Assembly: GCA_938016265.1 (NCBI GenBank)
Contig: CALLWB010000034.1
Location: 1 to 64,000 of the forward strand
From: an uncultured Saprospiraceae bacterium
Lineage (GTDB): Bacteria; Bacteroidota; Bacteroidia; Chitinophagales; Saprospiraceae
Reading direction: 5' to 3'
DNA length: 64,000 bases
Positions 1-64,000 of this stretch are shown one piece after another. Under the pieces are notes generated by a model. The model saw only the letters and a list, made by a program, of their open reading frames with translations, did not search any database and had not been told where the DNA came from. The first letter of the stretch is position 1, and every line of letters starts with the position of its first letter. The position numbers and the translations under genes were made by a program.

Positions 1-1773
1 TTAGATTGGAATTCTGCTTATGCCTCGACGTATTGTCCTGGGTGTATCCAGCAATTTTATGTTGGACTAGGTACCGAAACGACCAATTGTCTTTATTCTG
101 GGAGTACTTCATCTCCTAGATCAGGTGCAGAATCGTTTACGTTTACTGCGCCAACTACGCCTGGGGTTTATTACTTCCATGCAAGCAGCAGTCTTCAGTT
201 TTCTTGTATTCTTCCTGCTAGTTATTCCACTTCTAGTGTGGGAGCGATTGGGGCGATTGTGGTGGGTGCAACTCCAACCACCATTTTGACCGTGACCGAT
301 GCTTCTGGGAATTCTTCTACTTGTTCTGCGAATGTTACTGTAGTTGACAATATTGCTCCAGTGGCTATGTGTCAGGATGTAACGGTGATGTTGGATTCGA
401 GTGGTGTCGCAACAATTACGGGAATGGATATCGATGATGGTAGTACGGATAATTGTAGTATTGACAATATGACTGTTTCTCCTTCTTCATTTGACTGTAG
501 TGCTATCGGAGTTAATGCGGTGGTATTTACGGTAACGGATATCTTTGGAAATACTTCTACTTGTACTGCTAATGTTACTGTAGAGGAGGATATTGCACCG
601 ATTGCGTTGTGCCAGGATCTAACTGTTATGCTGGACTCTAGTGGGGTGGCAACAATTACGGGGATGGATATCGACAATGGAAGTTCGGACAATTGTGCTA
701 TTGATAGTATGAGTGTTTCTCCTTCTTCGTTTGATTGCAATTCTATCGGGAGTAATCCGGTAGTATTCACCGTAAGGGATATCTTTGGAAATACTTCTTC
801 TTGTACTGCTAATGTAACTGTAGAGGATAATATTGCGCCGATTGCTATGTGCCAGGATCTAACATTTACCCTCGATAATAGTGGAACGGTTGTTATTTCG
901 GAAACCGATATTGATAATGGTAGTTCAGATAATTGTGGTATTACTAGCATGACGCTGGACGAAACTACATTTGATTGTAATGACCTGGGGATCAATCCAG
1001 TGGTTCTGACGTTATCTGATGCATCCGGAAATACTTCTACTTGCACTTCGATGGTAACTATTCTGGCAGGAAATGCTTGTAATAATCTTGCGGTTGTTGT
1101 ACGGTTAAAAGCTTGGTTGGAAGGACCTTACAGTTCGACTACCGGGTTGATGAGCGACAATCTCCGATCTAGCAATTTGATCCCTCTTACTGAGCCATAT
1201 ACTGGTTTGGGATATACTCCTGCTTTACAAGGAGGTGGAGAAACCATTGACCCTTCGGTGTTAGCTACAACGGGGCCGGATGCTATTGTTGATTGGATAC
1301 TTGTTGAGTTACGAAATAGCACTGACTTTACGATTGTAATGGCTTCAAAAGCTGTGTTGATTCAAGCAGATGGTGATGTTGTTGACTTGGATGGTTATTC
1401 TCCTGTAACGATAGAAGGATTAGGACCTGATACTTATTATATTGCTTTAATGCACCGTAATCACTTAGGAGTAATGACTCCAGGAGCCATGCCTCTTTCG
1501 TTGACTTCTGCTGTCTATGATTTCAAAACTGGCCAAGCCTATGGTAACCTTGGCGGTGGTGTTCAAAAATCAATAGGTCCTGGTGTTTTTGGATTGTATG
1601 AAGGCGATCTTGATTTTTCTGGAATAATAAACGCATCGGATAGAAGTACTGCCTGGAATACCAGAAACACTTCAGGTTACATGCTGGAAGATTCTAATTT
1701 TGATGGGACTTGCAATGCTTCTGAAAGAAGCCAAACTTGGAACAATAGAAATAAAGACTCGAAAATTCCCTAG
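1..1773 (+). CDS. HYR-repeat surface protein, 5'-truncated by window edge
   Basis: The reading frame is open from base 1, so the gene starts upstream; 590 codons are visible. The first ~80 residues form a Cys-containing domain (CPGC near residue 13). After the tail of one immunoglobulin-like HYR unit come three HYR repeats of exactly 240 bases (about 346-585, 586-825, 826-1065), each with the CQD, DNC and STC cysteine positions typical of this family. From ~1111 comes a domain starting AWLEGPY and containing VDW, DGDVVD and HRNHLGVMT. The protein ends in two dockerin-like loops (GDLDFSGIINASDRS and DSNFDGTCNASERS), each followed by WNxRN, and a final IP. No T9SS type A tail is present. The same C-terminal module ends the genes at 19022 and 46139. 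An extracellular adhesion or matrix protein is inferred; ligand unknown. A terminator follows the stop codon. Confidence 0.85.
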   Translation, partial: LDWNSAYASTYCPGCIQQFYVGLGTETTNCLYSGSTSSPRSGAESFTFTAPTTPGVYYFHASSSLQFSCILPASYSTSSVGAIGAIVVGATPTTILTVTDASGNSSTCSANVTVVDNIAPVAMCQDVTVMLDSSGVATITGMDIDDGSTDNCSIDNMTVSPSSFDCSAIGVNAVVFTVTDIFGNTSTCTANVTVEEDIAPIALCQDLTVMLDSSGVATITGMDIDNGSSDNCAIDSMSVSPSSFDCNSIGSNPVVFTVRDIFGNTSSCTANVTVEDNIAPIAMCQDLTFTLDNSGTVVISETDIDNGSSDNCGITSMTLDETTFDCNDLGINPVVLTLSDASGNTSTCTSMVTILAGNACNNLAVVVRLKAWLEGPYSSTTGLMSDNLRSSNLIPLTEPYTGLGYTPALQGGGETIDPSVLATTGPDAIVDWILVELRNSTDFTIVMASKAVLIQADGDVVDLDGYSPVTIEGLGPDTYYIALMHRNHLGVMTPGAMPLSLTSAVYDFKTGQAYGNLGGGVQKSIGPGVFGLYEGDLDFSGIINASDRSTAWNTRNTSGYMLEDSNFDGTCNASERSQTWNNRNKDSKIP

Positions 1774-1823
1774 GAAAAAGTAAAACAACTTTTCCAATGC
1801 GAATTAGTAAACAGACTTACAAT

Positions 1824-1857
1824 AAAAATCCGCTTCTACTAGGGAGCGGATTTTTTT
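1824..1857 (+). terminator. Intrinsic terminator of the HYR surface-protein gene
   Basis: An 11-base stem (AAAAATCCGCT with AGCGGATTTTT) and a 10-base loop, followed by a T run, lies 51 bases after the stop codon at 1771-1773. Confidence 0.85.
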
Positions 1858-2133
1858 ATGCAGAGAAAGTAATACAGTGTTTTTGACAAATTCTTCTCAG
1901 CAATAGTGTTTTTTTGTGACATCTATTTATCAAATATACGATACCCGCCTTCTTAAATACACATATTAACAAATTCATATCACACCTAACAATCAACAAC
2001 TTAACCCATACAAAATAAGAAAATCCCTTACCCCCTTCAGGTTACACCACATTGAAATTCTGTGACTCGCACAATTTAATTAACTCTCCAAATAAGTTCA
2101 CTCAGGTCTTTCATCTTATCTAATTTTGCCCTA

Positions 2134-2372
2134 TAATTGTATAACAGAACCAACAATAGGCATTGTTAAAACAAGCTTATTCTTATAACTCCCCCTCCTG
2201 ATTTCAAAAAACGTGATTTTCACTGTTTTTTTATATATAATTTTATACCCCACTAAAACTAGTGGCCAATAATTTAATAATTATCAGCATTTTCTTGCTG
2301 TATAAAGATACTAGGGTAGATTGATTGTAATAAAAGCTATCTCGGGAAACGTTCCGTAGATAGCTTTTTTTT
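2134..2372 (+). ncRNA. Candidate small RNA between a -7 box and a terminator
   Basis: TAATTTTG at 2121-2128 fits TAnnTTTG, and a strong terminator ends at about 2370. No good -33 TTTG is seen at the expected distance, so the promoter half of the argument is weak. The interval has no open reading frame of useful length. No known RNA family was recognised. The 5' end is inferred from the usual spacing to the -7 box. Confidence 0.25.
2332..2370 (+). terminator. Orphan intrinsic terminator
   Basis: Left arm AAAAGCTATCT (2332-2342) pairs with AGATAGCTTTT (2358-2368), with further pairing inside (CGGGA with TTCCG), followed by eight T residues. It lies about 500 bases beyond the previous gene's own terminator, so it probably ends an unannotated transcript. 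Confidence 0.75.
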
Positions 2373-2620
2373 AGAGCCCAGCTCCAACTACCTAAGGGAA
2401 TTACCTATTAACCGTCAGCTATTAATACAGATAAAACTATATTAATGTCAAACAATTACAGGGACAATATATTTAAAATGTAATTGTATCAACAAGTATT
2501 GTAGCGTATTATTACAATGTAGTTTATTCGTTTCCTCAATTACAAACTACTTCTTTACACCAATATTTAAAAGGCTAAAAAAATTGGTGCCCTATCAATA
2601 AATTTTTTATTGACTTACCC

Positions 2621-2650
2621 AAACCGGATCTAAACCATCCGGTTTTTTTT
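2621..2650 (+). terminator. Orphan intrinsic terminator
   Basis: Stem AAACCGGA (2621-2628) with TCCGGTTT (2638-2645), nine-base loop, then a T run. The next gene downstream is on the other strand and ends at 2743. The hairpin could serve a small plus-strand RNA. It has A residues on the left arm, so bidirectional use for the minus-strand gene is possible but would be weak. Confidence 0.7.
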
Positions 2651-2742
2651 TGCCTGTTATGAATGGTACTATAGTAGTCGGTAGAAGGTATAAGACAATG
2701 TTGAAATTGCTGCGCAAATTGGAGTGTTTAGCAGGCAACAGC

Positions 2743-3189
2743 TTAAGCAATAGTAGTAATCCTTCGATGGTAATTTACTTGTCCAACGTGGTAAGCTAGG
2801 TGAGTGACAAGTTTGGTCAAAAAATACCGGATTGAGCCTGGTTTTCCAAACAATTCTGAAGAATAAGGCCTATCCAAATCTTCTATATTTTCTAATGTTT
2901 CCACGACCATTTTTTGTGTAAGAACAAGCTCCTCAATCAATTTTTGAGCTGGAATAAATTGATCATTAAACTCTTTAATCCGATCTCTTTTATACCCAGA
3001 ATTTGCTAACCCATGTCCAATGAAATGATTTAAATTTCCTATTAGATGACAACATAGATTTCCTGATGTGTTTTTGATTCCTCCTGCTCTTTCCCACATC
3101 AACCGTTCATCAGGATAACTTTCAATTTCCTTGATCAGTTGACCAATATAGTCTTCGTAGTACTCTGTAAACTCATTTTTATATTTCAT
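2743..3189 (-). CDS. DinB-like / DUF1572 family protein
   Basis: 148 residues, predicted all-helical, of the DinB/YfiT-like four-helix-bundle superfamily, DUF1572-type. Histidines lie where this superfamily binds a divalent metal: HLIGNLNHFIGH around residues 48-59 and HLAYHVGQVNYHRR near the C-terminus. Relatives include thiol-dependent transferases and many proteins of unknown role; nothing here identifies the substrate. The gene stands alone, transcribed away from the VWA-type gene, with which it shares the ~120-base region 3190-3314. The start is a normal ATG. Confidence 0.8.
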   Translation of the reverse strand: MKYKNEFTEYYEDYIGQLIKEIESYPDERLMWERAGGIKNTSGNLCCHLIGNLNHFIGHGLANSGYKRDRIKEFNDQFIPAQKLIEELVLTQKMVVETLENIEDLDRPYSSELFGKPGSIRYFLTKLVTHLAYHVGQVNYHRRITTIA

Positions 3190-3314
3190 ATTCCTTCTTC
3201 ATTTTAGTCATTCCTTACTCAAAAAACAATCCAAAATCATAAACGTTCATTTCTGTTAATTCCTTTTTTATTACTTTCGTGAATGGGTCTTTTAATTCAA
3301 TCTTATTGACAAAA

Positions 3315-4535
3315 ATGATACAGGACGATATCGCTAAAACTTGTATTCAGCTCTTGCTAAAGGAGCCCTTTTTTGGGCATTTTCTGTCTCAAATTGTACG
3401 GGCACCCTCTGACCAAATTGAAACAATAGGTATCCAAGCGCTCCCAGGAGAGGTTTTCCAATTGCTAGTCAATGAGTCCTACTGGGGCAATCAGCTGTAC
3501 CATGAAAAAACGGACAAACGCCATGCCTTGCGAACAGGCGCTATCAAACACCAAATACTTCATTTGATGTTCGGTCATTTATGGAAAGTGCACGAAGTGA
3601 AAAACAAACGAATCTTTGGTATCGCTGCGGATCTGGTAGTCAATCAATACCTAACGTCAGACCAGTTGACTGAAGATGCGATCACCCCTGATAAATTCCC
3701 CGACCTCGATATTCCAATTCAGCAATCCGTTTTTGGTATCTATAAGCTGTTGGAAAACTATTTTGACGAAGCTTCTGATAATTTTGAAACGTTAAATGCC
3801 TCTCAGGAATACCTGCTTGATTTGGTTTTAAATGAACACCTCCTTCTGGAAGAACACCATATTTGGGAAAAGCAGCTGTATATCTCCAGTGTAGGAAAAA
3901 AAATGATCAATGATTGGCTGGATGAGTTGTTAATCAACAGTAAAAACCGAACAAATCCACAGCATTACGGCAAACTTCCTAGTTCACTGAAGGCTCTTAT
4001 CAAACAACTTGAAATACAGCGTTCGGCGACCTTGGATTGGCGCCGAATATTAAAACTATTCGCCGCTACTAGTCGAAAAACGTACCTTAAAAACACCATC
4101 CGGCGTCCTTCTAAAAGATATGGGACCTCTCCAGGGATTTCGCTCAAACGTAAGCAGCAATTGCTGGTTGTCCTTGACACCTCTGCTTCCATTCAGGTGA
4201 AGGATCTACAAATGTTTTTTCAGGAGATTCATTTAATATGGAAAGCTGGAGCGGAAATCCTTATCCTAGAGTGCGATACGGTGATTCACGATCAATATCG
4301 ATATAAAGGATATCCTCCCTCCTCTGTCAAAGGTCGTGGTGGAACTGGTTTTGATGCTGCCCTTGAATTTGCTAATAGTTTTCTGCCAGATGCGGTCGTC
4401 TATTTTACGGATGGTTTTGCTCCATCGCCGACGGTAAACTGCAGGAAGCCCATCTTGTGGTTGCTTACTTCAAATGGGATCAAACCGGAGGATGCTGTCT
4501 GGGGAAAATTGCCAGGAAGGAAAGTAAGAATGTAA
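3315..4535 (+). CDS. VWA-like protein with putative metallopeptidase domain (DUF2201 type)
   Basis: The N-terminal half matches the putative metallopeptidase domain that precedes VWA-like domains: HQILHLMFGH, an HxxxH-type motif, at about residues 80-89. The C-terminal half is VWA-like, with the degenerate MIDAS start LDTSAS and a later GGTGFDAALEFA and YFTDG. Families of this design usually work with a MoxR-type AAA ATPase in metal insertion or complex remodelling. The only such ATPase in the window is at 36402, 32 kb away. A GTG at 3279 would add 12 residues, but TACTTTCG at 3272-3279 looks like the -7 promoter element, which puts that codon inside the promoter. ATG 3315 is therefore preferred. 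Confidence 0.75.
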   Translation: MIQDDIAKTCIQLLLKEPFFGHFLSQIVRAPSDQIETIGIQALPGEVFQLLVNESYWGNQLYHEKTDKRHALRTGAIKHQILHLMFGHLWKVHEVKNKRIFGIAADLVVNQYLTSDQLTEDAITPDKFPDLDIPIQQSVFGIYKLLENYFDEASDNFETLNASQEYLLDLVLNEHLLLEEHHIWEKQLYISSVGKKMINDWLDELLINSKNRTNPQHYGKLPSSLKALIKQLEIQRSATLDWRRILKLFAATSRKTYLKNTIRRPSKRYGTSPGISLKRKQQLLVVLDTSASIQVKDLQMFFQEIHLIWKAGAEILILECDTVIHDQYRYKGYPPSSVKGRGGTGFDAALEFANSFLPDAVVYFTDGFAPSPTVNCRKPILWLLTSNGIKPEDAVWGKLPGRKVRM

Positions 4536-4656
4536 TTTGTATTTGGTTATTGAGGAATAGCGATTGGTTGATGGACGATTGGGCTTACCAATCTCTTCTA
4601 TTGATCAAGCTTAGTAGCTTTGATGCTCAGCCTTTCAGGTGCTGTCTTTCTACTAA

Positions 4657-5907
4657 CTAAATCAAATCTTCCAGAAAAAAAACAAACTTCAATTTTTCGT
4701 TTTTCCGGTTTACTTTGATTCGGATTTTTTTGCCGGCTTTCTTTTGCAAGAGTCCCATGACCAATTCGAGTTTCATGCCACCACGGAGAATACTATTTAG
4801 TTTTAGGACTTGGTCGCCACGTTGTATTCCAACCCTGTATGCTGGAGAGCCTTTTAGTACTTCATTGACCATGATCTTATTGAGTGTTTCTCCCTGGGCG
4901 ATTAGGCTCATCCCACTCCGGTCGTAGTCAAAATCGCGATTGTAGTTGCGAATGGGTTTTAGGTATAGTTGATGTCCTGGAAAATCGAAGATGGACTTAA
5001 AGCGTTTCAGTAGTCGGCTACCAATTATTCCTTCGCGGTTAAATTGGGGAATGGTGTCATTGATTTCGGGCATGTTTTGAAAGTGCGTCACCACATTTCT
5101 GAATTCAAATCCAGGGATATTTAATAGTTTAACTCTTCCGAGATAGCCATCTAAAAATCCGCCTAACCCCGATCCGATTCTTCCCTGGATTACATTTTCT
5201 GGTAGTTGAATACTGTCGTTGGTGTTTGGGTGTAATAGCAAGGACAAATCTGCGCCAGTATCAATTAGCAATTGAGCTTCAAGTCTGGTTCCTTCATCGA
5301 GCGTTATTGGAACATTCAAATAGGGTTTGTTGGTAGAAAAATTCATGGGCAGATGCTGCCAACCTTTCCTCGGGGCTTCGAAAAAACGAGCATCAAAAAT
5401 GGTAAGTATTTTCTTTTCATAGTCGATTTCCAGCACATGGTATTGAAAGATATCGATTCCTAGAATGCCATGAATTTCTGTGCCAATTACATTTTCAATT
5501 TGAAGATAATCTTCTTCTAACACTAAAATAGACATGACGCGATCTGCCTGAAAGTTGATATTTATTTCCAGGTTTGGAATAAGATATGCATTGATCTTAT
5601 GACTACGATCGGCCCCATAAACAACAAACTTTCGATTGTAGGATATTGCCTCTGGATGGACTAACTCTTTCTTGGTCAAGATCGTGTACCTCGATCCAGT
5701 ATCCACTATAAACTTCAAAGGAAGATAATTACCAAGGCTGACAGTGACTACCATAAAATTATTGACTAATTCAAAGGGAATTTCTACTTTTTTTGCGCCT
5801 TTTAACAAGGAAGCCTCTATCAACCTTTGCCCATACAGACTAGTAGAAACCAATGTACTAAGTAGCACACAAATCAATAACAAAAAAGCATTTAGCTGAC
5901 GTACCAA
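4657..5907 (-). CDS. Secreted retropepsin-like aspartyl protease with PDZ domain
   Basis: 416 residues: a signal peptide ending near YGQ (residues 1-27), two retropepsin-type half-domains with active-site DTG at 69-71 and 216-218, and a C-terminal PDZ domain (~325-410; GSPAYRVGIQRGDQVLKLN). The aspartyl-protease/PDZ combination is common in Bacteroidota and is thought to act on envelope or extracellular proteins. Both catalytic aspartates are present, so the enzyme is probably active as a pseudo-dimer. Translation appears to start at TTG 5907: a stop codon precedes it directly and no ATG lies near. The gene converges with the VWA-type gene and has no operon partner. Confidence 0.85.
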   Translation of the reverse strand: MVRQLNAFLLLICVLLSTLVSTSLYGQRLIEASLLKGAKKVEIPFELVNNFMVVTVSLGNYLPLKFIVDTGSRYTILTKKELVHPEAISYNRKFVVYGADRSHKINAYLIPNLEININFQADRVMSILVLEEDYLQIENVIGTEIHGILGIDIFQYHVLEIDYEKKILTIFDARFFEAPRKGWQHLPMNFSTNKPYLNVPITLDEGTRLEAQLLIDTGADLSLLLHPNTNDSIQLPENVIQGRIGSGLGGFLDGYLGRVKLLNIPGFEFRNVVTHFQNMPEINDTIPQFNREGIIGSRLLKRFKSIFDFPGHQLYLKPIRNYNRDFDYDRSGMSLIAQGETLNKIMVNEVLKGSPAYRVGIQRGDQVLKLNSILRGGMKLELVMGLLQKKAGKKIRIKVNRKNEKLKFVFFLEDLI

Positions 5908-6460
5908 TTAAATCAATATTTAGGTAAGAACATTTATAAGCATTAATCTTAAACAACCCCGATTTTCCAACAAGAACAACTATTGGTGAGCATTAACAAT
6001 ATTACAATGTATTCAAACAAATTCCAAGGAAAAGCAATGTTAATGGTTTCTTCGACCCTGCGCCATTCACCCTTCCACCATTAATCAATAATCAAGATAA
6101 TATTTTCAGTTAACCAGGTATTTATTTTGAAAAACTCAAAGGGAAATCCAGTTCTAAACAATGAGAAATCACTCAACAAATTACTGTAATTCAGCAAATT
6201 ACCAACAAAACCTATTAAAAAAAAGATACAATTTCAAAGGTTCTACCCCATTTATGTAATTGTTCTTTCGCGCGAATCGGGTAATATTTGTTACACAATT
6301 GACAAACGTCAGTTATTAAGATATCATTTAGTTCTTGCTTGTAACACACGCTCCCTGTAACTCCAAAATCAGGCGATCCATTTTTTGTCACCAAGTAAAA
6401 ACGCTATAAAGAATATTTTTTAACAACATAGTTTTCGTAGGAAGGAAACGTTGTTTTTGA

Positions 6461-6503
6461 AAAGAGGTTGCTTGGAAAAGTCTTAGCAACCTCTTTCTTT
6501 TTT
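6461..6503 (+). terminator. Orphan intrinsic terminator upstream of rarA
   Basis: Perfect 12-base stem AAAGAGGTTGCT (6461-6472) with AGCAACCTCTTT (6485-6496), 12-base loop, then CTTTTTTTT. No plus-strand gene precedes it, because the upstream gene is on the minus strand. A small RNA or a premature terminator in a long rarA leader is implied. Its left arm has no A run, so minus-strand function is unlikely. Confidence 0.75.
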
Positions 6504-6561
6504 TTAAAAAAATCAGTAATTGTAGATCGAAAACCAAGGCGGGCATGATTAAAAAATGTTG

Positions 6562-6569
6562 TACTTTTG
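6562..6569 (+). promoter_or_regulatory. Probable rarA promoter -7 element
   Basis: TACTTTTG matches the Bacteroidota housekeeping -7 consensus TAnnTTTG exactly and ends 18 bases before the chosen ATG. No clear -33 TTTG was found at the usual spacing. Confidence 0.55.
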
Positions 6570-6587
6570 TGATTGAAATCGGACAAT

Positions 6588-7865
6588 ATGATTAATATTC
6601 CTTTAGCAGAACGGTTGCGGCCAAAAACGTTGGACGACTATGTTGGCCAACAGCATTTGGTCGGCGAAAATGCGATCTTGCGGAAAGTGATCGAAACGGG
6701 AAAGCTGCCTTCCTTTATTCTCTGGGGACCACCAGGCGTCGGCAAAACGACCCTTGCAAAAATCATAGCCAACAAACTAGAACGCCCTTTCCAAACACTC
6801 AGTGCCATCAATGCGGGCGTGAAAGACATTCGCGAGGCGATTGCCGAAGCCAAAAAGAAACAATTCTTCAGCAGACCAAACCCGATTTTATTCATTGATG
6901 AGATTCATCGATTTAGCAAATCGCAGCAAGATTCATTGCTGGGAGCAGTGGAGCAAGGAGTCATTACACTTATTGGAGCGACAACAGAAAACCCATCTTT
7001 TGAGGTTATCTCTGCCTTATTATCCAGGTGTCAGGTGTATGTTTTGAACGCTTTGAACAAGGAGGAATTGGAGGAACTGCTGCAACTCGCGCTAGCTAAA
7101 GATGAACAGCTACGAGACCTTGATATTGAAATCAAAGAGAAGGAAGCATTGTTCAGACACTCTGGGGGCGATGCCAGAAAATTGCTCAACATCCTGGAGA
7201 TTGTGGTCAATGCGGAGACGGGTGATAAAATAATCATCGACGATAAAACTGTCACTGAGCGCCTACAAAAAAACATTGCCCTGTATGATAAAAACGGGGA
7301 ATTGCATTACGATATTATTTCGGCGTTTATCAAATCAATTCGTGGGAGCGATCCGAATGCAGCGGTCTATTGGCTGGCGCGGATGTTGGAGGGTGGCGAG
7401 GACATCAAATTTATAGCGCGCCGCCTAGTGATTTCTGCTGCGGAAGATATCGGCCTTGCCAATCCGAATGCGTTGCTACTTGCCAACAACTGCTTTCAGT
7501 CCATCAATGTTATTGGAATGCCGGAAGCGCGGATTGTTTTGTCTCAGTGTACTATTTATCTTGCTACTTCTCCTAAGAGCAATTCTGCCTATGAGGCGAT
7601 CAATGATGCACAGCGGTTAGTCAGGGAGACGGGCAATTTGTCTGTTCCCTTGCATATCAGAAATGCGCCTACTAAGTTGATGAAAAGTCTGGGTTACGGC
7701 AAGGATTACAAGTATGCTCATGGCTTTGAAGGCAATTTTAAAAAGCAGGACTATTTGCCAGACGAATTGAAGGGGAAGGAGATTTATGCGCCGCAGAAAA
7801 ATGGCTCAGAGGAGGTGATTCGCAAGCGGTTGCAGGCTTGGTGGAAGGATCATTATAAGTATTAA
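6588..7865 (+). CDS. rarA: Replication-associated recombination protein A (RarA/MgsA), AAA+ ATPase
   Basis: 425 residues from ATG 6588. RarA is a clamp-loader-like AAA+ ATPase that acts at stalled replication forks. Seen here: the family-typical opening LAERLRPKTLDDYVGQ, Walker A GPPGVGKT at 47-54, Walker B with DEIH at 104-107, sensor region GATTENPSFE, and the C-terminal tetramerisation domain with DPNAAVYWLARMLEGGED and PHG-type ending. Length fits the family. A TTG at 6573 would add five residues, but it falls too close to the -7 box at 6562-6569 to be transcribed. The gene is single and converges with a lipoprotein gene 24 bases away. Confidence 0.95.
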   Translation: MINIPLAERLRPKTLDDYVGQQHLVGENAILRKVIETGKLPSFILWGPPGVGKTTLAKIIANKLERPFQTLSAINAGVKDIREAIAEAKKKQFFSRPNPILFIDEIHRFSKSQQDSLLGAVEQGVITLIGATTENPSFEVISALLSRCQVYVLNALNKEELEELLQLALAKDEQLRDLDIEIKEKEALFRHSGGDARKLLNILEIVVNAETGDKIIIDDKTVTERLQKNIALYDKNGELHYDIISAFIKSIRGSDPNAAVYWLARMLEGGEDIKFIARRLVISAAEDIGLANPNALLLANNCFQSINVIGMPEARIVLSQCTIYLATSPKSNSAYEAINDAQRLVRETGNLSVPLHIRNAPTKLMKSLGYGKDYKYAHGFEGNFKKQDYLPDELKGKEIYAPQKNGSEEVIRKRLQAWWKDHYKY

Positions 7866-7889
7866 CACTCCCCTATTGTGTCTGTATTT

Positions 7890-8780
7890 TTACTTGCAAT
7901 TTGCAAACAGATCTAGTGCAATATCTTGTTCTTCCGCTTTCAACAATCCATATAGGTTTTTACGTTTTACACCGAAGAAGGTAATGTAATTCATTTTGCC
8001 ATTGGCTTTAAAGGAATATACTGGTTTTGCCGCTGCTTCAGAATATTCTCCTTGGCTGACGAACACTAATTTGTCTTTCCAGTAAAGGATTTGTGTTCCT
8101 TGTCCTTCTAGGAGTTTGAAGTCTTGATGGCTTTGTGTGGTCATCTTTTCTAGTTGGATTTTTGTGGAGTTGGTTTGGCATTTTCCATGGAGGTCTGCTT
8201 TATTGTACAAAACTGTTTGGTTGGTGGTTTGTTCCTTTTTCCATTGATATCCGTAGCATTTTTCGAGGCCTTGTTTATCGCCTCTTAGGGATTTGGCTAG
8301 CGGCTTTTGGAAATCGCGGGTTGGCCAGTTTTCTTTGATATTTGTTTTTTCCTTCTGGAAAGCTACTTTTTGGAAATCAACTGGGTGAACTTCTCCTTCT
8401 AGTAATACAAGCAGATTGCCTATGGTTTGGAGGTCTTTTTCTGCGAGGTATTCGACGACCATTCTTGATATGGGGTTGCCGTTTTCGTCTTTTTCAATTT
8501 TTGTTTCGGTCTTTTTTAGGAAAGCTTTGGAGTATCCTGTCTCGCCAACTACGGTGACTAAGAAGTAGTCCATTTCTCCCATATCTAAACAAGGGAAGCC
8601 GACTTTCAGTTGTTGGCCGTTTATCTGGGTGGTTTCACTTTCTATGTGGGCGGGTAGTAGGTTGGCATTGGCTGAGGGTAGGTTTGATTGGGATGATGCG
8701 CTATGGGAATTGTTGTCTGTACATGCTGTTAGGAGGAAGATTACAAGTAAAAAAATGATCAGTTGGTATTGGTTTGACAT
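7890..8780 (-). CDS. Lipoprotein of unknown function
   Basis: 296 residues. A short hydrophobic signal ending in the lipobox LLTAC (Cys ~20) predicts a lipid-anchored envelope protein. A low-complexity Ser/Asn linker follows, then a mature region without a family I recognise. The mature part is rich in charged residues and beta-prone segments, including a stretch that may mention a stored calcium or ligand (DMGEMDYF) but shows no clear catalytic motif. It is monocistronic and converges with rarA. Function cannot be assigned. Confidence 0.7.
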   Translation of the reverse strand: MSNQYQLIIFLLVIFLLTACTDNNSHSASSQSNLPSANANLLPAHIESETTQINGQQLKVGFPCLDMGEMDYFLVTVVGETGYSKAFLKKTETKIEKDENGNPISRMVVEYLAEKDLQTIGNLLVLLEGEVHPVDFQKVAFQKEKTNIKENWPTRDFQKPLAKSLRGDKQGLEKCYGYQWKKEQTTNQTVLYNKADLHGKCQTNSTKIQLEKMTTQSHQDFKLLEGQGTQILYWKDKLVFVSQGEYSEAAAKPVYSFKANGKMNYITFFGVKRKNLYGLLKAEEQDIALDLFANCK

Positions 8781-8904
8781 GGTGAAGGTGGTTGTTGAAT
8801 ATTGGCAATGATAAGGAACCTGATTTTAAAACGGCATCTTCCGGTTCCTGGTCCTTGATGAATGTTGGGGCTAGTCTACCTTGAATTCGTCTCTGATAGC
8901 TCTG

Positions 8905-9357
8905 TTAGGCAACGTTATCTTCGATTTCATGAACAAAAAAGCTTATTAGGAAAGCATCTCTTTTAATAACATACCCTTTAATTTGACTAGAAGAATCCCC
9001 TTGGATATAGCTATACAATTTATCTGTTTCTTTTTTCATAGATATAAATTCATTCCACCTTTCTTCAGTGTCAAAAATATCATCTTGCTTTGCTGCTTGT
9101 TCAATTTCTAATTGTAGTTCAATCAATTCGTTAGCAGACAATTCATGTATTAGTTCATTATGTTGCACGTGTGAGGTTTCCCATTCACTTTCTTCTCTAC
9201 CTTGAATAGTTTTTCCTAGATAAATATGGCAATGAGCACACCAAGCTTTGTACTTAACTCGGTCAGCAACTGGATTTCCGTCAACACTTTTCATTCGCGC
9301 CCTGAAAATTTGTTCTGTTTTAGTGAGTTCAGAATTGCAGATTTTACAATTATTCAT
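8905..9357 (-). CDS. Hypothetical protein with N-terminal zinc-ribbon-like CxxC pair
   Basis: 150 residues. Two CxxC knuckles (C4/C7 and C40/C43) suggest a small zinc-binding ribbon, followed by an acidic helical region without recognised domains. Family unknown to me. The gene is separated by ~120 bases from the lipoprotein gene downstream and by ~260 bases from the operon upstream on the same strand. The length, ATG start and conserved-looking cysteines support a real gene. Confidence 0.65.
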   Translation of the reverse strand: MNNCKICNSELTKTEQIFRARMKSVDGNPVADRVKYKAWCAHCHIYLGKTIQGREESEWETSHVQHNELIHELSANELIELQLEIEQAAKQDDIFDTEERWNEFISMKKETDKLYSYIQGDSSSQIKGYVIKRDAFLISFFVHEIEDNVA

Positions 9358-9617
9358 TGTTGTTTTTTAATGTTCAACAGTTAACAATTTCTTTTTCCTT
9401 CCATTTACTTGTCTGCCTAAAATAATAATAGTTTTACAATTCGCTGATTTACCTTCACAAAATAAATGCCGCTGGGCCAAGAAGAAACGTCAATCTTATC
9501 TAAATTATTCGAATAAAAAAACTCCTATTTCAACGCACCAAGTAGATCATAAATCTGGAGAGGACGATGGTTCGAGGATCAACAATAGTCCCCAAGAAGA
9601 AGCGTCAATCCCACCAC

Positions 9618-10013
9618 CTACATCCAATAAACCCACAAAAACACCCCAGCCAAATACGTCCACAACAAAGAAAACAAAACATGCACCCCAGTCTCCAATC
9701 GCTTCCCCTTCCAAAGCGAAGGCGAATAACCAAAAAACTGAATCAGCAACCGAATAAACCAGAAAATCCCAAGAAAAAGTGCCAATCGCTTCCCTAGCGG
9801 CGTATGGCAGATCTCGTAGGACGAAGTCAAGCACAAGATTCCCATAAAAAACACCACCAGAGCGATAAAAAAAGTATGGATTATCATGATCTGCTTGTTG
9901 ATCAAACTGACCCGACTTAGCTCTTCTTCCCAATTGAAATATTTTGGAAAAATGAAATGAACAGCCGTTAAAATGACCAATAAAACGCCGATGATATTAA
10001 GATGGATTTCCAT
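9618..10013 (-). CDS. Small integral membrane protein, four predicted helices
   Basis: 131 residues with about four hydrophobic segments (roughly residues 5-22, 42-62, 75-95, 108-130). No catalytic motif and no family I can name with confidence. It is the last gene of a four-gene minus-strand operon and overlaps the methyltransferase gene by 17 bases, which argues for translational coupling. The alternative frame at 9547-9933 on the same strand is a low-quality overlap and was rejected. Confidence 0.75.
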   Translation of the reverse strand: MEIHLNIIGVLLVILTAVHFIFPKYFNWEEELSRVSLINKQIMIIHTFFIALVVFFMGILCLTSSYEICHTPLGKRLALFLGIFWFIRLLIQFFGYSPSLWKGKRLETGVHVLFSLLWTYLAGVFLWVYWM

Positions 10014-10785
10014 TTTTTGTGAGGATAAAGGCGTTGATAAATGGGGTGATTGTAAATCGATCAGCTTGTTTTAAATCGGTGTTTTCAAAGGTAGACAACC
10101 AGGTTTTTTCTGAATGAAAATGGAAAGCGCCGATATTGTAAGCCAAAAAATTAGGCAGATCTCGCAGGTGCTCCGTGATAATAATTTTGCCTGTTGGCTT
10201 TAAGAGGCGTTCTAGTTCCTTAAAAAAGGTAATCCGCTCCTGCTCGTCTCGGATCTCATGCGCCGCCAAAAGCAGAAACACCTTGTCAATCGATCCGGTG
10301 GGCAGTGGAATGTTGTAGGTATTTGTGCGCTGTGTACCAGGATAAGGTAAACGGGATTTCCGAGCTCTTTTGATGGAAATCTCTGTGTGTTTTAACGGAT
10401 CAAAAAAATCAAAAACCAAGAGGTTTGATTTTGGAAATCGTTCTTTTAGTAACGAGGTGGTCTCGTCAAAACCAGCATGGATATTGACAATCGTTTCTCC
10501 CTTTTTTTCATCCATTCCCCCCAGCCAATTAAGCTTGTACAAGTCCGACCAGTCATAAACGTAATAGGAAACTACCAGCGAACTAATCGTTGCAATAAAG
10601 GCAAAAAGCGCCAGCAAAACCAACAGCCATCCAAAAGATTCCGGCACAAAATTGCCAGCAATCAGCAGTCCCTCCATCGCCACAAGCGCCAGCAAAAAAT
10701 AATGCCAGTTGAACCGAATAATATTGGATACCCCTTCAAAAGGTTTTCTTAGTTTTTCCATTGGTCTGTTCGTCCTTTTTTCCAA
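9997..10785 (-). CDS. Membrane-anchored class I SAM-dependent methyltransferase
   Basis: 262 residues. Two hydrophobic segments (about 30-48 and 50-75) precede a class I methyltransferase fold: GETIVNIHAGFDETT in the motif I position (less glycine-rich than usual), an acidic LVFDFFDP in motif II, a DKVFLLLAAHEIRD motif and LLKPTGKIIITEH as motif IV-V. The membrane anchor suggests a lipophilic substrate, which is an inference. ATG 10785 lies inside the preceding DUF2071 gene (37-base overlap); ATG 10761 would shorten the overlap to 13 bases and give an equally good start. Operon order: DoxX-like, DUF2071, this gene, small membrane protein. Confidence 0.8.
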   Translation of the reverse strand: MEKRTNRPMEKLRKPFEGVSNIIRFNWHYFLLALVAMEGLLIAGNFVPESFGWLLVLLALFAFIATISSLVVSYYVYDWSDLYKLNWLGGMDEKKGETIVNIHAGFDETTSLLKERFPKSNLLVFDFFDPLKHTEISIKRARKSRLPYPGTQRTNTYNIPLPTGSIDKVFLLLAAHEIRDEQERITFFKELERLLKPTGKIIITEHLRDLPNFLAYNIGAFHFHSEKTWLSTFENTDLKQADRFTITPFINAFILTKNGNPS

Positions 10786-11489
10786 CTGTAGGGAATATTT
10801 TTTATGATAAATGCATTTGCCAAAACCGCCTGATTGATTGGCAAACTATTGATAAATGACTCTTTATAGTCGACAATATTTATGGGATTGGGGGTCCAGT
10901 TTTGTCGGACGCCTTCGATGATTAATACCTCCTTTTTTTCTTGCTTGTAGGTGAAGGTGAAGGGCAAGGGTCCAGCAAATCGTCGGGCTTCCTTCCAAGT
11001 AGAAAATGGGGAGTTGGGAGGTAGCGGAATAGGGTCAGCGGATTCTTCGTAGACGACATTGAAGTCTGCGGTTTGAGAACTTATCGTGGTTTGAATGCCC
11101 TTCGTAGATTGTGTCAGGTCTATTGTTGAGTAGTTGTAGTGTGTAAAGATATTCCCAAGCAATTCCATTTTTTTCTTGTCGGTCGCCGACTTCAGGATGT
11201 ACAATCCACGAAGTCGTTTGCCCTCACTACTATAGTACTTCACAAAAACCCGATAACCGATCAGGAAAAAATTGTTGCCTAAGAACTTAGGAAGTCCAGC
11301 AGGCCGAAGCTCCTTTGCAGCCACCATTGCAATGGCAATAAACGCCCATTTATCCTGAAAAGTATCCAGCTCCAAACATTCCGGCAACAAGGACGCCAAC
11401 TCCTCCTTCAAAATGGCAAATGTCAGTACCACCGAACTATCAAAGTAGGCATTTACAGCAAATGGGTGATCTTTTAAAAATGCAAGCAT
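10749..11489 (-). CDS. DUF2071 (YqjF-like) family protein
   Basis: 246 residues. The layout fits DUF2071: an early segment ending LLPECLELDTF, a segment IAIAMVAAKELRPAGLP, and FLIGYRVFVKYYSSEGKRLRGLYILKS, in the order seen in this family, whose fold resembles acetoacetate decarboxylase. No enzymatic activity is established for most members. It sits 15 bases after the DoxX-like gene and overlaps the methyltransferase gene, so a shared pathway, perhaps of a small organic or lipid compound, is likely. Confidence 0.75.
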   Translation of the reverse strand: MLAFLKDHPFAVNAYFDSSVVLTFAILKEELASLLPECLELDTFQDKWAFIAIAMVAAKELRPAGLPKFLGNNFFLIGYRVFVKYYSSEGKRLRGLYILKSATDKKKMELLGNIFTHYNYSTIDLTQSTKGIQTTISSQTADFNVVYEESADPIPLPPNSPFSTWKEARRFAGPLPFTFTYKQEKKEVLIIEGVRQNWTPNPINIVDYKESFINSLPINQAVLANAFIIKNIPYSWKKGRTDQWKN

Positions 11490-11504
11490 AGGAAAACTTT
11501 GGGG

Positions 11505-11834
11505 TTAGTTATCACTAATTTTATATTCGTTGTAATATACTAAAACAATAAAGAATCCAGCAAAAACCGCGTTGAAACCGCCCCACAACAAAAGGTCAGG
11601 TACGAGGATAAATTCGAGCGTATTCATCACCGCTACAATACCCATTTGAGTCCAGGCATTCCACTTGCTTTTGATACCTGACAGCACCCAAATCATCATA
11701 CCGATCTCAGACAAACCGATCAGTATCGTCAACAATCTGGAGTGCTCCTCCCCTAGTATGCTTGCTACAATTTGCTGATGTCTGGGCACCAGGTTCAGCA
11801 CCTTGCAAAATAGGCCGTTGATGAGCCATACCAA
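11505..11834 (-). CDS. DoxX-like membrane protein, start codon uncertain
   Basis: About 109 residues from TTG 11834, with three to four membrane helices and the DoxX-like signature region GLFCKVLNLVPRHQ near the N-terminus, then a GLSEIGMMIWVLSGIK helix. In relatives as I remember them a basic and hydrophobic stretch comes before this. Here the same frame continues upstream (11835-11879: ATIHKKITYFIAL) to a stop at 11883-11885, without ATG, GTG or TTG. The start is therefore TTG 11834, inside the first helix, or a rare codon such as ATA 11879. First gene of the four-gene operon. Confidence 0.7.
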   Translation of the reverse strand: MVWLINGLFCKVLNLVPRHQQIVASILGEEHSRLLTILIGLSEIGMMIWVLSGIKSKWNAWTQMGIVAVMNTLEFILVPDLLLWGGFNAVFAGFFIVLVYYNEYKISDN

Positions 11835-12089
11835 GGCAATGAAATATGTTATTTTTTTGTGGATAGTGGCGATTTTTATAGCCTAAATTTAAGAAATTAT
11901 TTTTATTGTTAATTTGGCTACGCTTTCGTTATTTTAATCGTGCATTCGTAATCCGTATCGGCGAATGAATTCGACCTGTACAGATAAAATTGGGTGCCAG
12001 CCATAAAATGGATTGGCATTGACCGCACACTTTTTTTTTGAATAATTCAGAAGGGACGACCGACAAGTCATCGGGAGATGTACTTATTC

Positions 12090-13067
12090 CTAATCAAGCA
12101 CCAAGTCATTTAAATTTAATTCAAACAAAGCTCCTTTTCCACCCATTTCTACTTCTGTCGAAATCAATAATTTTTGTGTTTCTAAAAACACAATTCCTTC
12201 TGCCTGTTCGTAAAGCTTCAAATCAATAAAGTGCTGTTTGCCGCCGAAAAAATCCCGACCAGAAAACCCATAAAACAACCAGACAAATGCCTCAAATTGA
12301 TCAGCAGCAGGCATTCTATATCCAACTAAAGCCAATGTATTGGAGGAGAGATCGTAGTCAGCACCGGTAATCAACCCATTGCTATCAAAACTATCCATTT
12401 TTTGAGCGACCCCATTATTGTTCGCTATATCCAATTGATAGAGATTGCATTGTTGATCTGCTCGGTTTTTCGAAAAAAGATACAACTGTCCTCCTAGAGC
12501 AATCATCGCTTCACAATCAAAATTATGCAGATTGCCAGGATGATTATATAGTTGTTGATCGGCATACTGAAAGGAGAGGGTTCGGATATAATTTGCTTCC
12601 GCGAATGCTGCCGACATTGAACTTAGTGGCACTTCGTAAATAGTGAGGTTTTGACGGTTGCCGCCATTGTTTCCAAAATCACCGATATATAAGTTGTTTT
12701 CGTCGGTAGCCAATTCTTCCCAATCATTGTTGGAGGCATTGTTTATGGTGAGGGTGTGTAGCAGGGAGTCCGAGTCTTTTGCTACTTGATAAAGTACAGG
12801 TGGGTTTCCGCTATCATTGATGGTCCAGAGTTGTTGTTGGATAATTGCGAGGCCGGAACTTTCATAGACTGAAGTAGGGAGATCTGTTGTTTTTGTAAGG
12901 CGTTCTTCCACGTTCCAGACTGGTGTTTTCTTGCAGCTGACGATTAGAAAACATCCCATTCCCAATAAAAAAACTAAACAAATAACGGGTCGGAGGCTAC
13001 TATATTTTGTGCGTGTAGAATTGTTGTGTTTTATTTGTTGCATTACTTGGTTCAATTGCTGAAACAT
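12090..13067 (-). CDS. Lipoprotein, probable beta-propeller
   Basis: 325 residues. An extended basic N-terminus precedes a hydrophobic stretch and lipobox FLIVSC (Cys ~45), so it is probably lipid-anchored. The mature part has repeating beta-rich segments (SGLAIIQQQLWTINDSG, NLYIGDFGNN, EAMIALGGQLYLFSK, EGIVFLETQKLLISTE), typical of a six- or seven-bladed propeller of the phytase-like/SdiA-regulated sort; the family is not certain. It lies 13 bases after the CotH-type T9SS gene on the same strand and so is probably co-transcribed with it. Confidence 0.75.
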   Translation of the reverse strand: MFQQLNQVMQQIKHNNSTRTKYSSLRPVICLVFLLGMGCFLIVSCKKTPVWNVEERLTKTTDLPTSVYESSGLAIIQQQLWTINDSGNPPVLYQVAKDSDSLLHTLTINNASNNDWEELATDENNLYIGDFGNNGGNRQNLTIYEVPLSSMSAAFAEANYIRTLSFQYADQQLYNHPGNLHNFDCEAMIALGGQLYLFSKNRADQQCNLYQLDIANNNGVAQKMDSFDSNGLITGADYDLSSNTLALVGYRMPAADQFEAFVWLFYGFSGRDFFGGKQHFIDLKLYEQAEGIVFLETQKLLISTEVEMGGKGALFELNLNDLVLD

Positions 13068-13080
13068 TCCGAAAGTATTC

Positions 13081-15555
13081 TTAATTATTCATAACAAACC
13101 GAGTGACATCAGTAGTCTTACCATCCGTCGCTTTCAAAAAATATACCCCGTCTGCCAGGTGTGAAAAATCGGTAACGACTCGTTGTCGACCACCATTAAT
13201 CAGTCCAAAAGGGATTGATTTTATCGTTCTGCCTTGTACATCGTAGACGGTCATTTCTATGGTAGAAGGCTGGGTAAGATCCAACGTAACTTCCAATTTC
13301 TTGGCTTTCACAGCGGTGCTAACGATGGTTATATCTTTTGTATCCGTTTCAAAATAAGCAATGATTTCGTCATCCGCTTCAAAATTGTAGGCAATTGAAG
13401 TACTAAATTCCTTATCCAAAATCGTGTTGAACGACTGCCAATGGCTAAACGTATAGCCAGGCTCCGCCTCAATGGTCAAGGTCACCGGAACTCCGTCAAA
13501 GTAAATACCTGCCCATGGGAGTTGATCTGGAATGATGGTATTAATTTTAATTTTTCCTGCGCCTTCGGGAAAGGTATTGAGAGTGAGCGCTACTTCTTTT
13601 TGCAACTCAAAATAATCAATCAAATGCTGCCGGACGTGGGTCGGTCGGTTGTCTACGTATTCATACAAAATGGGTAGTCTACTTTCTTTCCAACAGGTAT
13701 AACTACAAATTGGCCATCGATCAAAGTGCCGCTGCATATCAAAATCCAGTATCTCTGCTGTCCGATCGATCTCCTTGCTAAACTGCTCGGGCTTGAAACT
13801 GGTATTCAGGATATCAGCATGTCTGTTGAGGAAATAATTTCGAAAGGTCGTATTATTCAAAAAAGACTTAAAGATGTTAATATGTCGGTTGGTTCCCGGA
13901 TCGGCCATTTTTTCTTCAAATAAATTGTAATCGTAGGTAGTCCAACCGTGGCGTCCCATTGCAATATCCATATCAAAAACCAAGTAGCGCCAGCGGGCAT
14001 TTTCTTTCCTCTCGCGCCAATATTTGATGTTATTGCCCAACCAATCATTGTTATTCAGGCAAAGTTCAACGATAAAGGTTTCTGCTAGGTTTTCGACATC
14101 AAAAAAGGTAGTTGCTTTTTCGTAATTCGTTTCAATGCGTAGATCATTGGTAAAAACGAATTGGTACATACTATCAAAAATATGGTAGTTGCCGACGTTG
14201 ACAAGCGTGTCTTCCTCAAGGAGATCCAGGTTCTCGATGTCGACGCCATAGTTATTTGCCAAATAATGTTCGTCCGATTTTTCGCGCATATTGATGACTC
14301 CGTAGTACTTTCCATTTAGATAAATCGCTACAGGTTGGTAGGCCATCACATCCAAATTCAGCCCTTCTTTCATAAAATATCTGGAGAGAAAGGCATCTCT
14401 AAAGTGTGCATTATTGTAGTCTCCACTAGCGTTGCGAAGCACCAACCGCTTGTAAGTGGTCCGTGTTCTATCCTTAAAAAATGGGTAGGACACCGTGGCA
14501 TCTCCATACTTCTTTTTAGTAAGCAGACGAAATGGTTTTTGCGGATTGGTACGCGCACCTCGCCCTCCATGCACCCTAGTGTCAAATTGATGCGAAAATG
14601 CTAATTTTTGGTGGTCTTCAAAATACTCCATGTATACAGGGACTTCTTTATCTGACCAATAGTTTGCCCCCCAATAAGGCCAGGTCGGCTGCGCATTCCC
14701 ACCTTGAATCAATATGCCTTCCTCGTAGTCCCAAAAATTGTAGGGGCTGGTAGAAAGTGCAAGCACGGGCAATTGGTGATCGACTTCTACAAAAAAGGTA
14801 AAGGTGCTTACGGAAGACGGCAGATGGCTCTCCACAACTGCAATCGCTTTGATAACGACCGATTTGTCGATTCGGATCGGTCCGGTATATCGTTGATTTG
14901 CGGTAGTAGGAATGTTTCCATCCGTGGTATAGTAAATTTGTGCTCCTGGAACGTTTGATTGCAATTCGATGGTGGAGGAGGTTGTAAAAAACCGAGCACT
15001 TCTTGGGTATTCTGGCGGGGCTATTCTTTCTAATAAAGGTGGGCCAGTATTTTCTGTCAAGGGAGTTGGGACGACTTGTACCTGCCAATTTTGGCTGGCA
15101 TCCGGCATTCTCGCCCACGAACGATCTTGTCCATGCGCAGGGTAATTGACCTGATCTACGAGCAAACTATCGGGTGTGCTCAATGAAATGGTTTCTCCAG
15201 CACTAGATAGTTTGAAGTTGGTACTTGGAAATTGTAGCCAGGTATCTTCTTTGTTCGCAAAAATGATCGCATGGGTGTTTGGAGCAATTGATATCTCTGG
15301 AATTCGCCACTTGTGTAAATTGGTGTCGTCGTCGCTCAAAAACCAATTTTTTAAGGAGACTTCATTTGGCCCAGCATTGAACAATTCGACCCAGTCCGCG
15401 CTTCTTCCAAAGTCGTCATTTATCGTTTGGCTATTGCTTGCGCACACCTCATTGATTAGGATTTGCGCATTAATATCCAAGGGAAATACAACGCATACTA
15501 TCAGAAAATGCGACAATAGAATACCACCCTTTATATTTAATATAAAGTCATCCAT
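13081..15555 (-). CDS. T9SS-secreted CotH-family protein with lamin-tail domain
   Basis: 824 residues. Signal peptide ending near NAQ (~31); lamin-tail domain (~32-150; ILINEVCASNS, DWVELFN); chitobiase/FN3-like beta domain (~185-255; IYYTTDGNIPT); CotH kinase-like domain (~265-620) with VHGGRGARTNPQKPFRL, RLVLRNASGD and RYLVFDMDIAMG; an InlB-B-repeat-like segment (~650-735; FSHWQS, IIAYFE); and a T9SS type A C-terminal signal (~745-824; MTVYDVQGR, ADGVYFLK). CotH-type domains phosphorylate proteins on spore coats; in Bacteroidota they are secreted and their targets are unknown. Likely cell-surface, co-transcribed with the lipoprotein gene downstream. Confidence 0.9.
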   Translation of the reverse strand: MDDFILNIKGGILLSHFLIVCVVFPLDINAQILINEVCASNSQTINDDFGRSADWVELFNAGPNEVSLKNWFLSDDDTNLHKWRIPEISIAPNTHAIIFANKEDTWLQFPSTNFKLSSAGETISLSTPDSLLVDQVNYPAHGQDRSWARMPDASQNWQVQVVPTPLTENTGPPLLERIAPPEYPRSARFFTTSSTIELQSNVPGAQIYYTTDGNIPTTANQRYTGPIRIDKSVVIKAIAVVESHLPSSVSTFTFFVEVDHQLPVLALSTSPYNFWDYEEGILIQGGNAQPTWPYWGANYWSDKEVPVYMEYFEDHQKLAFSHQFDTRVHGGRGARTNPQKPFRLLTKKKYGDATVSYPFFKDRTRTTYKRLVLRNASGDYNNAHFRDAFLSRYFMKEGLNLDVMAYQPVAIYLNGKYYGVINMREKSDEHYLANNYGVDIENLDLLEEDTLVNVGNYHIFDSMYQFVFTNDLRIETNYEKATTFFDVENLAETFIVELCLNNNDWLGNNIKYWRERKENARWRYLVFDMDIAMGRHGWTTYDYNLFEEKMADPGTNRHINIFKSFLNNTTFRNYFLNRHADILNTSFKPEQFSKEIDRTAEILDFDMQRHFDRWPICSYTCWKESRLPILYEYVDNRPTHVRQHLIDYFELQKEVALTLNTFPEGAGKIKINTIIPDQLPWAGIYFDGVPVTLTIEAEPGYTFSHWQSFNTILDKEFSTSIAYNFEADDEIIAYFETDTKDITIVSTAVKAKKLEVTLDLTQPSTIEMTVYDVQGRTIKSIPFGLINGGRQRVVTDFSHLADGVYFLKATDGKTTDVTRFVMNN

Positions 15556-15770
15556 AGAAAGTTTTCTTAAGTGTTAACCTAATATAGATGTTTAATGAAT
15601 CACATTCAACTAATAGTGTTTTGACTGCGTACTTATGACGAAATATTTACAAATGTTTTACTGTAAAACCCTTGAAAAAAGATCGCTTTGAAAGAAACAA
15701 TCCAGCAAAAATTAAGTTAAATAGAGTTGATTGTTCTATCAAGCGAAGTCAAGATAGAAAAAAGAAGGGT

Positions 15771-17072
15771 ATGATGGCGTCCAAAACAACTAAAGACAAA
15801 TTAAAAAGCTACTGGCAATTTTTCAGTAATATTGGTATCAATGTGAATCTAGGGTCAGCAGAAATTCATAGGACACGATTGGTTAATCAGTATTCTATTG
15901 GATTGTTATGCCTTATTGTATTTTCCTTTTGTTTTCAGGTGGTTCAGCATTTGATAATTTCAGGAAAGATCTTAAATAACAGCATTTTAATGTTGGTGTC
16001 GTTCTTGCCTTTTCTAGTTGTGCCTATTTTGAATTATAAACAGAAGTACTTTCAAGCACGAGTTGCGTTTATTGTAGTGCCAATATTGAATATTATTTTC
16101 TGGATCTTTTTGTCCACGGGTCAATCGGCGAATATTCATTATGTATTTTTGATGTCTCCGATCCCAATTGTTATTTTATTTAAGAATGTACGGACGCAGG
16201 TTATTTTGATTGTGCTGAATTATCTAGCTTTTTTGACGTCGCATCTAATCATTCAGTACTTTCCTCCAGTTGTTATGTCGTATTCCAATCCGCATCTGAC
16301 CGTTATTGTCTTTGGAATTTGGCTGGGCATAAGCTTCTCGATGCTTCGATTTTTCACCCGCGAACTATTAGACAGCGAAAAAAAATTACACCTTAAAAAT
16401 AAGGAGCTGGAAGATTTTGCCCATATCGCTTCGCATGATCTCAAAGAACCACTGCGTACCATAAGCAGTTTCAGCAGTTTACTCCTGCTAAGGCATACCG
16501 ATGAAATTTCTGAAGACGCCAAAGAGTATCTTGATTTTATTTCGTCCGGCGCCAAACGGATGAACTCTTTGATCACCGATCTGTCGAGTTACTCTATGGT
16601 CACAAAAGACAGTAAACAATCTACCGATGTCAATTTAAACGACATTCTCCTACAAGTAAAAAACAATCTTCAAGCTAGCATTTCGGCGTCCGGCACTATT
16701 ATTAATAGCAGCCCACTACCAACTATAAAAGCGTCGTCCAATCACATGATTCAACTATTCCAGAATATCATTAGCAACAGCATCAAATTTCAGCCACTCG
16801 AGAATAAACAACCGCCAGTTATATCCATTAAAGCCCAACCTCAAGGAGAATTTCAAACCCTTCAATTTACTGACAATGGGATCGGGATACCTAAAGAACA
16901 TCTGGATCAAATTTTCACCAAATTCAAACGGCTGCATAATAGAGAACAGTACGATGGAACAGGCCTGGGACTCGCCACCTGTAAAAAGATTATCGAACAT
17001 TACCATGGAAAAATTATAGTAGAATCTGAAATCAATGAAGGAACAACCATCTCGTTATTTTTCATGAATTGA
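15771..17072 (+). CDS. Orphan membrane histidine kinase (HisKA + HATPase)
   Basis: About 433 residues from ATG 15771: six hydrophobic segments (~35-195) without a recognisable extracytoplasmic sensor, a short coiled linker, HisKA domain with the phospho-acceptor His222 in HIASHDLKEP, and HATPase with N box NIISNSIKF, G1 DNGIGIP and G2 GTGLGLATCKKIIEHY. No response regulator is next to it, so it signals through a distant partner. A TTG at 15672 would add 33 basic residues; the ATG is preferred. The gene is paralogous to the kinase at 17453-18751, which faces it, and is divergent from the CotH operon. Confidence 0.9.
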   Translation: MMASKTTKDKLKSYWQFFSNIGINVNLGSAEIHRTRLVNQYSIGLLCLIVFSFCFQVVQHLIISGKILNNSILMLVSFLPFLVVPILNYKQKYFQARVAFIVVPILNIIFWIFLSTGQSANIHYVFLMSPIPIVILFKNVRTQVILIVLNYLAFLTSHLIIQYFPPVVMSYSNPHLTVIVFGIWLGISFSMLRFFTRELLDSEKKLHLKNKELEDFAHIASHDLKEPLRTISSFSSLLLLRHTDEISEDAKEYLDFISSGAKRMNSLITDLSSYSMVTKDSKQSTDVNLNDILLQVKNNLQASISASGTIINSSPLPTIKASSNHMIQLFQNIISNSIKFQPLENKQPPVISIKAQPQGEFQTLQFTDNGIGIPKEHLDQIFTKFKRLHNREQYDGTGLGLATCKKIIEHYHGKIIVESEINEGTTISLFFMN

Positions 17073-17213
17073 TTCCTCTTTTACAATATCCCTCGATAAA
17101 TCTACAACCTAGTAATCAGCTTCCGCTCATCCAAGCGCTGGGAAACCTAAATAATCCAGCAAAAAGTAGTAATTTTACGTCTACTAAAAATCAGCAGTTT
17201 ACAAGCTTCCTCT

Positions 17214-17444
17214 ATGAAGAAAGACAGGACATTGGTACTCCCCAAACATATTGATCTTGGGATCGAAAAATACGAAGGGAAAATTTGTAGCACAATTGCC
17301 AAACATCTGGAGAATAAAGGCTGGAACTATGTCCCTTACCGATTCAATGATGACCGTATTTTATTGGTGTATCCGAATAACACCTACGCAATCCTATATG
17401 CCAATGAAGAGGTGTTGTTTGGAGAAATGGACGACACGGAATAA
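17214..17444 (+). CDS. Small hypothetical protein, 76 residues
   Basis: ATG start, compositionally normal (mixed charged and aromatic residues, no repeats), compact beta-rich pattern in the second half (ILLVYPNNTYAILYANEEVLFGEMDD). No family recognised. It lies between the two facing histidine kinases, ending eight bases before the stop of the second one. The overlapping frame 17251-17490 is less protein-like. Confidence 0.55.
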   Translation: MKKDRTLVLPKHIDLGIEKYEGKICSTIAKHLENKGWNYVPYRFNDDRILLVYPNNTYAILYANEEVLFGEMDDTE

Positions 17445-17452
17445 CGCTCGCG

Positions 17453-18751
17453 TCAAGACAATTGAAACAACGATTTACTTTGTGGATTAGTCAGCCTTAG
17501 TTTTTTAGAAATACTAAAATTGACGGTCGTACCGACCCCCACCATAGATTGGATAGATATTTTCCCGTTGTGATTTTCGATAATTTTCTGACAAATAGCA
17601 AGACCGATTCCTGTGCCTTCAAATTCGTTTTTTCCGTGCAATCGACCAAAGATGCTAAATATTTTATCCGCATATAGCTCGTCAATTCCAATCCCATTAT
17701 CCCTAATCGAAAAATTCCAGAAAGAAGCATCTTCTCCCATAGTCACGTGCACCATTTTTTGAGATGATCGGTTGTACTTCAATCCATTATCAATTAAATT
17801 TAGAAAAAGTTGACTGATTTGATGTTTATTTCCAATCATTTTTTGTGGTGCTTTTCCATGCAAAGTGACCATTTCCTGAATTGATCCATTGGGATCATCA
17901 AACAGATGAAGCTCATTTTGGATCATTTGTTCCAGATTGAAAATGGAAAACTGTGGAACGCTGTGGCTAATATTGGAATACCTCAGCAAGTCTTCGATAA
18001 GCGTGTTCATTTGCTTCGCACCGTCTTCTACATATTGGGAGAATTCTATCAACTCTTCATTTCCAGTATTGCCGACTCTCTTTTTTATTAGGGAGGAAAA
18101 CGACCCGATCGTACGAATTGGGGTTTTTAGGTCATGAGATGCAATGTGCACAAACTGTTGCAACTCTTTATTTTTCTCCTTCAATTCATTGTGCTTTATT
18201 GCCAGGTCTTTTTTTACTAAATCCCACTTTGCGAATACAAGAAACTGGGCAACAACTATTACAATTAGACTAAAGGCCATATGGAATCCGTTACCTTCTG
18301 GATTTGGCAGAGAATGAAAGGCATAGAAAATAACCATTCCTATATAGATATAAAAGGAAACCATTTCCGCCCAATTTCGATGAGCCATCCCAACACAAAA
18401 GGCAGACACCCATAACCCAAGAGAGTAATCCGTTGAAAAATTATTGACCATAACGACCCAGACAATCCAGGTCCAGCTTACCCAATTCCCCAGATAAGCG
18501 AAAAGAACGATGTATTTTTTTATAAATGGACTTATAAAAGAACCAAAAAATAAACTTAGAAGTAAGGCTGTCAACACCAAACGGTGAGACATATAATCAA
18601 TTGCATTTCCGACGGACCATTGCAAAACATAGCCATATACAGGCAGAAAAATGCCAACTAATACCATCCATAACCTATAAAAGGTTAGCTGGTAACTTTC
18701 GATTGAGAAATAACTACTCAAGGTGAATTGAATATCCTGATATCTGCTCAT
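17453..18751 (-). CDS. Orphan membrane histidine kinase, paralogue of the 15771 kinase
   Basis: 432 residues: six hydrophobic segments in the first ~185 residues, a linker, HisKA with His206 in HIASHDLKTP, and HATPase with LFLNLIDNGLKYN (N box), DNGIGID and GTGIGLAICQKIIENH. The same RTIxSFSSL continuation follows the His in both kinases, which supports duplication. No receiver domain and no adjacent regulator. It converges on the 76-residue gene. Confidence 0.9.
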   Translation of the reverse strand: MSRYQDIQFTLSSYFSIESYQLTFYRLWMVLVGIFLPVYGYVLQWSVGNAIDYMSHRLVLTALLLSLFFGSFISPFIKKYIVLFAYLGNWVSWTWIVWVVMVNNFSTDYSLGLWVSAFCVGMAHRNWAEMVSFYIYIGMVIFYAFHSLPNPEGNGFHMAFSLIVIVVAQFLVFAKWDLVKKDLAIKHNELKEKNKELQQFVHIASHDLKTPIRTIGSFSSLIKKRVGNTGNEELIEFSQYVEDGAKQMNTLIEDLLRYSNISHSVPQFSIFNLEQMIQNELHLFDDPNGSIQEMVTLHGKAPQKMIGNKHQISQLFLNLIDNGLKYNRSSQKMVHVTMGEDASFWNFSIRDNGIGIDELYADKIFSIFGRLHGKNEFEGTGIGLAICQKIIENHNGKISIQSMVGVGTTVNFSISKKLRLTNPQSKSLFQLS

Positions 18752-19009
18752 TATTAAAGTTTACGACAAAACAGATTAAAAGTTTTCTAAAACTTCATAG
18801 TTTAGAAATATCAGGTACTAGGATAGGGCGGAGCACAAAAGCCAATCTTACATATGTTGTTTTATTTAATTTAATTTACTCCGACAATCTGAAGGATAGA
18901 ACACCGACAACAGCACTTTAGATGACTTTTTTAATATATGTATAAATATAAATTGTTTTTCATTCCTAAATTTGATCCAGCAACAATTATATTAATTCTT
19001 TGAATATAG

Positions 19010-19017
19010 TAAATTTG
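19010..19017 (+). promoter_or_regulatory. Promoter -7 element of the PhoD-LamG gene
   Basis: TAAATTTG fits TAnnTTTG exactly and ends four bases before ATG 19022. The start codon encodes the first residue of a good signal peptide, so a transcript with almost no leader is implied. No -33 TTTG at 18-20 bases. Confidence 0.5.
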
Positions 19018-19021
19018 TGGA

Positions 19022-22000
19022 ATGAAGATTCAGATAAGCTCCATATTGGCACTCTTTTTTGTCTTCCAGATGAATGCTCAACTAACACAAACAGGTGAAA
19101 GTCTGCTATTCGGCCCTTTGGTTGGAGCAGTGAGTTCTGGAGAGGCCCCTGTTTTCTTTTTGCTGGACAAAGGGAATGGGAATTCCCAATTCACCGTTCG
19201 ACTGGAAAGTCCCACTTCAAGTAGTATCTACCAACCCAATTCGATCAAGTCTTTCTGTCAAGGAGACACCTGTAGTTATGTAGCCACCTTTACCGGATTG
19301 ACAAACAGCTCAGCACTAGAAGCTGTTGTTTATATGGATGGAGCGATGGTTGGCAAAAGTTGGCGTCCTTTTGAGGTACCAGATGCGACCCCTTCCGATT
19401 TTAGTTTTTTACTTGGCAGCTGCGCATCTATGGCAAACAATGTCAATAGCCCCAACTGGGCCAGAGAAGACATTTATACTCAAATGGCATTAGAAGATGC
19501 AAAGTTTATGCTTTGGGCCGGAGACAATGTATACCTGCCTTCCAATGATCTGGACACGTCGCTTGTGTTTGACACTTATGTCAAATATCGCACTAAAAGC
19601 CCGGGGCGCAATCAATTTCTAAACAGTTTTTTCCATTTTGGAATGTGGGATGACCACGACTATTCTTATGACAATGGATCTGCGGACTATCCTGACAAAA
19701 CATTCTCCTCAAAGATATTCAAACACTGGTGGCCAAATGCTGGATATGCACATTCCAATGAAGCAGAAGGCATTCAAAACACCTACCAATACAAAGACAT
19801 TGAGTTCTTCAACACAGACCCACGGTATTACAAATCAAGGAATTCCCAACTGGGATCTTCGCAACTTGACTGGCTAAAAGACAAGCTCCAGCAGTCAACC
19901 GCCACCTTTAAGTTTATCACGCTGGGCGCTCCAGTAATGGAAGAAGAAAAATCGTCGGCAACAACAGAAACCACTTTATTTAGAACAGGAGAACGAGCAT
20001 TATTATTTGATTTTATTTATGATAATAATATCGAAGGAGTCGTCTTTTTATCGGGCGATTATCACCGTTCCCATTTTGCAAAATTTGACCCTGGATGCAA
20101 TTCTACCTATCCGCTTTATGAGTTTATGTGTTCTCCCCTCTCCTCTTCGCCTTCATCGGGATCAAGCAATTACGCTGGCGTTTTTTTTGAAGACAATACC
20201 AACTCCTACGGGAAGATAAGGGTCTCCGGTGCGGTAGGCGCCAGATCTTGCACCATAGAAAGCAAAGACGTTGATGGCAACGTAATTTCCAGCTTTACAA
20301 TCGATGAAAATGAACTAAAATTTTCAGGGCAACCCGACATCATCCCAGACGACCATCTAAGGGCCCATTATCAATGTAATACAGAACCTTATGATATCAG
20401 TGGGAATGCTTTCCATGCCACATTCACAGGCAATTCATTTATTGGAGAGGAAAATCGATTTGACGAATCCGGGTTCGCCAATAGAATCAAAACCTCCAAT
20501 ACGACACAAACAAACACTTTTGTGTTACCTCCTGAAAGTTTAGACACCGCAATAGATTTTACGATTTCTCTTTGGGCTCGGCCGATTTATGCTAACTGTG
20601 GCCTTTTTTCTGCTTCCTCTGCCACTACAGGAAATGAGATCCTTGTATACTACAAATCTACTGGCAAATTTTCGTTTTCCTTTCGAAACATAGAAATAGA
20701 ATCCGACCTTATTTTTCCTACTAGCGAATGGTATCATGTAGTTGCCTCCCACCGTGGCAGTGATGGCCTGGGGCGATTGTACATCAACAGTGTTCTGGTA
20801 GCTACAGGGATTCAGGTCGCAGGGCCTACTAGTATCGTTTCTATGCTTTTCGGTAATGATCAGGATGGAGCAGGTGGTGGGAATCTCGATGTCAATCAAC
20901 AATTTTATGGCGCATTCGATGAAATCAGATTGTACGATGGACTCTTATGTGAATATCAGCTAAAAGAACTATTTCAAGAAGGGTTATTTTTAATAGAAGC
21001 CGTTCCGGGTCCCCCTGAATGCACCTCTCCTCAATCAGTTACCTTCGAAGTATCTGGTGCTCCAAATGGAAGTTTCTCCTGGTATAGAGACAGAGAGTCT
21101 GACACCCCAATCCCAGGCCAGTCCAATGCAACATTGAGCCATACAATTACAGAAACGACAACACTTTGGGCTTCTGCGAATAGTGGTTGGATTGATGGCC
21201 CTAAAGTTCCTGTTACGCTGGAGGTGGCTCCTTCGATATATAACGAAACTGCTGGACTCACCTATCCTTCCTCCTTGGTAGCAAGCTATGATTTTTCAAG
21301 CAATAGCGATCAAACCGGAACCTATGCGAATATATGGTCTACGGGGGTTTCCCCTACTACGGGTTTGGACGGTACACCTTCCAGTGCGATAGAATTTGAT
21401 TCCTACCCTGACATTGCAGTTATACCTAGTGCCACACTTCAGCATGCAGCGCGTTTTTCTGTATCTATGTGGATCAAATCAACGGAAACTGAGGTGGCGA
21501 TTTTATCTGCTTCAAATGCGCAGAACAATAATGAATTACTACTGTACATTGCCGAAAACGATGGAATAGGGCTGGTGCTCAATGAGGCTCCAAGAATCTA
21601 CCATACCAATACGCTTACTGATGGCAATTGGCATCATTTGGCAATCACCTGTGATGCGATTAATGCATTGGGCAATGTTTATCTGGACGGACATCTTTTG
21701 AGACCGAAAACAGATGGATCTTTTAAGGCCGGAGCACTGAACATTTCTCAAGGCGCTTTTATCCTAGGAAATGAGCAGGATGTAGCAGGAGGAGGAGGTT
21801 TGTCTCAGGACTATCAGTTTGAAGGAAGCATTGATGAACTAAAGCTCTATAGAAAGGTATTGGATCAGCAGGAAGTACTCGCGCTTGCTACCCAATCAGA
21901 TTATTTTCAATCAAACTTTCAGATTGACGGTCATGCGGAGCGGGTTTGCCCAAATGACTCTTTACGGATTACTATTTCCCCTTTCCAAAAGGAGGTAGAA

Positions 22001-22840
22001 TATTCCATATTAGACAAAAATAATATGATGGTGAATGGGCCTTCGATTGTTGTTGAAGATCGTCTGATTTTGTCTGCGCCAGTCCTTGCTCAAGACACCT
22101 TCACTGTTCGTGCGACGCATCAACTAACTGGATGTTCGAAAGACTTTTCAACCGTTATTGCTGCAGAAACTGGTGGTTGTCTGCAGATGGAAGCCTGGCT
22201 GGAAGGGCCTTATGATCCTACGACCAATAGCATGTCGGACGATTTGAGAGCACGCGGCCTTTTGCCCTTGTCTGACCCTTACACTAACCAAAATTTCATC
22301 ACTCCCGACATATTGGATATAGACGACTCCAAGTCAGTGATTGATTGGGTAAACATAGAGTTTAGAGATCCTCAGAACATGTCGCAACTCGTTTATTTGA
22401 TGCCAGCGTTGATCTTAAAGAATGGAACGATAACAGGAACGGATCGCCAGGGATTGACATTGCCTGATGGATTTATTGGCAATTTTTATGTCTTGCTGAA
22501 TCATCGTAACCATTTGCCTGTCATGACTTCTGCGCCTATTTCTTTTGGAGCCACTAGCGTGAGTCAAATTGATTTTAAAACGAATCCGGGGTTCAGTAAT
22601 TTGGGATCTAACCAAAAAGAACTGGTGCCTGGCATCTATGGACTTTTTTCAGGGGATGGCGATAAATCTGATCTTTGGGGGTACGATATTCATTTGGCGG
22701 AGCGCATTCTTTGGGCGCAGGAAAACGGATATTTTGGTTACTACAAGGCTTCGGATTACAATTTGGACGGCGACGTCAATTCGGTGGATAAGATTATTTA
22801 TAGTGGTAATAATGGGGTGTTTTCTAATATTCCAAAGTAG
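19022..22840 (+). CDS. Surface PhoD-type phosphatase-like protein with two LamG domains and dockerin-like tail
   Basis: 1272 residues. Signal peptide (1-20, ending NAQ). PhoD/metallophosphatase-like domain (~125-430) with LLGSCAS, GDNVY (~166), WDDHDYS (~209) and SGDYHRSHF (~345) supplying the expected metal ligands. Two concanavalin/LamG-like domains (~455-650 and ~755-975), the second with WHHLAITCD. A Ig-like linker between them (~665-735). C-terminal module from ~1058: AWLEGPYD, MSDDLR, VIDWVNIEFRD, NHRNHLPVMT, two dockerin-like loops with SDYNLDGDVNSVD, ending NIPK. No T9SS type A signal. Role inferred: extracellular phosphate release or binding at a polysaccharide surface. It follows a divergent kinase gene. 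Confidence 0.85.
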   Translation: MKIQISSILALFFVFQMNAQLTQTGESLLFGPLVGAVSSGEAPVFFLLDKGNGNSQFTVRLESPTSSSIYQPNSIKSFCQGDTCSYVATFTGLTNSSALEAVVYMDGAMVGKSWRPFEVPDATPSDFSFLLGSCASMANNVNSPNWAREDIYTQMALEDAKFMLWAGDNVYLPSNDLDTSLVFDTYVKYRTKSPGRNQFLNSFFHFGMWDDHDYSYDNGSADYPDKTFSSKIFKHWWPNAGYAHSNEAEGIQNTYQYKDIEFFNTDPRYYKSRNSQLGSSQLDWLKDKLQQSTATFKFITLGAPVMEEEKSSATTETTLFRTGERALLFDFIYDNNIEGVVFLSGDYHRSHFAKFDPGCNSTYPLYEFMCSPLSSSPSSGSSNYAGVFFEDNTNSYGKIRVSGAVGARSCTIESKDVDGNVISSFTIDENELKFSGQPDIIPDDHLRAHYQCNTEPYDISGNAFHATFTGNSFIGEENRFDESGFANRIKTSNTTQTNTFVLPPESLDTAIDFTISLWARPIYANCGLFSASSATTGNEILVYYKSTGKFSFSFRNIEIESDLIFPTSEWYHVVASHRGSDGLGRLYINSVLVATGIQVAGPTSIVSMLFGNDQDGAGGGNLDVNQQFYGAFDEIRLYDGLLCEYQLKELFQEGLFLIEAVPGPPECTSPQSVTFEVSGAPNGSFSWYRDRESDTPIPGQSNATLSHTITETTTLWASANSGWIDGPKVPVTLEVAPSIYNETAGLTYPSSLVASYDFSSNSDQTGTYANIWSTGVSPTTGLDGTPSSAIEFDSYPDIAVIPSATLQHAARFSVSMWIKSTETEVAILSASNAQNNNELLLYIAENDGIGLVLNEAPRIYHTNTLTDGNWHHLAITCDAINALGNVYLDGHLLRPKTDGSFKAGALNISQGAFILGNEQDVAGGGGLSQDYQFEGSIDELKLYRKVLDQQEVLALATQSDYFQSNFQIDGHAERVCPNDSLRITISPFQKEVEYSILDKNNMMVNGPSIVVEDRLILSAPVLAQDTFTVRATHQLTGCSKDFSTVIAAETGGCLQMEAWLEGPYDPTTNSMSDDLRARGLLPLSDPYTNQNFITPDILDIDDSKSVIDWVNIEFRDPQNMSQLVYLMPALILKNGTITGTDRQGLTLPDGFIGNFYVLLNHRNHLPVMTSAPISFGATSVSQIDFKTNPGFSNLGSNQKELVPGIYGLFSGDGDKSDLWGYDIHLAERILWAQENGYFGYYKASDYNLDGDVNSVDKIIYSGNNGVFSNIPK

Positions 22841-22944
22841 TCTTTCTGGATTCAACCTTCTATTTTTTGATTAAACGCTAAGAAGCAAAGGTTTTTCGCA
22901 AGGTATCGATCGGATGGACTATTTGCTTAGCCAATTTCAACTAA

Positions 22945-24963
22945 TCAATTTTCAAGCATACCATATCCTTTCCAAATGCCTGGATTGCCAGAGAGCACGC
23001 ATTTGTAAAACCCGTATTCGCCAGCATTAGGCATCCGAATCTCTACCGTTGTCCCTTTCAAATAATAGCCGGATGTCGGAATCGTATCTGCAATAAGTCG
23101 CGGTTTGATTCGGACATTGGTATCGTAAAAACCAGCCGACCCCTGCTTGGTCATATTCCAATCTTCAATATCCAGTTGTTCTTTGATGATAGCGGTATAC
23201 CCACCTGCATTATCCAACAGTTTAAACGTATTGCCGGTGACCTGAGAATAATCATTATCATACAATTCCAACTCTGCAAAAAAGGAGCTATACGTCCCTC
23301 CCTGTATTGCAATTCCCGTGCCTGCTAGTCTTGAGTTTTTTATAACAAAATGCCCATTCCCATAGTTATTAACTGAACCAAACGCTCGTTTATCAAATTT
23401 GCAATTGGTGATATAGCAATTCATGTTCGGCGAACCGATGGGTATTTTGGCGTTGTTATTTATCAGATATCCAGTGGGTGTGATCGTCTGGTCATCGCTG
23501 TCAATAACAAAATCACAATTCACAAATTCCAAATTAGAATCATAATTCTGACTGGTATATCGCGTAGGATATACAGGCGAGATGGCATTTGTAGCCGGAT
23601 CATAGGGTACTTTAATTTGACAATTTACAAATTGGCCGTTTGGAGAATTAAAAAAACCTCGAATGTTATCAATAAAAGCATTTTCCACCTTAAAGGTCAC
23701 ATTTCTCAACGTCACCACTTTCAGGAAACAATTCATGACGCTTACTTCGCTGTAGGGAGCGGCGCTATTGGCTTCGGTGTATTGAAGATTGCCGATATTA
23801 CAATTGGTAAAAAAAGATTTCCTGGGAGTTAGGGCGGTTGCCAGGCCAGAATTGACAGGCTCAATTTGCATGTATTGTACGTTGACTTTATCAAACACAA
23901 TCTCGGTTGAAAAACATCCGATTTCCAGCGTACCCCGATGCCCAAATCGTCCGCTAAATGGCTCGTCTGTTATGTTTTCTAAGATCACACTTCCATATTG
24001 CGTGGACATGCTACTGATATTTATGCCCGCTCCAATTTTGTCCTTGATATGAATATTCTGAAACAAAACAGATCGTAGGTTTAGCGGTGAGGTGTTTGCC
24101 CTTCCTGAAAACCCGATGCAATGTGCTTGTTCCCAAGCATAATCGCCTGGATTGTCTCCTCCCGGAAGGGTGCTGCTCCGTCCGTTTTTGTCTAGCGTAA
24201 AATCTCTAAACACAATATCCCCGACATCGTTTTGCTGATTTAGATAAATGTAAAACATTTTGGTATATCGGCCGGAGGATTGCGTTTTCCCATTGTCTTC
24301 CTTGAAGATTGTTAAGCCTTTCCCTGCTCCAATCAAGGAGAAATTGTTATCAGGACTGTCCACCAATTTTATACTAATAGCGGCATTTCCACCCTCTCCA
24401 TAATCAATAATGTACGTTCCGGCTTCTGCATAAAGGGGTACATTTTGAGCAATTGAAAAATCGACAGCACGTTGAATTGCCTTGTGATCTCCAGTTACGC
24501 CATCTCCTGTTGCCCCAAACCATTTTAAGTGTACTTCATCATACCAAATTCGCATCCAACGACCAGTCGTGGATAGTTTGCTTTCGATGATGGTTCCTCG
24601 GTTGTCTGGATCAGTGTTGGCTGGATCCCAGTAAAAAAATCCGCCGCCGCCATCATTTGGTCCGTAATAACCGGTAACATAAACCAATATAGAATCAATC
24701 ATGGGGATCGAATCCAATGCACGGATGGAGTCTAGGCGCATCCAGCACTTGTCCAAGTCAAAATTGTTGGCAACAAGCGTCCCATTTGCATCGGCATAAA
24801 CTGGCCGCAATCCATTGCCAGAAAGCGTATCTACCCGCACTCCGCCATTGACGTGCAGTTTCTCAAGAGGAGTCTGGGTCCCAACACCAATATTCTGAGC
24901 AAAAATGGCACTACTTACAAGTAAAAGCGCAAAAAGTAAACAAAGTCTTAAATATTGAATCAT
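22945..24963 (-). CDS. Secreted right-handed beta-helix (pectate-lyase-like) protein
   Basis: 672 residues. Signal peptide ending IFAQ (~22), then the NIGVGTQTPLEKLHVNGG stretch often seen at the start of Bacteroidota surface and tail-fibre-like proteins. Pectate_lyase_3-type start at ~148 (VHLKWFGATGDGVTGDHKAI), then repeated beta-helix rungs to ~600 (DFTLDKNGRSS, FVNCDFVIDSDD, ITNCKFDKRA). No catalytic residues of a particular polysaccharide lyase family can be assigned. No T9SS type A tail; the protein ends KGYGMLEN. Likely glycan binding or degrading. It converges with the PhoD-LamG gene, 104 bases apart. Confidence 0.8.
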   Translation of the reverse strand: MIQYLRLCLLFALLLVSSAIFAQNIGVGTQTPLEKLHVNGGVRVDTLSGNGLRPVYADANGTLVANNFDLDKCWMRLDSIRALDSIPMIDSILVYVTGYYGPNDGGGGFFYWDPANTDPDNRGTIIESKLSTTGRWMRIWYDEVHLKWFGATGDGVTGDHKAIQRAVDFSIAQNVPLYAEAGTYIIDYGEGGNAAISIKLVDSPDNNFSLIGAGKGLTIFKEDNGKTQSSGRYTKMFYIYLNQQNDVGDIVFRDFTLDKNGRSSTLPGGDNPGDYAWEQAHCIGFSGRANTSPLNLRSVLFQNIHIKDKIGAGINISSMSTQYGSVILENITDEPFSGRFGHRGTLEIGCFSTEIVFDKVNVQYMQIEPVNSGLATALTPRKSFFTNCNIGNLQYTEANSAAPYSEVSVMNCFLKVVTLRNVTFKVENAFIDNIRGFFNSPNGQFVNCQIKVPYDPATNAISPVYPTRYTSQNYDSNLEFVNCDFVIDSDDQTITPTGYLINNNAKIPIGSPNMNCYITNCKFDKRAFGSVNNYGNGHFVIKNSRLAGTGIAIQGGTYSSFFAELELYDNDYSQVTGNTFKLLDNAGGYTAIIKEQLDIEDWNMTKQGSAGFYDTNVRIKPRLIADTIPTSGYYLKGTTVEIRMPNAGEYGFYKCVLSGNPGIWKGYGMLEN

Positions 24964-25058
24964 GGTTGGGGGTTAAAAAGTGAAAGTGGGAGCTAAAACC
25001 TTCCAGCGTTACTGATTCAAGTTAAGTAAAATGTATTAAAAATTAATATATTAGATGG

Positions 25059-25505
25059 CTAATTTTCTATCAATTTTTTCATGACTTCAATGACCATATC
25101 CCATCCTGTGAGTGACTCTTTGTAGCGTTTTTCAGCATCTGCCGCAGATTTCGAATACACTTGATTTATTAGGAGGCGTGCTCCGTTTTCAATGGGGGTC
25201 ACCTTATAAGTAAGGTGGACATAGTTTTCGGGAATGTCCTCTATTCCTGAATTTGGGTCCAGCATGGTAAAGGTAACTTCCTGGCCAGGCTGCACGGCTG
25301 TGATGTTTCCTTTTACATAAACGACTTCTTTGCCGTCTTCCGTTTTGCCTTTCCATATGACTGCGCTCCCAAGCTGCCAGTCAGATAATACTTCACATCC
25401 AAACATATACTGCTTGGTCATTTGTGGATTGGTGACTAAGTCCCAAACTTGTTCTTTGGAGGCAGAAAAATCAATTTCTTTTCTGATGATAAATGAATCG
25501 TTCAT
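25059..25505 (-). CDS. SRPBCC (AHSA1/START-like) domain protein
   Basis: 148 residues with the family layout: RKEIDFSASKEQVWDLVTNPQ, IWKGK, EVTFTMLDPNSG, VHLTYKV, and a C-terminal long helix GWDMVIEVMKKLIE. These proteins form a hydrophobic pocket for small lipophilic ligands. In such short stress- or regulator-linked genes the ligand is unknown. It follows the AraC-type regulator gene (132 bases) on the same strand; the regulator may control it. Confidence 0.85.
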   Translation of the reverse strand: MNDSFIIRKEIDFSASKEQVWDLVTNPQMTKQYMFGCEVLSDWQLGSAVIWKGKTEDGKEVVYVKGNITAVQPGQEVTFTMLDPNSGIEDIPENYVHLTYKVTPIENGARLLINQVYSKSAADAEKRYKESLTGWDMVIEVMKKLIEN

Positions 25506-25637
25506 GGTTGTTTTTTTTATGTTCCAAAGATGTCATTTTTTGGAATGGTGGACTGGTAAAATCGGGAGGCATTGTTGTACAATCGGGAAGGCTGCGGATT
25601 GATTTCTTTTGATAACTGATAAGAGCGCGGCAACAGC

Positions 25638-26531
25638 TCATTCAACTCCTCCTTTCCTACGCGCATGAGAAGGGGCAACACCAAATTCCTTCTTAAAGGC
25701 TTTCGAAAAATGTTGTGGAGATCCAAATCCGGTTTCATAAGCAATTTCCTTTGCAGATTTGCTCGTACCTAGCAATAGTTTTTTAGCCAATCCCATTCTG
25801 CATTTGTGGATGTAGCCAAAGATGGTGGTTCCAAACAGTTCTTTAAATCCCTTTTTCAATTTGTATTCGTTGAGCATTACCAATTTGGACAATTCGTTGA
25901 TCGTTGGTGGGTGGTCCATTCTTGTGTTTAGTAACTCCTTGGCATCGATCAATTTACGTTTGTCAGCAGCTGTTTTGATGTACTGATTCGTCATTTTTTG
26001 AGCATAGAGGTCTGCTTGAAGGACAAGTAGTTCAATACTTTTAGACAACAAAAATAAATCTCTTAGTTGATTCGTATATTGGCAATTGATAATTTCTCCG
26101 ATGACTTGCTGTATCTTGAAATTATTCGTTCTCCAATCGCTGGACAATATCGCATTCTTTTTGTTCATCACATTATCTGCTAATCTTTTGAGCGGTTCAT
26201 TCCCGTTTTTTGCAATCTCGACGAACGAATTTGTTGTGAAATTTATTCCAAATGTTTCGATGCGTTTAGTCTTGTTTTTTACTTCGATTTCCAGCCCATT
26301 CGAGTACATGATATTGTTATGATGTCCTGACAAATCAAAGGAAGCATTCAGCTGACTAAAGTTAAATTCATAGCTGCCTTGAAGTCCGAAATGCAGTCGG
26401 ACAAACTCTGTATCATTAGACGATCGGTTTACCCCTACCCCACTATAATCAATAATGTTATGTGAAATAGCCATCTCCTCCAATTCCCAGGAATTCGAAA
26501 TCCGATTTTTTATGTTGGTAGAAGGATTCAT
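25638..26531 (-). CDS. AraC-family transcriptional regulator
   Basis: 297 residues. The N-terminal ~190 residues are a ligand or interaction region not assigned to a known family. The C-terminal ~100 residues carry the two helix-turn-helix motifs (NELSKLVMLNEYKLKKGFKE and AKEIAYETGFGSPQHFSKAF) and the end KEFGVAPSHARR. Placed between MOSC (22 bases upstream) and SRPBCC genes, all on the minus strand; it may regulate these two. Confidence 0.9.
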   Translation of the reverse strand: MNPSTNIKNRISNSWELEEMAISHNIIDYSGVGVNRSSNDTEFVRLHFGLQGSYEFNFSQLNASFDLSGHHNNIMYSNGLEIEVKNKTKRIETFGINFTTNSFVEIAKNGNEPLKRLADNVMNKKNAILSSDWRTNNFKIQQVIGEIINCQYTNQLRDLFLLSKSIELLVLQADLYAQKMTNQYIKTAADKRKLIDAKELLNTRMDHPPTINELSKLVMLNEYKLKKGFKELFGTTIFGYIHKCRMGLAKKLLLGTSKSAKEIAYETGFGSPQHFSKAFKKEFGVAPSHARRKGGVE

Positions 26532-26553
26532 AGTTTAAATAAAGATTAGGCAT

Positions 26554-27099
26554 TCAGACTTTTTCTAATTTTACGAAGGGTTGTTTAGGAAGTTGCACGC
26601 TAATTTTATCATTTACCAAGACTTTGCCTGCTTCGAGCACGATAGCCATAATACCGGATTTCCTAATCAAATTTCCGTTTTCGTCCTTGTCCAACACAGC
26701 TTGCATCAATCCATCTTTTATGGAGTTTATCTGATTACAAGGATTCCTCAAACCAGTGATCTCTATAGCAGCAGTAGCTCCAATTCGCAAAATAGTCCCC
26801 TTGGGCAATTCGAGTAAGTCAATTCCTTTTGTGGTAATATTCTCTCCCATTTGTCCAGGGCGGACTTCAAATCCTTTCCCTTCCAGTTCCTCAAACAATT
26901 CGGTATGAATAAGGTGTACTTGCCTCAAATTGGGTTGTGTTGGATCATGAGCAACTCTCGACCGATGTTTTACCGTTTTTCCCTGGTGAGCATCTCCCTC
27001 GACACCCAGTCCCTTCAATAATTGAATAGCGGCACAGTTGTACTTATTAAAAGTATGGGATTCACTTTTGCTCACAGAAATTACCATTCCATCTTTCAT
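26554..27099 (-). CDS. MOSC domain-containing protein
   Basis: 181 residues, a single MOSC domain. Seen: HxxNKYNCAAIQLLKGLGVEGDAHQG, RQVHLIHTELFEEL, RPGQMGENITTKGIDLLELP, GLRNPCNQINSI with the conserved Cys (~120) that binds the molybdenum cofactor in this family, and the C-terminal GIMAIVLEAG. Such single-domain proteins act in reduction or transfer of oxidised small molecules such as N-hydroxylated compounds; the target here is unknown. First gene of a possible MOSC-AraC-SRPBCC operon. Confidence 0.9.
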   Translation of the reverse strand: MKDGMVISVSKSESHTFNKYNCAAIQLLKGLGVEGDAHQGKTVKHRSRVAHDPTQPNLRQVHLIHTELFEELEGKGFEVRPGQMGENITTKGIDLLELPKGTILRIGATAAIEITGLRNPCNQINSIKDGLMQAVLDKDENGNLIRKSGIMAIVLEAGKVLVNDKISVQLPKQPFVKLEKV

Positions 27100-27575
27100 G
27101 TAAATGTTTTACTAAAAAATACAATACTACCGAATCGCTTTGACAAAGTCAATTTTTTGAATGTTGGCTACCCAATCATTTCTTTATAAATCCGACCACG
27201 AAAACTAATACCCGATTTGATGAAACAACTATTTGTAGCGCCGGAAAAATTTTATAGCGACAGTTGTTACCCGCTCAACGCTTACTAGTAAATTAACATT
27301 TTTTAGGCAAAACTGTAACAACTTGCCCGACTCAATGATTAACCTCCAAATACTTGAGCAAACCTTTCTTGCATAAGACATAACTCTCTTTGTATAGCCA
27401 AATCCCAGCTTTACAAAACCAAACCCTTCCTTTACAAATTTGCACTTTAGAAACTAAATCAAATTCGACATTATAATATTCGTAAATAATTATTAATTAG
27501 AATTTAACAGGAATATTCCTAGGATAAGAAGTTATTATTACTAGTTTTGCACACTGTTACAAAATCGACTTTATT
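27100..27575. other. Divergent intergenic region, 476 bases
   Basis: No gene is visible. The region serves both the MOSC gene (minus) and the YceI-like lipoprotein gene (plus). A good -7 box for the plus direction is at 27542-27549; no clear box for the minus direction was found. Confidence 0.5.
27542..27549 (+). promoter_or_regulatory. Promoter -7 element of the YceI-like lipoprotein gene
   Basis: TAGTTTTG fits TAnnTTTG. It ends 26 bases before ATG 27576. No clear -33 element. Confidence 0.5.
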
Positions 27576-28211
27576 ATGAATTCTTTTTTTCTGAATGGAA
27601 GCACTGTCTTAAGCTTTGTTTTCCTTCTTTTTTTCGCAACTGGATGTACGCACGAGCCTACCGATCCAGCGGATTTTCTCTACGAATATGATCAGGCCTC
27701 AACAACCTTAGAGTGGACTGCTTACAAGTATACCAGCAAAGCAGGGGTAAGTGGTACTTTTACCGAAATTGGTGTTTCTGGCACAAAAACAGCTTCGCTC
27801 CCGATAGAGGTGTTTGAGGATTTGAATTTTATAATCAACACCAATTCGGTCGATTCCAGATCTGTATTCCGGGACAACAATCTGATTTTGTATTTTTTTA
27901 ATCGAATGATTGCCACCGATCTTATCAAAGGAAAAGCCAGCCGCTTCCTTGGAGATATCAACTCCGGCCAACTATTTATCGAACTAACCATGAACGGAAC
28001 AACAATAGAAGTCCCTTTCAACTATAAACTATCAGGTACAGAGTTCTCCCTAGAAGGTGAAATTGATCTTGGAAGTTGGAATGCCATTTCAGCGTTGGAT
28101 TATATGGAGAATTGTTGCACTAGTTTACATACTGGCCCCGATGGCATACATCTACTTTGGCCAACTGTGAAAATTGAAATTAAAACGTTCCTAAATCGTA
28201 ATAAAAGCTAA
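27576..28211 (+). CDS. YceI-like lipoprotein
   Basis: 211 residues. Lipobox FFATGC with Cys ~25, then a YceI-like beta-barrel-type domain: STTLEWTAYKYT, AGVSGTFTEIGVSG, LPIEVFEDLNFIINTNSVDS, RFLGDINSGQLFIELTMNG, KLSGTEFSLEGEIDLGSWN. YceI proteins bind isoprenoid-type lipids in the periplasm. A short pair CC near DYMENCCTS is unusual. Monocistronic; the fatty-acid/sterol hydroxylase gene follows after ~90 bases on the same strand and both may act on lipids. Confidence 0.8.
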   Translation: MNSFFLNGSTVLSFVFLLFFATGCTHEPTDPADFLYEYDQASTTLEWTAYKYTSKAGVSGTFTEIGVSGTKTASLPIEVFEDLNFIINTNSVDSRSVFRDNNLILYFFNRMIATDLIKGKASRFLGDINSGQLFIELTMNGTTIEVPFNYKLSGTEFSLEGEIDLGSWNAISALDYMENCCTSLHTGPDGIHLLWPTVKIEIKTFLNRNKS

Positions 28212-28299
28212 ATAGACTTCCCAGGCAGAATTAATTATCTTTTGTTAATTGTTACTAGGGAAAAGATCCGCAACTTTGGAGTAACAAATAATAATAGTT

Positions 28300-29067
28300 A
28301 TGACAAATTATCTTGAATCATTTACTACACTCTATTCCATTATTGTAATCCGATATTTGGTGGTAGCCAGCATTTTCTTTCTAATCTATTACGTATTCTT
28401 CAAGAAGAAATGGAGTTACAAGAAAATTCAATCTAAGTTCCCAAAATCAAAAGACTATGTGCGGGAAGTATTGTATTCGGTTTGCTCGGTGGTCATGTTT
28501 GCTTGTATGGGCGTCCTCATTTTTGAGTCTCCGCTTACTCCATATTCTCAAATTTACTGGGAGATTGGAGAGATGCCGATCTGGTATTATGGATTGTCCT
28601 TTGTTTTTATGTTAATCGTTCACGACAGCTATTTTTACTGGATGCACCGGACAATGCACCACCCAAAAATTTTCAAAGTAACGCATTTAGTGCATCACAA
28701 ATCGACCAATCCATCTCCTTGGGCTGCCTATTCTTTCCATCCGATTGAAGCGTTTTTTGAGACGGCGATACTGCCCATCATGGCCTTTACCTTCCCGATA
28801 CATTTTACGGTGTTTGGACTATTCTTTTTGTTTCAAATCATATACAATGTTTATGGCCATTTAGGGTATGAATTGTACCCAAAAGGTTTTAACAAACATT
28901 GGTTGGGCAAATGGATCAATACGTCCACCCATCACAACTTACACCACAAGCATTTTGACAATAGTTACGGGCTGTATTTTACGTTTTGGGATCGAATGAT
29001 GGGCACGATGGCGCCAGAATATGACGAAACGTTTGAGGAGGTAAAAACAAGGAAGGCGATTTCATAA
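28300..29067 (+). CDS. Sterol desaturase / fatty acid hydroxylase family protein
   Basis: 255 residues with four hydrophobic segments. Di-iron histidine boxes: HDSYFYWMHRTMHH (~108-121), HLVHHKS (~129-135) and HHNLHHKHF (~210-218), as in the membrane hydroxylase superfamily; typical length. Substrate unknown (carotenoid, sphingolipid or fatty acid chains are possible). The 3' end (29008-29064) has a decayed second copy at 29421-29477. Confidence 0.9.
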   Translation: MTNYLESFTTLYSIIVIRYLVVASIFFLIYYVFFKKKWSYKKIQSKFPKSKDYVREVLYSVCSVVMFACMGVLIFESPLTPYSQIYWEIGEMPIWYYGLSFVFMLIVHDSYFYWMHRTMHHPKIFKVTHLVHHKSTNPSPWAAYSFHPIEAFFETAILPIMAFTFPIHFTVFGLFFLFQIIYNVYGHLGYELYPKGFNKHWLGKWINTSTHHNLHHKHFDNSYGLYFTFWDRMMGTMAPEYDETFEEVKTRKAIS

Positions 29068-29099
29068 CAAAAGAGTATTATCCATTCCTACCAGCAAAA

Positions 29100-29369
29100 T
29101 TAGTCTATATATAGATTAGCTGGCATGATAAAAATGGAGTCATTTTCTTTTATATCATAACACCCAATGGTTTTTTTTAAATCTAGCCATTCTCCGTTAT
29201 TGATAGTTAGACGATAAGGTATTAGATTTCCTTCTGGTGATATTTTATCCAGAAGTTCATTTTCAATCAAACCTTCAATTATTTCTTCAATAACAGTGTC
29301 TTGTGTAATGGTTGCGTCATAGTCTTCACCATATGGGAATAGAATGATTTTGATGGGAATTTCCTTCAT
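29100..29369 (-). CDS. Small protein, possible ubiquitin-like fold
   Basis: 89 residues. Short beta-helix-beta pattern, with IEEIIEGLIENELL as the helix and a later DIKENDSIFIMP ending resembling the glycine-or-aspartate turn of beta-grasp proteins such as EsaB/YukD. This is only a fold-level guess; no lysine-conjugation motif is seen. It stands alone between the hydroxylase gene and its decayed 3' copy. Confidence 0.55.
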   Translation of the reverse strand: MKEIPIKIILFPYGEDYDATITQDTVIEEIIEGLIENELLDKISPEGNLIPYRLTINNGEWLDLKKTIGCYDIKENDSIFIMPANLYID

Positions 29370-29420
29370 TGAATTCTGATTAGTTAGGAGGTAAACTTAC
29401 TATTATTATAACAAACTAGG

Positions 29421-29477
29421 ATGACACCATAATATAACAAGGCATTCGAGGAAGTAAAAACAAGAACCATCAATTCA
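29421..29477 (+). pseudogene. Decayed copy of the 3' end of the sterol-desaturase-type gene
   Basis: These 57 bases align without gaps to the last 19 codons of the hydroxylase gene (29008-29064) at 40 identical positions of 57, many of the differences being transitions. In the same frame the translation reads MTP, stop, YNKAFEEVKTR, versus MAPEYDETFEEVKTR in the intact gene. The similarity does not extend upstream. Only a fragment is left. Confidence 0.6.
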
Positions 29478-29697
29478 TTCCCTTCTTAATTTTAAGTAGT
29501 TTTTAGCGCGTTATTGCCATCTCAATAAGGTATTCCTGAAAAGGATAAAAACGTATGAATATAAGCAGCTCAGGCATAACAATACTCGAAGAATATATTT
29601 TCAAAATTATTTTAGGAATAGAAGGTTTGAAAATATAGGCATGGTCTACCTTCTTTCTAATCAATTTTTTTCGAAATCTCGTACAGCAAGCCTTAAC

Positions 29698-30999
29698 TCA
29701 CTTGCCAGTTCTAGATCGATAAACCATCCCCAGCAATGTACCTAGCAACGTAGTAATTGCTAATTTTGGGTCCGCTCCAAAAGCAAGCAAACCTGCAAAC
29801 AAACCAACACTTCCACCCAGAACAGAAGCCAAATACCGCCCTGCATTTTTTTTCTCTAATAGTACGTAGATCATTGGGACCGCTAAGACCAGGCGAAGCG
29901 CCGCACCTACTATCGTAATCTCCACTATGTTTTTCCAGAATAGCGCTATAACAACCGAAACCACAATCAAACCAACCGTTACCAAACGTACCGTCTTCAC
30001 CTTATTGTCCGTCTCCAGATTGGCAGTGATGTGGGCGGAGACCGCAAAAACAGACGTGTCTGCAGAGCTCATCAGTCCAGCAAAAAACAAGGTGATCAAA
30101 ATCGGATACCAGGAGGCAGAAAGCTGATGGACCATCGCATGAATAAATACTAAATCACTCTCCAGACCGCTCGTTTCCCGAAGTACATTCAAACCAATTA
30201 GCATAAGCAAAAAAGCCACCAATACGACAGGGATAATTGCAGAAGCCATTCCCCATTTTGCAGCATTTTTATTCGCAGCAGCAAAACAGAGCTGATATCT
30301 GTCCGCCATCCCATAGACCGATAGACCGCCATATAGCAAGAGCCCAACGATTTGACCGGGCTTGATGGAGGCTACTTCCAATTCAAAAATTGCCTCCATC
30401 GATCCAGGCGTTTGCAATAAATTGTTGACAATTAAAATCAAAAAAATAAGGATGATAATTGCTTGAATCATGTCGGTAATGATGACCGCTTTCAAGCCGG
30501 AAAGAAGCAAGTAGGCCAGGACAATTGATCCTGTCAACAACAGGGCAAGCGGATAGGAGAACAACCCAAATTGAGCGATCACCTTTGCCCCACCCACCAA
30601 GGACAATAGCACCCAGAAAAACTGGATCAACACGGTCACCCAGTTGGTTATTTTTCTAGCAGATGTACTGTCGGTCATGAAACCAGGGAGATCTCCCTGC
30701 GAGGTAAATTGATGTGCGGCAGACAACTGATTGATCTTTGGCGCTGCCCAAAACGCAAATACGGAATATCCGAAAACTGATCCGATGAGGAGCGCAAAAA
30801 CTCCCACACCAAACTCATAAGCATACCCTGTGTAGGTAATAAAAGTAGCAACGCCAATCGCCCCGGCAAATTTGGAGGTAAGAATCCGCAACGCACTGTT
30901 TGATCTGCCTGCTACTAGAAAATCGTCTTCTGATTTCCCTTGCCCTGCAAGAAAGGTGATGATTAACAACAAGGCGATGTATGTAGCAATATAAATCAA
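29698..30999 (-). CDS. Sodium:solute symporter family transporter
   Basis: 433 residues with about 12-13 hydrophobic segments, of the SSS (LeuT-fold) family. Seen: EDDFLVAGRS, TSKFAGAIGVATFITYTGYAYEFG, SADTSVFAVSAHITANLET near ~310. SSS members import sugars, amino acids, proline or nucleosides with sodium; the substrate cannot be assigned. The start is TTG 30999, because no ATG lies in the frame before the upstream stop. Monocistronic. Confidence 0.85.
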   Translation of the reverse strand: MIYIATYIALLLIITFLAGQGKSEDDFLVAGRSNSALRILTSKFAGAIGVATFITYTGYAYEFGVGVFALLIGSVFGYSVFAFWAAPKINQLSAAHQFTSQGDLPGFMTDSTSARKITNWVTVLIQFFWVLLSLVGGAKVIAQFGLFSYPLALLLTGSIVLAYLLLSGLKAVIITDMIQAIIILIFLILIVNNLLQTPGSMEAIFELEVASIKPGQIVGLLLYGGLSVYGMADRYQLCFAAANKNAAKWGMASAIIPVVLVAFLLMLIGLNVLRETSGLESDLVFIHAMVHQLSASWYPILITLFFAGLMSSADTSVFAVSAHITANLETDNKVKTVRLVTVGLIVVSVVIALFWKNIVEITIVGAALRLVLAVPMIYVLLEKKNAGRYLASVLGGSVGLFAGLLAFGADPKLAITTLLGTLLGMVYRSRTGK

Positions 31000-31159
31000 C
31001 CGTTTTTGGGTTTGTAGGTTATAATTGCTTGCAAAATAAGGCTAAAAAGTAGAAAGTAGTTGGTAGAAGGTAGAAAGTTCCTTCATGACAATGCCTGAAA
31101 TAGCTTGACCGTTTAATTCAAGTTAATACTAGCATGACCATCTCTCCATGAAGTCTAAA

Positions 31160-34081
31160 CTAATATCCAGAAATCATCTTCCCATTTCCAATCAACATCC
31201 CATCATAAACTATTCTATAAAAATAAACTCCAGTAGCCAGTCCACCACCATCAAAACGATAAACAGCGTCGTCAGAAAAAACCGCAGACCGCACCAATCG
31301 ACCAGTACCGTCATACAATTCGAAGGATTTATTCCCGTAAGGAACGCCCTCCAAAATAAAATCTGCATAGGACACAAACGGATTGGGCTGTACACTGATC
31401 CTTAAGTCAGGATAGGCAGGCACAAAAGGATTGGAAGAAAGGACCTGAATAAAATCATCCCCAATTTGATGGTACGTCTCATTAGTGATAACTGGCGCAT
31501 TGAAGTCAAAATAAATCGCAGCACTGTTGTTGATTATCGTCCCTAGTGGCAAGTTGTCTTTTTGGGATATTTTGAATTTGACAAAGCCATGAGATCCCGG
31601 TTCGTTAGTCGTTGAATCTACTAGGAGGATATCATTAAATGTAAATTTTAAAGTACTACCAATGATCGCCAAATCATAAGTATGGCTCGACGTACCTGGA
31701 AGCAAAGTTCCAATGTCCAGAAATTCTGAAATGGTATCTCGGATCACCACCGTAAACGCAGTGTCTGTACCTGTATTTTGAAATCGAATATGATAATCCA
31801 AATCATCGCCCACGTTGATGTAATGAGCGGCATCGACACCAGAAGGTTCTGCTCGTTTATCATTAGGATCAAAAGAACCTATACTTTGCTGGCAGTCTAT
31901 AGAAACATAGTCCATCACATCATCTTCTGGCAAGGTGGTGACGAAGCCAGTACTGTACGTTTGCGTAATTGGATTGATCCCACACCCTTCAATAGCAACC
32001 GTCGGCAGATAAGTCGTCGGAAAGTAGCCCGGTGCCTGCTCTGCATAAAGCCGATAGGTAGATCCATTGGCAGGCAACTTGAAGGAGTACTCTTCGGAAA
32101 CTTGTAGCATAAACTTGCCGGTTTTCATAATGATATTATCTTCAACGACTAAGTAGTCTTGAAGGCTGGACATATTGCTTGTTCCCGTATTTTTTATCGT
32201 AAAGGTTAAGGAATCTAAATCACAAGTTGATCCTACTGTCGTAATCGAGCCATCCCAAAGTGTACCCGAAGGAACACAGATCGTATCAGGATAAATATGC
32301 GCTTCCACACAATGGGTCTGACCTATCATGGTAGAGTCGCAATCTACTGTCACGTTTATCTGGAAATCATGGCATTCCCCTACTTCGAGATCGCCGATCA
32401 AAAACGTGTAGGTTGTTCCTGACTGCGAGTCCCATGGCAAGGTGCTAGAATTGACCGTGAGGTATTCATCAAAATCAATTTCTAGGTACGTGCCTGTAGA
32501 AGCTATCGTCCCTTGATTGCAGTAAGAGACATAATAGGTTGCGTCAAAACATCGTCGTAAAAATGGGGTAGATATATCAGTGGTCAGATAAACACAATTC
32601 TCCAAGGGCTGAACAGGGAAGTCCGTCGTTATGGTATCCTTTGTTGTTACTTGCACTGAGTGAAGCGCTTGACAAGGCTGCCACAAGTTGTTTGCGGGAA
32701 TCAATCGAAGATCATAGGATCCAGAATCAACATTGATAAAATAATTACCTAGGGAATCTGTTAGCCCGTAAAACAATTGAGTGCCCTTCGCTTCTAATAT
32801 CCAATTTTCTAGGCCAAGTTCTATCGGATCAATGGTGCAGGTCATATTCCCATCATTGGCAACATTGCCAGCCAAAAAATTGGTATACAAATTTCCATCT
32901 GGGTTTAATTTTACTAAATATCCTTGATTGTAAGGAGTAGTGAGGTCATTTCTCACCGTACCTGCAAACAGGTAATTGCCATCCAATGTGATTGTCACGC
33001 CATTAAATCGGGCTTGTTCCATGTTCTCTCCAAAATTTCGGCGCCAGATCTCATCCCCAAGGGCATCTACTTTTACTGCTGCTGTCAAGTCAAGAATGCC
33101 TGAAGAAATGGGGAGGATATAACCACCATCAGGAGTGGGCATGATATCCCACGTAAAATAATCTTCCGTTTGACTTAACAGGGTGGACCATTCTTCTAAA
33201 CCGTTGCTGTCTGTTTTTACCAAAAAAAGACTAGAAGGATTACTTCCTGACCTTCCTGCTGCGATAAATCCTCCGTCGAGCGTTGGCGCTCCTGCAAAAA
33301 ACTCATTGATTTCTTGTGGCGCACCGTATAGCTGACTCCAAAGTATGTTACCTGCAGCATCTAGCGTAATAATAACTCCATATTTTTCGGTGTTAGAAAC
33401 CCAATGGATTCCCATTACGGTAAACGTTCCGTTGGCATTTGCGAGTGCTCTATACCCTCTTCCATTATGCGGGTTGGTATAGGTTTGCTCCCATTCCACT
33501 ATTCCAGTATTGTTCAGTTTCAAAATATAAATGTCTTCATAAACAGAAGTTCCATTAGATTCAGTAAAGCCAGTGACTAGGTAACCGCCATCTAATGTTG
33601 GGGTAATGGCATAAGCTAAATCTCTAGCGTTTTTACTGTAGGTATTTTCCCAAATGAGGTTGCCTGCCTGGTCAATTTTTACGACATAGAAATCGTATTG
33701 CCCCCCAAAACCATTTGCAATTTGATATCCAGCAAGGATGTACCCGCCATCCAATGTCGGTTTGATATCAAATGCTACTTCTTCCCCTCCATATCCAAAG
33801 AGTTTTTTCCATTGTACTACTCCATCGACGTCTACTTTGGTGACTTGCATGTCTCTGTAGCCTTGACCGATAGGGTAAGCTGATCCAGCAAAAATGGAAC
33901 CTCCATCTATTGTTGGGGCTACTTTGTATACTGCGGCTGTGCTTCCTTGTGAGTCGTCGGAGTATATCCGTTCCCAGCCTTGCGCCTGCATTGCAGAATT
34001 AGAAACACAAAAGGTAAGTAGGCAGCAGAAGCTGTATAGAAAGACTTGCCTTGAGAGACTATATTTTTTGATGATTTCCAT
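31160..34081 (-). CDS. T9SS-secreted beta-propeller-like surface protein with DUF7619/DUF11-like domain
   Basis: 973 residues. Signal peptide (1-~33), then about seven repeats of the PTLDGGYILAG type (~45-385), each with xxGGYxxxG, which resemble propeller blades. A carboxypeptidase-regulatory-like domain (~400-470), Cys-containing beta domains (~480-690), a DUF7619-like domain (~735-890; SFDPNDKRAEPSG, YHIRFQNTGTDTAF) and a T9SS type A signal (~895-973; ISVQPNPF, ELYDGTGR, GVYFYRIVYDG). Surface-exposed protein of unknown ligand. Divergent from the helical gene at 34241, with a pair of inverted TGTCGACA boxes between them. Confidence 0.85.
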   Translation of the reverse strand: MEIIKKYSLSRQVFLYSFCCLLTFCVSNSAMQAQGWERIYSDDSQGSTAAVYKVAPTIDGGSIFAGSAYPIGQGYRDMQVTKVDVDGVVQWKKLFGYGGEEVAFDIKPTLDGGYILAGYQIANGFGGQYDFYVVKIDQAGNLIWENTYSKNARDLAYAITPTLDGGYLVTGFTESNGTSVYEDIYILKLNNTGIVEWEQTYTNPHNGRGYRALANANGTFTVMGIHWVSNTEKYGVIITLDAAGNILWSQLYGAPQEINEFFAGAPTLDGGFIAAGRSGSNPSSLFLVKTDSNGLEEWSTLLSQTEDYFTWDIMPTPDGGYILPISSGILDLTAAVKVDALGDEIWRRNFGENMEQARFNGVTITLDGNYLFAGTVRNDLTTPYNQGYLVKLNPDGNLYTNFLAGNVANDGNMTCTIDPIELGLENWILEAKGTQLFYGLTDSLGNYFINVDSGSYDLRLIPANNLWQPCQALHSVQVTTKDTITTDFPVQPLENCVYLTTDISTPFLRRCFDATYYVSYCNQGTIASTGTYLEIDFDEYLTVNSSTLPWDSQSGTTYTFLIGDLEVGECHDFQINVTVDCDSTMIGQTHCVEAHIYPDTICVPSGTLWDGSITTVGSTCDLDSLTFTIKNTGTSNMSSLQDYLVVEDNIIMKTGKFMLQVSEEYSFKLPANGSTYRLYAEQAPGYFPTTYLPTVAIEGCGINPITQTYSTGFVTTLPEDDVMDYVSIDCQQSIGSFDPNDKRAEPSGVDAAHYINVGDDLDYHIRFQNTGTDTAFTVVIRDTISEFLDIGTLLPGTSSHTYDLAIIGSTLKFTFNDILLVDSTTNEPGSHGFVKFKISQKDNLPLGTIINNSAAIYFDFNAPVITNETYHQIGDDFIQVLSSNPFVPAYPDLRISVQPNPFVSYADFILEGVPYGNKSFELYDGTGRLVRSAVFSDDAVYRFDGGGLATGVYFYRIVYDGMLIGNGKMISGY

Positions 34082-34160
34082 AACGTACTTTTATTTTCTT
34101 GGATTTGTTATGATTCAAAAGTCTTGATTATTCGGCTTCAAACAAAGAACAAATTATTAC

Positions 34161-34240
34161 AATTGTCGACACTTTTTAGAAACAATTAAACATAATTAAC
34201 TGATTTTTAGTATTTTTAGTGTAAATAACTGTCGACAATT
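34161..34240. promoter_or_regulatory. 11-base inverted repeat between two divergent genes, second arm abutting ATG
   Basis: AATTGTCGACA (34161-34171) and its exact reverse complement TGTCGACAATT (34230-34240) are separated by 58 bases. Each arm also contains the palindrome TGTCGACA. The right arm ends directly before ATG 34241. Two operator sites for a divergent-promoter regulator are the simplest reading. A long-range hairpin that hides the start codon is another possibility. Confidence 0.45.
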
Positions 34241-35644
34241 ATGATAAACTCAAAATTGGTTTTGGTGTTAAAAACGTTGGATAAATCGGAGTTACGTCTG
34301 TTTAAGCGGTTTTTATTGTCAAAAATATTCAACCAACGAGCGCCAGTTGTTAGTTTGTTTGATTATTTGCGAGAAGAACTTCCGTCTTCAAACCCTAAAC
34401 TCGCCAAGGAAATAGCCTTCAAAAAACTATTCCCAGACAAGCCATTTAAAGATAAGCAAATTCGAGACGTAATGTCTTATTTGTTTGCAGCACTCGAACA
34501 GTTTCTGACTTTCCATCAAATGCATGAGGATCGAGGTGCTGAATTGCTTGCACTATGCAAATCCTATCGCCAGCGCAATTTGCTAAAGTTGTTTGAGTCT
34601 ACCTCAGAGAAACTAGTCTCCGTCCAGCAAAAATCGACCTACCGAGACATCGAATTTCACCGAACGAACTACCAGTTGGCGCAGGAACAATATTATGCAG
34701 GCATTAAAAAGGCAAGAGCACACGCGACCAACTTGCAAGAAGTAACTCAAAGCCTAGACATTAGTTATTTTGCCAACCGCCTGCGTCAGTGTTGCACGAT
34801 GTTGGCTCATCAAAACGTGTACAAAACGACTTATGACTTTGGGATGATCGAAGAAATCATCAAGGAAGTAGAACGACAGCAGTTGCTTCATATTCCTGCC
34901 ATCAATATTTATTATTACACCTATTTGGCACAAACGAATCCAGACAATTTGGATTATTTCAAGGAGCTTCAGCAGAGTTTGACTGCAAATGCTAGATTGT
35001 TTGACATTGCTGAAATGAAGGACATGTATCTCCTCGCGATGAATATTGCCATCAAAAGACTTAATTTTGGAGCTATCGAATTGATTCCTTATATGCTTGA
35101 ACTGTACAAGTCTGGTGTGGAGCAAAAAATACTATTGACCAATGGGTTATTATCCAGATTCACTTACAAAAATATGATTGCACTCGCACTTGGGTTGGAG
35201 CAATATGACTGGGTAGCACAGTTCATGCAACAGTATACGCCTTTGCTGGAACAAGATTTTCGGGAGGAGACGTACCACTACAATCTGGCAAAACTACACT
35301 ACGCTAAAAAGGAATATGGAGATGCGCTTCAGCTACTCTTTTTAAACTCTTCGAGTGATGACGTATATATCAATTTGGATACAAAAATTTTGCTTTCGCG
35401 AATATATTACGAACAACGCGAACTTGACGCTTTGGAAGCATTAGTGGACAGCTTCAAGACCTTTATTCGAAGAAAACAAATCATCAGTTACCATCGGATC
35501 AGCTACCAGAATTTCATCACTTGTTTAAATAAACTGACCGTGCTGAATCCTTATGACAAACAAGCAAGAGCTGATTTATTGAAAGAGGTAGAGGCCCTGC
35601 AACCCTTGGCAGACAAGTTTTGGTTTGTAGAGCAATTGGCATGA
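34241..35644 (+). CDS. Helical hypothetical protein, 467 residues
   Basis: Almost entirely alpha-helical, with no signal peptide or membrane segment, so cytoplasmic. The N-terminus (MINSKLVLVLKTLDKSELRL) and the tetratricopeptide-like helix pairs in the second half (e.g. NLAKLHYAKKEYGDALQLLF) are typical of a protein seen in many Saprospiria and Cytophagia; I know no function for it. It starts right at the inverted repeat and is monocistronic. Confidence 0.7.
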   Translation: MINSKLVLVLKTLDKSELRLFKRFLLSKIFNQRAPVVSLFDYLREELPSSNPKLAKEIAFKKLFPDKPFKDKQIRDVMSYLFAALEQFLTFHQMHEDRGAELLALCKSYRQRNLLKLFESTSEKLVSVQQKSTYRDIEFHRTNYQLAQEQYYAGIKKARAHATNLQEVTQSLDISYFANRLRQCCTMLAHQNVYKTTYDFGMIEEIIKEVERQQLLHIPAINIYYYTYLAQTNPDNLDYFKELQQSLTANARLFDIAEMKDMYLLAMNIAIKRLNFGAIELIPYMLELYKSGVEQKILLTNGLLSRFTYKNMIALALGLEQYDWVAQFMQQYTPLLEQDFREETYHYNLAKLHYAKKEYGDALQLLFLNSSSDDVYINLDTKILLSRIYYEQRELDALEALVDSFKTFIRRKQIISYHRISYQNFITCLNKLTVLNPYDKQARADLLKEVEALQPLADKFWFVEQLA

Positions 35645-35810
35645 TCTGCACGGAAATTGGTCGTTGATTTATAAAATCCTACCGCTTCTTTAGTATCTTA
35701 GCCTAATTATTACAGCCTACATTTGTCAAATTACTAGTAGTAGTAATCAATTTTTCTTGGCAAATTCAGGGTTAAATCAATCAATATTCAAACACAAAAC
35801 TACTTACAAA

Positions 35811-36257
35811 ATGAAAATTTTTACGTTCACTTTTATACTTTGCCTCTTGTTCTCGATTCAGCAAACCGCAGTTGCACAATCAAACAACGTCTCTTTTGGT
35901 CCTAAAAAGACAACCACCAAAACCAACAGTCAAGACTACAAAGAGGCAGCAGCTAAAGAAGAAGCGGCAAAAAAAGCAGCGGCCCGTGGAGAAATAACAC
36001 CCGCCGGAAGTTCAAAGGGTAACAAAATAGTTTACGGATTTTTAAGAATGGATAAAGAAGGCATCGTCCTGTTTGACAATGGTAAAAACTCAGAAAAACT
36101 GATAAATCCTAAAAATAGAGATGTTTTTCGTTCCGTCATTACCGCCCTAAACTATCTTTCTCAAAAAGAAAAATGGCAAATATCTAATACATACGACCTC
36201 ACATCAGGAAGTCCAAACCCTGCATTCATCCTGTATCGCTCCGAACCGATTGAATAG
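35811..36257 (+). CDS. Small secreted hypothetical protein
   Basis: 148 residues from ATG 35811, with a signal peptide (MKIFTFTFILCLLFS, cleavage after VAQ ~22). An Ala/Lys/Glu-rich segment (AAAKEEAAKKAAARG, ~45-60) may be a flexible or coiled linker. The rest is a ~90-residue domain of unknown family (KIVYGFLRMDKEGIVLFDNG). A TTG at 35757 would add 18 residues but disrupt the signal peptide. TACATTTG at 35718-35725 is a possible -7 box. Confidence 0.65.
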   Translation: MKIFTFTFILCLLFSIQQTAVAQSNNVSFGPKKTTTKTNSQDYKEAAAKEEAAKKAAARGEITPAGSSKGNKIVYGFLRMDKEGIVLFDNGKNSEKLINPKNRDVFRSVITALNYLSQKEKWQISNTYDLTSGSPNPAFILYRSEPIE

Positions 36258-36261
36258 AGAT

Positions 36262-36390
36262 TTTTTTGTAGAGATAAAATAGAGGAGGACTCTTAACGTA
36301 TTTTTTCGAGGGCAAAACTTAACGCATTTTCCATCTTCTGGTGTGTCGGCCGAGCCTCATCCATCAGTTTTTACAGTAGCAAAACGAGTC
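36262..36390 (+). repeat. Dispersed non-coding repeat, copy A (partial)
   Basis: TTTTTTGTAGAG at 36262-36273 matches 62257-62268. AGTTTT, spacer, then AGCAAAACGAGTC at 36366-36390 matches 38241-38264 and, less exactly, 62297-62318. The middle part is not conserved. It occupies the gap between a plus and a minus gene ending near each other. Confidence 0.4.
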
Positions 36391-36401
36391 CCTCTACCTT
36401 C

Positions 36402-37475
36402 TTACATTCTGGAAAGCAACAACTTAGAAACCACCGGATCAGCCATGATCAGCTTGAGGTGGGAGTTGCTGCTATTGACCAGATCAGAAGCCAAATTGAA
36501 CCGCAAGTCGTTGGGTATGAAGTCGATATTCATAAACGCTTTGATGTTCTTGAGTTGATCACGATCCGGTTTTATTTGGTGGGTGACTAGATAATTGACC
36601 AACCGGGAGCAAATCGTTGACAGAATATCCACTCTTACATTTTTAGTTAACGCTAGATGGCTAAGTGGCTGGAGGACTTCTTCTTCAAAACTCTTGGCGC
36701 CGAGAATCGTTTCTGGTGCAAGCAATTGCTTCAAATCATTATTTACAAATGCAATGAACCCAGCCACAGTTTGCTCATCCATACAAGCATCTCCTAGTAG
36801 TTGGATCAATTCAATCTCCTTGCTCAAATCAGGGATTGTTGCCAGGGAATTAAAAAATTGTACCAGGGAGCGTGGTGTGGTCCGATTGCCCTGTACCAAC
36901 TCAGGGTAAGTTAACACGAAACTGATTCCCCTTGTATCAATGCCAGCTTGTTCTGCCCAACGGGCCCAGGCTTTAGCATCAAAATTCATAGAGATATGCA
37001 TCATTCTTGTCAGCATAGCGTCATCCAGTGGGGTAACGGAATAGTCCCCGCCATCAGGATTAGCTGTCAATACAATAAACCAATTTTCAGGAAGCTTCCA
37101 ACTTACCAATTCTTTGTTTTGGAGGAGCTGCATGATGCCTCGAAGTATTCGATCGTCTGCTCTGTTGACGTCATCAATCAATAAAATACCAGGACCTTGT
37201 TGTGTGGGAACCCAGGACGGCGGGCTGAATTCTGTTTTCCCGTCTTTTACCACGGGCATTCCAATCAGGTCGCCCATTTCTTCAAATTGAGCGGGGGCGA
37301 TGTAGGAAAATTGGTACTTGTGTTCCTTAGCAAATTGTTCGACGAGTTCCGTTTTACCAATTCCGTGTTTTCCCCAGATGCAAATTGGCGTTGGGGAGTT
37401 GCTTCCTAGGCAGTGGCTTAGGAATTTTGTCACCTCTTGACTGGTCGACATGGTGCCGTAGTATTGGTAATTCAT
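36402..37475 (-). CDS. MoxR-type AAA+ ATPase
   Basis: 357 residues. Walker A GKHGIGKT (35-42), Walker B ILLIDD (97-102), sensor 1 VLTANPDGG (~135-143) and arginine-finger region typical of MoxR ATPases, followed by a helical lid. MoxR ATPases act as chaperones with VWA proteins. The only VWA-like protein here, at 3315, is 32 kb away on the other strand; whether they are partners is an inference. It lies 34 bases downstream of the EF-hand gene on the same strand and may be co-transcribed with it. Confidence 0.85.
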   Translation of the reverse strand: MNYQYYGTMSTSQEVTKFLSHCLGSNSPTPICIWGKHGIGKTELVEQFAKEHKYQFSYIAPAQFEEMGDLIGMPVVKDGKTEFSPPSWVPTQQGPGILLIDDVNRADDRILRGIMQLLQNKELVSWKLPENWFIVLTANPDGGDYSVTPLDDAMLTRMMHISMNFDAKAWARWAEQAGIDTRGISFVLTYPELVQGNRTTPRSLVQFFNSLATIPDLSKEIELIQLLGDACMDEQTVAGFIAFVNNDLKQLLAPETILGAKSFEEEVLQPLSHLALTKNVRVDILSTICSRLVNYLVTHQIKPDRDQLKNIKAFMNIDFIPNDLRFNLASDLVNSSNSHLKLIMADPVVSKLLLSRM

Positions 37476-37509
37476 CGTAGTAATTTACTAGGGTGTTTCA
37501 TTAAGTTGA

Positions 37510-37782
37510 TTACTCTTGCATTGCTTTAGTTATGAATGCTTCCAATTCCGACCATTGCAGTTTGCCGTCTTCATTGACGTCTAGCTCTTCTATTATTTTG
37601 GAGGCGGCAAGTCCGCGAATGAATCCACTGACTTCTGCATGTTTAAGCATTTTGGACAGTTCCTTTTTGTTGAGTCCTGCATCATGATCTTCGTCAAAAA
37701 AATTGAACGCGTCTTCTGCCGAGCCATGGCTTCTGGTAATCATGATTTTTATTTTCTGTAAAATCTGTTCTTCTATGGACAT
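37510..37782 (-). CDS. Two-EF-hand calcium-binding protein
   Basis: 90 residues with two canonical EF-hand loops: DEDHDAGLNKKE (30-41) and DVNEDGKLQWSE (68-79), each with the D-x-D/N-x-D pattern and final Glu. No signal peptide, so cytoplasmic. It precedes the MoxR-type ATPase gene (34 bases), so a calcium-responsive control of that ATPase is a testable idea. Confidence 0.8.
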   Translation of the reverse strand: MSIEEQILQKIKIMITRSHGSAEDAFNFFDEDHDAGLNKKELSKMLKHAEVSGFIRGLAASKIIEELDVNEDGKLQWSELEAFITKAMQE

Positions 37783-37959
37783 TTTTTTCTTTTTTTTTGA
37801 AAAATAGGATACAAGTATAGGGAAATTTATTGGTTTATGGAGGAATGAAAAATGGGTAGTTGATTACTTCAGCAAGAAATAGTTAAACGTATTATTTCAT
37901 AATAAATCACCTTTAAAGACACTTCGTCAACCGGATAGTTGGTTTCGCAAAACGAATTC

Positions 37960-37989
37960 TTTGGTTATCGCAGACTTGCCTTATGTTTG
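37960..37989 (+). promoter_or_regulatory. Near-consensus Bacteroidota promoter
   Basis: TTTG at 37960-37963, an 18-base spacer, then TATGTTTG at 37982-37989, which fits TTTG-N19-TAnnTTTG closely. No protein gene of normal size starts behind it, so it most likely drives a small RNA or leader transcript. Confidence 0.65.
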
Positions 37990-37995
37990 AAGTGA

Positions 37996-38150
37996 GAATA
38001 TTATTAACCATTAAAACAAAAATTAAAAACATCCGCCGCCTTCAATGTTCTTTGAAAAAGGTATAGCAGAGAAGATGAGAAGAGAGCAGTGATGTTCATT
38101 CTTTTAAGAAAGGTCTTTCCCCTGGGGAGTGGAGAGGCCTTTTCTTATTT
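37996..38150 (+). ncRNA. Candidate small RNA or peptide-leader transcript
   Basis: About 150 bases lie between the promoter and the terminator. The 5' end is inferred from promoter spacing. It holds a 15-codon frame, 38045-38092 (MFFEKGIAEKMRREQ), ending shortly before the terminator hairpin, so an attenuator-type leader is possible. However, no gene follows directly after the terminator: the next plus-strand gene begins at 38483. No known RNA family was recognised. Confidence 0.45.
38106..38148 (+). terminator. Intrinsic terminator of the candidate small RNA
   Basis: Arms AAGAAAGGTCTTTCC (38106-38120) and GGAGAGGCCTTTTCTT (38131-38146) pair with one bulge and two G-U pairs, followed by TTTCTTATTTT. 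Confidence 0.7.
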
Positions 38151-38240
38151 TGGTTAATGGTGTTGTTTTGAAAACAATGCTATAGGGGCGAATCATCGTT
38201 CGTCCTGCCGACCCTGCCACTAGCAGAAGCCAAGCCAGCA

Positions 38241-38264
38241 AGTTTTGTGCGAGCAAAACGAGTC
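38241..38264 (+). repeat. Dispersed non-coding repeat, copy C (short)
   Basis: AGTTTTGTGCGAGCAAAACGAGTC contains AGCAAAACGAGTC, identical over 13 bases to 36378-36390, and has the same imperfect TTTTG/CAAAA inverted form as 62297-62318. Confidence 0.4.
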
Positions 38265-38482
38265 ACACTAAAAAAATAACTCAAAGGACATTTCGTCAAT
38301 CGGATTGCCTATCTCGGAAAGTGTATTTGCATTAATTAAATCTTCCCTGTAAGTTAGTTATTGAAAACAACGTGTTAACACATTTAAAAAAATCATCAAT
38401 TATTTCAATGGTCGAATGGTATTTTATCTATATTCGTATTTATTAAGTAACATGCTAGTAGAAAGGCCATAAATAATTAAAG

Positions 38483-40489
38483 ATGAAGAACCCTGTTTTT
38501 ATTTTATTACTGTTAATTGGATCCACTTCAATATGTTTTGCGCAAAAGGCGAGTATCGAAGAATTGAACGAAAAATTGGCAACAGCAGAGAATGATAGTA
38601 TTCGAATATTTTGCCATAAAGAACTGTCTAAAAAATTTCAGTACTCTGATTTAGAAAAACTGCTTTACCATACCGACAAAGGATTGGGACTGGCTACGGC
38701 AAACAAGGACACGCTTTTTCTTTGTTTTTTTTATGGGAAATTAGGCAAATACCATTTTCTTAAGTCCAATCAGGATTCTGCTTTTTTTTATTTGAGCGAG
38801 GCTCTCCGTTACAGTAAATTTTTGAAAGATAAAAAATCGTACATCGCCTCCTTGATGGAGTATGCAGACGTCAAAGTCCGAAATGGAGAAGTGGAGGAAG
38901 GGATGAAGATGTATCTGGAAGCCATACCCGTTTGCGAAGAAAACGGGTATTACAGCGGGTTAGTCGGCTGTTATTTTGCCATGGCTAATGTAGCAGGCAC
39001 GCAGAAAGATCATCAACAAGCCTTGGAATACATTCAGAAGGCAGCCCCCTATTGTGAAAAAATACCGGAACACCGGAGAGCATCTTGCAGGAGCGCAATT
39101 ATTGGAAATTACTCCGCTACTCACTACGAATTGAAGCAATACGACAAATCTATTGAATACGGCCTTGAGTCCGCAAAACTTAAGAAGGAAGCAAACTATA
39201 TTATGACCTTAGACCATACCTATAACATGATTGCGAATGCCTATTTGAAGAAGGATGATCCAGCTAATGCCATCATCTATCATCAAAAAGCCCTAGATAC
39301 TTCCATCAAACTGAAAAAAACAAAAGGGATAATCAAGGCATCCAACAAACTGGTAAAACTTCATTTGCAAGAAAACAACCTTCAGGAAGCTGGACGGATC
39401 CTTCGCACCCAGGAGGAAAAAATGGAAGACGTCAAAAATCAATTAACCCTCCGTGAATACTACAGACTGCAATCCCTGTACAACGAAAAAATAAAAAATT
39501 TCCCAAAATCAACCGCCTTTTACAGAGAGTTGGTCGCTATAAACGACAGCATAATGACGGCGGAAAGAGACAAATCAATCAACGAAATAAAAATCAAATT
39601 TGAAACCGAAAAGCATAAGCAGGACAAAATTCAGGCACTAATCAACGAAGAACATGCCAACGAGTCGGCTGCAAAAAGCAAATGGTTATTTATTACTACC
39701 CTAATTTCCGGTATTCTGGCGCTGCTCGCCGGATCCTTCTTATTCTATCAACAGCGATTGAAAAAGCGGGCCGAAATAGCAGAAGTCAAACTTTCAGAAG
39801 CCACCACCAAACTGCAATTGGAGCGAAAGCTAAACAACGTGGAAAAAGAAAGAATAGAATCGGAACTAAAAGCCCTACGTTCACAGATGAATCCTCACTT
39901 TATTTTCAATTCCCTAAACTCTATTCAGGATTTAATCCTGCGAGAGCAAACCGAAAAATCGTACGACTATATCGTATTATTTGCGGATCTGGTGCGCAGC
40001 ACCCTCAATCATTCCGATGAAAAATTTATCCCGGTAGAAAACGAACTTTCCTTTCTGGAAGTCTACTTAAGCCTTGAGAAATTGAGGTTTGAAGAAGATT
40101 TCACTTACGAAATTGACTACACCGGCGACAAAGACATCGAAGTCCCTTCTCTGATTGTTCAGCCCTTCATTGAGAACTCCTTGATGCATGGACTGTTGCA
40201 TAAAAAAGGGGCCAAAAAACTAAGCGTCAAATTTGTTTTTGACGACAACAACCTCACCTGCATCATCACAGACAACGGAGTAGGTAGAGAAAAGTCCAAA
40301 CAAATCAAAGAACGACAGTCTGGCAGCCACAAGTCCTTCGCCCTCGAAGCCATCAAAAGCCGAATGGAAATGCTCAACGAACAATACAACAAACTTGCCT
40401 CCTACGAATTCATAGACCTCTTCGATGAAAACGAAGCACCTACAGGCACAAAAGTCATCATTTCCCTACCCCACAATTCCCTATATTAA
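38483..40489 (+). CDS. TPR-containing LytS-type sensor histidine kinase
   Basis: 668 residues: signal peptide ending CFAQ (~20), ~370 residues of tetratricopeptide repeats (e.g. GVGCYFAMANVAGTQKDHQQALEY region) predicted outside the cytoplasmic membrane, one membrane helix (~395-420), coiled coil (~425-455), His_kinase domain of the LytS/YehU class with His472 in RSQMNPHFIFNSLNSIQ, and a HATPase domain with DNGVGREKS. It forms a typical two-gene system with the LytTR regulator 39 bases downstream. The TPR sensor may read an envelope protein; the surface-protein island that follows is a candidate target. Confidence 0.9.
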   Translation: MKNPVFILLLLIGSTSICFAQKASIEELNEKLATAENDSIRIFCHKELSKKFQYSDLEKLLYHTDKGLGLATANKDTLFLCFFYGKLGKYHFLKSNQDSAFFYLSEALRYSKFLKDKKSYIASLMEYADVKVRNGEVEEGMKMYLEAIPVCEENGYYSGLVGCYFAMANVAGTQKDHQQALEYIQKAAPYCEKIPEHRRASCRSAIIGNYSATHYELKQYDKSIEYGLESAKLKKEANYIMTLDHTYNMIANAYLKKDDPANAIIYHQKALDTSIKLKKTKGIIKASNKLVKLHLQENNLQEAGRILRTQEEKMEDVKNQLTLREYYRLQSLYNEKIKNFPKSTAFYRELVAINDSIMTAERDKSINEIKIKFETEKHKQDKIQALINEEHANESAAKSKWLFITTLISGILALLAGSFLFYQQRLKKRAEIAEVKLSEATTKLQLERKLNNVEKERIESELKALRSQMNPHFIFNSLNSIQDLILREQTEKSYDYIVLFADLVRSTLNHSDEKFIPVENELSFLEVYLSLEKLRFEEDFTYEIDYTGDKDIEVPSLIVQPFIENSLMHGLLHKKGAKKLSVKFVFDDNNLTCIITDNGVGREKSKQIKERQSGSHKSFALEAIKSRMEMLNEQYNKLASYEFIDLFDENEAPTGTKVIISLPHNSLY

Positions 40490-40528
40490 CATAAAGAAAA
40501 GGAATGCCTTTTCTCCAACCCAAAAACC

Positions 40529-41275
40529 ATGAACAAAATAAAAGCCATCCTGGTAGATGATGAAAAAGCAGCCCGCAATGTCCTGTCCAAACTCCTAGAA
40601 AAATATTGCCCAAAAATAGAACTGCTCGACCAATGCACCAACGTCCCTGAAGCGGTCATTTCCATAAACAAACACACCCCTGAGGTGGTCTTCCTCGACG
40701 TCGAAATGCCGGAATATGCAGGATACGAACTGATCAACTTCTTTGACAAACCCAACTTTGAAATCATATTCATCACTGCCTACGACAAGTACGCCATCAA
40801 GGCATTCGAACTCAGCGCAGTCGACTATCTCCTAAAACCAATAAACAGAACCCGCCTCAAAGAAGCTGTCGATAAGTTAAGCGATTCCCTATTACTTAAA
40901 AGAGCGTCAGAGGACTATAAAATTTTACTAGAATCCATCAAGGAACGCAAATACCAAAAAATTGTCATCCCAGAGTTAGGAAACAAACGCGTCCTTCTCC
41001 TAGAAGACATCATTGCCATAGAAGCCCAACGCGCCTATAGCTGCATCCATCTCGAAAAAAACGAAAAACTCATCGTCAGCAAAAACATCCGATATTTTGA
41101 GTCCGTATTACCAATGGGTAAAGACTTTTTCCGCACCCACCGCTCCTGGGTCATCAATATGAAAAAAATAAAAGCACTACAAAAAAACACTGGAACCATC
41201 CTAATGGAAAACGGCCTAAAAACAAAACTACCCAAAAATAAATACGCCGAATTCGAAAAACTACTCGCCCAATAA
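40529..41275 (+). CDS. LytTR-family response regulator
   Basis: 248 residues. Receiver domain (1-~120): acidic pocket DD at 10-11, phospho-acceptor Asp57 in FLDVEMP, conserved Lys ~107 in LLKP. LytTR DNA-binding domain (~150-245) with EAQRAYSCIHLEKNEK, MGKDFFRTHRSWVINMKKI and MENGLKTKLPK. Partner of the upstream kinase and likely co-transcribed with it. Confidence 0.95.
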   Translation: MNKIKAILVDDEKAARNVLSKLLEKYCPKIELLDQCTNVPEAVISINKHTPEVVFLDVEMPEYAGYELINFFDKPNFEIIFITAYDKYAIKAFELSAVDYLLKPINRTRLKEAVDKLSDSLLLKRASEDYKILLESIKERKYQKIVIPELGNKRVLLLEDIIAIEAQRAYSCIHLEKNEKLIVSKNIRYFESVLPMGKDFFRTHRSWVINMKKIKALQKNTGTILMENGLKTKLPKNKYAEFEKLLAQ

Positions 41276-41547
41276 AGAACTGATTCCCATCCACCGCTCC
41301 TAGTAAAAAAAAGCGCTACTCCCCACTGGCGCGGGTTCCGGGAATGGATTCGACGGGCCAACGTTTCAGCGCAAAAGCTTTTGACTGTTTTGTAATTCGC
41401 TTCCTAACCACTTTTTTTATAAATTTATACAGTGCGTATAAAAAAGAAGCAGATACTCAATGGCCAAATTGTTTTACTTTTATAGTTACAAAAGGCTTTT
41501 ATGCTCGAACTTACAAGTACAGACTTTACAAATCAATCTCCCTTCTC

Positions 41548-44500
41548 ATGAAAAATTTCCTACTCTCATTAATCTTTTGCCTGTTTTACTGCAGCGCGAC
41601 TTTTGCACAATGCACCCCAGTAGATTGCTCTGCTTCCCTGCCTGCCTATGGAGGGATATGCGATACACTATTAGCAACAGGAGTCGTAAATACCCCATAC
41701 ACAGATTCTGAATCATTCGTCATCACCGATAACTGTTTCGACGCAGGGCTAATCGATCCTACACAGGCTGGAACTGCCATTAAAATAACCAATGTAGACA
41801 ATTTTACCTTTTCAGGAATGCCTGCCGGTATTACTGGTGCCACTAATATGGCTAGCTACTCTCCTCCTGGTGGAGGATACATCGTCGGCTGCTTTGGAGC
41901 AACAGGCACCCCTACAGAAATCGGTACTTTTGCTGCGACAGCCAACTTCCTCGCGGATATTCGGGCCTACCCGTTTGGTGGAGGCAACTGCTCGGGTTTT
42001 TCTGTTGGCAACAATGACAATGCCTCTTCCTATGCTTTGCAGATGATCATCTTACCAAACCCAAGTTTTACAGGACTCAATCCCTCCTATTGTGAGTTGG
42101 ATGCCACTGCAACACTAGCAATCACTGGAACTCCCGGAGGCACCTTCTCCGGTCCAGGAGTAACTGGCAACACCTTTGATCCGATGGCAGCAGGTCCTGG
42201 TACTCACATGGTAATTTACACAGTTTCCGCCCAGGAAGGGACCGCCATCGCTCCTGCAATAGATAGCTCAGTAGTCACCGTTACCGTAAACGCTTCCATG
42301 ACCTATTATGCAGACACGGATGGAGACACATTTGGTGACCTGAATGCTCCAATGACAGCCTGTGGATCGCCTCCAGCGGGTTTCGTTACCAATAGCACAG
42401 ACTGTGACGATAGCAATTCCTCCATTTTTCCGGGTGCAACTGAAATATGCGATAACTTAGATAATAATTGCAATATAAGTATAGACGAAGGCTTAAACCA
42501 GGTAACCTATTATCTAGACAGTGATGGCGATAACTTCGGAAACGCCGCGACCTCAGTTACCAATTGTTCCGGCCCTCCAGCAGGGTATGTAGCGACCAAT
42601 ACGGATTGCAATGACAATGATGCGACCATCTTTCCAGGGGCGGTTGAAATTTGTGATGGTATTGACAATAACTGCGCAGGTGGTATTGATGAAGGCCTTA
42701 ATTTCGTCACCTATTATTTGGATAGCGACGGCGACACTTATGGAGACTCCACCGTTTCCGTAACAAATTGTTCCGGCGCACCAATTGGCTATGTTGCAAA
42801 CAATACGGATTGTGATGATAACAACGCCTCTATTTTTGCAGGAGCAACGGAAGTTTGCGATGGGATAGACAACAACTGCGATGGAAACATCGATGAAGGC
42901 TTAAATTTTGTCACCTATTATCTGGATAATGACGGAGATAGCTTTGGAAACGCTGCCGCTTCAGTGACCAATTGCTCCGGTCCGCCTGCAGGCTATGTAA
43001 GCAATAATACAGATTGCAACGATGCCAACGCTTCCATTTTTCCGGGTGCAACAGAGATCTGTGATGGAATAGATAATAATTGCAATAACAGTACCGATGA
43101 AGGCTTAACTTTCGTCACCTATTACCAGGATGCTGATGGCGATAATTTTGGCAATCCAAACATCATCGTTACCAACTGCTCAGGTGCGCCAACAGGATAC
43201 GTTACCGACAATACTGATTGCGACGATTCCAATGGTATGATATTCCCTGGAGCTGCAGAAATTTGCGATGGTGTAGACAACAACTGCAACAGCAACTCCG
43301 ATGAAGGCTTGACGTTTATTACCTATTATCAAGACATTGATGGGGACAACTATGGAGACCTTGCCGTATCAGTAACCAATTGTTCCGGTGCTCCAACAGG
43401 GTTTGTCACCGACAGTACCGACTGCAACGACATGGCAGCCACCATAAATCCGGGCGCCCTGGAAATACCAGCAAACGGAGTAGATGAAAACTGCGATGGC
43501 GTAGATGGCATCATCGACAACGACGGCGATCTGTTCGACAGTACTGTCGATTGCAATGACTCAGACAATACTGTTTACCCAGGCGCACCCGAACTATGCG
43601 ACAACCAGGACAACAACTGTGACGGAATGATAGACGAGGGTCTTCCTTTGAATACCTATTATTTGGATACAGACAACGATGGATTTGGTGATCAAGCAAC
43701 TTCTACCACGACCTGCTCACTTACTCCTCCAAACGGTTATGTTGCCGACAATACCGATTGCAACGACAACTTAGCTGCCATAAATCCAGGAGCATCGGAA
43801 GTGTGTGACGGTGTCGACAACAACTGCAATGGAAGTACTGACGAAGGGCTAACATTATACACCTACTATCTTGACGCTGACAACGATGGGGCGGGTGATT
43901 TGTCTTCACCAACTTCAACCTGCGCAGTTACTCCTCCTGCAGGTTATGTAGCAAATTCTTTAGATTGCAATGATAGCAATTCTGCCATCAATCCAAGTGC
44001 TATGGAAACGTGTGATGGCATCGACAATAATTGCGATGGCAACATAGATGAAGGACTAACTCCAAACACCTACTACCTTGATAACGATAATGATGGAAAT
44101 GGAGATATTGCCTTCCCAATCACCACTTGTGCCCTGACTGCACCTACAGGATATGTAGCAAACTCCTCCGATTGCGATGATTCAAATTCAGCGATCAGCC
44201 CAGACGCTACAGAAATCTGTGATGGCATCGACAATAACTGCGACGGAAATATAGATGAAGGCCTCGCTACCACTACCTTCTACTTGGATAATGATAATGA
44301 TGGGAATGGGAACCCTGCAGTTTCCATAGTTAGTTGTAACGCAAATCCACCGACTGGTTATGTTTCTAATTCTAGTGATTGTGATGACAATAATGCTTCA
44401 ATCAGTCCAGATGCGATAGAGATTTGTGATGGCATCGACAATAACTGCGATGGCAATGTAGATGAAGGACTTGTAGTAGCCACCTACTATTTTGATAACG

Positions 44501-45570
44501 ATGGAGATGGTTATGGTAATTCTGCTAGTACAATTGTTAGTTGTTCTGCTGGCCCACCTTCTGGATATGTAGTGGTTGGCAATGATTGTGATGATCTAAG
44601 CTCTGCTATCAATCCTGGCGCCACGGAGATTTGCGACGGGATAGACAACAATTGCGATGGAAATATCGACGAAGGACTAACCCCAATTACTTACTACCTG
44701 GACAATGACAATGATGGCAATGGGGATCCAGATGTTTCTATAGTAAGTTGTTCCGCCACTGCTCCAGCTGGTTATGCGTCCAACTTCAATGATTGTGATG
44801 ACACCAACTCCTCCATCAATCCAGACGCCACAGAGATTTGCGATGGATTGGATAATAACTGTGATGGGAATATTGATGAAGGATTAGCCATTAACACCTA
44901 TTATCTGGATAGTGATAATGATGGGTATGGAGATATAAATTCTACTACTGCTACTTGTTCTGCAACTGCTCCTTCTGGATACATCGGAAATGCAATGGAT
45001 TGCGACGATACAAACGCTTCCGTAAATCCAGCTATGATGGAAATCTGCGATGGCGTAGACAATAATTGCGATGGCAGCATAGATGAAGGATTGCCACAAA
45101 ACATCTACTTCGAAGATGCCGATAATGATGGATATGGATCAGCCGCAGTCAGTATTCAGGTATGTAATGCTAGCGCCCCTTCTGGTTATTCTGTAAATGA
45201 CACAGATTGCAATGACAATGATGATGGTATCAACCCAGGAGCAACAGAAATTGTAAACAATGGGATCGACGAGGATTGCGACGGTCAGGACTTAATGAGC
45301 TCCACTATTGATCTGGAAACTGTATTTGGACTTAGCATTTATCCTAATCCTGCTCATTCTTTCTTATATATCACAGGAGATTTAAGGGAGGAAATATACT
45401 TAGAAGTCATAGACATTCAGGGAAGAGAAGTATACACTACAATAGTGTCATCCTTAAGTGATGAAATTATGCTTGATCTGTCTGGATATTCCAGTGGAGT
45501 TTATTTGTTAAAAATAACAGACAACAAATCAAAAGTAGGAACACAGAAATTTAGTGTGCTAAAGGATTAG
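41548..45570 (+). CDS. MopE-like metal-binding repeat protein with T9SS type A signal
   Basis: 1340 residues from ATG 41548. Signal peptide (1-~23, FAQ). An N-terminal domain (~24-245) opening CTPVDCSASLPAYGG, paralogous to 58552. Then 13 canonical MopE-type repeats of ~65 residues, each with a calcium-loop-like DxDxD stretch, a DCxDxN stretch and xICDGxDNNCxxxxDEG, plus two shorter variants with NGxDExCDG. T9SS type A C-terminus (~1260-1340; SIYPNPAHSF, GVYLLKITDN). An alternative start at 41344 would add 68 residues ahead of this signal peptide and is rejected. MopE relatives bind copper or calcium on the cell surface. Its smaller paralogue lies after the giant gene. Confidence 0.9.
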   Translation: MKNFLLSLIFCLFYCSATFAQCTPVDCSASLPAYGGICDTLLATGVVNTPYTDSESFVITDNCFDAGLIDPTQAGTAIKITNVDNFTFSGMPAGITGATNMASYSPPGGGYIVGCFGATGTPTEIGTFAATANFLADIRAYPFGGGNCSGFSVGNNDNASSYALQMIILPNPSFTGLNPSYCELDATATLAITGTPGGTFSGPGVTGNTFDPMAAGPGTHMVIYTVSAQEGTAIAPAIDSSVVTVTVNASMTYYADTDGDTFGDLNAPMTACGSPPAGFVTNSTDCDDSNSSIFPGATEICDNLDNNCNISIDEGLNQVTYYLDSDGDNFGNAATSVTNCSGPPAGYVATNTDCNDNDATIFPGAVEICDGIDNNCAGGIDEGLNFVTYYLDSDGDTYGDSTVSVTNCSGAPIGYVANNTDCDDNNASIFAGATEVCDGIDNNCDGNIDEGLNFVTYYLDNDGDSFGNAAASVTNCSGPPAGYVSNNTDCNDANASIFPGATEICDGIDNNCNNSTDEGLTFVTYYQDADGDNFGNPNIIVTNCSGAPTGYVTDNTDCDDSNGMIFPGAAEICDGVDNNCNSNSDEGLTFITYYQDIDGDNYGDLAVSVTNCSGAPTGFVTDSTDCNDMAATINPGALEIPANGVDENCDGVDGIIDNDGDLFDSTVDCNDSDNTVYPGAPELCDNQDNNCDGMIDEGLPLNTYYLDTDNDGFGDQATSTTTCSLTPPNGYVADNTDCNDNLAAINPGASEVCDGVDNNCNGSTDEGLTLYTYYLDADNDGAGDLSSPTSTCAVTPPAGYVANSLDCNDSNSAINPSAMETCDGIDNNCDGNIDEGLTPNTYYLDNDNDGNGDIAFPITTCALTAPTGYVANSSDCDDSNSAISPDATEICDGIDNNCDGNIDEGLATTTFYLDNDNDGNGNPAVSIVSCNANPPTGYVSNSSDCDDNNASISPDAIEICDGIDNNCDGNVDEGLVVATYYFDNDGDGYGNSASTIVSCSAGPPSGYVVVGNDCDDLSSAINPGATEICDGIDNNCDGNIDEGLTPITYYLDNDNDGNGDPDVSIVSCSATAPAGYASNFNDCDDTNSSINPDATEICDGLDNNCDGNIDEGLAINTYYLDSDNDGYGDINSTTATCSATAPSGYIGNAMDCDDTNASVNPAMMEICDGVDNNCDGSIDEGLPQNIYFEDADNDGYGSAAVSIQVCNASAPSGYSVNDTDCNDNDDGINPGATEIVNNGIDEDCDGQDLMSSTIDLETVFGLSIYPNPAHSFLYITGDLREEIYLEVIDIQGREVYTTIVSSLSDEIMLDLSGYSSGVYLLKITDNKSKVGTQKFSVLKD
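42300..45290 (+). repeat. Tandem MopE-type coding repeats, about 15 units of ~195 bases
   Basis: Units run from a TYYxDxDxD segment to EGL with 60-68 codons each; 13 have the canonical CDGxDNNC box. The sixth unit (near 43450-43510) has the altered NGVDENCDG box and a shortened spacer; the last one (near 45260) ends the array the same way. Third codon positions differ freely, so the array is not a recent duplication. Confidence 0.85.
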
Positions 45571-46138
45571 GAGATAAATGTCGCCCCTTGTTGACCATAT
45601 TGCCCCTATATCCACTAAAACCTACAATAGATTTTAGTGAGAGGACACTATTCACACCCCATTGAAAAAAATCACACAGCATGCTAGTGTGACAGCGGTT
45701 TTACACTTCTAATAAATAATTATATTCATAATACAAGTCACCTTTTTGCATTTTTTGGTGGATTTCATTTTTTCACAATGAAAATATTACTTTTTTTTAT
45801 GCTATTCCAGAAAACAATGCATTAGGCGATTTGCACTGATTACCAGTGAGGTACAAGTTCGTAATTTACATAACCCCATATTTCAATCCTATCTTCTCTA
45901 AAAAGACTTGACTGTCACACAAGTTGTACAAATAGGTTAGGAAATATACAATTTCTTATATTTTTACATAACCCCACAGTTACAATCAATTGCAGTACTT
46001 GCAACCTCTTTATCTTTTTAGGTGCTACCCAACTCAAACAAAGATTATTCTTGCAGTAACGTACTATAATTGTTGAAAAACTTAAGCTATTGGCTTTAAT
46101 AAAGCCATTTAGATTACAATTATTCTAAATTCTCTGCT
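45571..46138. other. Upstream region of the giant gene, 568 bases
   Basis: No gene visible. It contains a 14-base direct repeat TTTACATAACCCCA (45865-45878 and 45963-45976, 98 bases apart), a 6-base inverted repeat TCACAC/GTGTGA (45672-45692) around a GCATGC palindrome, and a hairpin without T run (45613-45639) after the MopE-like gene. No promoter matching TAnnTTTG exactly was found; TATAATTG at 46065-46072 is a near match. Confidence 0.55.
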
Positions 46139-49100
46139 ATGAAAAATTTCCTTACAAAGCCCAATCTCACTTGTTTTCAATCAACTGAAAACAATTATTT
46201 CAAAAATATAAACCTGCATTTAAGAGCGTTCAGTTTAACGTTATCGCTTCTACTAAGTGCCTCGTTTTTGTTTGCCCAACCTCCAGTTTGCGGAACAACT
46301 GTATACGATCCGGGCGGACCTTCCTCAAATTATTCAAACAATGAAAACTTCATAGTTACTTACTGTAGCAATCCGTTAGGAATAGTTACACTCGACTTCA
46401 CCACCGTTTCCATAGAAGCGAACTATGACTACTTAAGGGTATACGATGGTACAGGGATCAATGGCCCCTTGCTTAATGGTAATATTTTAGCTCCGGCAAG
46501 CTTTACCTCCACCGCTGCTGATGGCTGCCTTACGATTAGATTTACCTCAGATGGGAGTGTTACAAGAACAGGCTGGGTAGCAAATGTAACCTGTGCACTC
46601 CTGGGAGACTGTGCAGACACATGTGCTGATGCAGCAACCAATTCCTGTTCTTTTTGGGTGACTCCAGCAGATACTCCTAGGGCCTCCTACGCTGAAATTC
46701 AGACAAACGGTGGAGAATCTTGTTTCTTTGTCCCTAAGGATGTTTCTATGGGTGACTCCACGGTTACTCAATGTTTTAGCTACCTCCACAACCCTCTTGG
46801 TTCAAACTACGGTTCTAATAGTTTTTATGTACTTTCTGAAACAGCAGTTATAGAAAATGGAGATACAAATGGTACGAATGACTGCACCCAATCCATTGAT
46901 AACGTAGAAATTTTTGATGCTTCCTGTACAAGCTTAATAACTGGAGGAGATAGTCTCGTGCTTACTTCAGCAATCCCAGGCAACACCTACACGATTTGTG
47001 TAACCGGGACGGCAGGAAATGGTACTGCAGAAGGATCCTGCGAATTTCAGTGTATGGCACATTCCATAACACCAACACAATCCTGCATAAACCCTTCCAT
47101 GCTTACAACTTCTGGAGTTACCTCTAATTCTGTCACCCTCGGATGGACGGAAGTAGGAACTGCAACATCTTGGAATATTGAATATGGACCTTCTGGGTTT
47201 ACTCCAGGTTCAGGAACTAGTATTTCCACCAGCACAAACCCATTTGATATTACAGGATTATCGGCTGTAGCCACCTATGATTTTTATGTACAATCTGATT
47301 GTGTTGCGGATGGCTTGAGCAATTTTGCAGGACCAATCTCAGAGACAACTCCTTGTGGCCTAGTGATTGCACCAACTATTGAGGATTTTGAAACAAGTCC
47401 GGGGTCTACCCCTGCATGTTGGGAGAACCTCGGATCAGAGAATTGGGAATTTAACACCTCCGATGGCCACTCAGGAAACAACGGAAGCCCGGGCGACCAC
47501 ACGACTGGATCTGGTTACTTTGCAAACATAGAGGATAGTAGTCCTCATAATGTAGGTACCACGCTTCGGACTCCATTAGTAGATATTAGTGCCCTTCAAA
47601 ATCCTATTCTTTCATTCTGGATACTCAGTGACAATGAAGGAAATTCAAACATCGATTTTGAACTTAATATTTGGGATGGGAATATGTGGATTTCTAATGT
47701 TTTCACCAGCAACTCTAACACTGGAGGCTGGTTAGAAGTCGTCATTCCTTTAAACGCATATGCCGGGCCTATAAGGGCTGAATTTGTTGGAAATGAAAGA
47801 AATGGAACAGGCTATTGGGATGATTTCGCAATTGATGATATTGCATTTAAAAATGATGAAGAATGCGCTGCCACCTGTGCAGATGCTGTTACCTTGTCTT
47901 GCAACTCATGGGTAACACCAAACGATACTCCCAGATCCTCCTATTCAGAAATACAGTTAAATGGCGGAGAATCTTGTTTTCTAAATGTTGTAGATGTTTC
48001 CTTGGGGGACAGTTCGGTGACGAAATGTTTCAATTACACCCATACTGCTATAAACGCGAGTACTTTTTATATCCTTTCCGGGAATGGGGTTGTAGAAAAT
48101 GGAGATACAAATGGTACTAACGATTGTAGTCAATCCATTGATCTTGTCGAGATTTTTAACCAATCGTGTACAAGCCTTATGTCAGGTGGAGATAGTTTAG
48201 TGTATTCAAATGCAATACAAGGAACCACCTATACCATCTGCGTAACTGGAACTGCAGGCAACGGTACGGCAGAAGGCAGTTGCGAATTTCAGTGTATGGC
48301 GCATTCAATAACTCCAGTTTCTGATCCTTGTGCAGCAACCTGTGCAGATGTTGCCACTAATGCATGCGATGTCTGGGTAACACCAAACGATACTCCAAGA
48401 ACTTCCTATTCCCAAATTCAAGCAAATAGTGGCGAATCCTGTTTCCCTGCTCCAATAGACGTATCCACCACTGCAGCTTCAATTACTCAATGCTGGGAAT
48501 ATACACACAATCCTACTCCGTCTGATTATGGGTCATCAAGTTTTTATGTCCTTTCTGGGACTTCTGTTGTTGAAAATGGCGATACGAACGGGACAAACGA
48601 TTGTGTTCAAACTATTGATAATATTGAGATTTTTGATCAATCTTGTGCAAGTCTTTTATCAGGAGGAGATAGTCTGGTTTACACCAATGCGGTCGTAGGG
48701 ACAACTTACTCTATCTGCGTCACTGCAACAGCAAGCAACGGAACTGCTGAAGGATCCTGCGAATTTCAATGCATGGCACATTCAGTAACTCCTGTAGAAA
48801 ATGAATTGTGCGGAGCAACTGTTTACGATCTAGGGGGACAGTTTGGGAACTATGCAAGCAATAGAAATTATTATGTCAATTATTGTAGTGATGTCATGGG
48901 AGAAGTAGTTACACTTGACTTCACTTCTGTGGTAATAAATGACACCGATGACATATTACAAGTTAATAATGGGTCTTTCAATGGATCTCCTGGTTCCAGC
49001 GCAGATAGACCACTTCATTCTAATATAAGAACACCAGGTATATTCACCTCAACCGCACCGGATGGTTGCCTTGCAATTCGCTTCAAGTCTGACGGATTTA

Positions 49101-52100
49101 CCACTGCGGCGGGATGGGCAGCTAATGTCACTTGTGGACCTCCGGTAGAATGTGCTTCAGCCTGCACAGAGATTCCTTCTATAACTTGTTTTAGCTGGGT
49201 AACACCAACAGACGCTCCTGCAACCTCTTATAATGATATAGAATTGGGAGGAGGGGAATCGTGTTTTGTTACTCCTTTAGATGTTTCTACAACAACCATG
49301 ACTGCTACAACATGCTGGGAATATGTACATACTACTATTCTATCTGAAAGCTTCTCCGTCTTGTCTGAAAATCTAGTCGTCGAAAATGGTGACACCAACG
49401 GCACAAACGACTGTGGCCAATCGATTACAAGTATTGAAATTTTCGATGATTCCTGCAATAGTCTGATGACTGGAGGCCAAGGACTTGTATACACCAACGC
49501 AGTCAGAGGCTTCTCCTATGTAATTTGTGCTACTGGTTCTGCTGACAATGGCACGGCAGAAGGGATGTGCGAATTTCAATGTATGGCAAATTCAGTGACT
49601 CCAATTACAACACCGACTTGTGGATATACTTTTTATGATACTGGTGGTCCAAATGGGAATTATTCAAATAATGAAAACTCTTCCAATGATGTGATATTTT
49701 GCGCGGATTACCCTTATGGGGTAGTTACGTTAGAGTTTACGTATGTTTCGACTCAGAATGAAAATGGCGAATACTTAAACGTTCGATCAGGTATAGGAAA
49801 CAATATTATAGTACTTGATAGTGATGTGGATTCTCCTGCATCGTTCACCTCGATTACTCCCGATGGTTGTATAGGAGTTTTGTTTAGATCGAACTCCCAG
49901 ACAACAGCAGGAGGCTGGGTGGCTAATGTGACTTGTTCTCCGCCAGTAGACTGCGCATCTAGTTGTGCTGAAGCAGATCTGTTATCTTGCTTTAATTGGG
50001 AAGCACCTATTGATTCTCTGCCAACTACCTATGCTGAAATCCAGGCGAATAATGGAGCATATTGCTTTCTTTCACCAATAGATGTTTCATTAGGAGATTC
50101 ATCAGTTACTCAGTGTTTTGAATACATTCATACAGAATATAACGCTTCTAGTTTTACTGTATTTTCGGAATCCTTGGTTGTAGAAAACGGAGATACAAAT
50201 GGTACCAATGATTGTATGCAATCGATTACCACAGTTGAAGTTTTTGACACGGCATGTGTTAGTTTGATGGTTGGTGGATTAGGACTAGAGTATCCTCTAC
50301 CAATCGCCGATTATACTTATACCATTTGCGTAACAGCAACAGCAGGGAACGGCACTGCAGAAGGCATGTGCGAATTCCAATGTATTGCTAACTCGATCAC
50401 GCCAAACTCGGGTTCTTTCTGTGGCTATACCATATATGATCCTGCAGGACCAAATGCTAGTTATGGGCCAAACGAAAGTGTTTACAACACCTACTGTCCT
50501 GACGTTCCAGGTGAGATTGTCTCCGTCCTTTTTACTGAATTTTGGCTAGGGAATAGTGGTGCGGGGTGTTCTGACTGGATAACAATCTACGATGGTGATG
50601 ATGATTCTGCACCAGAAATTTTATCTCCATCTGGATCAACTAGGTGGTGTTGGTCTGAATTTCAAATGCTTGGTGGTGGTGACCTGCTTGGTAGAACAAT
50701 TAGGTCAACTGACTCTACAGGATGTTTGACGATTTGGTTTCGTTCTGATGGAGGAGCTGATTATTATTCAGGATATACTGCAGACATTTTGTGTGGTCCT
50801 GCCGTAGATTGCGCAGCGAACTGTGCAGATGCAGCAACGAGTTCTTGCAATGTTTGGGTAACAACACCGGATGTACCAAGAGTCTCTTATGCAGATATAA
50901 GAAGGAATTTCGGGGAATCTTGTTTCATTAATCCTGTTGATGTTTCGACAACTCCTGCATCTGTTACACAATGCTTCGAATACACCCATGACACAGCTGG
51001 TTCTACTTTTTTTCATGTACTTTCTGAAACACAAGTTGAAGAATTAGGCGATGTAAACGGAACCAATGATTGTGTTCAAGCTATTGATAGTATTGAGATC
51101 TTTGACCCATCCTGCACCAGCCTCTTAGTTGGTGGAGATAGCCTAGTTCTTACTACAGCAGTACTTGGCACAACCTATACCATTTGTGTAACTGCATCAG
51201 CTAGTAACGGAACAGCAGAAGGCATGTGTGAATTTCAATGTATGGCAAATTCAGTGACTCCAGAAATTGATTTATGTGGTACAACCGTCTATGATTCTGG
51301 AGGACCAACAGGTAATTATAGTAGCAATGAATTAATTACAACAGTATATTGTCCTGATTTAGCTGGAGATGCAATTTCAGTTACTTTTACCTCCTTTAAA
51401 TTAGAAACCAATTCGACGGGATGTTATGACGAGCTGTTTATTTATAATGGAAATAGCGCAGCTTCTCCATCATTCTTAACGCCTTCAGGGACAACAGGGT
51501 GGTGTTGGAATAGAGACTTAACAACACCATCTGGAACAGGAGACCTTCTAGGAAAGACGATAACGTCAACAGATGCTACAGGGTGTTTGACTTTTGTTTT
51601 TGATTCAGATTCTAGCTCTCAATTGGATGGATGGGAAGCAAATGTTACTTGTTCTGTTTTGTCAGATTGTCCTGCAACTTGCACAGAAGTTGGTCCCTTG
51701 ACCTGTGCCGTTTGGGAAACACCAGCTGATCAATCGAGAGCTACCTACGCTGACATACAGATGAGTGGAGGTGAATCTTGTTTGTTAGATCCGCTTGATG
51801 TTTCAACAGCGTCCATGTCCGTTACACAATGCTGGGAGTATACACATACCAACCCGTTATCTTCTGTTTTCTTCGTTTATTCCGAGACATCTGTTGTCGA
51901 AAATGGAGACACTAATGGTGCCAATGATTGTGATCAATCCATTACAAACATTGAGGTCTTTGACCAAACCTGTACATCTATTATGTCTGTAGCTGGAGAT
52001 AGCTTAAGATTTACCAATGCAGGACAAGGAACTACCTATACTGTTTGTGTTACTGGAACGGCAGGCAACGGAACTGCAGAAGGAATGTGCGAATTTCAAT

Positions 52101-55100
52101 GTATGGCACACTCTGTTACTCCGGATATCGATCCAATTATTGCTTGTGATTCGACCATATACGATACGGGTGGACCAAACGGCGATTACGTAAATGCAGA
52201 AGAATACAATACCGTCTATTGCCCGGACGTTCCCGGAGAGTCGGTCACTATGGAATTTACCGATGTAACTACGGGTCACCCATACGCTATTTTAAGTATT
52301 TACAATGGCGATGGAGTGAACGTCCCAGTCCTGATTTCTAATCTTATCGGACCGGCGACAGTGACTTCAACTTCACCTGATGGCTGTCTTACCCTCTATT
52401 GGTACAGTTCATTTACGGTAAATGAAGGATGGGAAGCCAATGTCACTTGTGGTGTAGCCACAGACTGTGCTGCAACATGTGCCGATGCCGCCACAAGTAC
52501 CTGTAGCTTTTGGGTGACTCCCGTTGACGACTTAAAAGATTCCTATGTAGAAATTGAATCAAATGGAGGAGAATCTTGTTTCCGCACTCCAGTTGATGTT
52601 TCTACGACACCTGGATCGGTAACACAATGCTGGGAATACACCCATGATACACCAGGCTCCAGTCGATTTATGGTATTGTCAGAAACTTATGTTGTTGAAA
52701 ATGGAGACACCAATGGTTCTAATGACTGTATACAAGCAATAGACAGTATTGAAGTTTTTGATGCGTCTTGCAACAGCCTGGATTCAGGACCAGATGGTTT
52801 TATTTTCTTCAATGCATCCCAAAGTACAACTTATACGATCTGTGCTACTGGTACTGCAAGCAATGGACCCGCAGAAGGAATGTGTGAATTTCAATGCATG
52901 GCCAACTCCGTAACCCCGTTATCGGATATATGCGGATCAACCGTTTATGATACTGGTGGAATAGGTGGAAGTTATTCCAATAATGAAAATTATACTGAAG
53001 TATACTGTCCTGACTATCCAGGAGAAAAAATCACACTTGACTTCGCTACAATTAGCATATTATCTTTTGGTGACAACTTAGCGATTTATAGTGGAATTGG
53101 TACAGGCGGTCCTGTTTTTAGTGCAGACCTTCAAGTACCTGAAACATTTACCTCTATCACATTGGACGGTTGTATTACCTTGGCTTTTGTTTCTAACAAT
53201 AGCTCAGTAAGTAGCGGATGGATAGCCAATATTACCTGCGAGCCTCAAGTTGATTGTGCAGTTACTTGTGGAGATGCATCCACAAACTCTTGCAATTTGT
53301 GGATCACTCCTTCAGATATCCCAACACCTAACTATAATGATGTTTTGACAAATGGAGGAGTAGGTTGCTTTCTAACTCCGATTGACGTTTCAACTAGCAA
53401 CCAATCAGTAACTCAATGTTGGGAATATACTCATGATGCCTATGGATCAACAGTTTTTTCAGTTTTTGCAGAACCACTCGTTGTAGAAAATGGAGATACA
53501 AACGGAACCAACGACTGTTTTCAATCCATTGATAATATTGAAATTTTTGACGCCTCTTGCACCAGTTTACAATCCGGAACTGGAGTTGACTATACTAGCG
53601 CGGTAACTGGGACAACCTATACCGTTTGTGTAACTGCAACTGGAGGAAATGGAACTGCTGAGGGAATGTGTGAATTACAGTGTGTTGCCAATTCTGTTAC
53701 TGCAATTGGAGAACTGCCACCACCTATCACTTGCTCGGACTTGGAGATCATTGATGCATTTGCACCACCACCTCCAACAGGTTATTGTTCAGGCAACAAT
53801 GAAGTTAATGTGGTTGTTTTTGAATTCTGTCCAGAACCCGGCGCAATAGTCGGAATAGAATTTTTATTTGGCTCTTTCGATCCAAATGACTCTTTATCCT
53901 TTTATTCAGGTCCTCCAGCCGCTGGCCTTGGTGGTACCTTAATCCAATCAAATACAGGTTTTTTATCTGGTCTGATAGTTACTGCAAATCCTGGAGAATG
54001 TTTAACAGTAGTCTCTAATACAGATGGTTTTGGAAGTTGCCAGGATGAAAGTTTTCCTTTTGTTGAATTTGAGCTATTCTGCCAATTTCCTGCACTTGAG
54101 TTTACCTGCGGAGTTGATCTTGACCCCTATATTTTCTGTTATTCTAATAATCTAAATGATGCAACTGTAGCAGAAATTTGCCCAGACGATCCTAATACGA
54201 TAATAGAACTTTTGGTAAATTCAGGAACTGTAGAAGAAGAGCCGTTTGAATTTTGCTATGATGTGTTAAGTGTTTTTTCTGGAATCTCCGGTTCTGGTTC
54301 ATTTGGAATTTTGGTGAATCCAACAGGAATAAATTTACCCCCATGGGGAAGCTGTGGTGATTTTGCTGGTGCATCTTATGTAGCAGCCAATCCTGGAGAT
54401 TGTTTGAGTTTTGTTTTCAACTCAGATTTTTTAGGATCTTGTGTTAACCAATCGGAAATACCATTTAATGTTTCATGTTCAGCATATACCCCAACTTGTG
54501 CAAATACTCCTCCAGGTCAGTATTGTTTCGGGAATAATGAGACAGGAATAATATTTCAAGACATTTGCCCGACAACCCCAGGAGAAACAGTACAGATAGA
54601 AATATTTAGTGAAATGGATAATGGGGACACACTATTTGTTTATTCAGGTATGAATGGCACAGGAACAAACGGAACGCTGGTTCAAACCATTTCTGGTCCA
54701 TTTTTCGACGGTGTTGTTTCTGGATTAGTCGATGAATGTGTCACCATGTCAATAAACACAGATGCAATTGGTAGTTGCCAAGATCAATTTTATGATGAAA
54801 TTGAATACTTTATTTCTTGTGTACAACCTCCACAATTGTTTACCTGTGGTGTTGATACAGATCCATTTACTTTCTGTTATTCGGATAATTTAAGCAATTC
54901 AATCGTTGCTGAAATCTGCCCTCAATTTCCTACAGAAACGCTTTCGATTTTAATAGATGCAGGAATAGTAGAGGCGGATGGAACATCTGATTGTTATGAT
55001 GAATTATATGTTATTTCAACTCCTCATGGCAGTGATGTAAATTTGGGTACACAGGTTTTAGCCACTGGAGTAACCCCTGTTAATGACGTGTGTGGAGATT

Positions 55101-58100
55101 TTGCAGGTGGTACATTTACTGCCGATGCTCCTGGCGATTGTTTGTTTTTCGTTTTCTTTTCTGATGATATAATTTCTTGTGATGACCCGGATGGTGAAGT
55201 AATTACACCGTTTAGTATTTCATGTCCAGTACAGTTAAACCAACCTCCAACAGCCATTTGCCAAAGCCTTATTATTCCAGCCGCCGCAAACTGTGAAGAT
55301 ATTACTACCGTAGCCGCTGATTTTGATGATGGATCAACTGATCCAAATATAGGAGACATCTTAACATTTAGTGTACTCCCGACAGGCCCGTATCCAGTTG
55401 GAACAACAATGGTCGTATTAACAGTAACCGACCAGGATGGACTTTCCGATACTTGCAGTACAACTGTAACTGTAACAGATGGTATAGCGCCAATTGCAAT
55501 ATGTCAGGACATCACTGTATTCTTAGACACCGCTGGCAACGGATCAATTTCTGCAGCAGAAATTGATAATATGTCCTCTGACAATTGTGCAATTGACTCC
55601 CTGGCAGTAGACAATGATCAATTTGATGGCACCAATCTAGGGCCCAACACTGTTATACTCACTGTTCTTGATGTAAATGGCAACAGCTCAACTTGCAGTT
55701 CGATAGTAACTTTATTAGATACAATTCCGCCAATTGCTATTACGGAGGATATTACTGTAGAATTAGATTCCATGGGAATGGTATCAATTACTCCTCCAGA
55801 CATAGACGATGGCTCAACAGACAATGTCGGAATAGACACCATGTTTATTGATTTCCCAGACTTTGATTGTGATGATGTTGGACCAAACACGGTAGTGCTA
55901 ACGGTTGTTGATGAAAGTGGAAATAGCTCAACAGAAAGTGCCATAGTAATAGTAGAAGACAATATTGCACCAATAGCAATGTGTCAGGACATAACTGTTC
56001 AATTGGACTCAACGGGCAATACATCTATTTCAGCAGCTGACTTGGACAATATGTCCACCGACAATTGCGCAGTCGATTCGCTGGCAATAGACACTGATCA
56101 ATTTGATGGAACGAATGTAGGACCTAACACCGTAATACTTACTGTTTTTGATGTAAATGGGAATAGCTCTACTTGTAGTTCAATAGTAACCGTGCAGGAC
56201 AATGCACCGACTGCTATTACACAAGACATCACCATTGGTGTAGATTCTACGGGTAACGTAACAATCACTCCAACAGATATAGATGACGGCAGTACGGACG
56301 ATGTGGGAATAGATAGTCTTTACTTGGATATTGTAGATTTCAATTGCGATGATATAGGACCAAATACCGTGGTGTTAACAGTCGTCGATGAAAGTGGGAA
56401 TAGCTCAACTGCAAGTGCCATAGTAACCGTTGCAGATAGTATTGCGCCATTGGCAATGTGCCAAGATATTACCGTACATCTAGACACCATGGGAAGTGCA
56501 TCCATTATGGCTGCTGACATAGATAATATGTCAACAGATAATTGTGAAATTGATTCACTGGCTATAAACAATGATCAATTTAATGGCACCAATCTAGGAC
56601 CGAATACAGTAATACTCACTGTTTTTGATGTAAACGGGAACAGTTCAACTTGTAGTGCTATAGTAACTGTAGTAGATACCATCCCGCCAACAGCAATTAC
56701 AGAGGATATAACCGTAGAATTAGATTCTATGGGAATGGTTTCAATTACTCCACCAGATATAGACGATGGCTCAACAGATAATGTTGGAATAGATACCATG
56801 TTTATTGACATCCCCGACTTTGACTGTGATGACGTTGGACCAAATACCGTAGTGCTAACCGTTGTCGATGAAAGTGGAAATAGTTCTACCGCTAGCGCCA
56901 TAGTGACCGTTGAAGACAATATAGCACCACTCGCCATGTGTCAGGACGTAACTGTTCAATTGGACACTGCAGGTATGGTTTCTATTGATGCAGCAGACGT
57001 AGATAATATGTCAACAGACAATTGTGCAATTGACTCCATGGCAGTAGACATCGACCAATTTGATGGAACCAATCTAGGACCAAACACAGTAATTCTCACT
57101 GTTTTTGATGTAAACGGGAACAGTTCAACATGCAGTTCTATTGTAACTGTAGTAGATACCATCCCGCCAACAGCAATTACAGAGGATATAACCGTAGAAT
57201 TAGATTCTATGGGAATGGTTTCAATTACTCCACCAGATATAGACGATGGCTCGACGGACAATGTTGGAATAGATACAATGTTTATTGATATCCCCGATTT
57301 TGATTGTGATGATGTTGGACCAAATACTGTAATATTGACGGTGGTAGATGAAAGTGGCAATATTGGAACAGCAAGTTCAACGGTAACTGTGGAGGACAAT
57401 ATTGATCCACTTGCCATGTGTCAGGATATAACCGCAGAACTGGATATTACAGGAAATGTAACTATCACTCCTCAAGATATAGACAACATGTCAACGGACA
57501 ATTGTGCAATTGACTCCCTTGAAATTGACATCAATCAATTTAATGTCAATGACTTAGGGCCAAACCAAGTAATTCTTAAGGTGACAGATGTAAACGGGAA
57601 CAGCTCCACTTGTAGCTCTACAGTAACTGTAGTAGATGGATGTATCCCTGCAGCAGTAAATGCCATACTAGAAGGGCCCTATGACATATCTACCGGACTG
57701 ATGACTGATCAGCTTCGTGTTTTAGGTGTTATTCCAACCACAGAACCATTTACAAATGCAGGGCTAGTACATGTTGGTACTGGAGGAGGAGAGGTTGTTT
57801 TGCCTAATGTTTTTGATGTAACTGGAGAAAACGCAATAATTGATTGGGTATTTCTGGAGTTAAGAGATGCGACCGACTCCACCATAGTCCTTTCGACGCG
57901 ATCTTCCTTGTTGCAGGCAGATGGAGATGTCGTAGATATGGATGGGGTTTCTCCTGTGCGTTTTTGCGGTTTGTCTGAAGGAAACTATTTTGTTGCCATA
58001 AGACCACGACACCATCTTGCGACTATGACAGCCTATGCTATTCCACTTAGTAGAGCGATCATCAATGTATATGACTTTAGAACAGGTAATACTTATGTTG

Positions 58101-58333
58101 AGAATCAAAACTCTACCCCGCAAAAACAAATGTCGAATGGCAATTGGGCAATGTACGAGGGAGATTCCACGACAGATTTCATTATTGATGCATTTGACAG
58201 AAGTCAGGTCTGGAATACCAGAAACCAAACAGGTTACCTGAATGAAGATAGCAACATGGATGGAGTAAGTAATGCTCAAGACCGTAGTCAAGTATGGAAC
58301 AACCGAAACAAACGAGCACATATCCCTCGTTAA
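46139..58333 (+). CDS. Giant CUB/HYR multi-repeat surface protein with dockerin-like tail, 4064 residues
   Basis: Signal peptide with a long basic N-region (~1-46, ends FAQ). CUB1 (~50-153), module M1 (~157-312), FN3 (~315-388), MAM-like domain (~405-571), M2 and M3 (~575-885), then CUB2-M4-CUB3-M5-CUB4-M6-CUB5-M7-CUB6-M8-CUB7-M9 (to ~2520). M is a ~150-residue Cys-rich module I do not recognise (begins C-x3-CADA, ends AEGxCEFQCMAxSxTP). Four CUB-like domains (~2530-3030) and one degenerate plus nine HYR units (~3035-3835) follow. The C-terminal module (LEGPYD, VDWVFLELRD, two dockerin-like loops, ending HIPR) matches 1-1773 and 19022. No T9SS type A tail. Probable adhesin or matrix protein. 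Confidence 0.9.
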   Translation: MKNFLTKPNLTCFQSTENNYFKNINLHLRAFSLTLSLLLSASFLFAQPPVCGTTVYDPGGPSSNYSNNENFIVTYCSNPLGIVTLDFTTVSIEANYDYLRVYDGTGINGPLLNGNILAPASFTSTAADGCLTIRFTSDGSVTRTGWVANVTCALLGDCADTCADAATNSCSFWVTPADTPRASYAEIQTNGGESCFFVPKDVSMGDSTVTQCFSYLHNPLGSNYGSNSFYVLSETAVIENGDTNGTNDCTQSIDNVEIFDASCTSLITGGDSLVLTSAIPGNTYTICVTGTAGNGTAEGSCEFQCMAHSITPTQSCINPSMLTTSGVTSNSVTLGWTEVGTATSWNIEYGPSGFTPGSGTSISTSTNPFDITGLSAVATYDFYVQSDCVADGLSNFAGPISETTPCGLVIAPTIEDFETSPGSTPACWENLGSENWEFNTSDGHSGNNGSPGDHTTGSGYFANIEDSSPHNVGTTLRTPLVDISALQNPILSFWILSDNEGNSNIDFELNIWDGNMWISNVFTSNSNTGGWLEVVIPLNAYAGPIRAEFVGNERNGTGYWDDFAIDDIAFKNDEECAATCADAVTLSCNSWVTPNDTPRSSYSEIQLNGGESCFLNVVDVSLGDSSVTKCFNYTHTAINASTFYILSGNGVVENGDTNGTNDCSQSIDLVEIFNQSCTSLMSGGDSLVYSNAIQGTTYTICVTGTAGNGTAEGSCEFQCMAHSITPVSDPCAATCADVATNACDVWVTPNDTPRTSYSQIQANSGESCFPAPIDVSTTAASITQCWEYTHNPTPSDYGSSSFYVLSGTSVVENGDTNGTNDCVQTIDNIEIFDQSCASLLSGGDSLVYTNAVVGTTYSICVTATASNGTAEGSCEFQCMAHSVTPVENELCGATVYDLGGQFGNYASNRNYYVNYCSDVMGEVVTLDFTSVVINDTDDILQVNNGSFNGSPGSSADRPLHSNIRTPGIFTSTAPDGCLAIRFKSDGFTTAAGWAANVTCGPPVECASACTEIPSITCFSWVTPTDAPATSYNDIELGGGESCFVTPLDVSTTTMTATTCWEYVHTTILSESFSVLSENLVVENGDTNGTNDCGQSITSIEIFDDSCNSLMTGGQGLVYTNAVRGFSYVICATGSADNGTAEGMCEFQCMANSVTPITTPTCGYTFYDTGGPNGNYSNNENSSNDVIFCADYPYGVVTLEFTYVSTQNENGEYLNVRSGIGNNIIVLDSDVDSPASFTSITPDGCIGVLFRSNSQTTAGGWVANVTCSPPVDCASSCAEADLLSCFNWEAPIDSLPTTYAEIQANNGAYCFLSPIDVSLGDSSVTQCFEYIHTEYNASSFTVFSESLVVENGDTNGTNDCMQSITTVEVFDTACVSLMVGGLGLEYPLPIADYTYTICVTATAGNGTAEGMCEFQCIANSITPNSGSFCGYTIYDPAGPNASYGPNESVYNTYCPDVPGEIVSVLFTEFWLGNSGAGCSDWITIYDGDDDSAPEILSPSGSTRWCWSEFQMLGGGDLLGRTIRSTDSTGCLTIWFRSDGGADYYSGYTADILCGPAVDCAANCADAATSSCNVWVTTPDVPRVSYADIRRNFGESCFINPVDVSTTPASVTQCFEYTHDTAGSTFFHVLSETQVEELGDVNGTNDCVQAIDSIEIFDPSCTSLLVGGDSLVLTTAVLGTTYTICVTASASNGTAEGMCEFQCMANSVTPEIDLCGTTVYDSGGPTGNYSSNELITTVYCPDLAGDAISVTFTSFKLETNSTGCYDELFIYNGNSAASPSFLTPSGTTGWCWNRDLTTPSGTGDLLGKTITSTDATGCLTFVFDSDSSSQLDGWEANVTCSVLSDCPATCTEVGPLTCAVWETPADQSRATYADIQMSGGESCLLDPLDVSTASMSVTQCWEYTHTNPLSSVFFVYSETSVVENGDTNGANDCDQSITNIEVFDQTCTSIMSVAGDSLRFTNAGQGTTYTVCVTGTAGNGTAEGMCEFQCMAHSVTPDIDPIIACDSTIYDTGGPNGDYVNAEEYNTVYCPDVPGESVTMEFTDVTTGHPYAILSIYNGDGVNVPVLISNLIGPATVTSTSPDGCLTLYWYSSFTVNEGWEANVTCGVATDCAATCADAATSTCSFWVTPVDDLKDSYVEIESNGGESCFRTPVDVSTTPGSVTQCWEYTHDTPGSSRFMVLSETYVVENGDTNGSNDCIQAIDSIEVFDASCNSLDSGPDGFIFFNASQSTTYTICATGTASNGPAEGMCEFQCMANSVTPLSDICGSTVYDTGGIGGSYSNNENYTEVYCPDYPGEKITLDFATISILSFGDNLAIYSGIGTGGPVFSADLQVPETFTSITLDGCITLAFVSNNSSVSSGWIANITCEPQVDCAVTCGDASTNSCNLWITPSDIPTPNYNDVLTNGGVGCFLTPIDVSTSNQSVTQCWEYTHDAYGSTVFSVFAEPLVVENGDTNGTNDCFQSIDNIEIFDASCTSLQSGTGVDYTSAVTGTTYTVCVTATGGNGTAEGMCELQCVANSVTAIGELPPPITCSDLEIIDAFAPPPPTGYCSGNNEVNVVVFEFCPEPGAIVGIEFLFGSFDPNDSLSFYSGPPAAGLGGTLIQSNTGFLSGLIVTANPGECLTVVSNTDGFGSCQDESFPFVEFELFCQFPALEFTCGVDLDPYIFCYSNNLNDATVAEICPDDPNTIIELLVNSGTVEEEPFEFCYDVLSVFSGISGSGSFGILVNPTGINLPPWGSCGDFAGASYVAANPGDCLSFVFNSDFLGSCVNQSEIPFNVSCSAYTPTCANTPPGQYCFGNNETGIIFQDICPTTPGETVQIEIFSEMDNGDTLFVYSGMNGTGTNGTLVQTISGPFFDGVVSGLVDECVTMSINTDAIGSCQDQFYDEIEYFISCVQPPQLFTCGVDTDPFTFCYSDNLSNSIVAEICPQFPTETLSILIDAGIVEADGTSDCYDELYVISTPHGSDVNLGTQVLATGVTPVNDVCGDFAGGTFTADAPGDCLFFVFFSDDIISCDDPDGEVITPFSISCPVQLNQPPTAICQSLIIPAAANCEDITTVAADFDDGSTDPNIGDILTFSVLPTGPYPVGTTMVVLTVTDQDGLSDTCSTTVTVTDGIAPIAICQDITVFLDTAGNGSISAAEIDNMSSDNCAIDSLAVDNDQFDGTNLGPNTVILTVLDVNGNSSTCSSIVTLLDTIPPIAITEDITVELDSMGMVSITPPDIDDGSTDNVGIDTMFIDFPDFDCDDVGPNTVVLTVVDESGNSSTESAIVIVEDNIAPIAMCQDITVQLDSTGNTSISAADLDNMSTDNCAVDSLAIDTDQFDGTNVGPNTVILTVFDVNGNSSTCSSIVTVQDNAPTAITQDITIGVDSTGNVTITPTDIDDGSTDDVGIDSLYLDIVDFNCDDIGPNTVVLTVVDESGNSSTASAIVTVADSIAPLAMCQDITVHLDTMGSASIMAADIDNMSTDNCEIDSLAINNDQFNGTNLGPNTVILTVFDVNGNSSTCSAIVTVVDTIPPTAITEDITVELDSMGMVSITPPDIDDGSTDNVGIDTMFIDIPDFDCDDVGPNTVVLTVVDESGNSSTASAIVTVEDNIAPLAMCQDVTVQLDTAGMVSIDAADVDNMSTDNCAIDSMAVDIDQFDGTNLGPNTVILTVFDVNGNSSTCSSIVTVVDTIPPTAITEDITVELDSMGMVSITPPDIDDGSTDNVGIDTMFIDIPDFDCDDVGPNTVILTVVDESGNIGTASSTVTVEDNIDPLAMCQDITAELDITGNVTITPQDIDNMSTDNCAIDSLEIDINQFNVNDLGPNQVILKVTDVNGNSSTCSSTVTVVDGCIPAAVNAILEGPYDISTGLMTDQLRVLGVIPTTEPFTNAGLVHVGTGGGEVVLPNVFDVTGENAIIDWVFLELRDATDSTIVLSTRSSLLQADGDVVDMDGVSPVRFCGLSEGNYFVAIRPRHHLATMTAYAIPLSRAIINVYDFRTGNTYVENQNSTPQKQMSNGNWAMYEGDSTTDFIIDAFDRSQVWNTRNQTGYLNEDSNMDGVSNAQDRSQVWNNRNKRAHIPR
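55480..57647 (+). repeat. Alternating A/B HYR coding repeats, 480-base higher-order unit
   Basis: Nine units of ~240 bases. Odd units have CQD, DNC and STC cysteines; even units have ITED or ITQD, DN/DDVG and a single Cys (DFDC or DFNC). Positions 56663-56772 and 57143-57252 are identical over 110 bases, exactly 480 bases apart, so at least one A-B pair was duplicated recently or is being homogenised. Confidence 0.85.
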
Positions 58334-58373
58334 GCTTTTGAAGACATTAGCTTTAGAGCGGTATAAATTTTTG

Positions 58374-58405
58374 AATGGGTGGTACTTTCAGTGCCGCCCA
58401 TTTTT
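58374..58405 (+). terminator. Intrinsic terminator of the giant gene
   Basis: AATGGGTGGTAC (58374-58385) pairs with GTGCCGCCCATT (58391-58402) with two G-U pairs and a five-base loop, followed by a T run. It lies about 40 bases after the stop codon. Confidence 0.8.
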
Positions 58406-58507
58406 ATTAATCTAGTAAATAGGTGATAAACTGTAGAATTTGTGAAGAATTAAACTAAGTTTAGATTAGAATATTTGTTGAGATCAGGTTATTACATACA
58501 TTTTTTA

Positions 58508-58515
58508 TAATTTTG
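58508..58515 (+). promoter_or_regulatory. Promoter -7 element of the short MopE-like gene
   Basis: TAATTTTG fits TAnnTTTG, 36 bases before ATG 58552. A TTG lies at 58478-58480, which is further away than usual for a -33 element. Confidence 0.5.
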
Positions 58516-58551
58516 ACCGCTCTTTTATTGAATTCAACAAAAAACTAACTC

Positions 58552-60186
58552 ATGAAAAAATTCTATTTATTCTCTTTTCTATTGTTTTTATATTGCGGGA
58601 ACCTAAGTGCCCAGTGCACACCTGTGGACTGTTCTGCTAACTTGCCTGCTTATGGTGGTATTTGTGATACCCTTTTGGCTACAGGTCTGGTAAATTCTCC
58701 TTATAGCGACTCTGAGTCTTTTGTCATTACTGACAATTGCTTTGATGCTGGGTTGTTAGACCCTACACAGTCAGGTATAGGAGTTGTAATCACAAATGTT
58801 TATACTTTTTCTTTCACAAACCTTCCAAATGGAATCAATGTTGCGACAGATGACTCTTCATATGCACCACCAACTGGTAGCTATACCGTTGGGTGTATAG
58901 GAGTTTCTGGCACTCCGACGGAGGCCGGTGTTTTTCCAGCTACCGTCAATTTTCTTGCTGATGTTACGGCGTATCCATTTGGAGGAGGAAACTGCGGTGG
59001 TATTGCCGTTCCAACTGCAGGAAATGCGGCATTTTATTCTTTGACACTAGCAATTTTGCCGAATCCCTCTTTTGCTGGATTGAATCCTACCTATTGTCAG
59101 ACAGATCCTGTGGTTACACTTACACCTACTGGAACTACTGGAGGCGTATTTACTGGCCCAGGGGTTACTGGGTCTACTTTCAATCCTGGTACAGCAGGTG
59201 TTGGTACTCATATGGTTACCTATACCGTTAGTGCTCAACAAGGAGCAGCAATAGCTCCTACTATGAACAGCTCTAGTTTTTCAGTCACTGTTACTTCAGG
59301 TTCGAATACGTACTACGCGGATACTGACAATGATGGTTATGGAGATCCAAATGCTGTATTATCCGGCAACTGTGCTGGAGCTCCTGCAGGCTATGTTGCT
59401 AACAATACAGATTGTGATGACAACAATAACATGATCAATCCGGGTGCTAATGAAATGTGTGATGGAATAGACAACAATTGCAGCGGTACTATTGATGATG
59501 GACTAACTCAAATAACTTATTTTATTGATAGTGATAATGATGGTTACGGTTCTCCTACCGGGACGACCATGACTTGTAGCACGACTGCTCCAGCAGGATA
59601 TGTCACGAGTAGTGACGACTGCGATGACAACAATAACACGATCAATCCTGGAGCCAATGAAATGTGTGATGGAATCGACAATAACTGTAATGGGAGTATT
59701 GATGATGGATTAGCGCAAAATACCTATTATGAAGATGGAGACAGCGACGGATACGGAAATCCTGATGTCAGCATTATGGATTGTGCGGCAGCTGCTCCTA
59801 CAGGATACACTACCGACAATACAGATTGTGATGACAACAACAATACCATCAACCCCGGCGCAACGGAGATAGTAAACAATGGAGTAGATGAAGATTGCGA
59901 TGGCCAGGATCTAATGAGTTCAACAATTGATCTGGCTAGTGTTTTTGGGTTGTCTATTTATCCTAATCCTGCTTCTTCCTTCCTAACCGTTTCTGGTGAT
60001 TTGAATGCAGAATCACTGTTGGAAGTGTATGACATTCATGGAAAAAAAGTATTCGGACAGGTAGTTGCTTCATTTAGTGCAGGCTACCGATTGGATGTTT
60101 CTAATATGGGTGCAGGGTTGTATATTCTTAAGATCACAGACCATAATGATCAAGTCGGCACTCAAAAATTCAATGTTATTCAATAA
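58552..60186 (+). CDS. Short MopE-like metal-binding protein with T9SS type A signal
   Basis: 544 residues. Signal peptide (1-~20, SAQ), N-terminal domain (~22-245) closely paralogous to that of the 41548 gene (same CTPVDCSA, PAYGGICDTLLATG, FGGGNC), only two canonical MopE-type repeats plus one final NGVDEDCDGQD variant (~255-450), and a T9SS type A signal (~465-544; SIYPNPASSF, AGLYILKITDH). It differs from the 41548 gene mainly by 12 missing repeats. A strong terminator follows at 60294-60337. Confidence 0.9.
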   Translation: MKKFYLFSFLLFLYCGNLSAQCTPVDCSANLPAYGGICDTLLATGLVNSPYSDSESFVITDNCFDAGLLDPTQSGIGVVITNVYTFSFTNLPNGINVATDDSSYAPPTGSYTVGCIGVSGTPTEAGVFPATVNFLADVTAYPFGGGNCGGIAVPTAGNAAFYSLTLAILPNPSFAGLNPTYCQTDPVVTLTPTGTTGGVFTGPGVTGSTFNPGTAGVGTHMVTYTVSAQQGAAIAPTMNSSSFSVTVTSGSNTYYADTDNDGYGDPNAVLSGNCAGAPAGYVANNTDCDDNNNMINPGANEMCDGIDNNCSGTIDDGLTQITYFIDSDNDGYGSPTGTTMTCSTTAPAGYVTSSDDCDDNNNTINPGANEMCDGIDNNCNGSIDDGLAQNTYYEDGDSDGYGNPDVSIMDCAAAAPTGYTTDNTDCDDNNNTINPGATEIVNNGVDEDCDGQDLMSSTIDLASVFGLSIYPNPASSFLTVSGDLNAESLLEVYDIHGKKVFGQVVASFSAGYRLDVSNMGAGLYILKITDHNDQVGTQKFNVIQ

Positions 60187-60293
60187 ATAGTTGGTTACTA
60201 AGTTTACTAAGTAATTGAGGAACATACTACCTAGGAAGGGCGTCATAAACAGTCCTCCTTTTCTAATAACTTAATTCACTAAACAACTAAGCG

Positions 60294-60337
60294 ATAAGAT
60301 TAGGCAGAATTTGTTTTTGCCTAATCTTATTTTTTTG
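60294..60337 (+). terminator. Intrinsic terminator after the short MopE-like gene
   Basis: 13-base stem ATAAGATTAGGCA (60294-60306) with TGCCTAATCTTAT (60318-60330), followed by a T run. The left arm has no A run in front, so it works mainly in the plus direction. Confidence 0.85.
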
Positions 60338-60407
60338 TCTGTGAATGCGCAAATTTTTACCCAAAAAAAACAACAAAACACTAAAAGGAACCTTGTCCGC
60401 TTCCACT

Positions 60408-60442
60408 TTGTTACGCATTTATAAAAACTATTTCTAAATTTG
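60408..60442 (+). promoter_or_regulatory. Probable glnS promoter
   Basis: TTG at 60408-60410 (preceded by T) and TAAATTTG at 60435-60442, 24 bases apart, somewhat longer than the usual 18-20. The -7 box ends 59 bases before ATG 60502. Confidence 0.5.
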
Positions 60443-60501
60443 CCGAAAGACAAACCATCGTGGAGGAAAATCACTACCACGAAAAAAGACAATAATACAA
60501 C

Positions 60502-62169
60502 ATGGAAGCTAAAAACGAATCGCTCAATTTTATCGAGCAAATCATAGAAGAGGATTTAAAGACCGGAAAAAATGGGAACCTAGTCCATACCAGATTCCCC
60601 CCGGAGCCTAACGGATATATGCACATTGGCCACTTAAAGGCAGTATTTGTTAATTTTTCCACAGCCAATAAGTACAATGGCAAAACCAACCTCCGATTTG
60701 ACGATACCAACCCAGCCGCTGAAGAATTGGAGTTTGTCGAAAGCATCAAGAATGATATTCAATGGCTGGGATATCAATGGGAAGATGAAGTATTGTTTGC
60801 TTCCAACTACTTCGATCGGTTTTATGAATTGGCCATTCAACTCATTAAGAAAGGAAAAGCCTATGTGGATGACTCCAGTGCAGAAGAAATCGCCACAATG
60901 AAGGGTACGCCTACTGAACCAGGCAAAGAAAGCCCTTTTTATTCAAGAACAGTAGAAGAAAACCTCGACCTGCTAGAACGCATGAAAAACGGTGAATTTG
61001 AAGAGGGATCAAAGGTCTTGCGTGCAAAAATTGATATGGCCAACGCCAATATGCACCTTCGCGATCCATTGATGTACCGGATCAAAAAAGCCACCCATCA
61101 TCAAACAGGGGACAAATGGAATATCTACCCGATGTACGACTGGGCCCACGGTATCAGCGACTCTATTGAAGGGATAACCCATTCCGTTTGCACGCTGGAG
61201 TTTGAAGTACACCGCCCCCTTTACGAGTGGTTTCTCAACGAATTGGAGATCTTTTGTCCACAGCAAATAGAAATGTCCCGGCTAAATCTTAGCTACACCA
61301 TTACCAGTAAACGCCGCCTCCGAAAACTAGTAGAAGACAACTTCGTCAGCGGATGGGACGACCCACGAATGCCAACAGTATCAGGCATGAGACGAAGAGG
61401 CTACACGCCCGCATCCCTGCGAAACTTCATGGAGAAAGTAGGCGTTACCAGAAGGAATCACGTCATCGATGTTTCCCTGTTGGAATTTAGTGTTCGTGAA
61501 GATTTGAATAAAATCGCACCGCGAGTAATGGGCGTGCTCAACCCAATAAAACTAGTCCTCACCAACTACCCGGAAGGGCAAGTGGAAGAACTGACCATGA
61601 TCAATAATCCAGAGGATGAAACACAAGGCACTAGAAAAGTCCCTTTTTCAAGAGAATTGTATATAGAACGCGAGGACTTCATGGAAGATCCTCCTAGGAA
61701 ATTTTTCCGATTAGGACCAGGAAGAAACGTACGGCTTAAAGGAGCATACATTATTACTTGCGATGACTTCGTCAAAGATGCAGAAGGCAATGTTACTGAA
61801 GTCCATTGCACTTACCACCCGACTAGCAAAAGTGGATCGGATACTTCTGGGATCAAAGCAAAAGGAACCATGCACTTTGTATCCATCGAACATGCATTAG
61901 ATGCAGAAGTCCGCCTTTACGACCGATTGTTTATGGACGAAGCTCCTGACAGCAATAAAGAAAAAGATTTCATCCAATTGCTTAATCCTGATTCCTTATC
62001 TGTTATTAAGGCAAAGGTAGAGCCTCACTTAGCAGACGCCAAGCACCTCGACAAGTATCAGTTTATGAGAAAAGGCTATTTCTGCATCGACCCGGACAGC
62101 AAACCCGGTCAATTGGTCTTCAATCGAACGGTTACGTTAAGAGATGGGTGGAAGAAAAAGAATTCATGA
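60502..62169 (+). CDS. glnS: Glutaminyl-tRNA synthetase
   Basis: 555 residues, normal for the enzyme that charges tRNA-Gln directly. HIGH motif at 41-44 (PEPNGYMHIGHLKA), DDTNP (~68-72), VCTLEFEVHRPLYEW (~232-246), and the class I KMSKS-equivalent at ~268 reads TSKRR rather than the more usual MSKRK/LSKRK. C-terminal anticodon-binding beta-barrel is present (~340-545). Start ATG 60502. Monocistronic between two terminator-bounded regions. Confidence 0.97.
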   Translation: MEAKNESLNFIEQIIEEDLKTGKNGNLVHTRFPPEPNGYMHIGHLKAVFVNFSTANKYNGKTNLRFDDTNPAAEELEFVESIKNDIQWLGYQWEDEVLFASNYFDRFYELAIQLIKKGKAYVDDSSAEEIATMKGTPTEPGKESPFYSRTVEENLDLLERMKNGEFEEGSKVLRAKIDMANANMHLRDPLMYRIKKATHHQTGDKWNIYPMYDWAHGISDSIEGITHSVCTLEFEVHRPLYEWFLNELEIFCPQQIEMSRLNLSYTITSKRRLRKLVEDNFVSGWDDPRMPTVSGMRRRGYTPASLRNFMEKVGVTRRNHVIDVSLLEFSVREDLNKIAPRVMGVLNPIKLVLTNYPEGQVEELTMINNPEDETQGTRKVPFSRELYIEREDFMEDPPRKFFRLGPGRNVRLKGAYIITCDDFVKDAEGNVTEVHCTYHPTSKSGSDTSGIKAKGTMHFVSIEHALDAEVRLYDRLFMDEAPDSNKEKDFIQLLNPDSLSVIKAKVEPHLADAKHLDKYQFMRKGYFCIDPDSKPGQLVFNRTVTLRDGWKKKNS

Positions 62170-62204
62170 ACGATCCCGAAGGTTTTGAATGTGGTCCGAC
62201 TTTC

Positions 62205-62318
62205 GGCAGTTCAAAAAGTGAAGGAACAGCGACGGCGGGTATTTCTGTAGAGAGACTTTTTTGTAGAGTAGAGCGATAAATAGTAGACTTGGGCTTAGTT
62301 TTGCAAAGCAAAATGAGT
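62205..62318 (+). repeat. Dispersed non-coding repeat, copy B (fullest)
   Basis: 62205-62250 matches the reverse complement of 63956-64000 at 41 of 45 aligned bases (one gap), including CGACGGCGGGTATT. Then TTTTTTGTAGAG (62257-62268) matches 36262-36273 and AGTTTTGCAAAGCAAAATGAGT (62297-62318) resembles 36366-36390 and 38241-38264. Together they look like one element whose parts are shared by different copies. Confidence 0.6.
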
Positions 62319-62336
62319 TTATCTAGTCAATAGTTA

Positions 62337-63170
62337 TCAAACCTTATAAATACCGTCCTCCTTCAGCAAAACTACCTTTTCTCGATACAATGCACCGATA
62401 GATTTTTTGAATAGCTTTTTGCTAATCCCAAATGTTTGTCGAATATCATCAGGGTCACTTTTGTCGGTGAAGGGCATGAACCCATTATTTTCCTCCAGGA
62501 TATCCATTATCTTTTGGGCATTCGTTCTGATGCTTCTTCGTCCAACAGGATTTAGGCTGACGTCTATTTTTTTGTCGGGGCGGAATGGTTTGATATATCC
62601 TTTCAACTCCTGGCCAATCTCTAGGGGCTCCGGAATTTCGTTGGTGTAAATAAGACCAAGATAGGCTCTATTGATAATGACACTATACCCGAGATCTGTT
62701 TTTAGATATACAATAAGATCGACCTCCTGCCCTTTTTTTAAGTCGTCGTCTGCTACTTGTTTTAGGTAGCGCTTTAGTTTGGTGGTGCCTACCAGACGGT
62801 CAGTGACTTCATCCAACATTAGGTAGACGATCACTTCCTGGCCGACAAAGAGTTGATGTACCTGATTTCGAAAAGGGATAAGCAGTTGCTTGACAATCCC
62901 CCAATCACAAAAGGCACCATATTCATTAATATCAATCACCTCCAAACAAGCAAACTCTCCTACGGTAATGAATGGTTTTTCCGTCGTCGCTACATCCCGT
63001 CCCTCAGAATCTACATAAACAAAAACATCCACCTTCGAATTGATGACCATCTCTTCAGTGATGTATTTGCGAGGCAGCAGCACCTCGTTTTCCTCCTCAT
63101 CAATTAAGTAATAACCCTGAGGCATTTCTCTCCAAACGGAAAGTGTTTGATATTCACCAATTTTTAGCAT
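62337..63170 (-). CDS. cvfB: CvfB-like S1 RNA-binding protein
   Basis: 277 residues: several OB-fold/S1-like beta-barrel segments (~1-60, 63-130 with VIDINEYGAFCDWG, 140-215 with VIINRAYLGLIY) and a C-terminal winged-helix-like region (~230-277; QTFGISKKLFKKSIGALYREK), the same order as CvfB/YitL proteins. These bind RNA and affect virulence factor expression in Staphylococcus; role here unknown. A TATCTTTG element (minus strand) lies four bases before the ATG, with a palindrome just upstream. Confidence 0.85.
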   Translation of the reverse strand: MLKIGEYQTLSVWREMPQGYYLIDEEENEVLLPRKYITEEMVINSKVDVFVYVDSEGRDVATTEKPFITVGEFACLEVIDINEYGAFCDWGIVKQLLIPFRNQVHQLFVGQEVIVYLMLDEVTDRLVGTTKLKRYLKQVADDDLKKGQEVDLIVYLKTDLGYSVIINRAYLGLIYTNEIPEPLEIGQELKGYIKPFRPDKKIDVSLNPVGRRSIRTNAQKIMDILEENNGFMPFTDKSDPDDIRQTFGISKKLFKKSIGALYREKVVLLKEDGIYKV

Positions 63171-63174
63171 AGGA

Positions 63175-63205
63175 CAAAGATAGGAAGTAGGATTACTACT
63201 TCCTA
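63175..63205 (-). promoter_or_regulatory. cvfB -7 element overlapping a perfect 10-base palindrome
   Basis: On the minus strand 63182-63175 reads TATCTTTG (TAnnTTTG), ending four bases before the cvfB ATG. Directly upstream and overlapping its first bases is the inverted repeat TAGGAAGTAG-GATTA-CTACTTCCTA (63181-63205). Its place inside the promoter suggests an operator. It has no T run in either direction, so a terminator is less likely. Confidence 0.45.
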
Positions 63206-63291
63206 CACTTCAACAAATTATCCTGCAAATTCAATCGACGGAGAGCAAAGGATGACTCGCCTCTACCCTATTCAATCGACCAATAACCAAT

Positions 63292-63867
63292 TTATTGAAT
63301 CCTTTTTCTTATCCGAGATAAAGATACAGGAGTAATTCCTAAGTAAGAGGCAATGTATTTCAAGGGTACTCGTTGGGGTAAGCTTGGATTAGTTTCCAGC
63401 AAATGGAGGTAGCGCTGTTCTGGATTGTACAGAATGTAGTTATCACTTTTTGTGATCGATTCTCCTAGGTTTTGTTGGAGCATCAGGATGCGTGCTTGTT
63501 CTAATTTATTGCTTTTTGCAAGCAGTTTATTTAGTTCGTCATAATTGATAGTTGCTAGCATCGTTTCTTCTGTAGGAGCAAAATACCTACTGGAAGGTAA
63601 GCCCAGCAAGATACTTTCAAAATTACCGACGACCATATTTTCCATTCTGAATTCGCAAGTAATGTCATTGCCGTCTTTTAAGAAAAAAATGCGAACTATT
63701 CCCTTGAGGATAAACCCCAATGTCTTTCTTGTTTCTCCTTCTTGAAACAGGTATTCGTCTTTTTGCAGCACTCGAATTTGGACTTGCGCTATGACACTAT
63801 TGATCTCCTCTTCCGATAAAAAAGGGAATTGGCCTTTGAAATAGGTCAACAAATGTTCTATTTCCAT
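63292..63867 (-). CDS. Crp/Fnr-family transcriptional regulator
   Basis: 191 residues. Cyclic-nucleotide-binding-like domain (~10-120; VLQKDEYLFQEGETRKTLGF), dimer helix (~125-150) and a short winged-helix DNA-binding part ending VPLKYIASYLGITPVSLSRIRKRI. No Cys cluster for an Fnr-type iron-sulphur centre. Bacteroidota Crp/Fnr proteins of this length are common and usually have unknown ligands. A possible -7 box (minus-strand TACCTTTC, 63880-63873) lies five bases before the ATG. Confidence 0.88.
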   Translation of the reverse strand: MEIEHLLTYFKGQFPFLSEEEINSVIAQVQIRVLQKDEYLFQEGETRKTLGFILKGIVRIFFLKDGNDITCEFRMENMVVGNFESILLGLPSSRYFAPTEETMLATINYDELNKLLAKSNKLEQARILMLQQNLGESITKSDNYILYNPEQRYLHLLETNPSLPQRVPLKYIASYLGITPVSLSRIRKRIQ

Positions 63868-63955
63868 AGACAGAAAGGTAATTCATTTTCAGGAATCTAC
63901 CAATTAGCCAGGGAGCATTACCTTGTTTATTTTCCATCCTATCATAACAAATGCG

Positions 63956-64000
63956 CTAAAGCAATACCCGCCGTCGCATTCCTTTACTTTTTGAACTGCC
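63956..64000 (-). repeat. Dispersed non-coding repeat, copy D, running off the window
   Basis: Reverse complement of 62205-62250 at 41 of 45 aligned bases. Its GGCAGTTC end coincides with the window edge, so its full length cannot be seen. Copies B and D are inverted and enclose cvfB and the Crp/Fnr gene. Confidence 0.6.

Follow-up and report, generated by a model that had tools for sequence, protein, structure and literature searches.

The window, by which we mean the whole stretch of DNA analyzed, is the first 64 kb of a 170.5-kb contig (C34) from a 7.44-Mb genome in 146 contigs. Three proteins encoded on its plus strand, ending at positions 1773, 22840, and 58333, share a C-terminal block of 219 to 227 residues with 35 to 50% identity to the first copy (1105-1770), which bears out an initial annotation of this DNA. 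In order, the block comprises LEGPY..., DWV..ELR, (H/P)R(N/H)HL..MT, two D-x-(N/D)-x-D/S-G loops, and a terminal xIP, xIPK, or xIPR. Only the second and third proteins are seen whole, the first being cut at base 1 of the contig. The features are as follows.

1 to 1773, plus strand: putative X-dockerin protein with HYR repeats, its 5' end beyond the contig, 590 aa visible
1105 to 1602, plus strand: X-module-like Ig-type beta domain of the HYR-repeat protein (AF2 model of 1105-1770)
1603 to 1770, plus strand: dockerin-like tail with two calcium-type loops, ending KIP (model, structure and sequence comparison)
19022 to 22840, plus strand: whole putative X-dockerin protein with a Sec-type signal peptide and PhoD-like and LamG domains
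22181 to 22651, plus strand: X-module-like domain of this PhoD-like phosphatase and laminin-G protein
22652 to 22837, plus strand: dockerin-like tail, ending IPK
46139 to 58333, plus strand: whole putative X-dockerin protein of 4064 aa with a Sec-type signal peptide
57650 to 58159, plus strand: X-module-like domain of the 4064-aa protein, which has CUB, Fn3, and HYR-like repeats
58160 to 58330, plus strand: dockerin-like tail, ending IPR

The T9SS sorting domains of type A, B, and C are represented by the models TIGR04183, TIGR04131, and NF033708 (PMC10202324). At E ≤ 1, none of these models matched the three tagged window proteins, in agreement with the claim that they lack a type A signal. 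Other cargo in the window had been said to end in such a signal, and this holds for three proteins that exceed the TIGR04183 cut-off of 23 bits, namely those encoded at 13081-15555 (minus strand, 29.9 bits), 41344-45570 (plus strand, 43.4 bits), and 58552-60186 (plus strand, 45.1 bits), while a fourth at 31160-34081 (minus strand) lies slightly below it at 22.3 bits. Besides its borderline type A tail, this fourth protein has matches to delta-60 repeat, DUF11, and isopeptide-type domains.

Pfam and NCBIfam hold no family for the module, and only weak Dockerin_1 matches were obtained, in 8 of 31 modules. A single module sequence matched nothing among the PDB sequences; it was a profile of 31 modules that did so, matching 15 chains (best 2b59_B, E 4.6e-4), 13 of which come from cohesin-dockerin or cellulosome entries and two from entries named serine protease. 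With AF2, window positions 1105-1770 were modeled using an alignment of 31 modules of the same genome, at a pLDDT of 94.1 and a pTM of 0.91. In a Foldseek comparison of the predicted module with the PDB, the ten best entries were X-dockerins or scaffoldin chains containing them (best E 1.8e-4) and the 11th was a dockerin. VIA-align placed the predicted module on an X-dockerin with Z 10.1 and rmsd 3.9 over 142 aligned residues, spanning model residues 1-222; dockerin-only chains ranked next, and unrelated entries had Z values of at most 4.4. Sequence identity to dockerins in the structural alignment was 13 to 17%. We interpret the module as an X-dockerin at the extreme C terminus, its predicted fold being an Ig-like X-module followed, as one rigid unit, by a two-loop dockerin. 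Two calcium-loop/helix repeats with a dockerin sequence are apparent from the PDB profile matches and from the loop counts, with two calcium-type loops in 80 of 113 tails from the genome compared with 2.2 in shuffled tails. The duplicated dockerin-type calcium loop seen in the initial annotation is therefore strongly supported, by the predicted fold and by the sequence match to dockerins in the PDB.

The block had been described as a feature of three proteins. It is present in all three, but these are a small part of at least 150 copies in the 7.4-Mb genome (three-sequence profile, matches down to E < 1e-30), a lower bound since 150 of 206 candidates were scored. Chance could not account for such a recurrence. 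From the same genome, 80 further module ORFs were taken with their flanks. Among the 117 ORFs with a visible stop, the module lies within five residues of it in 109, and extra sequence follows the module in eight. A simple rule assigned a signal peptide to 64 of the 87 ORFs with a visible start, and the remaining 23 were judged signal-peptide-like by eye. Among the 25 families listed for the 56 full-length module proteins, none was a T9SS sorting model with matches in two or more members, so at most one protein could carry each such signal, and the proposed exclusivity with type A, B, and C signals stood up in this profile test. The same 56 proteins carry mixed cargo domains (beta-helix, M43/M12B/S8 peptidases, LRR, LamG, cadherin-like, and endonuclease); the carbohydrate families among those listed were one GH26 and four CBM_4_9. 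This mixed cargo differs from that of a cellulosome, in which the dockerin-tagged enzymes are chiefly hydrolases of the plant cell wall.

We then considered the genes beside the module genes in genomes with few module copies, and a downstream same-strand gene recurred in diverse Bacteroidota. It encodes a signal peptide, a beta domain of 140 to 180 residues, and a T9SS-type tail. In 37 pairs, the partner gene lies directly 3' of the module gene on the same strand, with a median gap of 24 bp and 35 of 37 gaps within 100 bp; because the pairs were selected from the lists of module neighbors as cohesin-domain or T9SS-tailed candidates, adjacency in 37 of 37 describes this set and is not an unbiased rate. 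At loci such as L120 and L125, no such gene was present downstream within the stretch examined, and elsewhere the neighbor was cut off. At E ≤ 0.01, TIGR04183 matched 27 of the 37 partners, TIGR04131 two, and the type C model one, so that most of the partner proteins bear, at the C terminus, the type A or B sorting domain that marks T9SS cargo. The partners at L117 (genome G249) and L119 (genome G190) have a type B-like tail, with 39.6 bits to TIGR04131 at L117, and these receptors may be held by a type B shuttle.

The 37 partners vary widely in their N-terminal domains, which form several groups; the structure model covers one of these. This model, made from the domain of a protein in the genome of the window and 33 relatives, had a pLDDT of 95.4 and shows the nine-strand jelly roll of a cohesin. 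With VIA-align, the top 49 PDB entries were all cohesins (Z 13.4 to 8.7, about 10% identity), and the best Foldseek value was 5e-5. The suggestion of a cohesin-like partner is thus strongly supported by the modeled domain of the adjacent gene. For this main subfamily, the predicted fold is what points to a cohesin: its profile (A6) found no cohesin among the PDB sequences, only chance matches, and PF00963 touched 2 of 34 members, both below the cut-off. At L121 (genome G353), the protein encoded upstream of a module gene exceeds the Pfam cut-offs for both Cohesin (33.8 bits against 24.1) and Por_Secre_tail (30.7 bits against 27). An hhalign comparison of A6 with this Pfam-positive cohesin was not significant, leaving the two cohesin subfamilies unlinked by sequence. 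Within the genome of the window, Pfam Cohesin gave sub-threshold matches only and, taken alone, would have pointed to no partner. As for the annotation's view that the block replaces the type A signal, the tagged proteins do lack type A, B, and C domains, but the signal sits on the partner, and the block is therefore best read as a docking tag.

Architectures resembling scaffoldins were also found. In the genome of the window, a 799-aa protein (L245) carries four cohesin domains in tandem together with a type A tail, five proteins join cohesin to X-dockerin (one at L208, two each at L247 and L250), and many have a single cohesin with a type A-like tail; PF18962 is over its cut-off in the scaffoldins. 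Three such proteins are encoded together in a cluster of genome G447: one with an X-dockerin, one with a cohesin and a type A domain, and one in which three cohesins are combined with an X-dockerin. The architectures seen here are those of anchoring, primary, and adaptor scaffoldins (PMC12484212). Since single receptors, a four-cohesin protein, and cohesin–X-dockerin adaptors are all present, layered cellulosome-like assemblies are possible.

Some further proteins of this kind were seen. The scaffoldin-like proteins of L208 (3938-6040, minus strand, on contig C48 of the same genome) and L209 (1448-3631, plus strand) have an internal stretch that resembles a dockerin and, between it and the type A tail, a second domain resembling Pfam Cohesin (18.7 to 19.2 bits, below the cut-off). 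At L188 of genome G124 (5737-8241, plus strand), an 834-aa protein contains three repeats resembling cohesins on visual inspection, with HYDIN-type Ig domains between them, and ends in an X-dockerin; Pfam calls no cohesin in the repeats, and the gene adjoins one for a cohesin-like and type A protein. On contig C23 of genome G190 (280481-282016, minus strand), one 851-aa ORF contains three tandem matches to the cohesin profile and is likely a second scaffoldin, in another family of the class.

The module was detected in 53 of 395 sampled Bacteroidota genomes (42 of 171 genera) and in 28 of 61 genomes of the family to which the window belongs, being greatly expanded in G000, G399, and G397. A contig search with one module protein returned 31 loci, those named being Bacteroidota, and a search of plasmids gave no match. 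The cohesin profile, which was built partly from module neighbors, matched 11 family genomes, all of them module-positive, with 26, 15, and 19 matches in G000, G399, and G397. When the genomes that had contributed to the profile were left out, 7 of 7 cohesin-positive genomes of the family fell among the 24 of 57 that have the module (P 0.0013), and in the phylum 6 of 7 fell among the 49 of 391 (P 2e-5), both values treating as independent genomes that are not. No match to the cohesin profile was obtained in 17 of the 28 module-positive family genomes, a few of which have divergent neighbors of similar architecture. SprA was present in 53 of 53 module genomes, as expected if the module goes together with the T9SS; the association had a P of 2e-7 but weakened to 0.18 after correction by genus, the SprA-negative genomes listed belonging to few families, chiefly one.

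Taken together, these results lead us to propose, with a probability of about 0.8, that the X-dockerin is a tag by which Sec-exported proteins that lack their own T9SS signal dock onto cohesins that are exported and anchored by the T9SS. Given docking-plug tags and matching sockets on proteins with a T9SS tag, these Bacteroidota seem to build cellulosome-like complexes at their surface. Proteins of many kinds, each with a C-terminal X-dockerin, would be exported by Sec, and separate cohesin proteins would be exported and fixed to the surface through a type A, or sometimes type B, sorting domain. The X-dockerin would then dock onto the cohesin of a T9SS-anchored receptor or scaffoldin; this putative binding, probably calcium-dependent, is suggested by the two predicted folds together with the gene pairing. 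For the outer-membrane step, the simplest route would be co-export through the T9SS in complex with the cohesin partner. The T9SS is reported to move folded proteins (PMC9251779), so that co-export of a complex would be possible. Such sorting in trans, in which proteins without a signal would cross the outer membrane by means of their X-dockerin on a T9SS-signaled cohesin and one type A receptor could display many cargoes, even of 4000 residues, is a tentative proposal to which we give distinctly less than even odds. It is about as likely as co-export that the tagged proteins are exported separately and dock once outside.

One competing account keeps the pairing and differs in the exit route: tagged proteins would leave by vesicles, by another secretion system, or through direct T9SS recognition of other features, and would dock outside. 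As a case within the docking proposal, it shares in that probability, and we judge it not far short of an even chance. The components of classical cellulosomes are secreted separately and assembled outside the cell, a precedent that suits this route, as does the fact that the tagged proteins have no T9SS signal; the tight coupling of the genes (median gap 24 bp), on the other hand, fits co-export without proving it. A different explanation, which we consider unlikely, is that the block is a sorting signal of a new class ("type D") with its own shuttle, the loops merely stabilizing it. The extreme C-terminal position in 109 of 117 ORFs, the Sec signal peptides, the mutual exclusion of module and type A, B, or C domains, and SprA in all 53 module genomes would agree with such a signal. 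However, the predicted fold matches X-dockerins clearly better than anything else in the PDB, the neighboring cohesin-fold protein has a T9SS signal of its own, the co-occurrence with SprA is not significant by genus, and sequence beyond the module in 8 of 117 genes is odd for a sorting signal. It is very improbable that the likeness is structural only, with an Ig domain and EF-hand tail forming a general adhesion or calcium-stability module beside an unrelated beta-sandwich surface protein, for although the low identity to dockerins and cohesins and the lack of a significant sequence match for the main cohesin family would fit, dockerins were matched by sequence in the PDB, Pfam Cohesin exceeds its curated cut-off beside a module gene (L121), two specific matching folds lie in neighboring genes, and tandem-cohesin and cohesin–X-dockerin proteins exist.

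The docking arrangement proposed here resembles the type II X-dockerin/cohesin system of cellulosomes (Clostridium thermocellum CipA-SdbA, Acetivibrio ScaA-ScaB), in which an X-module and dockerin are likewise C-terminal, cohesins occur in separate anchoring and tandem scaffoldins, and there are cohesin–X-dockerin adaptors; the predicted folds match. It differs in its Bacteroidota host, in anchoring by T9SS type A or B domains rather than by SLH or sortase, in a cargo that is not mainly cellulases, and in a larger X-module (157 to 170 residues). With the T9SS sorting domains of type A, B, and C, the module shares a C-terminal position on Sec-exported surface proteins of Bacteroidota, whereas no model for these domains matches it, its size and fold differ, and type A is found on the partner. 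Cohesin- and dockerin-like modules outside cellulosomes were reportedly described by Peer et al. in 2009.

The nearest precedent, in the parts of the literature we consulted, is Ca. Stygibacter of the Cloacimonadota, for which cohesin and dockerin proteins with a CTD scaffoldin have been inferred (PMC8542988). In the sections of that paper seen, enzymes with signal peptides have C-terminal dockerins, as here, and a tandem-cohesin scaffoldin has a conserved CTD for attachment to the cell's own surface, with the T9SS cited. That case belongs to another phylum, its dockerins are mentioned in those sections without an X-module, and its proteins were detected by InterPro, whereas Pfam misses both partners in most of the present proteins. 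The system reported here is further set apart by its tagged proteins, of which there are at least 150, by its adaptors, and by its paired operons. A paper on the T9SS in Bacteroidetes states that no cohesins or dockerins were found in its genome or in other Bacteroidetes-affiliated genomes (PMC5831590), and in a cockroach gut study dockerin matches are given for some Bacteroidota genomes and a cohesin for a Christensenellales genome alone (PMC10266427). Our search of the open literature on dockerins with the T9SS, in the text accessible to it, returned no description of such a system in Bacteroidota. Because standard profiles miss both halves in most proteins, such systems would be annotated as hypothetical proteins. 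Bacteroidota are leading polymer degraders. If the docking proposal is correct, at least 150 surface proteins in this genome would be displayed by docking and not by a T9SS signal of their own, counts of T9SS cargo would be too low, and the T9SS might carry non-covalent complexes.

Two further observations concern the genome of the window. Pfam Dockerin_1 reaches its cut-off at C42:103024-103251, which lies within an ORF that also ends in the module, at C81:43744-43893, and at C81:36505-36645, the last only together with neighboring matches in frame. The module tails include two classes, one in which a DRS..WN.RN motif is doubled (62 of 113) and one with an NNG ending (32 of 113), and these might mark two cohesin specificities.
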